Positions 1 to 43,766 of a stretch of 43,766 bases of DNA are shown piece by piece. The position numbers were made by a program, and so were the translations under genes. Source of the stretch: Hyphomicrobiales bacterium (lineage in GTDB: Bacteria > Pseudomonadota > Alphaproteobacteria > Rhizobiales > JAJFHB01); assembly GCA_021775615.1 (NCBI GenBank), contig JAJFHL010000358.1, positions 1-43,766 of the forward strand, in the 5' to 3' direction. The notes beneath the pieces are model-generated. The model was not told where the DNA came from, did not search any database, and was given only the letters and a program-made list of their open reading frames with translations. Positions within the stretch are counted from its first letter, which is position 1. Each line of letters opens with the position of its first letter.

Positions 1-2285
1 GAACGGTCCATCGAGCCCAGATGCACTGGCATGTGCGGGGCGTTGGCGATCAACTGGCCACCCTGGTCGAACACCGCGCAGGAAAAGTCGAGACGTTCCT
101 TGATGTTCACCGAGTAGGCGGTGTTTTCCAGCGTCACGCCCATTTGTTCGGCGATCGACATGAAGAGATTGTTGAAGATTTCGAGCATCACCGGATCGAC
201 CTTGGTGCCGATGGCGGCCTCGCGCACCGCCTCCCTGGTGCGCCTCAGGACCAGATGCCGCTTTGGCGTGATCTCGGCGGCCCACTCGTCCTCGACGATG
301 ACCGTGCCGTGCGGTTCGATGATGACCGCCGGGCCCTGAAGGGTCTGACCGGGATGCAGCTTCTTGCGGTCGTAAACCGGCACGTCGTGCCAGGCGTCGC
401 CGGAAAAGAAACGGGACTGGGTCATCGCTTCCGCGGCGCCGGAGACCACCGGTTCGTCAGCTTCGGAGGCCTTCGCGCCGCCACCCAGTGTTTCCACTTC
501 GAGCGCCTCGAAGACGATTTCCTTTTCCGGCGTGATGAAGCCGAACTGCTGTTTATGGGCTTCCTCAAAGTTTGTCTTGAGCGACAGGTGAGTGAGGGGG
601 GTGCCATCGACGCTGATGGCGGTGTCGGTGCCGGCGTAGCGCAGATGGGCGCGTGTGTTGGTCTTGGTGGTTCCCGGATCAATGCCCTGGGAGGTGAGTT
701 CGTCACGGTTTTCCAGGGCCAGCTCTTCCATGACCGGCCACCAGTTGGTGTCGTTTTCGAGCGTCATCGGCTCTTCGATGGCGCGCTGGCGGTTGGCGCG
801 AATGTCGGCCAGCCCCATGCCGTAGGCGGACAGAATGCCGGCCAGGGGATGGATCAAAATGGTCTTCATGCCGAGCGTGTCGGCGATCAGGCAGGCGTGC
901 TGGCCGCCGGCGCCGCCGAAGCAGGTGAGAGCGTATTGGGTGACGTCGTAGCCGCGCTGCACCGAGATCTTCTTGATGGCATTGGCCATGTTTTCGACTG
1001 CGATGGTGACGAAGCCTTCCGCCACCTGTTCGGGCGTGCGGCCATCGCCGATGTCGGCGGCGAGTTCGGCAAAAGCGTTGCGCACCGCGTCGGCGTCGAG
1101 GGGCTGGTCCTGACCGGAGCCGAAGATGGCGGGGAAGAAGTCGGCGTTGATCTTGCCGAGCATCAGGTTTGCATCGGTGACCGCGAGAGGGCCGCCGCGG
1201 CGGTAGCATTTGGGACCGGGATTGGCGCCGGCGGAATCCGGGCCGACGCGGAACCTCGATCCGTCGAAATGCAGGATCGATCCGCCGCCGGCGGCTACGG
1301 TGTGGATCCGCATCATCGGCGCACGCATGCGCACGCCGGCCACCGCGGTCTCGAAGGTGCGCTCAAGCTCGCCGGCATAATGGGAGACGTCGGTGGACGT
1401 GCCACCCATGTCAAAGCCGATCATCTTTTCGAATCCGGCCATCTCGGTGGTCTCGACCGCGCCTACGACCCCGCCGGCGGGGCCGGACAGAATGGCATCC
1501 TTGCCCTGGAACAGGTCGGCTGCGGTCAGGCCGCCGGAAGACTGCATGAACATGAGCTGCGGGGCATCGCCGTCGCCGCCGGAGAGTTCCGAGGAGACCT
1601 GCTCCACATAGCGCCTGAGAATCGGCGAGAGATACGCGTCAACCACCGTCGTGTCACCGCGGCCGATCAGCTTCATGAGCGGGCTCACTTCGTGGCTGAC
1701 CGACACCTGGGAGAAGCCGATGTCGCGGGCGATCGCGGCGACCTGCTTTTCGTGGTCGTGATAGCGGTAACCGTGCATGAAGACGATTGCGGTCGAGCGG
1801 ATGCCGGCTTCATAGGCGCGCTCAAGTCCATCGCGCGCAGTGTCGAGCTCCATCGGTGTGTCAATCGTTCCGTCCGCCATGACGCGTTCGCGCACTTCGA
1901 CGACACGCTCATAGAGGATTTCAGGTTTGACGATATGCCGGTCGAACAGGTTCGGGCGGGCCTGATAGCCGATTTCCAGCGCGTCGCGAAAACCTTCGGT
2001 GGTGACGAGGACCGTGCGGTCGCCGTTGCGCTCAAGCAGCGCATTGGTGGCAACGGTGGTGCCCATCTTCACCGTGTTGATATAGCCTTGCGGTATGGCC
2101 TCACCGGAGGGCACCTCGAGGAAGTCACGAATTCCCTGAATGGCTGCGTCCGGATAAACCTCCGGGTTCTCCGACAGGAGCTTGTGCGCGCGGATCCGCC
2201 CGGCGGGATCGCGGGCGACAATGTCGGTGAATGTGCCGCCACGGTCGATCCAGAAATCCCATCTGCCCGTCGTTGTGTCGTTCAT
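1..2285 (-). CDS. 5-oxoprolinase (fused HyuA-HyuB type), 5' part, runs off the window
   Basis: Likely ATP-dependent 5-oxoprolinase, opening 5-oxo-L-proline to L-glutamate in the cytoplasm. The reverse-strand translation starts [21 protein letters not shown], the hydantoinase/oxoprolinase N-terminal signature. An actin-like ATPase motif [11 protein letters not shown] and a nearby SGPAGG follow. The frame then continues from HyuA straight into the start of a HyuB domain ([20 protein letters not shown]), so this is the single-chain form; about 761 codons are visible and the rest lies beyond base 1. It is divergent from the regulator at 2415, with a palindrome in between. N-methylhydantoinase or acetone-carboxylase-like activity cannot be excluded, because those families share the fold. 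The family call is secure; the substrate is inferred. Confidence 0.88.
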
Positions 2286-2358
2286 GACGCTGATCCTTCT
2301 TGCGCACACGCATAGCTCATTCTCCAGCGGTATGAAGCAGAGTTGCGGCCTTACGTCA

Positions 2359-2378
2359 ATAAATTATCGACAATTTAT
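2359..2378. promoter_or_regulatory. Candidate operator: perfect 7-bp inverted repeat, 6-bp spacer
   Basis: ATAAATT and AATTTAT are separated by ATCGAC in the 129-bp AT-rich gap between the divergent 5-oxoprolinase and MarR-like genes. It is the most symmetric sequence in the gap. A binding site for the adjacent winged-helix protein is the simple inference; no footprint is implied. Confidence 0.45.
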
Positions 2379-2414
2379 CCACATTATGCTTTTCTGCTGC
2401 CGTAAGGAGATCGC

Positions 2415-2936
2415 ATGACCAGCACCGCAAACGCCTCGACGCCCATCGTGTCCTCGGCGCATCTCGCCAGTTCCGGAATGCCCGAGCTGTCAGAAATGGA
2501 ATTTGCACTGACCATCGCCAACAATGCCTTCCAGCGCTGGATCGTGCGCGGGCTTGTGGCGGCGGGGGTTGAAGATGCCAGCCCGCTGGATGTGCTGGTG
2601 CTGCATGTGCTCTACCACCGCGCCAAGCCGAAGAAGCTTGCCGACATCTGCCTGATGCTCAATCTGGAAGACACTCACGTGGTCGCCTACGCCCTCAAGA
2701 AGCTTGAGAAAACGGGGCTCGTGGTTTCCAACCGCAAGGGCAAGGAGAAGTTCGCCGAGGTGACGGAGGAAGGCAGGGCCCTGTGTGAGCGTTATCGCGA
2801 GATCCGCGAGCAGTGCCTTTTAGCCTCGGTCGAGACGCTCAGTATCGATGCCAAGGACATCTCAAGGCTCGCCGGCCTGTTGCGGGCGATGTCGGGACTG
2901 TATGATCAGGCCGCACGCGCCGCGACGTCGCTCTAG
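2415..2936 (+). CDS. MarR-like winged-helix transcriptional regulator
   Basis: A 173-residue protein with a winged-helix DNA-binding region around residues 55-125: helices in ASPLDVLVLHVLYH and KKLADICLMLNLEDTHVVAYALKKLEKTGLV, then a wing VVSNRKGKEKFAEVTEEG. It resembles the predicted MarR-type regulators of alphaproteobacteria that carry an extended N-terminus. AAGGAG lies just upstream of the ATG. It is transcribed away from the 5-oxoprolinase gene and probably controls it, its own gene, or both, through the palindrome between them. Its TAG stop is the first three bases of a two-hairpin repeat. The ligand is unknown. Confidence 0.8.
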   Translation: MTSTANASTPIVSSAHLASSGMPELSEMEFALTIANNAFQRWIVRGLVAAGVEDASPLDVLVLHVLYHRAKPKKLADICLMLNLEDTHVVAYALKKLEKTGLVVSNRKGKEKFAEVTEEGRALCERYREIREQCLLASVETLSIDAKDISRLAGLLRAMSGLYDQAARAATSL

Positions 2937-3031
2937 GTCAACTGCGTTTAACTGGAAACTGTTAAATGCAGTTTGATCTATTTCAATAAGATCGAGCAGC
3001 TTGTCTGCGTCCCATAGGGCGCAGGCTGCTC
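2934..3031 (-). repeat. Two-hairpin repeat element, copy A
   Basis: Two stem-loops joined by a 13-nt linker. Hairpin 2 (2934-2980) pairs 2942-2952 with 2961-2971 (11 bp, one G-T) and has an outer stem 2934-2941/2972-2980 with one bulge. Hairpin 1 (2994-3031) pairs GAGCAGC with GCTGCTC and CTGCGTCC with GGGCGCAG around a CATA tetraloop. A second copy at 35598-35700, in the opposite orientation, has the same layout and the same linker length. Base differences between the copies keep the pairing. The element touches the TAG stop of the upstream gene (2934-2936) and that of the convergent downstream gene (3031-3033), so it probably also acts as a bidirectional terminator. Confidence 0.8.
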
Positions 3032-3384
3032 TAACTGCGGTTCAGCCAGGCGAGATATTGCCCTTTGTCTTTCACCGCCAGCTTGCGTTTCTTGGCTTCG
3101 TCGGTGCTCGCAAATCGTGTGGAGAGATTTGGCGACTCGGCCCAGACCAGTACATCGCGGAAGTCCTGCTTGGCCTCTTCGACTGTACGTTCGAGATCCG
3201 GGGTTCCGGCCTCATCGCAGAGCTTAAGGATGGCAAGTTGCACACGGCGGCGCTCTTGTTCATGCTGTTCAACGCCATATCTGTCGAGAATAGCGAGGAC
3301 GGATTGCGGATCGCGATCTGGAAAAACCGCTGCGATTTTCCCCAGCACATCGTCGAGGGTCGGCCTGCCAATGGCGGTGCTCAT
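3031..3384 (-). CDS. Small conserved-looking protein of unknown function
   Basis: A 117-residue, charged, apparently cytoplasmic protein starting MSTAIGRPTLDDVLGKIAAVF. I do not recognise a family. It has no membrane segment or signal peptide and looks mostly helical, with many Arg, Lys, Glu and Asp residues (EQHEQERRRVQLAILKL; DEAKKRKLAVKDKGQYLAWL). The ATG is preceded by a purine-rich AGAGCGGAAATC. The stop codon abuts copy A of the two-hairpin repeat, and the gene is convergent with the MarR-like gene. Coding is supported by an intact frame and a start facing the divergent META-domain gene; function is unknown. Confidence 0.6.
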   Translation of the reverse strand: MSTAIGRPTLDDVLGKIAAVFPDRDPQSVLAILDRYGVEQHEQERRRVQLAILKLCDEAGTPDLERTVEEAKQDFRDVLVWAESPNLSTRFASTDEAKKRKLAVKDKGQYLAWLNRS

Positions 3385-3455
3385 GATTTCCGCTCTTTCG
3401 TCAACACATGCCCGTCACCATCTTATAAGATTATTCGAATTGCCGGAGATGACAC

Positions 3456-3869
3456 GTGAAGACTGTCGCATATGCTCTTGCCGCCGCCATGGCAATGTCC
3501 ATGGCCGCAACCGAACTGGCAGCAAACGGTGCTGTCCCGCTGGCCGGGTCCGCATGGCGTCCGGCGCCGCTGTCGGGATTTGCCGGAACTGACGAACGCC
3601 CTGTCCAGGTGGAGTTCGAAACCGCCGACAAGGTGTCCGGCTTTGCCGGCTGCAACCGATTTTTCGGTGCCTTCAAACATGGCGGCGACAAGCTGACGCT
3701 CGGACCGCTGGCAACCACCCGAATGGCGTGCCCTGAAGATGTCATGGATCGCGAAACCCGGTTTTTGAAAATACTGGAGACGGCGAGACTGGTGGAAGTC
3801 ACGGAAAGCGAACTTCTGCTCAAGACCTGGGAAGGGGCGGTGCTGCTGAGGCTGACACCGCATCGTTGA
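3456..3869 (+). CDS. Exported META-domain (HslJ-like) protein
   Basis: A 137-residue protein with an N-terminal signal peptide (MKTVAYALAAAMAMSMAA, cleavage probably near residue 20-24) followed by a single META/HslJ domain. The domain shows the hallmark GFAGCNRFFGAF and the later TTRMACP segment. HslJ-type proteins are small envelope proteins linked to heat or novobiocin tolerance, but their biochemical role is not established. No lipobox is present, so it is probably periplasmic. It starts at GTG with GGAG seven bases upstream. The next gene begins within a few tens of bases, so the two may be cotranscribed. Confidence 0.8.
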   Translation: MKTVAYALAAAMAMSMAATELAANGAVPLAGSAWRPAPLSGFAGTDERPVQVEFETADKVSGFAGCNRFFGAFKHGGDKLTLGPLATTRMACPEDVMDRETRFLKILETARLVEVTESELLLKTWEGAVLLRLTPHR

Positions 3870-3888
3870 GGGTATGCAGGCTGGGAAC

Positions 3889-4434
3889 ATGAGTGAACAT
3901 CGCGACAACGCCCTTGTCATCCGCCGTGCCGAAGAAGCTGACGGTGCGGCCATCGCCGAGCTGTTCATTGTGGTCAACCGCGAACTGGCGCCGCCCCACC
4001 TGACGGATGAGTTCGAGAGCTATATCGAGCTCTCCCTGAAACAGGAAATCAGGCCGTTTCTCGACTATTACGACGCCGCCGTCGGCAACGGTCTGTGGGT
4101 GGTTCTCGCATCGGGCGAACTGGCCGGTATGTATGGATTGGAGCGGGTGTCGATCGACGATGTCGAATTGCGGCGCATGTATGTGGCGCCAAGCCACCGC
4201 CGCAAAGGCCTGGCTCGGACAATGCTGCACCATGCCGAGGCGCAGGCGGCCGACATGGGCTATCGCCGGATGGTGCTTTCCACGGCGGAAGTCCAGGAAG
4301 CCGCCATCGCGCTCTATGAGGCCGAGGGCTTCGGGTTCGTGCGGCGCGAAGAGGCGCAGGAGCGAACCAACAAGACGGTCGGCGGCGGCATTGTGCGGCT
4401 GCATTTTGAGAAGGATCTCCGGGCGCCGGAATGA
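3889..4434 (+). CDS. GNAT-family N-acetyltransferase
   Basis: About 181 residues, with a GNAT acyl-CoA-binding core in the second half: LRRMYVAPSHRRKGLARTMLHHAEAQAADMGY (motif A; the HRRKGLA loop binds pyrophosphate), then MVLSTAEVQEAAIALYEAEGF (motif B). It transfers an acetyl group from acetyl-CoA to an unidentified amine. I chose the ATG at 3889 (MSEHRDN); an in-frame ATG at 3874, nearly touching the upstream stop, would add five residues. It follows the META-domain gene by 19 bases. Family is clear, substrate unknown. Confidence 0.82.
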   Translation: MSEHRDNALVIRRAEEADGAAIAELFIVVNRELAPPHLTDEFESYIELSLKQEIRPFLDYYDAAVGNGLWVVLASGELAGMYGLERVSIDDVELRRMYVAPSHRRKGLARTMLHHAEAQAADMGYRRMVLSTAEVQEAAIALYEAEGFGFVRREEAQERTNKTVGGGIVRLHFEKDLRAPE

Positions 4435-4514
4435 CCGCCGCTAATCGCCTGTTTTGATGCTTCGAGTGAAACTTTTTGCGTTGCAATAATCAGACTTCGT
4501 GTATTGTCCCGCGC

Positions 4515-5246
4515 ATGTCGATTTGGGGAAAATTGGTCGGGGCTGCGGCCGGCATGGCGATCGGTGGGCCGATCGGTGCGCTGGTCGGTGCGCTCGCCGG
4601 CCACCTGACCTTCGACCGCAGTCGCGGGCAGGATAAATCCGAGCCCATCGAGCCGGAAGAGGACGTTGCCTTCACCATTGGCGTCATTGCCCTTGGCGCC
4701 AAAATGGCCAAGGCCGACGGGGTTGTCACCAAGGACGAGATCGACGCTTTCAAGGACGTCTTCGTCATTGCGCCGGAGGACATGTCTTCGGTTTCGAAGG
4801 TGTTCAACCTGGCGAAGCGCGATGTCGCCGGATACGACGCCTATGCACGGCAGCTCGCGAGCCTGTTCAAGGACAAACCCGAAGCGCTCGAAGATGTCCT
4901 GGACGGTCTTTTCCACATCGCCAAAGCCGACAACTTCGTGGAAGACACCGAGCTTGAATATCTCCGTTCGGTGGCCGACATTTTCGGGTTTTCCGATGAT
5001 GATTTTGCGCGCATACAGGCGCGGCACATGACACCGGAAAAGACCGATCCCTATGTGGTGCTGGGCATGGAGCGCACCGCCACCAACGATGAGATCAAAC
5101 GCGGTTACCGTCGCCTCGTGCGCGACAATCATCCCGACAAGCTGATTGCCCGCGGCGTGCCGGCCGAGGCGGTGGAGATCGCCAACCGAAAGGTTGCGGC
5201 TATCAACGCCGCCTACGATCAGATTGAAAAGGAGCGTGGCCTCTGA
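4515..5246 (+). CDS. TerB-like/DnaJ-domain (DjlA-type) co-chaperone
   Basis: A 243-residue protein. Residues 1-30 form a glycine-zipper hydrophobic segment (VGAAAGMAIGGPIGALVGAL) likely to sit in the membrane. Residues about 50-165 are TerB-like (FTIGVIALGAKMAKADGVVTK). The C-terminus is a J-domain with the intact HPD motif (RDNHPDKL), expected to stimulate DnaK's ATPase. This order matches DjlA. The ATG at 4515 is preferred over one at 4476 because homology begins at MSIWGKLVG. The stop overlaps the proposed start of the amidase, implying translational coupling. Confidence 0.88.
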   Translation: MSIWGKLVGAAAGMAIGGPIGALVGALAGHLTFDRSRGQDKSEPIEPEEDVAFTIGVIALGAKMAKADGVVTKDEIDAFKDVFVIAPEDMSSVSKVFNLAKRDVAGYDAYARQLASLFKDKPEALEDVLDGLFHIAKADNFVEDTELEYLRSVADIFGFSDDDFARIQARHMTPEKTDPYVVLGMERTATNDEIKRGYRRLVRDNHPDKLIARGVPAEAVEIANRKVAAINAAYDQIEKERGL

Positions 5247-5980
5247 GCGTCACGCACCGGGCGTCGCCAAATTTCAGCGAGCGCCGAGGCGCTCGCAAGC
5301 CCGACCTCCTGCTTCTCCACTACACCGGCATGGACACCGCTCAAGCGGCGGTGGACTGGCTGTGCAATCCGCACTCGGGTGTTTCCTGCCACTACTTGGT
5401 GGACGAAGCCGGAACCATTTTTCAGATGGTCGAAGAGGATGACCGCGCGTGGCACGCCGGCGCATCCTGCTGGGCTGGTGAAACGGATATCAACAGCTGT
5501 TCGATCGGGATCGAGATCCACAATTGCGGTCACTTCAAAGCGTACGCCGAGTTTCCCGATGCCCAGATGGCGGCGGTTGAAGGTCTGTGTCTTGACATTC
5601 TGTCACGCCACGACATCCCGCCGCGGCGGGTTCTGGCGCATTCCGACGTGGCGCCCGGGCGCAAGATCGACCCGGGCGAGAAATTTGACTGGGCACGCCT
5701 GCACAAAGCCGGCATCGGGCACTGGGTGGAGCCCGCACCTGTCGGGACCGACGTGGGGATGAGGTTCGGGGCCGAAGGCGAGGCGGTGCGTTCCCTGCAG
5801 TCCGCCCTTGCCGAATACGGCTACGGCATCGAGGCGACCGGGCGCTACGATGCCTTCACGCGAACCGTGGTTGCGGCGTTTCAGCTGCACTTCCGGCGGC
5901 GCCGTATCGATGGTGTTGCAGACAGCTCTACGCGCGAAACCCTGGAGAGGCTGCTTAGCGCCGTTTCGGCGGCGTCTTGA
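5243..5980 (+). CDS. N-acetylmuramoyl-L-alanine amidase with peptidoglycan-binding domain; probable CTG start
   Basis: Zinc amidase (Amidase_2, AmpD/AmiD type) that cleaves the bond between MurNAc and L-alanine in peptidoglycan or its fragments. Metal and catalytic motifs visible are LLLLHYTGM near the N-terminus and LAHSDVAPGRKIDPG; a C-terminal PG_binding_1 repeat follows (AVRSLQSALAEYGYGIEATG). The first in-frame ATG (5330) falls after the essential HYT histidine, so translation must begin upstream. The family-typical SPNFSERRGARKPD is encoded there. The only plausible in-frame start is CTG at 5243, overlapping the upstream TGA as CTGA, with AAGGAG at 5229-5234 (8-nt spacing). That gives 245 residues. 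No signal peptide is seen. Confidence 0.85.
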   Translation: MSVTHRASPNFSERRGARKPDLLLLHYTGMDTAQAAVDWLCNPHSGVSCHYLVDEAGTIFQMVEEDDRAWHAGASCWAGETDINSCSIGIEIHNCGHFKAYAEFPDAQMAAVEGLCLDILSRHDIPPRRVLAHSDVAPGRKIDPGEKFDWARLHKAGIGHWVEPAPVGTDVGMRFGAEGEAVRSLQSALAEYGYGIEATGRYDAFTRTVVAAFQLHFRRRRIDGVADSSTRETLERLLSAVSAAS

Positions 5981-7430
5981 GCTGGGTGATGATGCCGTCA
6001 AGAGGGGCTGCGTCAGCCTCGCCAAAGGCGCTCATTTGAAGCTGCATGTTCTTGATTGTCGTCTCACGCATCCAGGCTTCGCAGGTGACATCCATGAGCT
6101 GGGCAAGGCGTTCGTTGGCCTTCTCCCAGTTGCGTTGCGCGGTCGCCAGTTCAAGCAGGGTCGCTGCATGCCAGTAGCGCTCCATGCCATGTCTGGGCGG
6201 CGGCCTGCGGGTGACCGCGAACTCGACGATGAGTGCGAGGTCCTGCGCTCGTTTCAGATCTGCCGGTGCGCCGCGGACAAGACGCATCGTGACGGCGTTA
6301 ATGCCGGGATAACTGTCGCGCGGGTCGTCGCGAAATCCGTCCTCGTAGGCGTTTATGGCATTGTCGAGCAGGAGTTCGGCCAACGTCGGATCCTTCGCGG
6401 CCGTGGCCTCGTAACCGGTCTTGTGGATGCGTCCGAGTATCGAATAGGTCTCTGACGTCCAGTATTCCTGCGGGATCGCTTTCAGATTGTCGGCGGCGAC
6501 CCGGCGCAGCGCCATGGCCGGTTCATGGTTGCCGTCCCGGTCTTCTTCTTCGGAGATCCGGTTCAGCGCCAAGGCACCCTGTTCTATGGCCACCGGATTT
6601 TGCTGCAGCTCGATCGGCATGCGCGCAAACAGGTGTGCGATCTGGCGGTAGGCCTTGCGCTCCCTGTAGCCGAGATAAATTGCCAGCAATGCAGAATATC
6701 CACGATCCGGCAGGCGGTCATTGTCGATCAATTCGCGCTCGAGCAGTTGCATCTGGGCAATGGCTTCGCCGTCATCGCTAAGCTGCTCCAGAAGCGCGGC
6801 CACGCGGCGGCCGTACTCGCCGCCATCCGCCATGCTTTCGATGAACTGATCGACCTTGCGGTGTGGCAGGCCGCCGCCGCTCGGATCGGAGAGATTGACG
6901 AGGATGTTCTTCTCACTCATGCGCTCGTCTTCACCTTCAATCAGGGAGCGGCGCAGATCAAATTCGAGCTTGCGCTTCCAACGCTCAAACCGGGCACTGT
7001 CGGCGTTGGCCGCGTAGGAGATGATCTTCTCGGCGTAAACCCCGCCGGGCAGCAGACTTTCCTCTTCGGTTGCGCGCAGCAGAATGGTCCGGCCGATCGG
7101 CACTCCGAGCCTGACCCCGATGTCGATAGCGACAGCCGGCCCGGCCGCGGTCAGGTCGACAACCACCCGGTCGGCCATCAAAATGCGCTCGCGCATCAAC
7201 GGATCGGTATAGGCGCCGTCCGCTCCAATCGGAGCGGGCATGCAGTCAAAGCCAAGCGCTTCTATGGTGCTGACGACGGCGTGGCGCGCCCGATCGAGAT
7301 CGCTGGCATCGGCCGCCGGTTCGCTACGGGCATCGGTGACACCGTGACCGGCAAAAAAGCACACCCGGCGTTTGTTAACGGCATATTGGCTGGCATCCAC
7401 GAACTCGACGTCCCTCGGTTTTGCCGGCAT
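5955..7430 (-). CDS. TRAFs-binding-domain (DUF4071-like) protein with NDT/TIR-like N-terminus
   Basis: About 491 residues. Residues 20-120 look like a Rossmann-type nucleoside-deoxyribosyltransferase/TIR-like module: FFAGHGVTD, then RERILMADRVVVDLT and AIDIGVRLG. In relatives the last motif usually reads as a Y-E-L-G; here D103 replaces the acidic E. The remaining ~350 residues are helical, repeat-rich and TPR-like (AIEQGALALNRISEEEDRDG; AYEDGFRDDPRDSYPGINAV), as in the MAP3K TRAFs-binding family seen in bacteria. No membrane segment. The start at 7430 is uncertain: the frame is open further upstream without a good ribosome site. It overlaps the 3' end of the convergent amidase by 26 bases. 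The function is unknown; a signalling or defence role is only a guess. Confidence 0.62.
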   Translation of the reverse strand: MPAKPRDVEFVDASQYAVNKRRVCFFAGHGVTDARSEPAADASDLDRARHAVVSTIEALGFDCMPAPIGADGAYTDPLMRERILMADRVVVDLTAAGPAVAIDIGVRLGVPIGRTILLRATEEESLLPGGVYAEKIISYAANADSARFERWKRKLEFDLRRSLIEGEDERMSEKNILVNLSDPSGGGLPHRKVDQFIESMADGGEYGRRVAALLEQLSDDGEAIAQMQLLERELIDNDRLPDRGYSALLAIYLGYRERKAYRQIAHLFARMPIELQQNPVAIEQGALALNRISEEEDRDGNHEPAMALRRVAADNLKAIPQEYWTSETYSILGRIHKTGYEATAAKDPTLAELLLDNAINAYEDGFRDDPRDSYPGINAVTMRLVRGAPADLKRAQDLALIVEFAVTRRPPPRHGMERYWHAATLLELATAQRNWEKANERLAQLMDVTCEAWMRETTIKNMQLQMSAFGEADAAPLDGIITQLKTPPKRR

Positions 7431-7513
7431 GGCTGGATCCCGGAGGGGACGGCCGGCAAGAAGCTTCCGGGTTCCTTCGTACACGGGCCGGCGGTTTGCG
7501 GCAACAGGGCAGG

Positions 7514-8938
7514 TCAGGATGATCGGGGGTGTTGCAGGGCAGTGAGCTTCCAGGCCGCGATGTTGGCGATCAGGGCAACGGGCACGAATGCTGCGAATAC
7601 CCACACGGCTGCCGACCTGGCGGCTTCGACGCTCAGTCCGTGTGAGAAACCCGAGCCGTTCGCGACGATGCCGGCGATGGCCGCGCCGAAGGCGTAGCCG
7701 GTCATCTGTACGGTTGGCAGGGAAGATGAAACGCGGTCGCGGTCGGCCTGCGGTGTGCCGGCAATGGTGCGGCGCACGACAAAACCCCAGGCCATGCCGA
7801 AACCGGCGCCCTGACAAAGAGCGAAGGGCAAGAGGGCTTCCATCGGGCCAATGGGCATGATGACCGCGAAACCGATGACGCCAAGGGTGATGAGTGCCGA
7901 GCCGGCAAGGATGATGGCCCGCTCGGCCCTTTCTGCGGCGCCGGACACGGCAATGGCGCCGACCGACCAGGCGACGGATTCGACCGCGATGTAGTAGCCA
8001 GCCGTCAGCGGATCGGCGCCATAGAGAACCTGCATGAGAACGGGCCCGTAAATGGTGAACGAGACCGTTGCAAGCGCGCTCGCCAGGACCATTACGGTCC
8101 CGGCGCCAGGTGCATGGGCGAGGCTCCACGGCCTGAGCGCGAAGATCCGGTTCTTGCTCTGACTGTCTTGCTTGACAAGCAACAGCGCCGCCGTGATGCC
8201 GGCCACACAGAGCAGGGGGGTGGTGAGCACTGTGACGTGGGCGCCTGCGGCGGATATCGCCACCACCGCGACGGCGAGCAACCCAAGCCGGAACCAGGGA
8301 ACCGCCTCACTCGGCGATTTTACATCATGACCGTTTCGTCTCAGGATGAAGAGTACGGCAAGGCCAAGCAGAATGCTCTGGGCACCGAACGCCCAGAAAC
8401 CACCGCGCCACATGCCCCAGGAGGCGAACAGGCCACCGATCAGCGGACCGACCAGCGCCGACGTTCCCCATACCGCCGAAACGACGGCGACCACCTTGAT
8501 CCACAGATGTTTCGGGAACAAGCGGTTCATGCCGACAAAGGTGCCGGCCAGCATCATGCCGCCGCCGATCCCCTGAAGGACCCGCCCGACGAGCATTGTG
8601 GCCATGTCCGGGGCAACAGCGCTCAGGGCGCAGCCGCCGGTGTAAACGATTGCGGCGGCGACGAAGACGTTGCGCAATCCGGCGCGCATGACGAAGAGCC
8701 CCGTAGCTGCTGCCGCCACGATGGATCCCAGCTCGTAGAGCGCCAGTGTCCAGCTGAGATAGGCAACGCCGCCGATGTCGCGCACCGCACTCGGCATCAA
8801 GGTTGCGACGAGAAGGGAGTCGGCGGCGTGCAGCCAGACGCCGAAGCACAGCACGGTGAGAACGCCGAGATAGCGAAAGCCCAGAAGCTCCCTCCAGGTG
8901 TTGTCTCGAGCGGGTGTCAGCTTGGCGCTGTCGGGCAT
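7514..8938 (-). CDS. Major facilitator superfamily transporter
   Basis: A 474-residue membrane protein with roughly 12-14 hydrophobic segments along its length. It shows the drug/H+ antiporter pattern in the first half: LMPSAVRDIGGVAYLSWTLALYEL, then LVGRVLQGIGGGMM (motif C-like glycine-rich helix) and WGTSALVGPLIGGLFASWGMWRGGFW. It is most like multidrug-efflux MFS proteins; the exported compound cannot be read from sequence. It lies 83 bases upstream of the TRAFs-binding-type gene on the same strand, so the two may share a transcript. Its upstream side faces the rnpB promoter region divergently. Confidence 0.85.
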   Translation of the reverse strand: MPDSAKLTPARDNTWRELLGFRYLGVLTVLCFGVWLHAADSLLVATLMPSAVRDIGGVAYLSWTLALYELGSIVAAAATGLFVMRAGLRNVFVAAAIVYTGGCALSAVAPDMATMLVGRVLQGIGGGMMLAGTFVGMNRLFPKHLWIKVVAVVSAVWGTSALVGPLIGGLFASWGMWRGGFWAFGAQSILLGLAVLFILRRNGHDVKSPSEAVPWFRLGLLAVAVVAISAAGAHVTVLTTPLLCVAGITAALLLVKQDSQSKNRIFALRPWSLAHAPGAGTVMVLASALATVSFTIYGPVLMQVLYGADPLTAGYYIAVESVAWSVGAIAVSGAAERAERAIILAGSALITLGVIGFAVIMPIGPMEALLPFALCQGAGFGMAWGFVVRRTIAGTPQADRDRVSSSLPTVQMTGYAFGAAIAGIVANGSGFSHGLSVEAARSAAVWVFAAFVPVALIANIAAWKLTALQHPRSS

Positions 8939-9051
8939 GGGGTCGGCCTTGGCGTTGATCGTTTCTATTATGAAAGTAATTTCTTTATTTATTCAAGGCA
9001 AATTCCACAATCGTCATATCTCTCGTTGCGGGGACTTTGGTTTCAGCCCAC

Positions 9052-9080
9052 TTGACGAAGCTAGCAGTTGGCGCCTAATT
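9052..9080 (+). promoter_or_regulatory. rnpB promoter (-35 TTGACG, 17 bp, -10 CTAATT)
   Basis: TTGACG at 9052-9057 and CTAATT at 9075-9080 are exactly 17 bp apart. The mature RNase P RNA end predicted from helix P1 lies five bases further on, at 9085. Both hexamers fit a housekeeping sigma factor. Confidence 0.75.
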
Positions 9081-9084
9081 CACC

Positions 9085-9462
<378 letters not shown>

Positions 9463-9485
9463 GCTTGTCTTTCTTGTTCTGCACC

Positions 9486-9511
9486 GGCCCGCTCCGCCGC
9501 CGGGCCCGTTT
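9486..9511 (+). terminator. Possible weak terminator after rnpB
   Basis: GGCCCG (9486-9491) pairs with CGGGCC (9501-9506) over a 9-base loop and is followed by a short CGTTT. The U-tract is poor. Nothing else in 9463-9778 looks like a gene; the stretch should hold the dcw promoter, but I see no convincing -35/-10 pair. Confidence 0.3.
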
Positions 9512-9778
9512 CGGCACGAAATGCTCTACGGTCTGTTGAGAATGGCAACCTTTTGTTAACGCTCCCGGAGAGACAATGAAATCCAAGGTGGAACGGACCG
9601 GTAGGAGGTCCCCAACTGTTATGCCGGACAGCCGATGCCGGGCGCCTGATCAACACAGGCGCCGGTCGGTACAGTCCGCAGGCAAACGAATTGAGGGGAG
9701 AAAGGCGCGGGCGTGGTCTCTCTATAGATCTTCCGATGCGGCAGGATCATGCCGCGCCTTTCACTTTTCAGCCCCGAT

Positions 9779-10798
9779 ATGAACGAGACCAACGCGAGCC
9801 ATCCTTCAGTCCACGTTCCGGTGATGCTGGAGGAAGTGCTGGATGCACTCAGCCCCGCAGACGGTGAGGTGTTCGTCGATGGCACGTTCGGTGCGGGCGG
9901 CTATGCGCGGGGGCTTCTGGAACGGGGCCGGTGCCGAGTGATCGGCATTGACCGTGATCCAGATGCGCTGGCGCTGGGGGAGGCGATGGCCAAGGAGTTT
10001 TCCGGCCGGCTCACCGTGCTGGAAGGACGTTTCAGTCAAATGGCGGACCTGGTGCGGAAAAGCGGAACAGACGGGGTCGATGGAGTGGTGCTCGATCTGG
10101 GCGTGTCCTCAATGCAACTTGACCGGGCCGAGCGGGGCTTCTCGTTTGCAAAGGACGGACCGTTGGACATGCGCATGGATCAGGGCCGCGATGCAGAAAC
10201 GCAGAGCGCCGCCGATATCGTCAATACCGCCGATGAAGGCCAGCTCGCCACGATCCTCTTCCGGCTCGGTGAGGAACGAAAGTCGCGCCGAATCGCGCGG
10301 GCAATTGTCCGGTCGCGCGGTGACGCGCCAATCGAAACGACATCGCAACTGGCGTCTATCGTGGAGCGCGCCGCCGGCGGCGGTCATGCCAAGATCCATC
10401 CCGCAACGCGCACGTTTCAGGCCCTGCGCATCTATGTAAACCGGGAACTTGAGGAACTGGAGCGCGGTCTCGCCGCCGCCGAATCGCTCCTGAAATCAGG
10501 CGGACGTCTGGTTGTTGTCTCGTTTCACTCGCTCGAAGACCGCATCGTGAAGACGTTTTTCAGAACCAGGTCCGGTGCGGTGCAGAGGCCGTCCCGGCAT
10601 ATGCCGGATTTGGCCGAAGAGGGGCCAGCGCCATCGTTCGTGATGATAAAGCGCGGTGCCGTCGTGCCGGGAGATGAGGAGACCGGCCGCAATCCACGCG
10701 CACGGTCAGCGAAGCTGAGGGCCGGTGTGCGCACCGATGCGCCGGCACTACCCTTCGATCCGGCCCTCTCGGCCGTGCCGCTTGCCGGGGGCGCGTGA
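9779..10798 (+). CDS. rsmH: 16S rRNA (cytosine-1402-N4)-methyltransferase
   Basis: RsmH (MraW) uses S-adenosylmethionine to methylate N4 of C1402 in 16S rRNA, fine-tuning the ribosomal P site. Signatures are HVPVMLEEVL at the N-terminus, the SAM-binding VDGTFGAGGYARGLL, VLDLGVSSMQLDRAERGFSF, and the C-terminal VVSFHSLEDRIVK. I take the ATG at 9779 (339 residues); an in-frame ATG at 9749 would add ten residues, and neither has a convincing ribosome site. It is the first gene of the dcw cluster here; the usual mraZ is not seen in front. Its TGA is followed directly by the ftsL ATG. Confidence 0.96.
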   Translation: MNETNASHPSVHVPVMLEEVLDALSPADGEVFVDGTFGAGGYARGLLERGRCRVIGIDRDPDALALGEAMAKEFSGRLTVLEGRFSQMADLVRKSGTDGVDGVVLDLGVSSMQLDRAERGFSFAKDGPLDMRMDQGRDAETQSAADIVNTADEGQLATILFRLGEERKSRRIARAIVRSRGDAPIETTSQLASIVERAAGGGHAKIHPATRTFQALRIYVNRELEELERGLAAAESLLKSGGRLVVVSFHSLEDRIVKTFFRTRSGAVQRPSRHMPDLAEEGPAPSFVMIKRGAVVPGDEETGRNPRARSAKLRAGVRTDAPALPFDPALSAVPLAGGA

Positions 10799-11149
10799 AT
10801 GTTGCGGGTTCTCAATATCCTGCTTGCCTGCGGCGTCGTTGCGGTCGCGGTCTGGCTCTACGAATTGAAATACGGTGTCCGAGATTCGGTCGCCGAAATC
10901 GCGCAGCTGGAGCGTGCCATTGCCCGGGCGCAACAGGACCTGACCGTACTGAGAGCCGAGTGGAGCCATGTCGCACGGCCGAAGCGGGTGCAGGATCTCG
11001 CGCAACGCCATCTCGACCTTGAGGGCGTACGCCCGTCACAGATCATTGAGGAACGCACCATAGCCACGACAATCCCCCAACGCGAACCGTCTGAGCCGGT
11101 CTATCCGGGCGACGATCCGATCGCCGGTCTCCTGCGGATCGATCAATGA
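10799..11149 (+). CDS. ftsL: Cell division protein FtsL
   Basis: A 116-residue bitopic membrane protein: a short N-terminus, one transmembrane helix (residues about 3-22, VLNILLACGVVAVAVWLYELK), then a periplasmic heptad coiled coil (AEIAQLERAIARAQQDLTVL). It forms the FtsQLB scaffold with FtsQ and FtsB that activates FtsWI septal synthesis. It begins the base after the rsmH stop and overlaps ftsI by ATGA. The family diverges fast in sequence, so position between rsmH and ftsI is a large part of the evidence. Confidence 0.9.
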   Translation: MLRVLNILLACGVVAVAVWLYELKYGVRDSVAEIAQLERAIARAQQDLTVLRAEWSHVARPKRVQDLAQRHLDLEGVRPSQIIEERTIATTIPQREPSEPVYPGDDPIAGLLRIDQ

Positions 11150-12879
11150 GGCACTTCAAGGAACCGTACCGAGCGGCCGGCGTGAAGCCGACGGCGAAGG
11201 AGACGCTGGCCAACGTTGCGGCCGATGACGCCATGCGGCGGCGGATGGCGGCGCGGTCACGGATTGTCATGGGCGTGTTCATGTTGTGCTTCGCGGTGAT
11301 AGCCGTGCGCGTCGGCTTTGTGACCTTGTGGCCGGCGGATCCTCCCGAGGTTCGGCCGCATGCGGAACGGCCCGACAAGTATCCGCGCCCCGACATCGTC
11401 GACCGTAATGGCGTTGTGCTGGCCACCGAGATCAGGATCTCGTCCATCTTCGTCGACCCGCGAAAGGTCATCGATGTCGACGAGGCCATTGAACTCCTCA
11501 CCGGCAACCTGCCCGAACTGGATGCGAGGGACCTGCGCAAGAAACTGACCAGCAAGCGTGCGTTCGCCTGGATCAAGCGCGAGGTGACGCCCCGCGAGCG
11601 GATCCGGGTACACAATCTGGGCATACCCGGCATCGGCTTCCGGGAAGAAACCCTGCGGGTCTATCCCAACGGGCGTGCGGCGGCGCATGTCATCGGCCAT
11701 GTGGATGTGGACTCCCGAGGTCTTGCCGGCATCGAAAAGTACCTCGACGGCAGAGGCAGCCTTTACGTGGCCTCGCTCGCGGAACCTGAAACCGTAACAT
11801 CCGCCCCGGTGGCGCTGTCTCTCGATCTGCGGGTGCAGCATGCGTTGCACGACGAACTCAGTGTGGCGATGGACCGCTTCCAGGCCATCGGCGCGGGCGG
11901 GATCGTGCTTGATTCCCGCAGCGGCGAAATTGTCGCGCTCGCCTCTTTGCCCGACTATAACCCGAACGATCCTAAGACGTCGCTTGATGAAGCTGCGCTT
12001 AACCGCTTGATTGCAGGCGTTTATGAGTTGGGATCGACATTCAAGGCAATCACCTTCGCAATGGCCTTCGATGAAGGTGTCGCGACACTGCAGAGCACCT
12101 ATGACGCCACCCAGCCGATCCGCGTCGGCTCGTTCCGCATCAGCGATTATCACGCCAAGCGGCGCGTTCTGACGGTGCCGGAAGTGTTCATATACTCGTC
12201 CAATATCGGAACCGCCAAAATGGCGCTGGATGTGGGCCTTGAGAAGCACGAGGCGTTTCTGACCAAGCTCGGTCTGACGCGCAGGCTCAATACCGAACTG
12301 CCCGGCCGCGCGCCGCTGCTGCCGCCGCAATGGAACAAAGTGGCCAGCATGACGATCGGGTTTGGCCATGGCATCTCGGTCACGCCATTGCACCTGGCGA
12401 CCGCGGGTGCGGCGCTGATCAATGGCGGCCATCTGATCACACCGACATTCCTGATCCGCGACGCCTCGGTTGCCATGGCGCAGTCAGAGCAGGTCATCTC
12501 TCCGGAAACCAGTGCCCTGATGCGTCACCTGATGGTGCTCAACGTTTCGGAGGGAACCGCGAAGAAGGCCGGGGTCAAAGGCTATTTCGTCGGCGGCAAG
12601 ACCGGATCTGCAGAAAAAGTCATCAACGGGCGGTACGCAAAGAACAAGCTTTTGACATCATTCCTAGGGATGTTTCCAGGCAACGATCCGCGCTATGTGG
12701 TTCTCATCATGCTGGACGAGCCGAAGCCCGCAGAGGGGACCCATGGTTACAAAACCGCCGGCTGGAACGCCGTGCCCACCGCCGGTAATGTAATCCGGCG
12801 GATCGCCCCGATCCTCGGCCTTTCGCCGGTGCCTGAAGACCCCACCGAGGGCGCCCGTCAAGCCAGTGCCGATCCTTGA
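11146..12879 (+). CDS. ftsI: Peptidoglycan D,D-transpeptidase FtsI (PBP3)
   Basis: Class B penicillin-binding protein that cross-links septal peptidoglycan together with FtsW. It is 577 residues, with a cytoplasmic N-terminus, a single transmembrane helix around residues 38-60, a pedestal domain, and a C-terminal transpeptidase. All three active-site motifs are intact: S297-T-F-K300 (nucleophile S297), S351-S-N353 and K485-T-G487. ATGA overlaps the ftsL stop, which indicates translational coupling. 21 bases separate it from murE. Confidence 0.97.
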   Translation: MRHFKEPYRAAGVKPTAKETLANVAADDAMRRRMAARSRIVMGVFMLCFAVIAVRVGFVTLWPADPPEVRPHAERPDKYPRPDIVDRNGVVLATEIRISSIFVDPRKVIDVDEAIELLTGNLPELDARDLRKKLTSKRAFAWIKREVTPRERIRVHNLGIPGIGFREETLRVYPNGRAAAHVIGHVDVDSRGLAGIEKYLDGRGSLYVASLAEPETVTSAPVALSLDLRVQHALHDELSVAMDRFQAIGAGGIVLDSRSGEIVALASLPDYNPNDPKTSLDEAALNRLIAGVYELGSTFKAITFAMAFDEGVATLQSTYDATQPIRVGSFRISDYHAKRRVLTVPEVFIYSSNIGTAKMALDVGLEKHEAFLTKLGLTRRLNTELPGRAPLLPPQWNKVASMTIGFGHGISVTPLHLATAGAALINGGHLITPTFLIRDASVAMAQSEQVISPETSALMRHLMVLNVSEGTAKKAGVKGYFVGGKTGSAEKVINGRYAKNKLLTSFLGMFPGNDPRYVVLIMLDEPKPAEGTHGYKTAGWNAVPTAGNVIRRIAPILGLSPVPEDPTEGARQASADP

Positions 12880-12900
12880 AACTCTTGCCCCTGACCTTCC

Positions 12901-14364
12901 ATGCTGCTTTCGCAATTGACGCAATCGGGTGATGACCTGCCGCAGGCATGGGCAGACCTCGATATCACAGGCCTGACGGCGGACAGCCGCGACGTCAAGG
13001 CCGGGTTTCTTTTCGCAGCGCTGCCGGGCACCGTCATGGATGGCGCGAAGTTCGTCCCACAGGCCGTTTCGAAGGGAGCGGTCGCCATCTTGGCGCCGCG
13101 AAATGCGGACCTCGAGCTGGCGCCCGGCACGGCTCTTTTGTCGGTTGAGAACCCGAGAAAGACACTGGCCCAGTACGCGGCGAGGTTTTACGGGGCCCAG
13201 CCCGAAATCTGCGTAGCGGTGACCGGCACCAACGGCAAGACGTCGGTGGTCTCATTTGTCCGCCAGATCTGGCAGGCGCTCGGCCACCGTGCCGCGAGCC
13301 TCGGCACCGTGGGTCTCGTCACCCCCGACGGTTCCAGTCCACTGGTGCACACCACGCCTGATCCGGTGGCGCTGCACAAGATGTTGCACCAGCTTGCGAA
13401 TGACGGTGTACAGCACCTGGCGGCGGAAGTCTCAAGTCATGGTCTGGCGCAGTTCCGCGCCGACGGCATTGAACTTTCGGCGGCCGCCTTCACCAATATC
13501 AGCCGCGACCATCTCGATTACCATGACGGCTTCGAGGACTACTTCGGACAGAAACTGAGGCTGTTCTCCGAATTGCTTCAACCCGGGGCTGCCGCCGTCG
13601 TCAACGCCGACAGCCCGGATGGTCAACGCGTCATCGAAGTGTGCCAGGCGCGCGGGCTGGTGGTCTGGACGGTTGGCGAGAACGGTGAGCAGGTCAAACT
13701 CGTGCGGCACGCGCATAACGGCCTCGGCCATAATGTCTGCGTTCGCCATGACGATGAGGAGTTCGATGCCCATATTCCTCTGGTCGGGGACTTCCAGGTT
13801 TCGAACGCGCTGGTCGCGGCCGGACTGGTTCTGGCGACCGGGTCCAGCGCCGCGCCGGTCTTCCGGGCCCTGGAATCGCTGAGGGGCGCCAAGGGCCGCC
13901 TCGATCTGGTTGCCCGCATGGCAAACGGAGCGCTGGTGTTCGTCGACTTTGCCCACACACCCGACGCGCTCAGGAACGCCCTGGCGGCGCTGCGCCCGTT
14001 CACCGAAGGGCGGCTCCTCGTGGTCTTCGGCTGTGGCGGCGACCGCGACCCTGGCAAGCGCGCGCTGATGGGTGAGGCGGCGCGCGATCTTGCCGACGTG
14101 CCCTACGTCACCGACGACAACCCGCGGACCGAAGACGCTGCATCGATCCGCCGCGAGGCGCTGCTTGGCTGCCCGGACGCCATCGAGATCGGCGACCGGC
14201 GCGAGGCGATTGCCGCGGCGATCGGAGATTTGCATGACGGCGATACTTTGGTTATTGCCGGCAAGGGACACGAAAGCGGCCAGATCGTCGGCACCGAAAA
14301 ACTGCCGTTCAGCGATCATGATGTCGTGCGTGAAATCGTCGGTGAAGGAGCAAACCATGCCTGA
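12901..14364 (+). CDS. murE: UDP-MurNAc-L-Ala-D-Glu:meso-diaminopimelate ligase
   Basis: Cytoplasmic Mur ligase adding the third residue of the stem peptide. It has the ATP-binding loop G109-T-N-G-K113-T and the C-terminal D406-N-P-R409, the DNPR signature for meso-diaminopimelate rather than lysine, as expected for a Gram-negative. The conserved GKGHES lies near the C-terminus. 487 residues is normal. The ATG at 12901 has no strong Shine-Dalgarno site. Its last eight bases overlap the start of murF. Confidence 0.97.
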   Translation: MLLSQLTQSGDDLPQAWADLDITGLTADSRDVKAGFLFAALPGTVMDGAKFVPQAVSKGAVAILAPRNADLELAPGTALLSVENPRKTLAQYAARFYGAQPEICVAVTGTNGKTSVVSFVRQIWQALGHRAASLGTVGLVTPDGSSPLVHTTPDPVALHKMLHQLANDGVQHLAAEVSSHGLAQFRADGIELSAAAFTNISRDHLDYHDGFEDYFGQKLRLFSELLQPGAAAVVNADSPDGQRVIEVCQARGLVVWTVGENGEQVKLVRHAHNGLGHNVCVRHDDEEFDAHIPLVGDFQVSNALVAAGLVLATGSSAAPVFRALESLRGAKGRLDLVARMANGALVFVDFAHTPDALRNALAALRPFTEGRLLVVFGCGGDRDPGKRALMGEAARDLADVPYVTDDNPRTEDAASIRREALLGCPDAIEIGDRREAIAAAIGDLHDGDTLVIAGKGHESGQIVGTEKLPFSDHDVVREIVGEGANHA

Positions 14365-15793
14365 CGGCGCTCTGTGGAGTGTACGGGACCTTGCCGAGGC
14401 GACCGGCGGCGAGCTGCATGGCGAAGTTGTGCGCGAGCTCAACGGTGTCTCGATCGACAGCCGCTCGCTCGATCCGGGCGACATCTTTTTCGCCATCGTC
14501 GGGATAAATTCCGATGGCCATCGTTTCGCCGGCGCGGCGCTCGAGGCCGGCGCCGGGATAGCGGTTGTCTCGGACCGCTCGCTGGTCGACCACCTTGAGG
14601 GGCCGCTGCTGATCGTGGACGATACCCTGCGTGCGATGGAGGCGCTTGGCCGGGCAGGGCGGGCCCGCTGCGACGGAACGATCATCGCGGTGACGGGCAG
14701 TGTCGGCAAGACTGGCACAAAAGAGGCCTTGCGTCTGTGTTTCGAAGGCCAGGGCGCGACCCATGCCTCGGTTGCTTCCTACAACAATCACTGGGGTGTT
14801 CCCCTGACGCTGGCGCGGATGCCGCGCGAAACCCGCTATGGGATCTTCGAAGTGGGCATGAACCACCCGGGCGAGATCGCCCCCTTGAGCGCGATGATAC
14901 GGCCGCATATCGCGATCGTGACGAATGTGCAGCCGGTGCATCTGGAAGCCTTTGCGTCGGTCGAGGCCATCGCGGACGAAAAGGCTGCAATATTTTCCGG
15001 TCTCGAACCGGACGGCACCGCCGTGCTCAACCTCGACAACCCGCATTTCGAGCGCCTCCGTGCCGCCGCAACGGGGCGGGGCGTTGAGCGGATCATTACA
15101 TTCGGCCGCGACGAGACCGCCGACGTGCGGCTGACCGATCTGGTGATCATGCCCTCCTGCTCGATCGTTTCGGCCACGGCAAACGGCGTCGACATGACAT
15201 ACAACGTGGGTGCGCCGGGGGAACACCTGGCGCTGAACAGTTTGGGCGTGATGGCCGTGGTTGTGGCGGCCGGAGGCGATCTTGCCCTTGCCGGGCTGAG
15301 CCTTGCAGGCGTGCGCCCGCCAAAGGGCCGTGGTGCCCGTCTTGTGCTCGAAGTGCCGGGCGGCACGGCGACGCTGATCGATGAGAGTTACAATGCCAAC
15401 CCCGCGTCGATGCACGCCGCATTGGCGTTGCTGGGCATGAGCGAGCCGGACACCGGCGGAAGGCGCATCGCGGTTATGGGCGACATGCGCGAATTGGGCG
15501 CCGAAGGGCCTGGTCTGCATACGGAGCTTGCCCCCGCGAGTGATGACGCACGGGTCGATATCGTGTATGCCTGCGGTCCGAATATGGCGCACCTGTGGGA
15601 GGCGCTTGCGGATTTCAGGCGTGGCGTCTATGCCGAAACGTCGGAGGGGCTGAAGGAGCCCTTGCTCGATCTTGTCCGTCCGGGCGATGTGATCATGGTC
15701 AAGGGATCGCTTGGCAGTAAGATGGGCCCACTCGTTGAAGCGTTGTGTGAAAAATTCAAGCCGCAGGGTACCGCGGTCAACTCAGCGGACTGA
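14357..15793 (+). CDS. murF: UDP-MurNAc-tripeptide:D-alanyl-D-alanine ligase
   Basis: Adds D-Ala-D-Ala to the UDP-MurNAc tripeptide, completing the pentapeptide. 478 residues with ATP loop T113-G-S-V-G-K118-T, the central NHPGEIAPLSAMIRPHIAI and the C-terminal-domain start IDESYNANPASM. The frame is open well upstream inside murE, but the ATG at 14357 (MPDGALWSVRDLAEATGG) matches the family N-terminus. It has GGTGAAGGAG at a proper distance and overlaps the murE stop by eight bases. Confidence 0.97.
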   Translation: MPDGALWSVRDLAEATGGELHGEVVRELNGVSIDSRSLDPGDIFFAIVGINSDGHRFAGAALEAGAGIAVVSDRSLVDHLEGPLLIVDDTLRAMEALGRAGRARCDGTIIAVTGSVGKTGTKEALRLCFEGQGATHASVASYNNHWGVPLTLARMPRETRYGIFEVGMNHPGEIAPLSAMIRPHIAIVTNVQPVHLEAFASVEAIADEKAAIFSGLEPDGTAVLNLDNPHFERLRAAATGRGVERIITFGRDETADVRLTDLVIMPSCSIVSATANGVDMTYNVGAPGEHLALNSLGVMAVVVAAGGDLALAGLSLAGVRPPKGRGARLVLEVPGGTATLIDESYNANPASMHAALALLGMSEPDTGGRRIAVMGDMRELGAEGPGLHTELAPASDDARVDIVYACGPNMAHLWEALADFRRGVYAETSEGLKEPLLDLVRPGDVIMVKGSLGSKMGPLVEALCEKFKPQGTAVNSAD

Positions 15794-15812
15794 CCGCATG
15801 GATGGCATCTGA

Positions 15813-16901
15813 ATGCTGCAGTATCTGCTCGTCGAACTCAGCGACCAAATCTCCGTTTTCAACGTTTTCAGGTATCTGACGTTCCGCACCGGTGGCGCGA
15901 TCATGACAGCGCTGATCTTCGTCTTTCTGTTCGGGCCGGCACTGATCAACGCGCTGCGCGTCCGCCAGGGCAAGGGCCAGCCGATCAGGGACGATGGTCC
16001 CGAGCGCCATCTGATCGAAAAGCAGGGCACACCGACCATGGGTGACCTGATGATGCTGAGCGGCATCACCGTGGCGACCCTCTTATGGGGCAACCTCAGC
16101 AACCCCTACCTCTGGGTGGTCCTTCTGGTCACGCTTGGGTTCGGTCTGGTTGGCCTTTATGACGACTATCTCAAGGTCAGCCGCGCCTCGTCGCGAGGGT
16201 TCCCCGGCAAAGTCAAATTTGCCATCGAATGCGTGATGGCGGCGGTTGCCTGCTACTACCTGACACAGCTCGGCACAGCACCGTTTTCCACCTCGCTCGC
16301 GTTCCCGTTCTTCAAGGACTTCCTGCTCGACCTCGGCTGGTTCTTCGTCGTCTTCGGCGTCGTCGTCATTGTCGGCGCCGGCAATTCGGTCAACCTGACC
16401 GACGGGCTGGACGGGCTGGCCATCGTGCCGGTCATGATTGCGGCCGCCAGCTTCGGACTGATCGCCTATCTGGCGGGCAACGCGGTGTTCTCGGAGTATC
16501 TGCAGATCCACTTCATCAAGGGCACCGGTGAGATTTCCGTGTTCTGCGGAGCGGTTCTGGGAGCCGGCCTCGGGTTCTTGTGGTTCAACGCACCGCCGGC
16601 GATGATCTTCATGGGTGATACCGGCTCGCTGTCGCTGGGCAGCGCGCTGGGTGCCATCGCGGTGGCGACGAAGCATGAGTTCGTTCTGGCGATCGTTGGC
16701 GGGCTCTTCGTGCTTGAAGCGGTTTCGGTGATTGTCCAGGTGGCCTCATTCAAGCTTACCGGCAAGCGGATCTTCCGCATGGCGCCGCTGCATCACCATT
16801 TCGAGCAGAAGGGCTGGGCAGAAGCCACGATCGTGGTGCGGTTCTGGATCATCGCGGTGGTACTGGCGCTGGTTGGCCTGGCCACGCTGAAACTGAGATA
16901 A
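15813..16901 (+). CDS. mraY: Phospho-N-acetylmuramoyl-pentapeptide transferase
   Basis: Integral membrane enzyme joining UDP-MurNAc-pentapeptide to undecaprenyl phosphate to make lipid I. 362 residues with about ten transmembrane helices. Conserved motifs are [27 protein letters not shown] (catalytic Asp pair), [21 protein letters not shown] and the histidine loop [12 protein letters not shown]. It begins 19 bases after the murF stop and ends one base before the murD ATG. Confidence 0.97.
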
Positions 16902-16902
16902 C

Positions 16903-18306
16903 ATGATCCCGGTAACCTGCTTTTCCGGGAAACGGTTGGCCGTGTTCGGGCTCGGAAAGAGCGGGCTGTCCGCCGTCGATGCGTTGCTCGCGGGCGGCGC
17001 TTCGGTGATCGCCTGGGACGACAACGAGAACGCCCGTGCCGCGCTGGCCGACCGCAAGGCCGAAATCGAAGATCTGCGCAGCGTTGATTTTGCCGGATTG
17101 GATGCACTGGTTCTGGCGCCGGGCGTGCCGCTGACCCATCCAGCGCCCCATTGGACCGTTTTGAAGGCCCAAGAGGCCGGTGTTGAGATCATCGGCGACA
17201 CGGAGCTGTTCGTCCGCGAACTGGCGTCGGGTCAAAGCGGCGCCAGGCTTGTCGCCATCACCGGGACCAATGGCAAGTCCACGACAACGGCTCTGATCGG
17301 CCATGTGCTGAAGTGCGGCGGCAGGACCGTGAACATCGGGGGCAACATCGGCACCGCCGTTTTGTCGCTGGACCCGCCACAGGCGGGCATGATCTATGTG
17401 GTGGAATTCTCGTCTTATCAGATCGATCTGACGCCGAGCCTGAGCCCGGATGTGGCGATCCTGCTCAACATCACGCCGGACCACCTCGACCGGCATGGCG
17501 ACCTTGACCACTATGCCAGCGTCAAGGCGCGCATCTTCGCGGGACAATCCAAGGGCGATACCGCGGTGATCGCCGTCGATGATGCGCCCTGCCGGGCGGT
17601 CGCGGCTGCGCATGATACAGCTGCCCGCAAGATCGAGATCTCCAGCGCGCACAAGCTTGAAGACGGCTTTTACGCAGCGCAGGGCTGCCTTTACCAGACC
17701 GCCGCCGGAGCTGTATCCCTGTTCGCCGACCTGACGGACATTGTCTCGTTACGCGGCAGTCACAACGGTCAGAACGCGGCGGCGGCTGCGGCGGCGGCGC
17801 TGGCCCTGGGCCTCACCCGTGATGAAATCGCTGCCGGCTTTGCAAGTTTTCCAGGCCTTTCGCACCGGATGGAGCAGGTCGGAGAGCTGGACGGCGTGCT
17901 CTTCATCAATGACAGCAAGGCGACCAATGCCGATGCTGCAGCGCGCGGCCTGTCCAGTTTCGAGCACATCTTCTGGATCGCCGGCGGGCTTGCTAAGGAA
18001 GGTGGTATTCAAAATCTTAAGGAGTTTTTTCCAAAGATCGTGAAAGCTTACCTGATTGGCGATGCGGCCGGAGATTTTGCCGGCGTGCTGAACGGCGAGG
18101 TGGAACACGAGATTGTCGGGACGCTTGAGCGTGCGGTGACAGCGGTTGCCGGAGACATCGCGGAGAACGCGGTGCGCCCGGCGGCGGTGCTGTTTTCACC
18201 GGCCTGTGCGTCCTTCGATCAGTTTCGTAATTTTGAGCTGCGGGGCGACGCCTTTCGGAACGCGGTTCACGCGCTTCCGCGTGTTGTAAAGAGTAAGGGA
18301 AACTGA
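16903..18306 (+). CDS. murD: UDP-MurNAc-L-alanine:D-glutamate ligase
   Basis: Mur ligase adding D-Glu to UDP-MurNAc-L-Ala. 467 residues: an N-terminal Rossmann domain for the UDP-sugar (AVFGLGKSGLSAVDALLAGG), ATP loop T120-G-T-N-G-K125-S, metal-site histidine region NITPDHLDRHG, and the C-terminal FINDSKATNADAAARGL. It starts one base after the mraY TAA. Confidence 0.97.
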   Translation: MIPVTCFSGKRLAVFGLGKSGLSAVDALLAGGASVIAWDDNENARAALADRKAEIEDLRSVDFAGLDALVLAPGVPLTHPAPHWTVLKAQEAGVEIIGDTELFVRELASGQSGARLVAITGTNGKSTTTALIGHVLKCGGRTVNIGGNIGTAVLSLDPPQAGMIYVVEFSSYQIDLTPSLSPDVAILLNITPDHLDRHGDLDHYASVKARIFAGQSKGDTAVIAVDDAPCRAVAAAHDTAARKIEISSAHKLEDGFYAAQGCLYQTAAGAVSLFADLTDIVSLRGSHNGQNAAAAAAAALALGLTRDEIAAGFASFPGLSHRMEQVGELDGVLFINDSKATNADAAARGLSSFEHIFWIAGGLAKEGGIQNLKEFFPKIVKAYLIGDAAGDFAGVLNGEVEHEIVGTLERAVTAVAGDIAENAVRPAAVLFSPACASFDQFRNFELRGDAFRNAVHALPRVVKSKGN

Positions 18307-18309
18307 GAG

Positions 18310-19467
18310 TTGTCGATCATCACGCGCAACGACCGGGGCCTGATGGCCGAATGGTGGTGGACCGTCGACCGCTGGCTCCTGACCAGCATATTCCTGCTCA
18401 TCGCATACGGCATTCTCCTGTGCCTGGCGGCAAGTCCGCCGGTCGCGCAGCGCATTGGCCTTGAAGATTTTCACTTCTTTAAACGCCAGTTGATCTACGT
18501 GGTTCCCGCGGCGGGCATTCTTCTCGTCAGTTCGCTGCTGACGCCGCATCAGGTGAGGCGCGTGGCGCTCGTGGTCCTGGTGATGGGTGCCGGATTGCTC
18601 GTTTTGACCCTTGGTGTCGGCGCCGAGGTGAAGGGCGCGCGAAGATGGCTCAACCTGGGGCCGATATCGATCCAGCCATCGGAATTCGTCAAGCCGGCGT
18701 TCGTGGTAATAGCAGCGTGGCTGTTTTCCGAGGGCCTCAAGCGCCCTGATATGCCCGGCACTCTTTTATCGACGATGCTCTATCTGGGTCTTGTCGGGCT
18801 GCTCGTCCTGCAGCCGGACTATGGCCAGACGGTGCTGATCACGGCGGTCTGGGGCGTGCTTCTGTTTCTGACCGGAATTTCCTGGCGCTGGATCGGCGGG
18901 CTGATGCTGTGCGGCATCGCCGGCATGGTGACCGCCTATATGACCGTTTCGCATGTTGCAGAGCGCATCAACCGGTTCATCGACCGCGAAAGCGGCGATA
19001 CGTTTCAGGTGGACACGGCGCTGCAGTCCTTTGCCGGTGGCGGCATCCTGGGCGCGGGGCCGGGCGAGGGGGTGACCAAGCGCATCCTCCCCGACGCGCA
19101 CAGCGATTTCATTTTTGCGGTGGCCGGCGAGGAACTGGGCCTTCTGGCCTGTCTCCTGCTCCTTGGCCTCTTTGCCTTTACCGTGATCCGCTCGATGCGG
19201 CATTCGATCTCGCAGACCGATCCGTTCGTCAAGATGGCGACCATCGGCTTGTCCGCGCTGGTGGGCCTGCAGGCCATGATCAACATGGCCGTCAATGTGG
19301 CCCTGCTGCCGGCCAAGGGCATGACGCTGCCGTTCATTTCCTATGGCGGGTCTTCGCTGCTCTCCGTTGCTTTCGCCATGGGACTGGTGCTGGCGCTGAC
19401 AAGGCGCCGGCCCCTTGGCGGGACGGCGGTGCCGCGATGGAACGGCCGTATTGCGGCAGCCGGGTGA
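18310..19467 (+). CDS. ftsW: Septal peptidoglycan glycosyltransferase FtsW (SEDS family)
   Basis: Polymerises lipid II into glycan strands at the septum, paired with FtsI. 385 residues and about ten transmembrane helices. SEDS motifs are KGARRWLNLGPISIQPSEF, the catalytic-loop region around FQVDTALQSFAGGG, and the end motif SYGGSSLLSVAFAMG. I use the TTG at 18310 because AAGGGA sits nine bases upstream; an ATG at 18343 (MAEWWWTVDRWLL) is possible and would remove 11 residues. Its TGA overlaps the murG ATG by one base. Confidence 0.96.
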   Translation: MSIITRNDRGLMAEWWWTVDRWLLTSIFLLIAYGILLCLAASPPVAQRIGLEDFHFFKRQLIYVVPAAGILLVSSLLTPHQVRRVALVVLVMGAGLLVLTLGVGAEVKGARRWLNLGPISIQPSEFVKPAFVVIAAWLFSEGLKRPDMPGTLLSTMLYLGLVGLLVLQPDYGQTVLITAVWGVLLFLTGISWRWIGGLMLCGIAGMVTAYMTVSHVAERINRFIDRESGDTFQVDTALQSFAGGGILGAGPGEGVTKRILPDAHSDFIFAVAGEELGLLACLLLLGLFAFTVIRSMRHSISQTDPFVKMATIGLSALVGLQAMINMAVNVALLPAKGMTLPFISYGGSSLLSVAFAMGLVLALTRRRPLGGTAVPRWNGRIAAAG

Positions 19468-20576
19468 TGGCCGACCCCAGGCAGGCCGGCCGACCGATCA
19501 TGATCGCCGCCGGCGGCACCGGGGGACATCTGTTCCCGGCTCAGGCTCTGGCAGACGAGTTGGCCTCCCGCGGCTATGAAATCCATCTGATGACGGACCG
19601 GCGCGTAGACCGGCACGCGGGGGCGTTTCCGGCCCAGGCGGTGCACGAAATTCCATCTGCCACACTGAGCCCGCGCCGGCCCCTGGCGCTGCTGCCGTCA
19701 CTGCTGAAACTCCTTCGCGGCTACCGCAAGGCCCGGTCCATCCTCAAGCAGCGAAACGCCGCTGCCGCGGTCGGGTTTGGCGGCTATCCGACATTGCCGC
19801 CCCTGATGGCCGCGGTTCGGCTCGGTGTGCCAAGCTGCGTTCACGAACAAAACTCCGTGCTGGGCCGCGCCAACCGGGTGCTTGCCCCGCGGGTCAATAT
19901 GATTGCCGGCTCGTTTCCCAACCCGAAGTATCTGGATGAGGCGCTTTCCGGCAAGTTCAGGCTGACCGGCAATCCGGTCCGCCTCAACGTGAAACGGCTC
20001 GCAGGTTCCTCTTATGCGCCACCAGGTGAAGGCGAACCCTTCCAACTCGTGGTGTTCGGCGGCAGCCAGGGGGCCCGGGTGATGAGCGAGATCGTGCCCG
20101 AGGCGATCCGGGTCTGGCGCGCGCGCCGCAACCTCAGCATCGTTCAACAGTGCCGCGAAGAGGATCTTGCCGCAGTGCGCTCGGTCTATGCCGAGCTTGG
20201 TGTGGAAGCTGAAATATCTCCTTTTTTCAGTGATTTGCCGGAGAGAATTGCGGCGGCGCATCTGGTGATCTGCCGGGCCGGGGCGTCGACCATCGGTGAG
20301 CTTTCGGTGATCGGCCGGCCGGCAATCATGGTGCCGTTGCCGCATGCGCTTGACCAGGATCAACGCGAAAACGCGCTCAGAATGGTCAATGCCGGGGGCG
20401 GCTGGATGGTTGACCAGCGGGAGTTCACGCCGGAGCGCCTGGCGGACATGCTCGATGAGATTGCAAAAGACCCGCAGTCGCTTGCGATCCGCGCCGAGGC
20501 GGCACTTGCCTTCGGACGGCCCGATGCGGAACGTGCATTGGCCGACGCGGTCGAGGAAATGATGGCGCGATCGTAA
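19467..20576 (+). CDS. murG: UDP-GlcNAc:lipid I N-acetylglucosaminyltransferase
   Basis: Peripheral inner-membrane GT-B enzyme converting lipid I to lipid II. 369 residues. It carries the glycine-rich loop [35 protein letters not shown], the second G-loop [12 protein letters not shown], and the UDP-binding [21 protein letters not shown]. The reading frame is open upstream across ftsW, but the ATG at 19467, overlapping the ftsW TGA, gives the expected N-terminus. Confidence 0.97.
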
Positions 20577-20637
20577 ACGTGCTGGTCAAAATGCGGCAAA
20601 TCGATCAAAACGCAGAGAATTTGCGCGAGGACGTTTC

Positions 20638-22059
20638 ATGAAACTACCCCAGGACGTGGGCACCATCCATTTCGTCGGCATCGGAGGTATCGGCATGAGC
20701 GGTATCGCGGAAGTGATGCATACGCTTGGCTACTCCGTGCAGGGTTCGGATTTGGCCGCCAGCGCCAATGTCGAGCGCCTGCGCGCCCAGGGCATACCGG
20801 TGGCCGTCGGACATACGGAGGAAAATCTCGGCGATGCCACGATCATTGTGGTGTCATCGGCGGTGAAGGATGACAATCCCGAAATCGCCGCGGCACGTGG
20901 GCGCTTCCTGCCGGTGGTGCGCCGGGCTGAAATGCTGGCCGAACTGATGCGCTTCAAGCAATCGATCGCAGTGGGTGGCACGCACGGCAAGACCACGACC
21001 ACGTCGATGGTGGCGGCGCTGCTCGATGGCGCCGGCCTCGATCCAACGGTGATCAATGGCGGTATCATCAATGCCTATGGCACCAATGCGCGGATCGGCG
21101 AGGGCGACTGGATGGCGGTCGAGTCCGACGAGTCCGACGGCACATTCGTCAAACTCCCCGCCGACATCGTGATCGTCACCAATATCGATCCCGAACATCT
21201 CGATCACTATGGCAGCTTCGATGCGCTGCGTGAGGCCTTTCTGAGCTTTGTCGAAAACGTGCCGTTCTATGGCTTTGCGGTGATGTGTATCGATCACCCT
21301 GAAGTGCAGGCCCTGATCGGCCGGGTCAAGGACCGACGTGTGGTCACTTATGGCTCGAGCCCCCAGGCGGAGATACGGCTTACGGATCTGCAATTCGACG
21401 AAGGCGATTGCGTGTTCGACCTCGAAATTCGTGACCGCAAGTCGGACACCGTTCGCGCCATGGACGGCCTTCGGTTGCCGATGCCCGGGCGGCACAATGC
21501 GCTGAACGCCGTGGCGGCAATTTCCGTCGCACTGCAGATCGGCATCGACGAAGCGTCTATCCGCAAGGCGCTTGCCGGCTTTGCCGGGGTCAAACGGCGC
21601 TTCACCAAGACCGGTGTGTGGAATGGCGTTGCCGTGTTCGACGATTATGCCCACCATCCGGTCGAGATCGCCGCGGTTCTGGAAGCCGCGCGCCGGGTGG
21701 CGAAGGGCCGCGTCATCGCGGTCATGCAGCCGCATCGCTATACCCGGCTGCACGATCTGTTCGAGGAATTCTGCACCTGCTTCAACGACGCCGATGCGGT
21801 CTATATCGCGCCGGTCTATGAGGCCGGCGAGACGCCGATCGAAGGGTTCGACCGCGACGCTCTGGTGGAGGGGCTGATGTCGCGCGGGCACCGCAGCGCC
21901 TCGGCAATCGATGGCGAGGCTGATCTGGCGCCGACCATTGCCGCGATTGCGGAGAAGGACGACATTGTCGTCTGCATGGGGGCCGGCACCATCAGCCAGT
22001 GGGCGAATGCACTGCCCGATGCCCTGAACCGTCTGGACACAGGCGGTGCCGGTGGGTGA
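20638..22059 (+). CDS. murC: UDP-MurNAc:L-alanine ligase
   Basis: First Mur ligase, adding L-alanine to UDP-MurNAc. 473 residues with N-terminal [17 protein letters not shown], the ATP loop G114-T-H-G-K118-[11 protein letters not shown], and C-terminal-domain motifs [11 protein letters not shown] and QPHRYTRL. The ATG has GAGGACG upstream and is 61 bases after murG. Its 3' end overlaps murB by 14 bases. Confidence 0.97.
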
Positions 22060-22987
22060 GGCCTCTGAAACGGAGCTCTTGAAGCGCCTGCCCGCGGTGC
22101 GCGGACGCCTGCAGGCGGAGTTCTGCCTGCGCGACGTCACGTGGTTCCGGGTCGGCGGGCCGGCTGAAATCCTGTTCACCCCGGCGGACGCCGAGGATCT
22201 GGCCGGATTCCTGCGCCATGTGGAAGCCGATATCTCGGTCACTGTGATCGGCGTTGGTTCAAATCTGCTGGTGCGCGACGGCGGTGTGCCCGGGGTTGTG
22301 ATCCGTCTGGGGCGGGGCTTTGGCGGCATTGCGATCGAGGATGAAACACGGGTGCGCGCCGGGGCGGCGGTGCCCGATGTCAAGGTGGCGCGGGCCGCTC
22401 TCGATGCAGGCCTGGCCGGCTTAACCTTTTTTCGTGGAATACCGGGCACAATTGGCGGCGCCCTGCGCATGAACGGCGGTGCCTATGGGCGCGAAACGAA
22501 AGATGTTCTGGTGGAAGCCCGCGCTGTCGACCGGGCAGGGGATGTCAAAGTGCTGAGCGTGGAAGACATGGCCTATTCCTATCGCCATTGCGGTGCGCCG
22601 GACGATCTTGTTTTCGTCGAGGCCCTGTTTCAGGGCGAGCGTGGCGATGGGGCGGTGATCGCCGCGGAAATGAAGGCCATCACCGAAGCGCGCGAAGCGA
22701 CCCAGCCGGTGCGCAGCCGCACAGGCGGCAGCACCTTCAAGAATCCGCCGGACGGGAAGGCCTGGGAGCTGATCGATGCTGCCGGTATGCGTGGATTTTC
22801 CGTCGGCGCCGCAATGGTTTCGGAGAAGCACTGTAACTTTCTGATCAACACCGGTGGAGCCACCGCGAGCGATCTCGAAACGCTCGGCGAAGCCGTCCGT
22901 GCCCGCGTTCTGGAGCACTCGGGCGTAACGCTCGACTGGGAGATCAGGCGTATTGGCGTTGCGGATACAGACGGAGCGAATGCATGA
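22046..22987 (+). CDS. murB: UDP-N-acetylenolpyruvoylglucosamine reductase
   Basis: FAD-dependent enzyme reducing UDP-GlcNAc-enolpyruvate with NADPH to UDP-MurNAc. 313 residues with the FAD-binding [38 protein letters not shown], and C-terminal [20 protein letters not shown]. It has the shorter type II architecture. It starts at GTG 22046 within the murC 3' end, and its TGA overlaps the ddl ATG. Confidence 0.96.
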
Positions 22988-23913
22988 ATCCGGGCGAAAC
23001 CCATGTTGCCGTCCTGATGGGCGGATGGTCGGCGGAGCGCGAAGTCAGTCTCGACAGTGGCGAAGGTTGCGCCGGCGCGCTCGAGCGGGCCGGGTACCGG
23101 GTCACACGCGTTGATGTGAAGCCCGATATCGCCGGGGTGCTGAAAGACCTGGCGCCGGACGTGGCCTTCAATGCGCTGCACGGGCGCTGGGGCGAGGATG
23201 GCTGCATGCAGGGCGTGCTTGAAATCCTCAAGATCCCCTACACCCATTCCGGTGTTCTTTCGTCGTCGCTGGCGATGCACAAGGAGATGGCGAAGACCCT
23301 GTTCCGCAGCGTCGGCCTGCCACTGGCGGAAAGCCTGACCGCCGACCGCATGGCGGCTGGACGCGAACATCCGATGCAACCTCCTTATGTGATCAAACCT
23401 GTGGCCGAGGGTTCTTCCGTGGGCGTGCTCATCGTCCACGAAGACCATGAACATCCACCGCAGGAACTGTTCAGTGACAACTGGCCTTATGGCGATGAAG
23501 TCATGATCGAGAAGTTCGTCGCCGGCCGTGAACTGACCTGTGCGGTGATGGGCGGCGAAGCACTCGGCATCATTGATATCGTGTCGGCAACGAAATTTTA
23601 TGATTATGAGGCCAAATATGCTCCTGGTGGTTCTGAGCACATTCTGCCGGCGGACCTGCCGGAAGAGCTTTACCGGCGGATTCAGGACTATTCGCGCATT
23701 GCGCATGAGTGTCTCGGCTGCCGCGGTGTCTCGAGATCCGACTTCCGCTATGACGATACGCAGGGCGGATCGGGAGACCTGATTATTCTGGAGACCAACA
23801 CGCAGCCGGGAATGACGGGAACGTCGCTGGTTCCCGAAATTGCAGCCCACGCGGGCTACACCTACGAAGCGCTCGTGGATTGGATGGTAAAAGACGCATC
23901 ATGCGACAGGTGA
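22984..23913 (+). CDS. ddl: D-alanine:D-alanine ligase
   Basis: ATP-grasp enzyme making D-Ala-D-Ala for MurF. 309 residues: HVAVLMGGWSAEREVSLDSG at the N-terminus, ALHGRWGEDGCMQG, the substrate loop KPVAEGSSVGV, and the metal-binding end NTQPGMTGTSLVPE. It is the DdlB-type gene normally found in dcw clusters. It overlaps murB by ATGA and ftsQ by 13 bases. Confidence 0.96.
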   Translation: MNPGETHVAVLMGGWSAEREVSLDSGEGCAGALERAGYRVTRVDVKPDIAGVLKDLAPDVAFNALHGRWGEDGCMQGVLEILKIPYTHSGVLSSSLAMHKEMAKTLFRSVGLPLAESLTADRMAAGREHPMQPPYVIKPVAEGSSVGVLIVHEDHEHPPQELFSDNWPYGDEVMIEKFVAGRELTCAVMGGEALGIIDIVSATKFYDYEAKYAPGGSEHILPADLPEELYRRIQDYSRIAHECLGCRGVSRSDFRYDDTQGGSGDLIILETNTQPGMTGTSLVPEIAAHAGYTYEALVDWMVKDASCDR

Positions 23914-24821
23914 GTGAGTCCCGGCAGCGTTCTGCCAAACCGCCCGTCAGGGGCAAGCCGCGCCCAAAGCCGCGCGCACCGCGTATATTGAGCGGGAACA
24001 GTCGCACGGCCCGCGTGCTGCGTGGTCTTGCATGGGCGGGCACCAACTGGCCGGCAACCGTTGCCGCGCTCCTGTTCCTGGCCTCGGCATCGGCTTATGC
24101 AGCGGTTCTCGGAGGGCATTTCTCCAAACTGGAAACGGCGGCCCTGAGGCTGAGCGATGGAGCCGCGAGCTCTGTCGGTCTGTCGGCGCACAACGTTTCC
24201 ATATCCGGTCTTAAACATGTGACCCGGGAAGACATTCTGGAAATCGTTGGCGTCGAAGAAGGCGGCTCGATGGTCGGCTTCGATGCACATCGCGCCCGGC
24301 GGCGGCTTGAGGCGCAGGACTGGATAGCGTCGGCTTCGATCCTGCGGCAGTTTCCCAACACACTGCACATCGAGATCGTCGAGCGTGAGCCCTTCGCCCT
24401 TTGGCAGCACAAGGGCGAGTTCTTTGTCATCGACAAGTCAGGCGCCACGCTTTCGAAGTTCGCCGTTCGCGACCATCTCGAATTGCCCATTGTGGTCGGT
24501 GCCGGCGCCGGAACCCGGGCGCTTTCGCTCATTAACGATCTGGAAGCCTGGGTTGACATAAGATCGCATGTGCGGGCGGCCGTGCGTGTGGCCGAGCGAC
24601 GGTGGAACCTCTATCTCAACAACGGCGTCAAGGTGCTGTTGCCGGAAGAGGATGTCGAGCGGGCACTGCACGATCTGGATCGATTGCATCGCGAACAGCG
24701 GATTCTGGATCTCGCGGTCGATGTCATTGATTTGCGTGCGCGAGAGCGCATGACATTACGGCTCACCGACGATGCGGCCGCCAAGCGCAAGGCCAAGTTG
24801 GCCAAGGTAAGTAGGCGTTAG
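23901..24821 (+). CDS. ftsQ: Cell division protein FtsQ
   Basis: Bitopic divisome protein that recruits FtsL and FtsB. About 306 residues: a basic, proline-rich cytoplasmic tail, one transmembrane helix (NWPATVAALLFLASASAYAAV), a periplasmic POTRA domain beginning VSISGLKHVTREDILEIV, then the FtsQ/DivIB beta domain (FPNTLHIEIVEREPFALW). I use the ATG at 23901; a TTG at 23880 in frame would add seven residues. It starts inside the ddl 3' end. Confidence 0.94.
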   Translation: MRQVSESRQRSAKPPVRGKPRPKPRAPRILSGNSRTARVLRGLAWAGTNWPATVAALLFLASASAYAAVLGGHFSKLETAALRLSDGAASSVGLSAHNVSISGLKHVTREDILEIVGVEEGGSMVGFDAHRARRRLEAQDWIASASILRQFPNTLHIEIVEREPFALWQHKGEFFVIDKSGATLSKFAVRDHLELPIVVGAGAGTRALSLINDLEAWVDIRSHVRAAVRVAERRWNLYLNNGVKVLLPEEDVERALHDLDRLHREQRILDLAVDVIDLRARERMTLRLTDDAAAKRKAKLAKVSRR

Positions 24822-24841
24822 AGTACAAGAGGCTCAGAGTT

Positions 24842-26152
24842 ATGAAGGTGGTTCCGCTGAACGGCCGGGGAGGGTCGGGTCGAGGCTCCACGCAGACGAA
24901 GTCGGTGATTGCGGCGTTGGATGTCGGCAGCACAAAAGTGTGCTGCCTGATCGCCGAATACCTTCCTTCGCGTTCCGAGAAGCAGCAGCCTGAAATTAAG
25001 ATCAAGGGAATGGGCCACCGCGCGGCGCAGGGCATCCGCAATGGTGTGGTTGTGGACATCGATGCGGCGGAACAGTCAATCCGCGCCGCGGTGGACCGGG
25101 CGGAACGCACCGCCGGCCTGACCGTCGACGGCGTCTATGTCAATGTCTCGGGCGGCAGACCCGGATGCACAGGGTTCACGGCCGAGGTCAAGCTTAACGA
25201 AGGCCAGGTCACCAATGCGCATATCGAAAGCGCGTTGCGCTTCGCGCGGGCGCGTCTGGATGATCCGGACCGAACCATCCTGCATGTGGCGCCGGCGTCT
25301 TATCGCCTTGACGCCAACCGTGGAATCCGAGGCCCGCTGGGCATGTACGGCGAGAAACTGGGCGTCGATGTCAGCGCCATAAGCGTCGATCCGGGGCCCC
25401 TGAGAAACCTGGCGAACTGCATCGATCACTGCCATCTGAATGTACATGGCTTCGTTATCGCCCCTTATGCCAGCGGCCGCGCCGTTCTGGTCGAGGACGA
25501 GCGCGAACTGGGCGTCACCTGTATCGACATGGGCGGAGGCACAACCAGTGTCAGCGTCTTCATCGAAGGCAACCTGGTTTTCGCCGATGTCGTGCCGATC
25601 GGCGGCATGCACGTGACCAACGATATTGCCCGCGGCCTGTCGACGCCTGTGGCCCATGCCGAACGGCTGAAAACGCTCTACGGCAGCGCCCTGCCAAGCC
25701 TGTGTGACGACCGCGAAATGGTCCCGGTTCCGCTTGTCGGTGAACGCGGGCGCGACACCGTAACCGAAGTGCCCAAATCGATGCTGACCGGCATCATTCA
25801 GCCGCGTCTTGAAGAAACCTTCGAACTCATTCGCGACCGGATGCGGGCATCGGGCTTTGCACGCCAGGCGGGGCGCCGCGCCGTTCTGACCGGTGGCGCC
25901 AGCCAACTGACCGGCATTCGCGAGCTTGCCGCCTCGACACTCGACCTGCAGGTGCGTCTTGGTTATCCGCAGAAAGTCCCGGGCATTCCGGAGAAAGCCA
26001 AGGGTCCCGCCTTCGCCGTTGCCGGCGGGTTGCTGGACTATGCGGCCAGCCCCGATCTGGAGACCGTATCCATTGCCGAAACCGATGGATCCAGACGCGC
26101 GGCGGGGGGCTATTTCTCGCGTGTGGGGCGCTGGATAAAAGACAGCTTCTAG
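24842..26152 (+). CDS. ftsA: Cell division protein FtsA
   Basis: Actin-like ATPase that tethers FtsZ filaments to the membrane. 436 residues: phosphate-1 IAALDVGSTKVCCLIAEY, a 1C subdomain, phosphate-2 CIDMGGGTTSVSVF, adenosine motif VLTGGASQLTGI, and the C-terminal amphipathic membrane helix (FSRVGRWIKDSF). It lies 20 bases after ftsQ. The expected next gene, ftsZ, is absent from the window. The TAG stop lies at the base of a 13-bp hairpin. Confidence 0.97.
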   Translation: MKVVPLNGRGGSGRGSTQTKSVIAALDVGSTKVCCLIAEYLPSRSEKQQPEIKIKGMGHRAAQGIRNGVVVDIDAAEQSIRAAVDRAERTAGLTVDGVYVNVSGGRPGCTGFTAEVKLNEGQVTNAHIESALRFARARLDDPDRTILHVAPASYRLDANRGIRGPLGMYGEKLGVDVSAISVDPGPLRNLANCIDHCHLNVHGFVIAPYASGRAVLVEDERELGVTCIDMGGGTTSVSVFIEGNLVFADVVPIGGMHVTNDIARGLSTPVAHAERLKTLYGSALPSLCDDREMVPVPLVGERGRDTVTEVPKSMLTGIIQPRLEETFELIRDRMRASGFARQAGRRAVLTGGASQLTGIRELAASTLDLQVRLGYPQKVPGIPEKAKGPAFAVAGGLLDYAASPDLETVSIAETDGSRRAAGGYFSRVGRWIKDSF

Positions 26153-26196
26153 AGCGTCTCACCATCAAACGTTTCCGTATGAAGGTGAGGCGCTCT
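26151..26196. terminator. Hairpin at the ftsA stop codon
   Basis: AGAGCGTCTCACC (26151-26163) pairs with GGTGAGGCGCTCT (26184-26196), 13 bp with one G-T and a 20-base loop. There is no T-tract on either strand, so it may be a REP-like 3' end-stabilising element rather than a classic terminator. It marks the end of the dcw cluster. Confidence 0.55.
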
Positions 26197-26259
26197 GGAA
26201 CTCGCCAAGGTTTCCCGGTATCCTTCTGCGACCGGCGGGTGCCGGCGCGGAGACCTTGG

Positions 26260-27420
26260 ATGCAGTCGATTTGGGCCTATGCCCGGTTTGCCTTCATAAA
26301 CGTCTTTCAGATCGCCTTTATCGGCTTTTTGCTCATGGGCGGGGCCTGGATGTGGGCCGGTCTGGCGATGACGGCAAGTTTCGTCATCTGCGACGAGCTC
26401 TTCGAGGACCAGCGTGATCGGCACTATGAGCATCCAGGCGTTTTGCTGGCCCTGTTGTATCTCAACCTGCCGACCATGCTTGCGATGAGCGCGATCTTCG
26501 CATTCTATCTCGGCGATACCGATCCGCTGCACCTGGCTGTGCTGGCGGAGCGGACTTTGGGAATGGATCTGGTGGCCAACCGTGCCGCGACATCTGCGTC
26601 CGATCTCATGGCCGCCGGTGTGATCATCGCCCTGGTTTATGGGTCTGCCGGTATCAATGCGGCGCATGAACTGTCTCACCGCACCCATAGTGTCGTCGAC
26701 CAGGCGGTGGCACGGTGGCTGCTGGCCTTCACCTGCGACACCACATTTCCCATCGAACACGTCCATGGACACCACAAACATGTGGGAACCGCCGGTGATC
26801 CGGCGACCGCGCGGCGCGGCGAGTATGTCCTGGCCTTCATGGTGCGCTCGACGGTCGGGTGTTTCGTCAACGCTTTCGCGATCGAGCGTAAGCGGCTGGC
26901 GGCAATGGGCAAACCGGTCTGGTCCCCGGCGAACCGCGCGCTGCGCGGGCAGCTGATGTCGCTGATCTACGTGGCGGCGTTCTACTGGCTCGCCGGCTGG
27001 CTGGGCGTGGCGGTGTTCGGGGCTCTGGCGATCAATGGAAAAATGTATCTCGAGGCGGTGAACTACATCGAGCACTACGGGCTCGTGCGCGTGCCGGGAC
27101 GTCCGATCAGAGCACGGCACTCGTGGGACTGTTATCAGGCGGTGTCGTCCACATTCCTCTACAACCTGACACGCCATGCCAACCATCATGTGCACTCCCG
27201 GCATGCGTTCTGGGAAATCACCGTCGAACCGACCGCGCCGCGCATGCCGCACGGATATATGCTGATGATTCTGGCTTCTTTCGTTCCCGCGATATGGCGC
27301 CGTTTCACCGCGGCTGGGCTGGAGAACTGGGATTTGGATCTGGCCAGCGAGGCAGAGCGGCGCGAGATGGCGCAGCGAGGTTGGACGCCGGCGGGTCCGC
27401 AGTTCGCCGCGGCGGAGTGA
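26260..27420 (+). CDS. AlkB-type membrane di-iron monooxygenase / fatty-acid-desaturase-superfamily protein
   Basis: A 386-residue membrane protein with hydrophobic helices through residue 115 and again around 230-265. It has the histidine boxes of alkane 1-monooxygenases: H136-E-L-S-H140, EH167-VH169-GH171-H172-KH174-V, the NYIEHYGL motif, and RH306-A-N-H309-H310-VH312. It would insert oxygen from O2 at a C-H bond using a rubredoxin or ferredoxin; no such partner is adjacent. In canonical AlkB the last box reads RHSDHH; here the Asp is Asn308. The ATG at 26260 with GGAG seven bases upstream is preferred over 26179, which lies inside the ftsA hairpin. Substrate unknown. Confidence 0.8.
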   Translation: MQSIWAYARFAFINVFQIAFIGFLLMGGAWMWAGLAMTASFVICDELFEDQRDRHYEHPGVLLALLYLNLPTMLAMSAIFAFYLGDTDPLHLAVLAERTLGMDLVANRAATSASDLMAAGVIIALVYGSAGINAAHELSHRTHSVVDQAVARWLLAFTCDTTFPIEHVHGHHKHVGTAGDPATARRGEYVLAFMVRSTVGCFVNAFAIERKRLAAMGKPVWSPANRALRGQLMSLIYVAAFYWLAGWLGVAVFGALAINGKMYLEAVNYIEHYGLVRVPGRPIRARHSWDCYQAVSSTFLYNLTRHANHHVHSRHAFWEITVEPTAPRMPHGYMLMILASFVPAIWRRFTAAGLENWDLDLASEAERREMAQRGWTPAGPQFAAAE

Positions 27421-27460
27421 TTGCTCTGCGGCGCCCGAGGCGACACCCGCCATATGGCGC

Positions 27461-27522
27461 TTGACCTGCCCGATGTGGCGAAGCAGACTCTTTGAGGGTA
27501 CGGTCTCCGAGGCCTTGGCCTC
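27461..27522 (+). promoter_or_regulatory. Possible livG promoter with palindrome GAGGCC-TT-GGCCTC
   Basis: TTGACC at 27461 and CAGACT at 27484 are 17 bp apart, a mediocre sigma-70 fit. A perfect 6-bp inverted repeat lies at 27509-27522, shortly before the transporter gene. This is the only symmetric sequence I see in the 137-bp gap. Confidence 0.3.
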
Positions 27523-27557
27523 TCGACAAGAACAAGAGACGGACAGAGAGGTTGCAT

Positions 27558-28337
27558 ATGGTGCCGGACTCCAAGCCAATTCTCGAAGTTCAAAACCTTA
27601 CGCGCCGGTTCGGCGGGCTGCTGGCAATCAATGATTTCAGCTTCAAGGTGTTGCCTGGAACCATCCATGGACTGATCGGCCCGAACGGGGCGGGGAAGAC
27701 AACGACCTTCAACGTCATCAGCGGCTTTTACGCGCCGACTTCGGGCCAAGTGCTCTACGAGGGCGAGAATGTGTCCGGCCGCAAGACGAGCGCACTGGCC
27801 GAACTGGGATTGATCCGCACGTTTCAGGGCACGACCCTGTTCCAGGAATTTTCCGTGCTCGATAATGTCCGCATCGGGTGTCATCGCAGCGCAAAGGCCG
27901 GATTCCTCAGCCGCATTCTTGGGACCGATCGGGATGTGGAAAGCGCCGCCACCGCGAAGGCGCTGGAAATCCTGGAGTTCTTCGGGCTGCAGGACCTGAC
28001 CGGCGAGCCCACGGTAAACCTGCCGCACGGACATCAGCGCGCGCTCGGCATGGCGGTCGCGCTTGCCGCCGATCCCAAGCTCATTCTTCTGGATGAGCCG
28101 TTTACCGGCATGAATCCGGAGGAGACAGGGCGGATGATGGAGCTGGTGCGTCTGGTGCGGGACCGGGGCGTGACCGTGATGCTGGTGGAGCACGACATGC
28201 AGGCGGTGATGGGCCTGTGCGAAACCATCACAGTGATGAATTTCGGAACCCTGCTCACGGAAGGTACACCGGAGCAGGTACGCAAGGACCCGGTCGTGAT
28301 CGAAGCCTACCTTGGAAGTGCGTCCCATGCTGCTTGA
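27558..28337 (+). CDS. Branched-chain amino acid/amide-type ABC transporter ATPase (LivG family)
   Basis: Cytoplasmic ATPase of a HAAT-family importer. 259 residues: Walker A G41-P-N-G-A-G-K-T-T49, a LivG-type signature NLPHGHQRALGMAVAL in place of LSGGQ, Walker B LILLDEPFTGMNPEE, and switch histidine VEHDM. The frame is open upstream, but the ATG at 27558 has GAGAGG upstream and gives the usual N-terminus. It overlaps livF by 11 bases. The permeases and binding protein that should complete it are on the opposite strand, converging from 32871. Substrate not readable; the neighbouring tmm gene suggests a methylated amine or related solute. Confidence 0.92.
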   Translation: MVPDSKPILEVQNLTRRFGGLLAINDFSFKVLPGTIHGLIGPNGAGKTTTFNVISGFYAPTSGQVLYEGENVSGRKTSALAELGLIRTFQGTTLFQEFSVLDNVRIGCHRSAKAGFLSRILGTDRDVESAATAKALEILEFFGLQDLTGEPTVNLPHGHQRALGMAVALAADPKLILLDEPFTGMNPEETGRMMELVRLVRDRGVTVMLVEHDMQAVMGLCETITVMNFGTLLTEGTPEQVRKDPVVIEAYLGSASHAA

Positions 28338-29034
28338 GATCAGGGATATCGAAGTCCACTACCACAAGGTGGCGGCGCTCAAGGGCATCAGCATGGAGGT
28401 GCCCGAAGGCGGCATCGTCACCATCATCGGCGCCAACGGAGCCGGCAAGAGCACCACGCTCAGGGCTGTATCGGGGCTTGAGAAAACCACAACCGGCGAG
28501 ATCTGGTTTGACGGCGAGCGCATCGACAACCTGCCGGTCGACAAGATCGTCGCCCGGGGCATCGCCCATGTGCCCGAGGGGCGGCGTGTGTTTCCCGATC
28601 TCACGGTAGAGGAGAATCTGAGAACCGGCGCGTTCCTGCGCAAGGACAAGGCGGCGATCGAAGCCGATCTGGCGGATGTCTTTGCCCATTTTCCACGCCT
28701 CAAGGAACGCCGCACCCAATGGGCGCGGACGCTGTCGGGCGGCGAACAGCAGATGGTGGCCATCGGCAGGGCGCTGATGGCAAAACCGAAACTCTTGTTG
28801 CTCGATGAGCCGTCCATGGGGCTTGCTCCGGTCATGGTCCAGGAAATCGCCCGCATCATCGTGGAAATCGCCGAGAGCGGCGTGCCGGTGGTTCTGGTCG
28901 AGCAGAATGCGGAACTGGCGCTGCGGCTGGCGAACTTCGCCTATGTGCTGGAGACCGGGACGGTGGCGCTTGAGGGGCCGGCGCTGGAGCTGCACGAGAA
29001 CGACCACGTCAAGCGGGCCTATCTCGGTGGCTGA
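28327..29034 (+). CDS. Branched-chain amino acid/amide-type ABC transporter ATPase (LivF family)
   Basis: Second ATPase of the importer. 235 residues: Walker A GANGAGKST, the LivF-specific GIAHVPEGRRVFPDLTVEEN, signature TLSGGEQQMVAIGRALM, Walker B LLLLDEPSMGLAP, and switch region VEQNAE. It begins at the ATG at 28327 inside the livG 3' end; a TTG at 28312 is less likely. Its last eight bases overlap the GTG of the following gene. Confidence 0.92.
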   Translation: MLLEIRDIEVHYHKVAALKGISMEVPEGGIVTIIGANGAGKSTTLRAVSGLEKTTTGEIWFDGERIDNLPVDKIVARGIAHVPEGRRVFPDLTVEENLRTGAFLRKDKAAIEADLADVFAHFPRLKERRTQWARTLSGGEQQMVAIGRALMAKPKLLLLDEPSMGLAPVMVQEIARIIVEIAESGVPVVLVEQNAELALRLANFAYVLETGTVALEGPALELHENDHVKRAYLGG

Positions 29035-29605
29035 AAGCTGGTCGGTCCCCGAACTCCTCAATGCGGGATGGAGCGAGGCTGATCTCGAATGGGAGACGGC
29101 GTTGCGAAATGGTGTGGCGGCCTATGGCGCGGGTGACAGCACCACGGCGCTCGAACGCTTCGGGAGATGCGTGCAGCTCGCCCGTGCTCAGTTCGACGCG
29201 CACGACCCGCGTCTCGGCACCGCCGTTGCGAATTTCGGGCACTGCCGGCGCGCGGTGGATCAGGAAACTGGGACCGTGGATCTGTTGCGTGAAGCCTGCG
29301 ACATCTGGGCTAGTTGCGATGGCTGGGTCGACAAGCTGACCGCGCCGCGCAGCGCCCGCAGTTCGCTCTTCCACATGCGCATGGAACAGCGTCACCGCGA
29401 TGCTTATGAAGAGCGCTGGCGCATCAAGTGGGGCGAACTGGTCCACGAGGCACGCGGACGCATGGACGCGCTGATAGACGGGCCCGTCTGTCCTGCCGCG
29501 GACGCGCAGGCCTGCGTCGAGCGCTGGGATCGCGAGTGTCCGGCAATGCTGAACGACAGCCGCAAACTGATGGCCGCCGTCATCTTACTGTTACCGCCAG
29601 GCTAG
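29027..29605 (+). CDS. Unknown TPR-like protein coupled to livF
   Basis: A 192-residue cytoplasmic protein starting at GTG 29027, overlapping the livF stop by eight bases, so probably co-translated. The N-terminal half reads as one tetratricopeptide-like helical pair (WETALRNGVAAYGAGDSTTALERFGRCVQLAR). The C-terminal part carries C and W pairs (CPAADAQACVERWDRECPAM). I do not recognise a family. There is no signal peptide or membrane segment. Position at the end of the transporter ATPase unit suggests an accessory role in uptake or in sensing the substrate. Confidence 0.65.
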   Translation: MAESWSVPELLNAGWSEADLEWETALRNGVAAYGAGDSTTALERFGRCVQLARAQFDAHDPRLGTAVANFGHCRRAVDQETGTVDLLREACDIWASCDGWVDKLTAPRSARSSLFHMRMEQRHRDAYEERWRIKWGELVHEARGRMDALIDGPVCPAADAQACVERWDRECPAMLNDSRKLMAAVILLLPPG

Positions 29606-29615
29606 GGTGCGATCG

Positions 29616-30614
29616 CTACCCAGTAGCTGTTTTGTCTCTGGAGCTGCCCGCAAACCACGCCTTGACCTTTGACGCGATGCTTTCCAGTCCCGTTGGAAGA
29701 AACAGGACGGAGAGGATCAGGATGGCGCCGTAGAACATCGGCCGCATCTCATCGACACCGAGCGACCGCAGCACGATTTCATTGATGATGGTGAGGGCGA
29801 CGACGCCCATGATCGGGCCGTAGAAGGTGGTGGTGCCGCCGACGATCGCCCAGATCAGCACATAGACCATCTGTTCCACATCAAACAGCTTCGGGTTCAC
29901 GGTGCCGACATAATGGGCGAAGAGGGCGCCGCCGAGACCGGCGAAGAAGGAGGCGATGACGAAGGCCAGCATGCGGTAGCGGAAGGTATCGACGCTGACG
30001 GACTCGGCCAGCTTGTCCTGCCAGTGGATGGCGTGAAACGTCAGGCCGATGCGCGAGCGTTCGATGCGGTAGAGGATCAGAAGCGCCAACCCGACCACAA
30101 TCACGCAGAAATAGTAGTAATTGACCGGCTCAAAGAAATCGATACTGAGGGCGCCGAACTCGATATCCGGAAAACCCGGGATGCGCTTGATGCCCTTGGG
30201 GCCTCCGAACGGGTCGGTGAAGCGCTTCCAGATGAGGCGGATGATTTCGCCGGCGGCGAAGGAGCCGATCAGGAAGTAAAAGCCCTTCATGCGGAACAGC
30301 GGAAACGAGAGAACGAAGGCTACAGCCGCTGCCGTGACCGCGCCGCACAGCATGGAGAGCGGAACCGGAACCCCGAGTTTTTTCGTGAACAGGGCGCTGG
30401 CATAGGCGCCGACGCCCACCATGACCACATGGCCGAGCGACCATTCGCCGGTCAAGGTCAGGAGCCGGTAGCTGACCACGACCAGTACGTTGATGACCAG
30501 AAACACCAGCACTTCCTGCTGGGAGTAGCTCAGCACATGCGGCAGCAGGACGAGGCCGGCCATCAATGCGATAAAAGCCAGGACCTGTCCGAGCCGGATG
30601 GAACGTTCAGGCAC
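29616..30614 (-). CDS. Branched-chain amino acid/amide-type ABC transporter permease (LivM family)
   Basis: A 332-residue inner-membrane permease with eight to ten hydrophobic segments. LivM hallmarks are SLGHVVMVGVGAYASALF, FRMKGFYFLIGSFAAGEIIRLIWKRF and the coupling-helix loop FFAGLGGALFAHYVGTVNPKLF. It overlaps the livH stop by eight bases. Its stop is only ten bases from that of the convergent unknown gene at 29605. Confidence 0.92.
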   Translation of the reverse strand: MPERSIRLGQVLAFIALMAGLVLLPHVLSYSQQEVLVFLVINVLVVVSYRLLTLTGEWSLGHVVMVGVGAYASALFTKKLGVPVPLSMLCGAVTAAAVAFVLSFPLFRMKGFYFLIGSFAAGEIIRLIWKRFTDPFGGPKGIKRIPGFPDIEFGALSIDFFEPVNYYYFCVIVVGLALLILYRIERSRIGLTFHAIHWQDKLAESVSVDTFRYRMLAFVIASFFAGLGGALFAHYVGTVNPKLFDVEQMVYVLIWAIVGGTTTFYGPIMGVVALTIINEIVLRSLGVDEMRPMFYGAILILSVLFLPTGLESIASKVKAWFAGSSRDKTATG

Positions 30615-31473
30615 GGTCCTTGGCTCCGAACAGGCCGGTGGGGCGAACGACCAGAACCGCCAGCATCAGGGAGAGGCCGACGATATTGGCGATCACCCCG
30701 TCATAGAACGTGGTGACGAAGGTATGCACGAAGGCATAGAGGACTGCGGCAATGACGGCGCCCTCGAGGCTGCCGATACCGCCGACGATTATGATGATGA
30801 AGGCGGTGACGATGACGGCGTGCCCCATATGCGGGGTCGGGCTCACCAGAGGGGCGGTGAGGGCGCCGGCGACACCCGCAAGCGCCGCGCCGATGAACAT
30901 GGCGAGCCGTGCGGTGTGGTTGAGCGAGATGCCCTGAAGGGCGGCCGCCTCGGGGTCCTGCGCGCAGGCCCGCAGCGCCCAGCCGAACTTGCTCTTGCGC
31001 AGGAACAGCCACAACCCGCCCAGCAGAACGACCGTGGCGACGATGACGTAGAGGCGCTGGACCGTCAGAACCACGCCTTCGGTGAGGAAGATTTTCTCCT
31101 GTGTCGAGGGCGGTACATGCTCCATGCGCACGCCGAATCCAAGCACCGCGACGGTCTGCAGGATCAGGAGGAACCCGATCGAGGCGATGAGACCGCCGAG
31201 CGGGTTGTCGCGCAGCGGCCGGAACAGGGCGCGTTCCATGACGAGGCCAAGCAGGCCGACGAAGATCAGCCCGGCGGCGACCGCAAGGAAAAACGGCATT
31301 TTGAGATCGGTGTAGAGATAGACCACCGAGTAGGCGCCCGCCATATAGAGCTCGCCATGGGCGAAATTGATCACCCCCATGACGCCGAAAATCAGCACCA
31401 GACCGACCGCGATCAAAGCCATGTAGCTTGCCGCGTATGTGGCGTTGGTGATGGTCTGTAACAGGAGTTCCAT
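30607..31473 (-). CDS. Branched-chain amino acid/amide-type ABC transporter permease (LivH family)
   Basis: A 288-residue permease with about eight transmembrane helices. It shows the LivH patterns GLVLIFGVMGVINFAHGELYMAGAY, ERALFRPLRDNPLGGLIASIG and AAALAGVAGALTAP. CAGGGG lies just before the ATG at 31473. It is downstream of the binding protein (87-base gap containing a strong hairpin) and overlaps livM. Confidence 0.93.
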   Translation of the reverse strand: MELLLQTITNATYAASYMALIAVGLVLIFGVMGVINFAHGELYMAGAYSVVYLYTDLKMPFFLAVAAGLIFVGLLGLVMERALFRPLRDNPLGGLIASIGFLLILQTVAVLGFGVRMEHVPPSTQEKIFLTEGVVLTVQRLYVIVATVVLLGGLWLFLRKSKFGWALRACAQDPEAAALQGISLNHTARLAMFIGAALAGVAGALTAPLVSPTPHMGHAVIVTAFIIIIVGGIGSLEGAVIAAVLYAFVHTFVTTFYDGVIANIVGLSLMLAVLVVRPTGLFGAKDRA

Positions 31474-31501
31474 GGCGCCCCTGCGCTCACAGTCGTGAAG
31501 A

Positions 31502-31529
31502 ACCGGAACCGGTTGTCGCCGGTTCCGGT
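31502..31529 (-). promoter_or_regulatory. Perfect 11-bp hairpin between binding-protein and livH genes
   Basis: ACCGGAACCGG (31502-31512) and CCGGTTCCGGT (31519-31529) flank a 6-base loop. It lies after the binding-protein stop and before livH, and has no long T-tract. Such intra-operon hairpins commonly stabilise or partly terminate the message so that the binding protein is made in excess of the permeases; that role is inferred. Confidence 0.6.
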
Positions 31530-31560
31530 CGAAGAAGAAAGCTCAATGCGCCGGCACGCG

Positions 31561-32871
31561 TCAGCGCTGGTTGTACATCTGACCAAGCGCCTTGAAGTGC
31601 TTGACCATCAGGTCCGAGTGCTTGGCCCACCAGGCGGGGATGGATTTGAATCCCTTGATCTTGGCTTTGCCGCCCTCGATCACGACCACAGGCCAGTCGC
31701 CCACCAGTGCGTTGTCGATGCCGAAGAGTTCGGTGCCCCACCAGTCGGCAGTGCCGAAGGCATGCTTGCCTTTGCCGCCGGCCTTCATCGCTTCGAGCAC
31801 ATCGCCGGGTTCGACGCTTCCCGCCTTCGAGGCGCCGTCCGCCCACAGATCCATGATCGAGGCGTATTCCCACGACACCGCGCCCCATTCGCTTTCGCCA
31901 TAGCGCTTGGCGTATTCGGCGTAGAATTCGTTGGGCTTCTGGAAATTCACCTTTGCATCGTTGAGCGCAGGATCGTCGAAATCGGGGAACTGGAAGATCA
32001 CGCCTTCCATGAACTCCTGCGAGGTTTTCTCGATGACCTTCTGGTAGAAGTCCATGGTGCAGGAAATGATCTTGCCCTTGAAGCCCTGCTGGAAGGCCTG
32101 CTCGCACAGGGGATGCACATAGTCCGCATAACAGGTGTCGAGACACAGGATGTCCGGCTTTGAAGCCAGCAGCTTGGTCATCACCGGCGCGAAGTCGGTG
32201 GTCGCCGGGTCAAAGAACAAGGGATCGTCGACAACATCGATACCGGCGGCTTCGAACGCGGCCAGATAGGTTGCCACCGACGGTTTGCCGAGGGCGTCGT
32301 CCTGGGCGCAGATCACCGCCTTCTTGAGGTCGGGGAACTGTTCGGCCATCCATTCGACGCCGGTCACATTGTAGATCGGATGCACTTCGCACGGCGCCAG
32401 CAACGTTTTCGTCTCGGGCGTCAGATCGCTCGGCAGGAGGGTTGAGAACAGCATGCCTTCCTTGGCGGCAATCTTCTCGACGCCCGGCCAGGTGTCGCCG
32501 CCCAGCATCATGACGAACTTGACCCCGTCCTCCTTGATGAGCTTGGTGGCGCCGGCGCGGGCTTTGGCCGGATCGTATTCATTGTCGTAAGCGACGAACT
32601 CGACCTTGTAGGCGTCGCCGCCAACCTTGACGCCGCCGGCCGCATTGACCCAGTCGGCCCAGATCAGGCAGCCGTCGTATCCGGGCTTGCCCCATGCCGC
32701 CACATCACCGGTGAGGGGGGCCAGAAAACCGATCTTGACCACCTTGTCGGCGCCGAACGCGAGCTGCGGCATTGATACGCCGGCCACGACCGTCATGGCC
32801 GCGGTTGTGCTGAGAAACTCGCGTCGGTCCATTTTGGGAAACGCGAATTTGCTGTCGTCGGATGTGGTCAT
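31561..32871 (-). CDS. HAAT-type ABC transporter substrate-binding protein with Tat signal
   Basis: A 436-residue periplasmic binding protein (type I fold, Peripla_BP_6). The N-terminus carries a twin-arginine signal, D15-R-R-E-F-L20, then a hydrophobic stretch and AFGA before the mature chain DKVVKIGFLAPLTGDVAAWG. Mature-chain aromatics such as GGDTWPGVEK and WGAVSWEYASIMDLW could line a site for a quaternary or methylated amine, but this is inference. The ATG at 32871 follows GGGGAGAAACCG, a strong ribosome site. It is clearly paralogous to the protein at 37125-38444. Divergent from tmm, with a 415-bp gap. Confidence 0.9.
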   Translation of the reverse strand: MTTSDDSKFAFPKMDRREFLSTTAAMTVVAGVSMPQLAFGADKVVKIGFLAPLTGDVAAWGKPGYDGCLIWADWVNAAGGVKVGGDAYKVEFVAYDNEYDPAKARAGATKLIKEDGVKFVMMLGGDTWPGVEKIAAKEGMLFSTLLPSDLTPETKTLLAPCEVHPIYNVTGVEWMAEQFPDLKKAVICAQDDALGKPSVATYLAAFEAAGIDVVDDPLFFDPATTDFAPVMTKLLASKPDILCLDTCYADYVHPLCEQAFQQGFKGKIISCTMDFYQKVIEKTSQEFMEGVIFQFPDFDDPALNDAKVNFQKPNEFYAEYAKRYGESEWGAVSWEYASIMDLWADGASKAGSVEPGDVLEAMKAGGKGKHAFGTADWWGTELFGIDNALVGDWPVVVIEGGKAKIKGFKSIPAWWAKHSDLMVKHFKALGQMYNQR

Positions 32872-33101
32872 CGGTTTCTCCCCTTGAGCTGCTGAACATT
32901 TCTTGTCTCCCCGAGGTCCGGGGGCGGTGCTGCAGAATTCTGAATTCAAGCCTGTTCAAGTCATTTGCGGTTGTGTCCGCATATTCGTTTCGCGGAGCGT
33001 AGACCAGAACAGCGGCGGAAAACAATACCAATTGCCATAGATTTTGAGCCAATCATCTGATTTATACAAAATGGTTCACTTTTGGTCCTGTTGGGATGAT
33101 A

Positions 33102-33117
33102 ATTGGCCTGTACCAAT
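33102..33117. promoter_or_regulatory. Candidate operator ATTGG-N6-CCAAT upstream of tmm
   Basis: ATTGGCCTGTACCAAT is a 16-bp imperfect palindrome in the 415-bp gap (32872-33286) between the divergent binding-protein and tmm genes. Its size and symmetry suit a GntR-family dimer such as the one encoded at 34775. The rest of the gap has an AT-rich core at about 33028-33075 likely to hold divergent promoters; I see no gene in it. Confidence 0.4.
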
Positions 33118-33286
33118 GATGCTGTGAGACGATCTTCGGTGTCGTCCGCAGGGTCGGTGCGCGGAGTGCCGGTCGGATCTTCTGGCTCCACGGCTGTCAA
33201 ACGTCTAAGACGGCCGGGACAAAGGCGAGACGAAATCGCCAAGGGTCCGGATCGGGCAGATATTGTTGGGGAATTGAGGGAGAACT

Positions 33287-34633
33287 ATGAGCAAACGTGT
33301 TGCGGTTATCGGCGCCGGGCCCTGTGGTCTGGCACAATTGCGCGCCTTTCAATCGGCCAAGGCGAAGGGCGCGGACATTCCAGAAGTCGTCTGTTTCGAG
33401 AAGCAGGACGATCTCGGCGGCCTGTGGAACTACACCTGGCGCACCGGTCTCGACGAATATGGCGAACCGGTCCACTGCAGCATGTACCGCTATCTCTGGT
33501 CGAACGGACCGAAGGAGTGTCTCGAATTTGCCGACTACACTTTCGATGAACACTTCGGCAAGCCGATCGCATCCTATCCGCCGCGCGAAGTATTGTTCGA
33601 CTATATCAAGGGCCGCATCGAGAAGGCCGGCCTGCGCGACTGGATCAGATTCCGCACACCGGTGCGCATGGTCACCTATGACGACGCCAGCGGCATGTTC
33701 ACGGTAACCGTCGAAGACCTCAAGAAGAACCACACATATTCAGAAGAGTTCGATTATGTGGTCGTGGCCAATGGCCATTTCTCGACCCCCAACGTGCCGC
33801 ATTTCGAAGGCTTTTCCTCATTCAACGGCCGGGTCCTGCATGCCCATGATTTCCGCGATGCCCTGGAGTTCAAGGACAAGGACCTCCTGATCATCGGCAC
33901 CAGTTACTCCGCCGAGGACATCGGCTCGCAATGCTGGAAATATGGCTGCAAGTCGGTGACGGTCTCCTACCGCACCGCGCCAATGGGCTTCCACTGGCCC
34001 GACAACTGGAAGGAAGTGCCGCTCCTGACCAAGGTCGAGGGCAACACCTGCCACTTCAAGGACGGCACGACCACCGATGTCGATGCCATCATCCTGTGTA
34101 CCGGATATCTCCACCACTTCCCGTTCCTGCCCGACGACCTCAAGCTGGTGACCGGTAACCGGATGTGGGCGCACGGCCTCTACAAGGGCGTGGTCTGGCA
34201 GAAGAACCCGAAGCTTTTCTATCTCGGCATGCAGGATCAGTTCTATACGTTCAACATGTTCGACGCGCAGGCCTGGTTTGCCCGCGACGTCATGATGGGC
34301 CGCATCGAACTGCCCTCGGAGGCGGATCGGCTGGCGAATGAGCAGATCTGGATCGACCGCGAGGCGACGCTCGAGACCGACGAGGACATGATCTGGTACC
34401 AGGGTGACAACATCCAGGAACTGGTCGACATGACCGACTATCCCAGCTTCGACATCGAAGGCACCAACAAGACCTTCATGGAGTGGGAACACCACAAGCA
34501 CGACGACATCATGACCTTCCGCAACAACGCCTACAAGTCGCTGATGACCGGCGCCCAGGCGCCGCTGCACCACACCGAGTGGAAAGAGGCCATGGACGAC
34601 TCCATGGAAAGCTATCTACAAGGTGGCAGTTAA
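33287..34633 (+). CDS. tmm: Trimethylamine monooxygenase (flavin-containing monooxygenase)
   Basis: Cytoplasmic FAD/NADPH enzyme oxidising trimethylamine to trimethylamine N-oxide with O2; characterised Tmm proteins also oxidise dimethyl sulfide. 448 residues. The FAD motif is G9-A-G-P-C-G14 and the NADPH motif G204-T-S-Y-S-A-E210; between them lie HAHDFRD and later [14 protein letters not shown]. Long stretches match bacterial Tmm as I remember it: [33 protein letters not shown] and [13 protein letters not shown] lies before the ATG. It is divergent from the binding-protein operon and followed by a GntR regulator; tdm lies 4 kb downstream. Confidence 0.94.
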
Positions 34634-34641
34634 ATTCGGAC

Positions 34642-34665
34642 CGGAAACCCGATGCTGAGTTTCCG
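34642..34665 (+). terminator. Small hairpin after tmm
   Basis: CGGAAAC (34642-34648) pairs with GTTTCCG (34659-34665) over a 10-base loop, a few bases after the tmm stop. There is no T-tract. Confidence 0.35.
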
Positions 34666-34678
34666 ATGCAACATGCGT

Positions 34679-34707
34679 CCGGAAGGTACGTACCACGGAC
34701 CTTCCGG
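34679..34707 (+). terminator. 9-bp hairpin between tmm and the GntR gene
   Basis: CCGGAAGGT (34679-34687) pairs perfectly with ACCTTCCGG (34699-34707) over 11 bases. It is stronger than the preceding hairpin. It could end tmm transcription or serve as a regulatory site; it lacks a T-tract. Confidence 0.45.
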
Positions 34708-34726
34708 GCGGCAACACAGACCATTC

Positions 34727-34766
34727 AGGACCCATACCACTTAGGACCCATACCACTTAGGACCCA
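34727..34766 (+). repeat. 16-bp tandem repeat, 2.5 copies, ahead of the GntR gene
   Basis: The unit AGGACCCATACCACTT occurs at 34727-34742 and 34743-34758, followed by the first eight bases again at 34759-34766. The last partial copy supplies the AGGA nearest the GTG start at 34775. Copy-number change here could alter regulator binding or translation. Confidence 0.75.
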
Positions 34767-34774
34767 AACGCATC

Positions 34775-35518
34775 GTGACCGCAAACGTTAGAGCTGATCG
34801 CATCCTCCTCACCGACAAGCCGGTATCGCGTACCGTGCGCACGGTTGCGGAAAACCTGTTCAACCGTGTCCGTGCCGGAGAGTTTCCGCTTGGGTCACGG
34901 CTGCCGTCGGAACGGCACCTGGCCAACGAGTTCGGTGTCGCGCGCAACACGGTGCGCGAGGCGCTCGATGTGCTCGAAGAATGCTGGATCATCCGACGGC
35001 GCCCAGGCTCGGGCAGTTTCGTCACCTACGAAGGGCAGGATGATGCGCCAGCACTCGATGCGGCAGCAATTCTCACCGACGAGGTGTCCGCTTCGACCAG
35101 CCCGCTCGAACTGCAGGTGGTGCGCGGTATCGTCGAGCCGGAAATCGCCCGGCTCGCGGTGATCAATGCGGCGCCGCGGGACATCGACCAGCTGCGCGAA
35201 ATTCTTGAACGCATGGAAGACATCCAAACTGATCCGGAAGCGTTCGCCCGCGCCGAGGAAGAGTTTCACCTGCGTCTTGTGCAGGCAACCGACAATCCGT
35301 TGTTGAAGGCGGTGTATGAGCTCGTCATCGAGGTGCGCCGCCACAGCCACTGGGCGGCGCATCGCCGCCGTGCGCTGTCACCCATGCGTATTCAGGAGTA
35401 TCAGCGCCGGCATCGCTCGCTCTTCGAAGCGGTGGAACTGCGCGACATTGAAAGCGCGGTCGAGTATGCCAAGCTGCATCTGATCGACGAACAGCGCGCC
35501 CTGACCCGGGAAGACTGA
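34775..35518 (+). CDS. GntR-family regulator, FadR/FCD subgroup
   Basis: A 247-residue transcription factor. An N-terminal winged helix spans residues about 20-88 (RAGEFPLGSRLPSERHLANEF, VARNTVREALDVLEE, RRPGSGSFVT). A C-terminal FCD ligand domain has the usual metal histidines in EEEFHLRLVQATDN, EVRRHSHW and YQRRHRSLFEAVELRD. These regulators usually bind carboxylate or amine metabolites and are released from DNA by them. Its position next to tmm makes control of the TMA/TMAO genes likely. It starts at GTG; the nearest AGGA is 12 bases upstream, rather far. Confidence 0.88.
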   Translation: MTANVRADRILLTDKPVSRTVRTVAENLFNRVRAGEFPLGSRLPSERHLANEFGVARNTVREALDVLEECWIIRRRPGSGSFVTYEGQDDAPALDAAAILTDEVSASTSPLELQVVRGIVEPEIARLAVINAAPRDIDQLREILERMEDIQTDPEAFARAEEEFHLRLVQATDNPLLKAVYELVIEVRRHSHWAAHRRRALSPMRIQEYQRRHRSLFEAVELRDIESAVEYAKLHLIDEQRALTRED

Positions 35519-35536
35519 CGGCGCGGCAACCCGAGG

Positions 35537-35910
35537 CCTAGACCCTTTCTTCTTCTTACGGAAACGCTTGATGGCGCCAAATCGGTTCGCTCGGCAAGAG
35601 CAGCCTGCGTCCGGTTGGACGCAGATAAGCTGCTCGTGCTTAGTGAAATAGATCAAATACTCTACGCTTAACCGGGATCGGTTAAGCGTAGTTTGATCTA
35701 TGCGCGGTGCGCCGTTCGATGCGGTGTATCGGGCAAGCGCCGCAACGCCGCCGACGGGCCGATTTGGCCCACCGAAGGCCGGATTTTCACGCCCACTGAC
35801 CGCGTTACGGCCCACTTGTGGTCAAGCCAAGACCACGGCGTGAACCGTGCCTTGTCAGCACACGTGAAAACCAGGTCAAGTGATTCCGTAAGAAGAAGAA
35901 AGGGTCTAGG
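35537..35910. mobile_element. 374-bp element with perfect 27-bp terminal inverted repeats (MITE-like)
   Basis: 35537-35563 is the exact reverse complement of 35884-35910 (27 of 27; outer end CCTAGACCC, inner end CTTACGGAA). After a three-base mismatch, five more bases pair (CTTGA at 35567-35571 with TCAAG at 35876-35880). The interior has no transposase and no convincing gene, but contains copy B of the two-hairpin repeat. CTAG at both outer ends could be a 4-bp target duplication, or part of the repeats. The size and lack of coding suggest a non-autonomous transposable element. It fills most of the gene-free stretch 35519-36002; the remainder shows nothing clear. Confidence 0.7.
35598..35700 (+). 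repeat. Two-hairpin repeat element, copy B
   Basis: Hairpin 1 (35598-35635): GAGCAGC with GCTGCTC and, inside, CTGCGTCC with GGACGCAG over GGTT. Hairpin 2 (35649-35700): outer TAGATCAAA with TTTGATCTA (9 bp) and inner CTACGCTTAACC with GGTTAAGCGTAG (12 bp), both perfect. The 13-base linker matches copy A (2934-3031) in length and largely in sequence. Read in the same direction, the two copies differ at paired stem positions by changes on both sides. Located inside the inverted-repeat element at 35537-35910. Confidence 0.82.
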
Positions 35911-36002
35911 AACTTACCTGCCAGTTGAAAACGAAAAGCGCAGATCGACGTCTTTTTCCAACGCCGCCGGCCCACTGTGCCGCCACCAACACCTCAGTGG
36001 TA

Positions 36003-37010
36003 TCAAAGGCTTGAATCTGTGCGCCTGAACTTGCCGATGACCGGCATGGCAATGAACTCGACGAATGGAACGAGCACAATCCCGGTCAACAAGCCGAACA
36101 GGCCATCAAGGCCTGCCTTGACGACCCAGTGGACCAACGCGGTTGCAAAGGAAACGACTTGCGCCGCGTGTTCTGCAACGGCGTCAACCAGGTGCGCCGG
36201 TGTGCCTAAGCCCATGACTTTTAGTTCGTGGATGATGATTGAACCTCCGACCCAAAGCATCGCTGCCGTACCAATAGTCGAAATGAGCGCCATAAAGCCC
36301 GGCATCGCCTTCACGATGCCTCTGCCGAGTGCACGGGTAAACGCAAGCCGTCCAATCTGGCTCAGCTTGAGCCCGACATCGTCGGCTTTCACCAGGATCA
36401 TGACGCTGCCGTAAACAAGAGCGGTGATGCCGATTGCCACGACCGCAAGCACCACGCCGGTGACCCACAGGCTGTCGGCCTCGATTTCCGACATGGCGAT
36501 GGTCATGATCTCGGCCGACAGGATGAAGTCCGTCTTGATCGCTCCTGAGACACGGGTGCGCTCCAGATGCTCGGGATCGGCGGCGCCGGCGTCGTTTTTG
36601 CTGTGATTGGCCGGCAGGATCAGGTGCAGGATCTTCTCGGCCCCTTCGAAGCAAAGGTAGGCGCCTCCCAGGATCAACAATGGGATGAGCAGCCATGGCG
36701 CCGTCGCGTCCAGGATCATTGCTATGGGAAGAAGGATGCACAGCTTGTTGAAAAGCGAGGCGCGCGCGATTTGCGCGACGATCGGTATTTCACGCGCTGC
36801 GGGAAGGCCCTGCACGTACTTTGGCGTGACCGCCGCGTCGTCAATCACAACGCCCGCAGATTTTGCGCCGGCCTTTGCCGCATCGTCGATGACGCTGCCC
36901 GCAACCTTTGCGCCTGTCTTGGTGGCTTTCGCAGCAATGTCGTCAATTTGGGCTGCCGCCAGCTTGGCTATTGCAGCGACGTCGTCGAGCAGAGACAGCA
37001 GGCCGCTCAT
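36003..37010 (-). CDS. DUF808 (YedI-like) inner-membrane protein
   Basis: A 335-residue membrane protein with the family N-terminus MSGLLSLLDDVAAIAKLAAAQ, then an alanine/lysine-rich stretch holding two VIDDAA repeats and DDAAVTPKYVQG. About six to eight hydrophobic helices follow. The family is widespread with no established function. It has a strong AGGAGG before the ATG at 37010. It lies 114 bases downstream of the second binding-protein gene on the same strand and may be cotranscribed, but has no evident link to amine metabolism. Confidence 0.85.
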   Translation of the reverse strand: MSGLLSLLDDVAAIAKLAAAQIDDIAAKATKTGAKVAGSVIDDAAKAGAKSAGVVIDDAAVTPKYVQGLPAAREIPIVAQIARASLFNKLCILLPIAMILDATAPWLLIPLLILGGAYLCFEGAEKILHLILPANHSKNDAGAADPEHLERTRVSGAIKTDFILSAEIMTIAMSEIEADSLWVTGVVLAVVAIGITALVYGSVMILVKADDVGLKLSQIGRLAFTRALGRGIVKAMPGFMALISTIGTAAMLWVGGSIIIHELKVMGLGTPAHLVDAVAEHAAQVVSFATALVHWVVKAGLDGLFGLLTGIVLVPFVEFIAMPVIGKFRRTDSSL

Positions 37011-37124
37011 TTCGCCTCCTCTTTGTTGCAGGTCCGTCCGAACTACTTTGAGCGGGAACCCGCGGGTCAGTCCGGTTCGAGAAAGTTCAGGCTAACGGGC
37101 GTCATCCCGCGAAGAACCCTGTTT

Positions 37125-38444
37125 TCACGAACTTACCAATCGTTTCAAAAAGGATTGCCGGGGCAGCACATCCTCTTTCGATGCGACTGGTGCGATCTGC
37201 TGGTCCCACATCTGTCCCAGATTGCGCATGTGCCGGGCCAACAGGTCGCCGTGCTTTTCACACCATGCGGGGACGGAGCGGAATTCAGCGATCCTCGCCT
37301 TGCCGCCCCGGATGACCACGACCGGCCAGTCGCCAACGAGGGCATTGTCAATGCCAAACAGATCATTGCCCCACCAGGCGGCCTCACCGAAGGCGTGGTG
37401 GCCGGTGCCGCCGGCCTTGATTGCGGCCAGAACCGAGACCGGCTCGACCGTGCCAGCGTTTTCCACCGCTTCTCTCCATAGCTCGAGGATTGAGGCGTAC
37501 TCCCAGGAGACCGCGCTCCAGGTGCCTGGGAAGCGGCGGTTGTATTCCTCGAAGAACTCGTTGGGCTTACGAAAGTTGATGCCCGAAGCGTTGAGCGCCG
37601 GGTCGTCGAAGTCGGGGAACTGGAACACGAAGCCTTCCATGAAGGCCTTGCTGGTGTGCGCGATCAGGCCGTCATAGTCGTCCGCCGTGCAGGAGATGAT
37701 CTGACCTTCGAAGCCATGGTCGAAGGCGGCCCGCGTCAGTTCGTGAACGAACGGCTCATAAGCCGTGTCCCAGCACAGGATGTCGGGCGAAGCTTCGAGC
37801 ATGCGAGCGACCACGCCGGCGAGGTCGGGGGAGGAGACCGGGAAGAAGATTTCCTGCACCAACTCGATGCCGGCCGCTTCGAAGGCCGCGCGGTAAGTGG
37901 CGATGGACGGCAGGCCGAGCGAGTCGCGCTGGGCGCAAAGCGCCACGGTCTTCAGCTCCGGACGGTTCTCCGCCACCCATTCCACGCCGGTTACGTTGTA
38001 GATAGGGTGCACCTCGCAAGGCGCGATCAGATATGGCGTATCGGGCGAGAGGTCGCTCGGCAGCAGGGTCGAGGTGAGCACCTTGTGTTGGTTGATGAAG
38101 TCCTGTACCGGCGGGAAGGTGTCGCCGCCCAGCATCAGCAGCAGCTTGACGCCGTCGTCCAGGACCAGCTTGCGCGCCCCGAGCAGAGCAAGGTTGGGCT
38201 CGTACTGGCAGTCGAACGGGACGATCTCGACCAGATAGCGTTCGCCACCGATCTGGATGCCGCCGGACGAGTTGACTTCGTCCGCCCAGACGAGACACCC
38301 GTCGTGGCCCGGGCGGCCCCAGGCCGAGACGTCGCCGGTGAGCGGCGCCAGGAAGCCGATCTTCACCGTGCGCTTGGAACTGGTCGACAGTTTCGGCATG
38401 GAGGCCGAAACCGTCAGCCTCGAGGCCAGGCTGGAGGACGACAC
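37125..38444 (-). CDS. Second HAAT-type substrate-binding protein, apparently without an export signal
   Basis: A 439-residue paralogue of the binding protein at 31561-32871, sharing nearly all landmarks (VKIGFLAPLTGDVSAWG, LIAPCEVHPIYNVTGVEW, FQFPDFDDPALN, SAVSWEYASI, GIDNALVGDWPVVVI). The N-terminus differs. It starts at GTG (GGAG about ten bases upstream), and residues 4-18 (SLASRLTVSASMPKL) align with the end of the paralogue's Tat signal, but the RR region is missing. The gene is in the same frame as tdm, separated only by its TGA and two codons. It may be cytoplasmic, mis-started or decaying; otherwise intact. Confidence 0.82.
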   Translation of the reverse strand: MSSSSLASRLTVSASMPKLSTSSKRTVKIGFLAPLTGDVSAWGRPGHDGCLVWADEVNSSGGIQIGGERYLVEIVPFDCQYEPNLALLGARKLVLDDGVKLLLMLGGDTFPPVQDFINQHKVLTSTLLPSDLSPDTPYLIAPCEVHPIYNVTGVEWVAENRPELKTVALCAQRDSLGLPSIATYRAAFEAAGIELVQEIFFPVSSPDLAGVVARMLEASPDILCWDTAYEPFVHELTRAAFDHGFEGQIISCTADDYDGLIAHTSKAFMEGFVFQFPDFDDPALNASGINFRKPNEFFEEYNRRFPGTWSAVSWEYASILELWREAVENAGTVEPVSVLAAIKAGGTGHHAFGEAAWWGNDLFGIDNALVGDWPVVVIRGGKARIAEFRSVPAWCEKHGDLLARHMRNLGQMWDQQIAPVASKEDVLPRQSFLKRLVSS

Positions 38445-38450
38445 TTGGTA

Positions 38451-40850
38451 TCAGCTCCGTGCCCGAGATTTTGTCGGGTCGAAATGGGGGAAGGCGACGA
38501 CGCGGGCGGGCAGGCGTTTCTGGTGCCCGTCAAGTTTGCCGATTTCGACCTCGGTGCCGACTTCGGCATGGGCTACGTCCAGGCGGGCAAGAGCAATGTT
38601 CTTTTTCAGGATCGGCGATCGCGTGGCGCTGGTGACTTCACCGATTTGAGGGCGGCCGATATGGACGCAGTCGCCGTGACCCACCGCCTCGTTGCCGTCG
38701 ATCTCAAGGCCGACCAGCCTGCGCGAGGGGTGTTCCTTGCGGCGGACCAGGGCATCGCGGCCGATGAAGTCGTCTTCCTTGGTCTTGAGGGCAACGGAGA
38801 ATCCGATGCCCGCTTCGAACGGGTCGGTCTGATCGCAGAATTCGGCACCGTAGAAGATGAGGCCGGCTTCGATGCGGACCATGTCGAGGGCGTCGAGCCC
38901 CATGCAGGCAAGGCCGTGCGGCTCGCCTGCTGCCCATACCGCGTCGAAGACCGCTTTTGCGTCTTTGGGATGACACCAGATCTCATAGCCGAGCTCGCCG
39001 GTATAGCCGGTGCGCGAGACAACCACGGGCGCGCCTTCATATTCGTGGATGCGGCCGACCGTGAAGCGGAACCATTGCAGCTCCTCCAGCGACGTGTGCG
39101 CCGGCGGCGTCCAGATGATCTCTTTCAGGATGTCGCGCGACTTCGGGCCCTGCACCGCGATATTGTGCAACTGGTCGGTGGACGAGCGCACCCAGGCGTT
39201 CAGCCCGAGTTCTTCGGCCTGCTCACGCAGCCACTGGCCGCCATATTCATCGCCGCCGATCCAGCGGAAGTTCTGGTCGCCGAGACGGAACAGCGTGCCG
39301 TCGTCGAGCATGCCGCCGTGTTCGTAACACATGGCCGAATAGACCACCTGGCCGACCGACAGTTTCCGCACGTTGCGGGTGAGGGTGTACTGCATCAGGG
39401 CTTCGGCGTCGGGGCCTGTCACCTCGAATTTGCGCAATGGGCTGAGGTCCATCACCACGGCGCGTTCGCGGCAGGCCCAGTACTCCTCGATGGCGCCGTC
39501 ATTGTTGAAATGGGTCGGCAGCCAGAAGCCCTTGTATTCGGTGAAACTGCGGGTGTGGGCGGAAAAGCTCTCATGGAAAGCCGTTTCGCGGGTGAGTTCA
39601 GGCTCGGCGTCCGGTGTCATTCTGAATGCGATCGCTCTCGAGAAGGTTTCTTTGTCGGAATAGGTGCGCACGTGGATGTCGGTCGGATCCCAACCGTTGG
39701 CCGCGCTGGTGTCGTCGGGGCAGGCGGACGACACGCAGACAATGTCGGTCAGCGCACGCATCAGGACATAGTCGCCGGGCCTCGACCACGGCTCATCCAG
39801 ATAGAGCACGTTATTTTCATCGATGGCGGTGTTGTAGAAGTAGTTCAGGGCCATCCAGCCGCGGCGCGGGCGCACGCCGTATTCTTCCAGGGCGCCGTTG
39901 AAATTGTCGGTGCAGTTGACATGGCCGGGATAGCCGGCGTCATCGTAATAGCGGGCGGTGCAGGCAAGGCCGAAGGCATCGTGCCGGCCGCAGGTGTCCT
40001 GCACCAGTTCGATAAGCGGCGTCATGTCCTCGTCGAAGCCCTTGGAGAGCAGGCCCGGGCTCGGATAGCCCTGTGCCATCAGCGTTCGGGTTGTGGTCGC
40101 ATCGAGCGGGCGGTCGAGCCCCTTGTCGAGCTTGCGGGCGTCGAAACACTGGAAGTCGGTGCACTGGCGCCCGGCCACATCGATAATCTGAATGTATTCG
40201 CCGGCACGCACGAAAAAGCCGTTGGCGGTTGCGTTGTGGACACGGATGTCCTGCAACGGGTCGGCGAGGGGGTCGGGGAGATCGGTCTCCGCCGCTGGCA
40301 GGATCCTGGCGCGGCGGATCATCACGCGCAGTGGTGTCGATGTGTCGTGGGCGTCGACCTGCATCGGTGTGCCGGGCGCGCAGGCGATCAGGACGCCATC
40401 ACGGGCGGCAGTGAATTCCGCCGTGTTGCCGGGGGGCGAACCGGCGCCGAACAGGCGGACGGCGGTCGCGCCGGCGAGGTCGATGCCGCGGCGCTCGAGA
40501 CCGCGCCGAACCGTCTCTGCATTGCCGGTACGGCCTGCGAGCAGGGCGCGGAGCCCGTCAGCGGGCGTGTCCGATGTCTGGCCGATGACGCCGCTGTCGC
40601 ATTTGCCGGCGGCGTCGGCGGTTACCAGTTCGCAGGGCTGCAGACCTTCGACATCGATGACTTCGACGGCATCGCCCTCACGCAGGGCAATCACCATGGC
40701 GCCGCCGCCAGGGACCTTGTAACGCTCTGTTCCACGCGGCAGCAGGGGCATGCCGGGACGCAGAATGGCCGAAGGCCGCGGTGGGCCGGCGGAAACGGCC
40801 GGGTGTTCGACGGTATCCAACATGGCCGCGAGACTAACGGGAAGATCCAT
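38451..40850 (-). CDS. tdm: Trimethylamine N-oxide demethylase-like protein (DUF1989 + GcvT domains)
   Basis: Probable Tdm, which splits TMAO into dimethylamine and formaldehyde. 799 residues. The N-terminal DUF1989 (urea-carboxylase-associated) half holds C297 (LACTAR), C313 (NCTDNFNG) and C377 (SSACPDDTSAANGW), spaced 16 and 64 as I recall for the three-cysteine zinc site of characterised Tdm. The half from about residue 440 is a tetrahydrofolate-binding aminomethyltransferase domain (VVMDLSPLRKFEVTGPDAEAL, SRTGYTGELGYEIW), thought to catch the formaldehyde. The ATG at 40850 is chosen; a TTG at 40886 is possible. The downstream binding protein follows in frame. A dimethylglycine-type demethylase is the main alternative; domain order favours Tdm. 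Confidence 0.88.
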   Translation of the reverse strand: MDLPVSLAAMLDTVEHPAVSAGPPRPSAILRPGMPLLPRGTERYKVPGGGAMVIALREGDAVEVIDVEGLQPCELVTADAAGKCDSGVIGQTSDTPADGLRALLAGRTGNAETVRRGLERRGIDLAGATAVRLFGAGSPPGNTAEFTAARDGVLIACAPGTPMQVDAHDTSTPLRVMIRRARILPAAETDLPDPLADPLQDIRVHNATANGFFVRAGEYIQIIDVAGRQCTDFQCFDARKLDKGLDRPLDATTTRTLMAQGYPSPGLLSKGFDEDMTPLIELVQDTCGRHDAFGLACTARYYDDAGYPGHVNCTDNFNGALEEYGVRPRRGWMALNYFYNTAIDENNVLYLDEPWSRPGDYVLMRALTDIVCVSSACPDDTSAANGWDPTDIHVRTYSDKETFSRAIAFRMTPDAEPELTRETAFHESFSAHTRSFTEYKGFWLPTHFNNDGAIEEYWACRERAVVMDLSPLRKFEVTGPDAEALMQYTLTRNVRKLSVGQVVYSAMCYEHGGMLDDGTLFRLGDQNFRWIGGDEYGGQWLREQAEELGLNAWVRSSTDQLHNIAVQGPKSRDILKEIIWTPPAHTSLEELQWFRFTVGRIHEYEGAPVVVSRTGYTGELGYEIWCHPKDAKAVFDAVWAAGEPHGLACMGLDALDMVRIEAGLIFYGAEFCDQTDPFEAGIGFSVALKTKEDDFIGRDALVRRKEHPSRRLVGLEIDGNEAVGHGDCVHIGRPQIGEVTSATRSPILKKNIALARLDVAHAEVGTEVEIGKLDGHQKRLPARVVAFPHFDPTKSRARS

Positions 40851-41104
40851 TGTTGTCACGAGCGCGTATGCAGTGCCGAACCGCAAAACCGGCGTGTTTA
40901 GGATGTAATGATTGAGGCTCTTGCGCTCGCCGCGCGAGGCGATGTACTTCTACGGATGTCACGGGGCCCCTTGCAATTTGCACAGGCGCCGCCATTTTCC
41001 GATCACACTCATGGTGTTTCGGTGTGGGGAATTGGTTTGAATTCAGACGATGGAATCGGCTTTGGTGCCTTCTTCAAGGCGTTGCCGGAAATTATGGGAC
41101 TGAC

Positions 41105-41692
41105 ATGATGGTCAAGAACCTCTCGGGCTTGTTCACGGCCGCGGCACTGGCGTTTTCCGTATTGCTGGCCGGCGTAACCGTAGCCCAGTCGGATGGCGGC
41201 GACGATACCAGGGGCACGCGCGAAAAACTTCCAACGCCGCAGCACAAAGTCCTGAAAGGGTTCGCCGGCAAATGGAAGGGCAAGGGTGTATTGCGCACGT
41301 CAGGCAAGACCGAAAACGAGGTTGTGCGCTGTCAGCTCAAATCGACGCTTATCTATGACAGCCGTTTTCTGTTCCAGGACGGCACCTGCTCTGCGGTCGG
41401 TCGCACGGTCTCTTTCCTGATCACACTCGCCTACGACAAGATCGTCCAGAAATACACCGGCTCCTGGATCAACAGCGTCAATCTCGGCATCTGGAGTATG
41501 GACGGTCAGAAAGACGACAACAACCTGACCTTCACCGTGGTGCATGACGATCCGGACCGAAACAAGAAGATCAAGAGCACGGTCAACATGATCTGGATCG
41601 ACAACAACCAGTACCGGCTGGTGATGACGTCAGCCGATCTCGATACCGGTCAGAATTTCGAACGCAGCAATATCATTTTCCAGCGCAAATAA
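41105..41692 (+). CDS. Exported protein of unknown function
   Basis: A 195-residue protein with a signal peptide (MMVKNLSGLFTAAALAFSVLLAGVTVAQ, cleavage probably after VAQ or nearby). The mature part looks like a beta-rich barrel of the DUF1579/lipocalin-like kind (GFAGKWKGKGVLRTSGKTEN, LIYDSRFLFQDGTC, YTGSWINSVNLGIWSM, YRLVMTSADL). Two cysteines (in VRCQL and GTCSA) could form a disulfide. ATG codons at 41105 and 41108 are adjacent; no strong ribosome site is seen. It is convergent with the ureohydrolase gene. The 254-bp gap before it (to tdm) holds no gene I can support. I cannot name a family with certainty. Confidence 0.72.
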   Translation: MMVKNLSGLFTAAALAFSVLLAGVTVAQSDGGDDTRGTREKLPTPQHKVLKGFAGKWKGKGVLRTSGKTENEVVRCQLKSTLIYDSRFLFQDGTCSAVGRTVSFLITLAYDKIVQKYTGSWINSVNLGIWSMDGQKDDNNLTFTVVHDDPDRNKKIKSTVNMIWIDNNQYRLVMTSADLDTGQNFERSNIIFQRK

Positions 41693-41719
41693 CCAAAATC
41701 ACAAAGACGAGGCCGAAGG

Positions 41720-42697
41720 TCAGCGACCTTGCAGGGCGTGGGCCTTGCCTGACATGAACTCGCACAACAGGGTTGCCAGCACATTGCCGGTGTTCTTCGT
41801 CGGGTCGATCAGGGGCGCGTATTCGACCACATCCATGCCGGCGGCTCCCGCCATCCCAAGACGTCTTACGAACCGCATTGCCTCGAAGGGCTGAAACCCG
41901 CCGGGTCCGGGATACTGGGTTCCGGGCGCGAATGTGTGGTCCATGGCGTCGATGTCGAAGGTTATGTAGAAGGCGTCCGTGCCGCGGGTTGCAATTTCGA
42001 TTGCCTCATCGATGCACTGGTTGACGCCTTTGTCGTGGAACTGCTCCATGGTGTAGAAGCTGATGCCCATGTCGCGGCCTTCGCGAATTTCGCGGCCGGA
42101 ATTGGCAAAGCCCCGCAACCCGAGGAAAGCGACGTTTTCGGGCCGCACATGTCCGCCCTCGACGAGACGGCGAAGCGGGCAGCCGCAGTAATGGCGGTCG
42201 CCCTTGTAGTCGGGCATGAAATCGGGGTGTCCGTCGAACCAGACCACGCCGACATTTTTGCCATGGTGCTCGGAAAAGGCGCGCAGGGTCGCTTCGGTGA
42301 TGCTGTGACTGCCGCCGGCCACGACCGGGATACCGCCGCGCGACAGCACTTCTTTCATTATCGCCTCGGTGCGTTCGAACGTGACGTCATAGCTCATGTA
42401 CTCGACTTCGATGTCACCGAGATCGAGAAAGCCGTTGGTCTCGACGAAATCAAGATCGAGGTCGACGCTGTAGGGACGCAGCTTCGACAGCGCGGCGCGC
42501 AGGCCGTCGGGACCGCCCTTGCCGCCGATGTCGTTGATCAGCAGGCCCTCAAACGGCACGCCGAAGAAGCAGAATGTGCCGGCTTCGATCTCGCCGTCGG
42601 TGCGCACAAGCCCGCCCAACTTGGCGTAAGCCGGGTCGATCACGCTTTGTACCGACCAGCCGGGCCGCTTCATCAGATGTGGCAAATCGGAAATCAT
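41720..42697 (-). CDS. Ureohydrolase (agmatinase/arginase family)
   Basis: A 325-residue binuclear metal hydrolase. Metal ligands are visible at H131 (GGSHS), D155-G-H157-P-D159 and D248-I-D250, with the family's APGTQYPGPGG just after. It would hydrolyse a guanidino compound to urea plus an amine; agmatine, guanidinobutyrate or another guanidino acid are all possible, and this branch is not classical agmatinase in its loops (FDGHPDF instead of DAHAD). The ATG at 42697 has GGGAGG nine bases upstream; a more distal start at 42745 lacks one. It is 70 bases downstream of the TPR gene on the same strand. Confidence 0.85.
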   Translation of the reverse strand: MISDLPHLMKRPGWSVQSVIDPAYAKLGGLVRTDGEIEAGTFCFFGVPFEGLLINDIGGKGGPDGLRAALSKLRPYSVDLDLDFVETNGFLDLGDIEVEYMSYDVTFERTEAIMKEVLSRGGIPVVAGGSHSITEATLRAFSEHHGKNVGVVWFDGHPDFMPDYKGDRHYCGCPLRRLVEGGHVRPENVAFLGLRGFANSGREIREGRDMGISFYTMEQFHDKGVNQCIDEAIEIATRGTDAFYITFDIDAMDHTFAPGTQYPGPGGFQPFEAMRFVRRLGMAGAAGMDVVEYAPLIDPTKNTGNVLATLLCEFMSGKAHALQGR

Positions 42698-42767
42698 GGT
42701 GCGGACCCTCCCGTCTGTATCTCCCCCGACGGATATACTGACCATGGAGGTGGCTGACGCAAGGTCC

Positions 42768-43322
42768 TCAGATATCGCGCTGCTTCAAGATCCGTTTGAT
42801 GGCTTCCACATTGACCTGCGGCCCGACCATCTGCGGGTGCACCTCGAGCGCCTCTTCGAAGGCCGTGAGGGCGTTCGGCAGGTCGTCGAGCTTGACATAG
42901 ACCAGCCCGCGTCCCGACAGGGCGCCAAAATGGCGCGGCTCCAGTTCCAGAGTCTTTGCAATATCTTCCAGGGATTCCTGCAGGTTGTTCATGAGGTAGT
43001 GAACGGTGGCGCGCTTGTTCCAGCCCTCGGCGAAGCCGGGCGCCAGGGCGACAATCTCGTCGAACGCCTTGAGCGCTTCGTTGAAATTGGCGTGGGCCAT
43101 GCTCTCGGTTCCGGACGCCAGGAGTTCGGCGACTTTCTCGTCGGAATTTTCGAGCCATATCGACCAGATCTTGCTCTCGATAGCGATGGCCTGTCCGGGA
43201 GCGGCGGCCGCCTTCAAGTCGGCGAACAGGGGGGCGAGGCGGGTATCCGTCTGGTCGGAGAATGCTGGTGCGTTCAGCCAGAGAAGGCTGAGGAAAGCCA
43301 GGGCAATGCCGAAATTTCTCAT
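42768..43322 (-). CDS. Exported tetratricopeptide-repeat protein
   Basis: A 184-residue protein with a signal peptide (MRNFGIALAFLSLLWLNAPAFS) and about three TPR units after residue 65 (MAHANFNEALKAFDEIVALAP, AEGWNKRATVHYLMNNLQESL, FGALSGRGLVYVKLDDLPNAL). TPRs mediate protein contacts; the partner is unknown, and a periplasmic location is expected. It lies between the PfkB kinase (51-base gap) and the ureohydrolase gene on the same strand, possibly one unit, but with no obvious shared function. Confidence 0.83.
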   Translation of the reverse strand: MRNFGIALAFLSLLWLNAPAFSDQTDTRLAPLFADLKAAAAPGQAIAIESKIWSIWLENSDEKVAELLASGTESMAHANFNEALKAFDEIVALAPGFAEGWNKRATVHYLMNNLQESLEDIAKTLELEPRHFGALSGRGLVYVKLDDLPNALTAFEEALEVHPQMVGPQVNVEAIKRILKQRDI

Positions 43323-43373
43323 AGCTGCAGACTAATGCACAGGAACCCGGCATGTCGAGTGACACGAACGGCT

Positions 43374-43766
43374 TCAGCGAAGCTGGGTGACGGGCAGGGA
43401 GGGGGCGTGTTCGGCAACGCGCCGACCGAGTGCCTCGCGTGAAAGCAGCCCCTCTTGCGTGTCCACATGCTCGACCACCGATGATGCATTGACGGTGGCG
43501 GCCTGGAGTGCGGCTTGCGGGCTTGCGCCCGAGCACAGGAGCGCCGTCATGGTCGAGGCAAAACCGTCGCCGGCGCCGGCGGTGCCTGCAACGTCCGTCT
43601 GCAGCACCGGGCAATGGTAGAGGCTGCCTTCGGTCGAAAGATAGGCGCCCTTGATGCCGTCGGTGATGATGATGTAGCGCGGACCGCGTTCGTGCAGCTC
43701 CGCGGCGAAACGCTCCAGCTCCAGATGAAGGCCTTCGAAGCGCAGGCCCCGGGTCACCAGTTCAGG
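43374..43766 (-). CDS. PfkB-family carbohydrate/nucleoside kinase, C-terminal part
   Basis: The last 130 residues of a ribokinase-type kinase that phosphorylates a sugar or nucleoside with ATP; the N-terminal part lies beyond the window. The frame is open to the window edge. The second PfkB signature is DVAGTAGAGDGFASTMTALL, containing the catalytic aspartate (GAGDGF) and anion hole. Before it, YIIITDGIKGAYL is the usual strand with the G-x-x-G turn. The substrate cannot be decided from this part. Confidence 0.88.
   Translation of the reverse strand, partial: PELVTRGLRFEGLHLELERFAAELHERGPRYIIITDGIKGAYLSTEGSLYHCPVLQTDVAGTAGAGDGFASTMTALLCSGASPQAALQAATVNASSVVEHVDTQEGLLSREALGRRVAEHAPSLPVTQLR

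Follow-up and report, generated by a model that had tools for sequence, protein, structure and literature searches.

A binding protein (SBP) gene lying directly behind tdm encodes a protein without an export signal in the 43,766-nucleotide stretch of Hyphomicrobiales DNA analyzed here (the window). By sequence comparison, this gene belongs as an orthologue to an old SBP clade of single origin that lost its Tat signal peptide, and the proteins of the clade most likely stay in the cytoplasm. We consider it rather probable that the SBP senses methylated amines in the cytoplasm, in the manner of AmiC, and reports to the TmoR-like FCD-GntR regulator encoded nearby. The features of the window are collected in Table 1.

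Table 1. Genes and sites of the window around the leaderless SBP
Feature	Position	Strand	Basis or remark
LivG-like ATPase	27492..28337	+	PF00005 95.5 bits, PF12399
LivF-like ATPase	28312..29034	+	PF00005 116 bits
LivM-like permease	29616..30614	-	PF02653 140.9 bits
LivH-like permease	30607..31473	-	PF02653 131.3 bits
Tat-type paralogous SBP, from its ATG	31561..32871	-	58% identical to leaderless SBP
GntR-operator-like dyad TTGGCCTGTACCAA	33103..33116	.	170 bp upstream of tmm; differs from TTGGT-N4-ACCAA at one position
tmm, trimethylamine monooxygenase	33287..34633	+	NCBIfam NF058570 835.6 bits, cut-off 675
FCD-type GntR regulator (TmoR-like), proposed SBP partner	34775..35518	+	GntR and FCD domains; FCD motif E-H-H-H
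DUF808 protein gene, between SBP and GntR genes	36003..37010	-	profile match
Leaderless HAAT/type-I SBP, 439 aa, GTG start	37125..38444	-	Pfam Peripla_BP_6; proposed cytoplasmic methylated-amine sensor
tdm/SBP junction	38442..38460	-	GGAG 38458-38455, TGA 38453-38451, TAC CAA, GTG 38444-38442
tdm, trimethylamine N-oxide demethylase	38451..40886	-	NCBIfam NF053776 1268 bits, above the equivalog cut-off for Tdm (1100); coordinates use the listed TTG start, which may not be the true start

The binding protein and its junction with tdm

The window SBP matches Peripla_BP_6 at 151.9 bits (Pfam cut-off 31.7) and has the type-I binding fold. Its AF2 model has a mean pLDDT of 86, with residues 1-22 and 419-439 below 50, and the fold match places it in the AmiC/UrtA/LivJ superfamily. 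Since AmiC stands level with many transport SBPs among the structure matches, the fold is silent on function. The stop-to-stop frame of the gene is just 441 codons long. This leaves no room for an upstream signal peptide in that frame, and no twin-arginine signal is found within it. As a preliminary description of this DNA had noted, the N-terminus (VSSSSLASRLTVSASMPKLSTSSKRTVKIG) resembles the c-region of the signal peptide of the Tat paralogue (DRREFLSTTAAMTVVAGVSMPQLAFGADKVVKIG), without the twin arginines.

The same description had placed the tdm stop, two codons and the SBP start in one frame, and this is how the minus strand reads: tdm ends in CGG AGC TGA, followed by TAC CAA and the SBP GTG. 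The GGAG within the end of tdm, 10 nt ahead of the GTG, could plausibly bind ribosomes for translation coupled to that of tdm, and such coupling is probable in the window genome. The common frame is a trivial, 1-in-3 event. The preliminary description had taken the arrangement as a possible deletion of the gene's own start or as a possible readthrough of the TGA into a Tdm-SBP fusion. A local accident of this kind, including an assembly error, could account for two genes abutting in frame in a draft assembly of 392 contigs. Against it, orthologues in other families and orders, most of them not behind tdm, share this type of N-terminus and start, and on these grounds we reject a deletion or assembly error. 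The TGA lies at the natural C-terminus of Tdm, as compared with 15 Tdm proteins, and of the loci compared, only the window contig has the two genes abutting in frame. In Pelagibius (locus L058), the SBP gene also lies behind tdm, but with an 82-bp gap and in a different frame. The natural Tdm end and the non-conserved junction lead us to reject the readthrough fusion, and a local accident is barely credible as the origin of the leaderless gene. In the window genome, the SBP gene would have moved to its place behind tdm.

A clade of binding proteins without Tat signals

In a tree of 123 relatives, the 63 leaderless proteins form one clade (SH-aLRT 100) and the other 60 carry Tat signals. The tree was built without the N-terminus and requires one change of state between Tat and leaderless. 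The missing signal is therefore no accident of the window contig. This is a quick tree with no bootstrap, in which the outgroup does not fall on one side of a branch and one row (L036) is misplaced. SBP candidates came from searches with leaderless queries and are an uneven sample. The 144 tblastn matches in the loci were reduced to 124 by dropping identical cores and short matches, as well as the open fragments from loci L077 and L078. Before the tree, the truncated duplicate L018 was dropped, and the loosely Tat-marked L086, L093 and L118 were relabelled leaderless by eye.

The orthologues start about 25 residues ahead of the core without a Tat motif, including those from other families and orders, and in close orthologues the start position is identical. 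In 32 of the 63 leaderless genes, the chosen start is preceded by an in-frame stop no more than 15 codons away, and annotated starts are of the same kind in all five named plasmid records examined (of 17 found). The likeness to the Tat c-region extends to a proline that stands 13 residues ahead of the first core glycine in 39/63 leaderless and 45/60 Tat proteins. Relatives with the same short N-terminus and proven export had been named in advance as the counter-case to the preliminary description; the short N-terminus is indeed shared by relatives, but their sequences are no proof of export.

If it were exported, through an atypical N-terminus or with a partner, the SBP could serve LivHMGF as a second binding protein for transport. 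The 58% identity to the Tat paralogue, whose gene adjoins the permease genes in the window, is in keeping with this, as is a LivH or LivM gene in the fetched stretches, many of them short, of 19 of the 63 leaderless loci. The leaderless N-terminus is also moderately conserved as judged by the alignment, with a relative entropy of 1.90, between the values of the C-terminal tail (0.91) and the core (3.06). These values come from 47 rows, the window and 46 of the 49 sequences of the related-loci search, leaving aside the near-copies L068, L091 and L111 and 13 genome-search sequences. Several results argue against export. A single leaderless frame of the 63 fits the strict twin-arginine pattern, through a chance KRPMI in L065. 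The longest run without charged or polar residues averages 9 in leaderless and 17 in Tat proteins, with overlapping ranges; simple hydrophobicity measures of the two sets of N-termini overlap as well and do not decide on export. Eight of the 13 leaderless-bearing genomes in the order sample have no Tat paralogue at E<=1e-120 among the best four candidates per genome, a scoring that left candidates unscored in G316 and G355, both among these eight. This suggests that the leaderless SBP is independent of that transporter, and we regard export as quite unlikely. In a sample of the phylum at E<=1e-130, four of 398 genomes gave a match: the genome of the window itself and three others from its class. 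Of these three matches, L135 and L136 have no leader; a GntR of the partner type occurs in the L134 and L135 stretches but not in that of L136.

Pairing with an FCD-type GntR regulator

An FCD-type GntR gene lies within 300 bp of the SBP gene in 51 of the 63 leaderless loci, tail-to-tail in 49 of them. Twelve leaderless genes have no GntR gene within this distance, and the Thioclava SBP gene (L139) has no neighboring FCD gene. In the window, the GntR gene lies 141 bp behind tmm and is convergent with the SBP gene; the intervening DUF808 gene has no homologous gene call in the other loci of the comparison. Gene calls are heuristic: an antisense frame was taken over tdm in the window and the GntR of L084 was missed. 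The stretches of genome-search loci are short (1.5-kb flanks), and those of L044, L049 and L051 are cut by contig ends.

Distances between SBPs and distances between their GntRs are correlated at 0.898 over 52 pairs (the 49 within 300 bp plus those of the window, L046 and L071), compared to 0.208 for the largest of 2000 permutations. In 19 loci that also carry a Tat SBP, the partial correlation of leaderless SBP and GntR given the Tat SBP is 0.90, while that of leaderless and Tat SBP given GntR is 0.10, and that of Tat SBP and GntR, with the leaderless SBP accounted for, is 0.19. When SBP-GntR pairs are duplicated in one genome, the partners mostly match in their nearest relatives. The leaderless SBP and the GntR have thus evolved in step.

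At least one of the three FCD metal histidines is lost in 50 of 54 partnered GntRs (L041 and L046 among these are one gene). The D-H-H-H motif is kept in 29/29 unlinked FCD-GntRs of the same order compared to 3/54 partnered ones, although these controls come from other FCD branches and the histidine loss may thus be a trait of the clade rather than a consequence of pairing. Since the GntRs in most of the clade have lost the FCD metal site at which an effector is normally bound, the SBP would have taken over sensing. The window GntR has all three histidines and may therefore need no partner for sensing. Two further features of the window run against a sensor reporting to this GntR: the SBP gene lies behind tdm, one gene away from the GntR gene, and tdm is not under TmoR control in Ruegeria pomeroyi, according to the available text of the report (PMC13390433).

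A tmm gene was called in the fetched stretches, many of them short, of 32/63 leaderless loci. Hyphomicrobium-type loci often have a gene from a cluster in which the single member scanned proved to be a TMAO permease, and the locus of the G133 pair has an OYE/TMA-dehydrogenase-like gene. The preliminary description had proposed a cytoplasmic sensor or ligand carrier as the third of its options, and from the sequences this is the option to be favored, with a sensor preferred over a carrier. As a carrier or buffer without a regulatory role, the SBP would hold TMAO or TMA and pass it to Tdm or Tmm. In the window and Pelagibius alike, the SBP gene follows tdm in the same direction, which fits this reading, as does its divergence from tmm within 700 bp in 21/63 loci. 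However, tdm was called in the fetched stretches of just 16 of the 63 (17 with the window's own), compared to 51 with an adjacent GntR, and SBP distances track those of GntR. To our knowledge, Tmm and Tdm work without such a carrier. We think a carrier improbable. It is similarly improbable that the SBP is the regulator's partner for a ligand other than a methylated amine, for example a downstream C1 or nitrogen metabolite. This would suit pairs found with other genes, such as G133 and the pair of Paracoccus aminovorans, which adjoins a racemase-family gene and an NCS1 transporter gene, and a methylated-amine ligand is itself deduced from context. The frequency of tmm in the loci stands against it, as does the response of TmoR to DMA and TMAO in vivo (PMC13390433, available text).

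A possible operator was also sought. The dyad TGGT-N4-ACCA lies upstream of 17 of the 21 SBP genes divergent from tmm, with 0.0 expected; this dyad was picked as the best from many, and the 21 loci include several close relatives. The window has 12 dyad matches at up to two mismatches compared to a chance mean of 10.5, which is no excess, and TTGGYN4RCCAA is not enriched across the window's genome (18 sites compared to 49 for the control). The window site is therefore marked out by position only.

Within a cytoplasmic sensor mechanism, the ligand that the leaderless SBP binds in the cell is most likely a methylated amine, namely DMA, TMAO or TMA. The SBP would report this ligand to the FCD-GntR encoded nearby, presumably by physical interaction, and the GntR would control tmm and perhaps the divergent ABC operon too. 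We give about even chances to a more general form of this mechanism, a split sensor-regulator in a methylated-amine module of Alphaproteobacteria, in which an FCD-GntR without its metal-effector site is served by an SBP without an export signal as a detachable ligand sensor. If so, the DMA or TMAO "effector" of TmoR would be a ligand of the SBP instead of TmoR. The turnover of TMA by Roseobacters and methylotrophs contributes to the marine nitrogen cycle.

Comparison with known systems

The closest known locus is that of TmoR and tmm in R. pomeroyi DSS-3. In the available text of the 2026 report, TmoR, a GntR-family protein, represses tmm with DMA and TMAO as effectors in vivo; this response comes from mutant genetics, and just the DNA-binding domain was purified (PMC13390433). 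A sensor SBP would fill this gap in the effector evidence. The window GntR, with GntR and FCD domains, likewise adjoins tmm. The tmoR gene (SPO1553) lies beside tmm, usually with one "gene of unknown function" between them, for which that text gives no role and notes no missing signal (PMC13390433). The available text of a second paper names tmm alone of this locus (PMC4334477). The Sedimentitalea and Roseovarius loci also have GntR beside tmm with one intervening gene, and the Roseobacter gene between tmm and tmoR (SPO1552 in R. pomeroyi) is probably a member of the leaderless clade. In the literature searched, we found no paper on SPO1552 or on the cooperation of a leaderless SBP with a GntR. 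The window order differs from that of R. pomeroyi, since tmm precedes GntR and the SBP gene lies behind tdm.

The Tat-type HAAT SBP beside LivHMGF belongs to a neighboring lineage and often occurs in the same locus (as in the window, L041 and L043). It differs from the leaderless SBP in having a Tat signal, a gene that adjoins permease genes, and distances that hardly track those of GntR. The FCD (FadR-subfamily) regulators TM0439, CitO and HypR share the winged helix and FCD domain with the window GntR. In the available texts, the metal site of TM0439 consists of His134, His174 and His196, supported by Asp130, and the CitO effector is bound, along with the metal, by the FCD domain itself (PMC6608401, PMC4746285). 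In contrast, most of the partnered GntRs here have lost histidines.

Cytosolic proteins that match SBP profiles have a cited precedent in AmiC-AmiR (PMC9602780, available text). The Pseudomonas aeruginosa structures (PDB 1pea, 1qnl, 1qo0) have the same type-I fold as the window SBP (1pea: Z 34.1, 3.1 Å, 348 residues), at 17% identity and with a Z score tied with many transport SBPs. The window SBP shares with AmiC a binding-protein fold without a signal peptide and a linked regulator gene, with one gene between them in the window. The partner here is an FCD-GntR rather than the antiterminator AmiR, and the context is methylamine catabolism rather than that of amides. AmiC is a non-exported, binding-protein-like sensor that reports amides to AmiR, encoded beside it. 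By analogy, the leaderless SBP would act as AmiC does on AmiR, with a GntR repressor as its partner. If this is true, a transport protein has turned into the sensor of a regulator while the regulator's own pocket decays, following the logic of AmiC with a different class of regulator.

The junction between tdm and the SBP gene

As the preliminary description stated, the tdm stop, two codons (TAC CAA) and the GTG start of the leaderless solute-binding protein (SBP) lie in one frame (see table). Tdm is complete, since it matches the NCBIfam trimethylamine N-oxide demethylase profile with 1268 bits (cut-off 1100) and reaches profile position 762 of 763. Of 15 other Tdm proteins, 7 end in a way that matches its C-terminus, FDPTKSRARS (for example YDPQKTRPRS, YDPKKERPRS and YDPEKKRVRM), and the other 8 extend a few residues further. 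Because of this match, the TGA is an ordinary tdm stop. A GGAG motif lies 10 nt 5' of the GTG, from which the SBP has 439 residues. Its reading frame spans only 441 open codons; therefore, no in-frame signal peptide is concealed upstream. The junction itself is ordinary.

A leaderless SBP gene also lies 3' of tdm in Pelagibius (locus L058), on the same strand, after an 82 bp gap and in a different frame. GC-rich codon use most likely accounts for the long open frame on the strand opposite tdm and the SBP gene.

Coordinates of features in the window and in three compared loci
Feature	Position	Strand	Remark
Split ABC genes	window 27492-31473	+ and -	LivG/LivF-like ATPase genes (+) converge on LivM/LivH-like permease genes (-)
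Frame similar by eye to TPR-like protein	window 28805-29605		3' of LivF
Tat SBP gene	window 31561-32871	-	signal-bearing paralogue
Operator-like site TTGGCCTGTACCAA	window 33103-33116		170 bp 5' of tmm
tmm	window 33287-34633	+	
GntR gene	window 34775-35518	+	
SBP gene	window 37125-38444	-	GTG at 38444-38442
tdm	window 38451-40886	-	TGA at 38453-38451
GGAG	window 38458-38455	-	
Antisense open frame	window 37656-40901	+	1081 codons
tdm and leaderless SBP gene	L058:7540-11290		Pelagibius
TPR-like protein gene	L091:16931-17608		cluster 6 (16 loci)
Gene adjoining GntR	L098:6969-7739		protein of ~256 aa

Loss of the Tat signal across relatives

The preliminary description also held that the SBP has lost its Tat signal, and its frame encodes no twin-arginine signal. 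In two genomes from other families of the order (G012 and G133), the closest orthologues that each yielded are 70% and 67% identical to the window SBP. They start MPSSNLTSRLTVSATLPR and MSTTSLASRLAVSASLPR, with a distance to the core equal to that of the window's VSSSSLASRLTVSASMPK, and neither gene is located behind tdm. From a scan of named genomes, the 79 best loci among 408 relatives were taken, and a tree of 123 homologues was built with the N-terminus left out. The 63 proteins without a Tat motif form one clade (SH-aLRT 100), and a single change of state separates them from the 60 with the motif. An in-frame stop occurs within 15 codons 5' of the chosen start in 32 of the 63 leaderless genes. 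A similar short start is annotated in each of the five named plasmid records examined, out of 17 found (Paracoccus aminovorans, P. aminophilus, P. yeei, Ponticoccus and Thioclava). Judged from these sequences, the signal loss is real, ancestral and common to the clade.

A proline 13 residues ahead of the first core glycine is found in 39/63 leaderless and 45/60 Tat proteins. Since this position is common to both sets, the N-terminus was rightly described as resembling the remnant of a signal-peptide tail. It is of near-constant length and moderately conserved, with a relative entropy over 47 rows of 1.90, between the values of the core (3.06) and the C-terminal tail (0.91). In an AlphaFold2 model (mean pLDDT 86, pTM 0.83), residues 1-22 and 419-439 score below 50.

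At a threshold of E<=1e-120, 23 of 397 genomes of the order match: 13 have a leaderless protein and 14 a Tat type, 5 of these having both, and one more (G227) has a distant Tat-type protein (43% identity). Nine genomes have the Tat type only. Eight, all in family f2, contain leaderless proteins and lack a Tat paralogue at this threshold, with every candidate scored in 6 of the 8. In seven of these eight genomes GntR adjoins one or more leaderless genes, and in the eighth (G355) it is 1.6 kb away. The f2 proteins cluster with named Hyphomicrobium proteins in the tree. In Hyphomicrobium-type loci, the leaderless-GntR pair often occurs with demethylation genes and a gene from a cluster in which the member scanned scores as a TMAO permease (892 bits, cut-off 690), without ABC genes. 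Such genomes and loci indicate that the leaderless protein does not depend on the ABC transporter.

Unlike the window, L041-type loci carry SBP-LivH-LivM-LivG-LivF in one direction. In many loci a small TPR-like protein gene (cluster 6) lies 3' of LivF; the protein matches no NCBIfam profile, and Pfam TPR_12 only below threshold.

Linkage and co-evolution with the GntR regulator

By gene calls, a GntR-FCD gene lies within 300 bp of 49 of the 63 leaderless genes. Forty-seven of these pairs are tail-to-tail, and in 46 of them the genes overlap or are separated by no more than 60 bp. Two tail-to-tail pairs were added by an HMM search (loci L084 and L049, the latter cut short by the end of its contig), for a total of 51/63 (49 tail-to-tail, 2 tandem). 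Among the remaining 12 genes, the GntR gene is 1.6 to 5.9 kb away in the window, L046, L071, L022 (in G355) and for the second tandem copy of L020. In the stretches compared, L079 has only a weak, distant match by HMM search, no GntR was found in L012, L044, L051, L060 and L115, and none of partner type in L058. The L012 genome has a GntR adjoining its Tat SBP, some 90 kb from the leaderless gene.

tmm is divergent from the leaderless gene within 700 bp in 21/63 loci and present anywhere in the stretch compared in 32/63; tdm is present in 16/63, or 17 counting the window's own. The window layout is rearranged: the SBP gene is behind tdm, tmm is before the GntR gene, and GntR is still convergent, 1.6 kb off, with a DUF808 gene between. 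The isolate records show the common layout. In P. aminophilus pAMI6, SBP and FCD genes lie with the gene of an NAD(P)/FAD oxidoreductase that is presumably the Tmm2 of PMC4543880. P. yeei has this layout behind an aminomethyltransferase-family gene, and the Thioclava SBP has no adjoining FCD gene.

In one genome, G316 (L020, L164), there are two linked GntR genes and three leaderless SBP genes, of which two are tandem copies; this looks like duplication of the pair as a unit. In 13 leaderless loci of Hyphomicrobium type (L098 and 12 others), the gene for the ~256-aa protein adjoins GntR; the member scanned had no NCBIfam match at 1e-10 or Pfam match at 0.001.

Pairwise distances of 52 SBP-GntR pairs correlate at 0.898 (maximum of 2000 permutations, 0.208). 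Common ancestry inflates plain correlations, so the partial correlation is the useful figure. Where a Tat SBP is encoded as well (19 loci), the correlations are 0.94 (leaderless-GntR) and 0.62 (leaderless-Tat), and the partial correlations are 0.90 given Tat and 0.10 given GntR, respectively. Within genomes that have two pairs, the nearest relatives of an SBP and of its own GntR mostly coincide. The window SBP and GntR share their nearest relative (L045), and the next ones differ.

FCD domains hold a metal with three histidines (TM0439 His134, His174 and His196, with Asp130 supporting), and effector binding by CitO requires metal, according to PMC6608401 and PMC4746285. Among 44 GntR matches in the order, 15 are linked to an SBP of the leaderless/Tat family and 29 are not, judged from coordinates; D-H-H-H is intact in 29/29 of the unlinked set. 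Of 54 partner-cluster GntRs, 4 retain all three histidines: those of L047, L050 and L052, which alone read D-H-H-H, and that of the window, with E-H-H-H. Two histidines remain in 5, one in 23 and none in 22. The motif is DRNA in one further linked GntR (G046, adjoining its Tat SBP) and EMLH in two more; four plasmid GntRs read ERYM, EQHM, EYFH and EQHM. The usual effector site is, by these residues, lost in most partnered GntRs, consistent with the SBP being the ligand sensor. The loss may also be a clade trait, since the 29 controls belong to other FCD branches. The intact histidines of the window GntR speak against full outsourcing of sensing to the SBP.

Candidate operator, proposed role and published systems

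TGGT-N4-ACCA occurs in 17 of 21 upstream regions (250 bases) of SBP genes divergent from tmm, with 0.0 expected (20 shuffles). TTGGT-N4-ACCAA with at most one mismatch occurs at 0.183 sites/kb between heuristic gene calls (13) and 0.039 inside them (33); several of the inside sites belong to the tmm/SBP gap, into which overlong gene calls extend. L099, L102 and L122 have further operator-like sites in the interval from GntR to the Tat SBP. The pattern is not enriched in the window's genome, and window 33772 to 42434 has no match even at two mismatches; therefore none is close to the tdm-SBP operon.

The preliminary description had offered a cytoplasmic sensor as one reading, and it is favored by the old, clade-wide signal loss, the GntR linkage, the co-evolution and the loss of the metal site in most partners. 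The best reading is that the SBP would be a cytoplasmic sensor paired with the GntR regulator. A cytoplasmic location is very probable, and the ligand is probably a methylated amine. That the SBP acts as a sensor together with GntR across the clade is somewhat favored.

The gene itself has been noticed before, as that of a periplasmic protein, since published accounts list a substrate-binding protein in the TMA cluster. A 2020 paper (PMC7574528) reports a FadR-family regulator in this cluster together with an ABC substrate-binding protein. The literature searched had nothing on the missing signal or a TmoR-linked role, although the 2016 TmoR paper could contain more. According to PMC13390433, the GntR regulator TmoR of R. 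pomeroyi represses tmm and, from genetic analysis of mutants, responds to DMA and less to TMAO; the authors purified the DNA-binding domain of TmoR. Of 13 strains in that paper, 12 have tmoR adjacent to tmm, "usually separated by a gene of unknown function". From gene layout, we infer that R. pomeroyi SPO1552 is a member of the leaderless clade.
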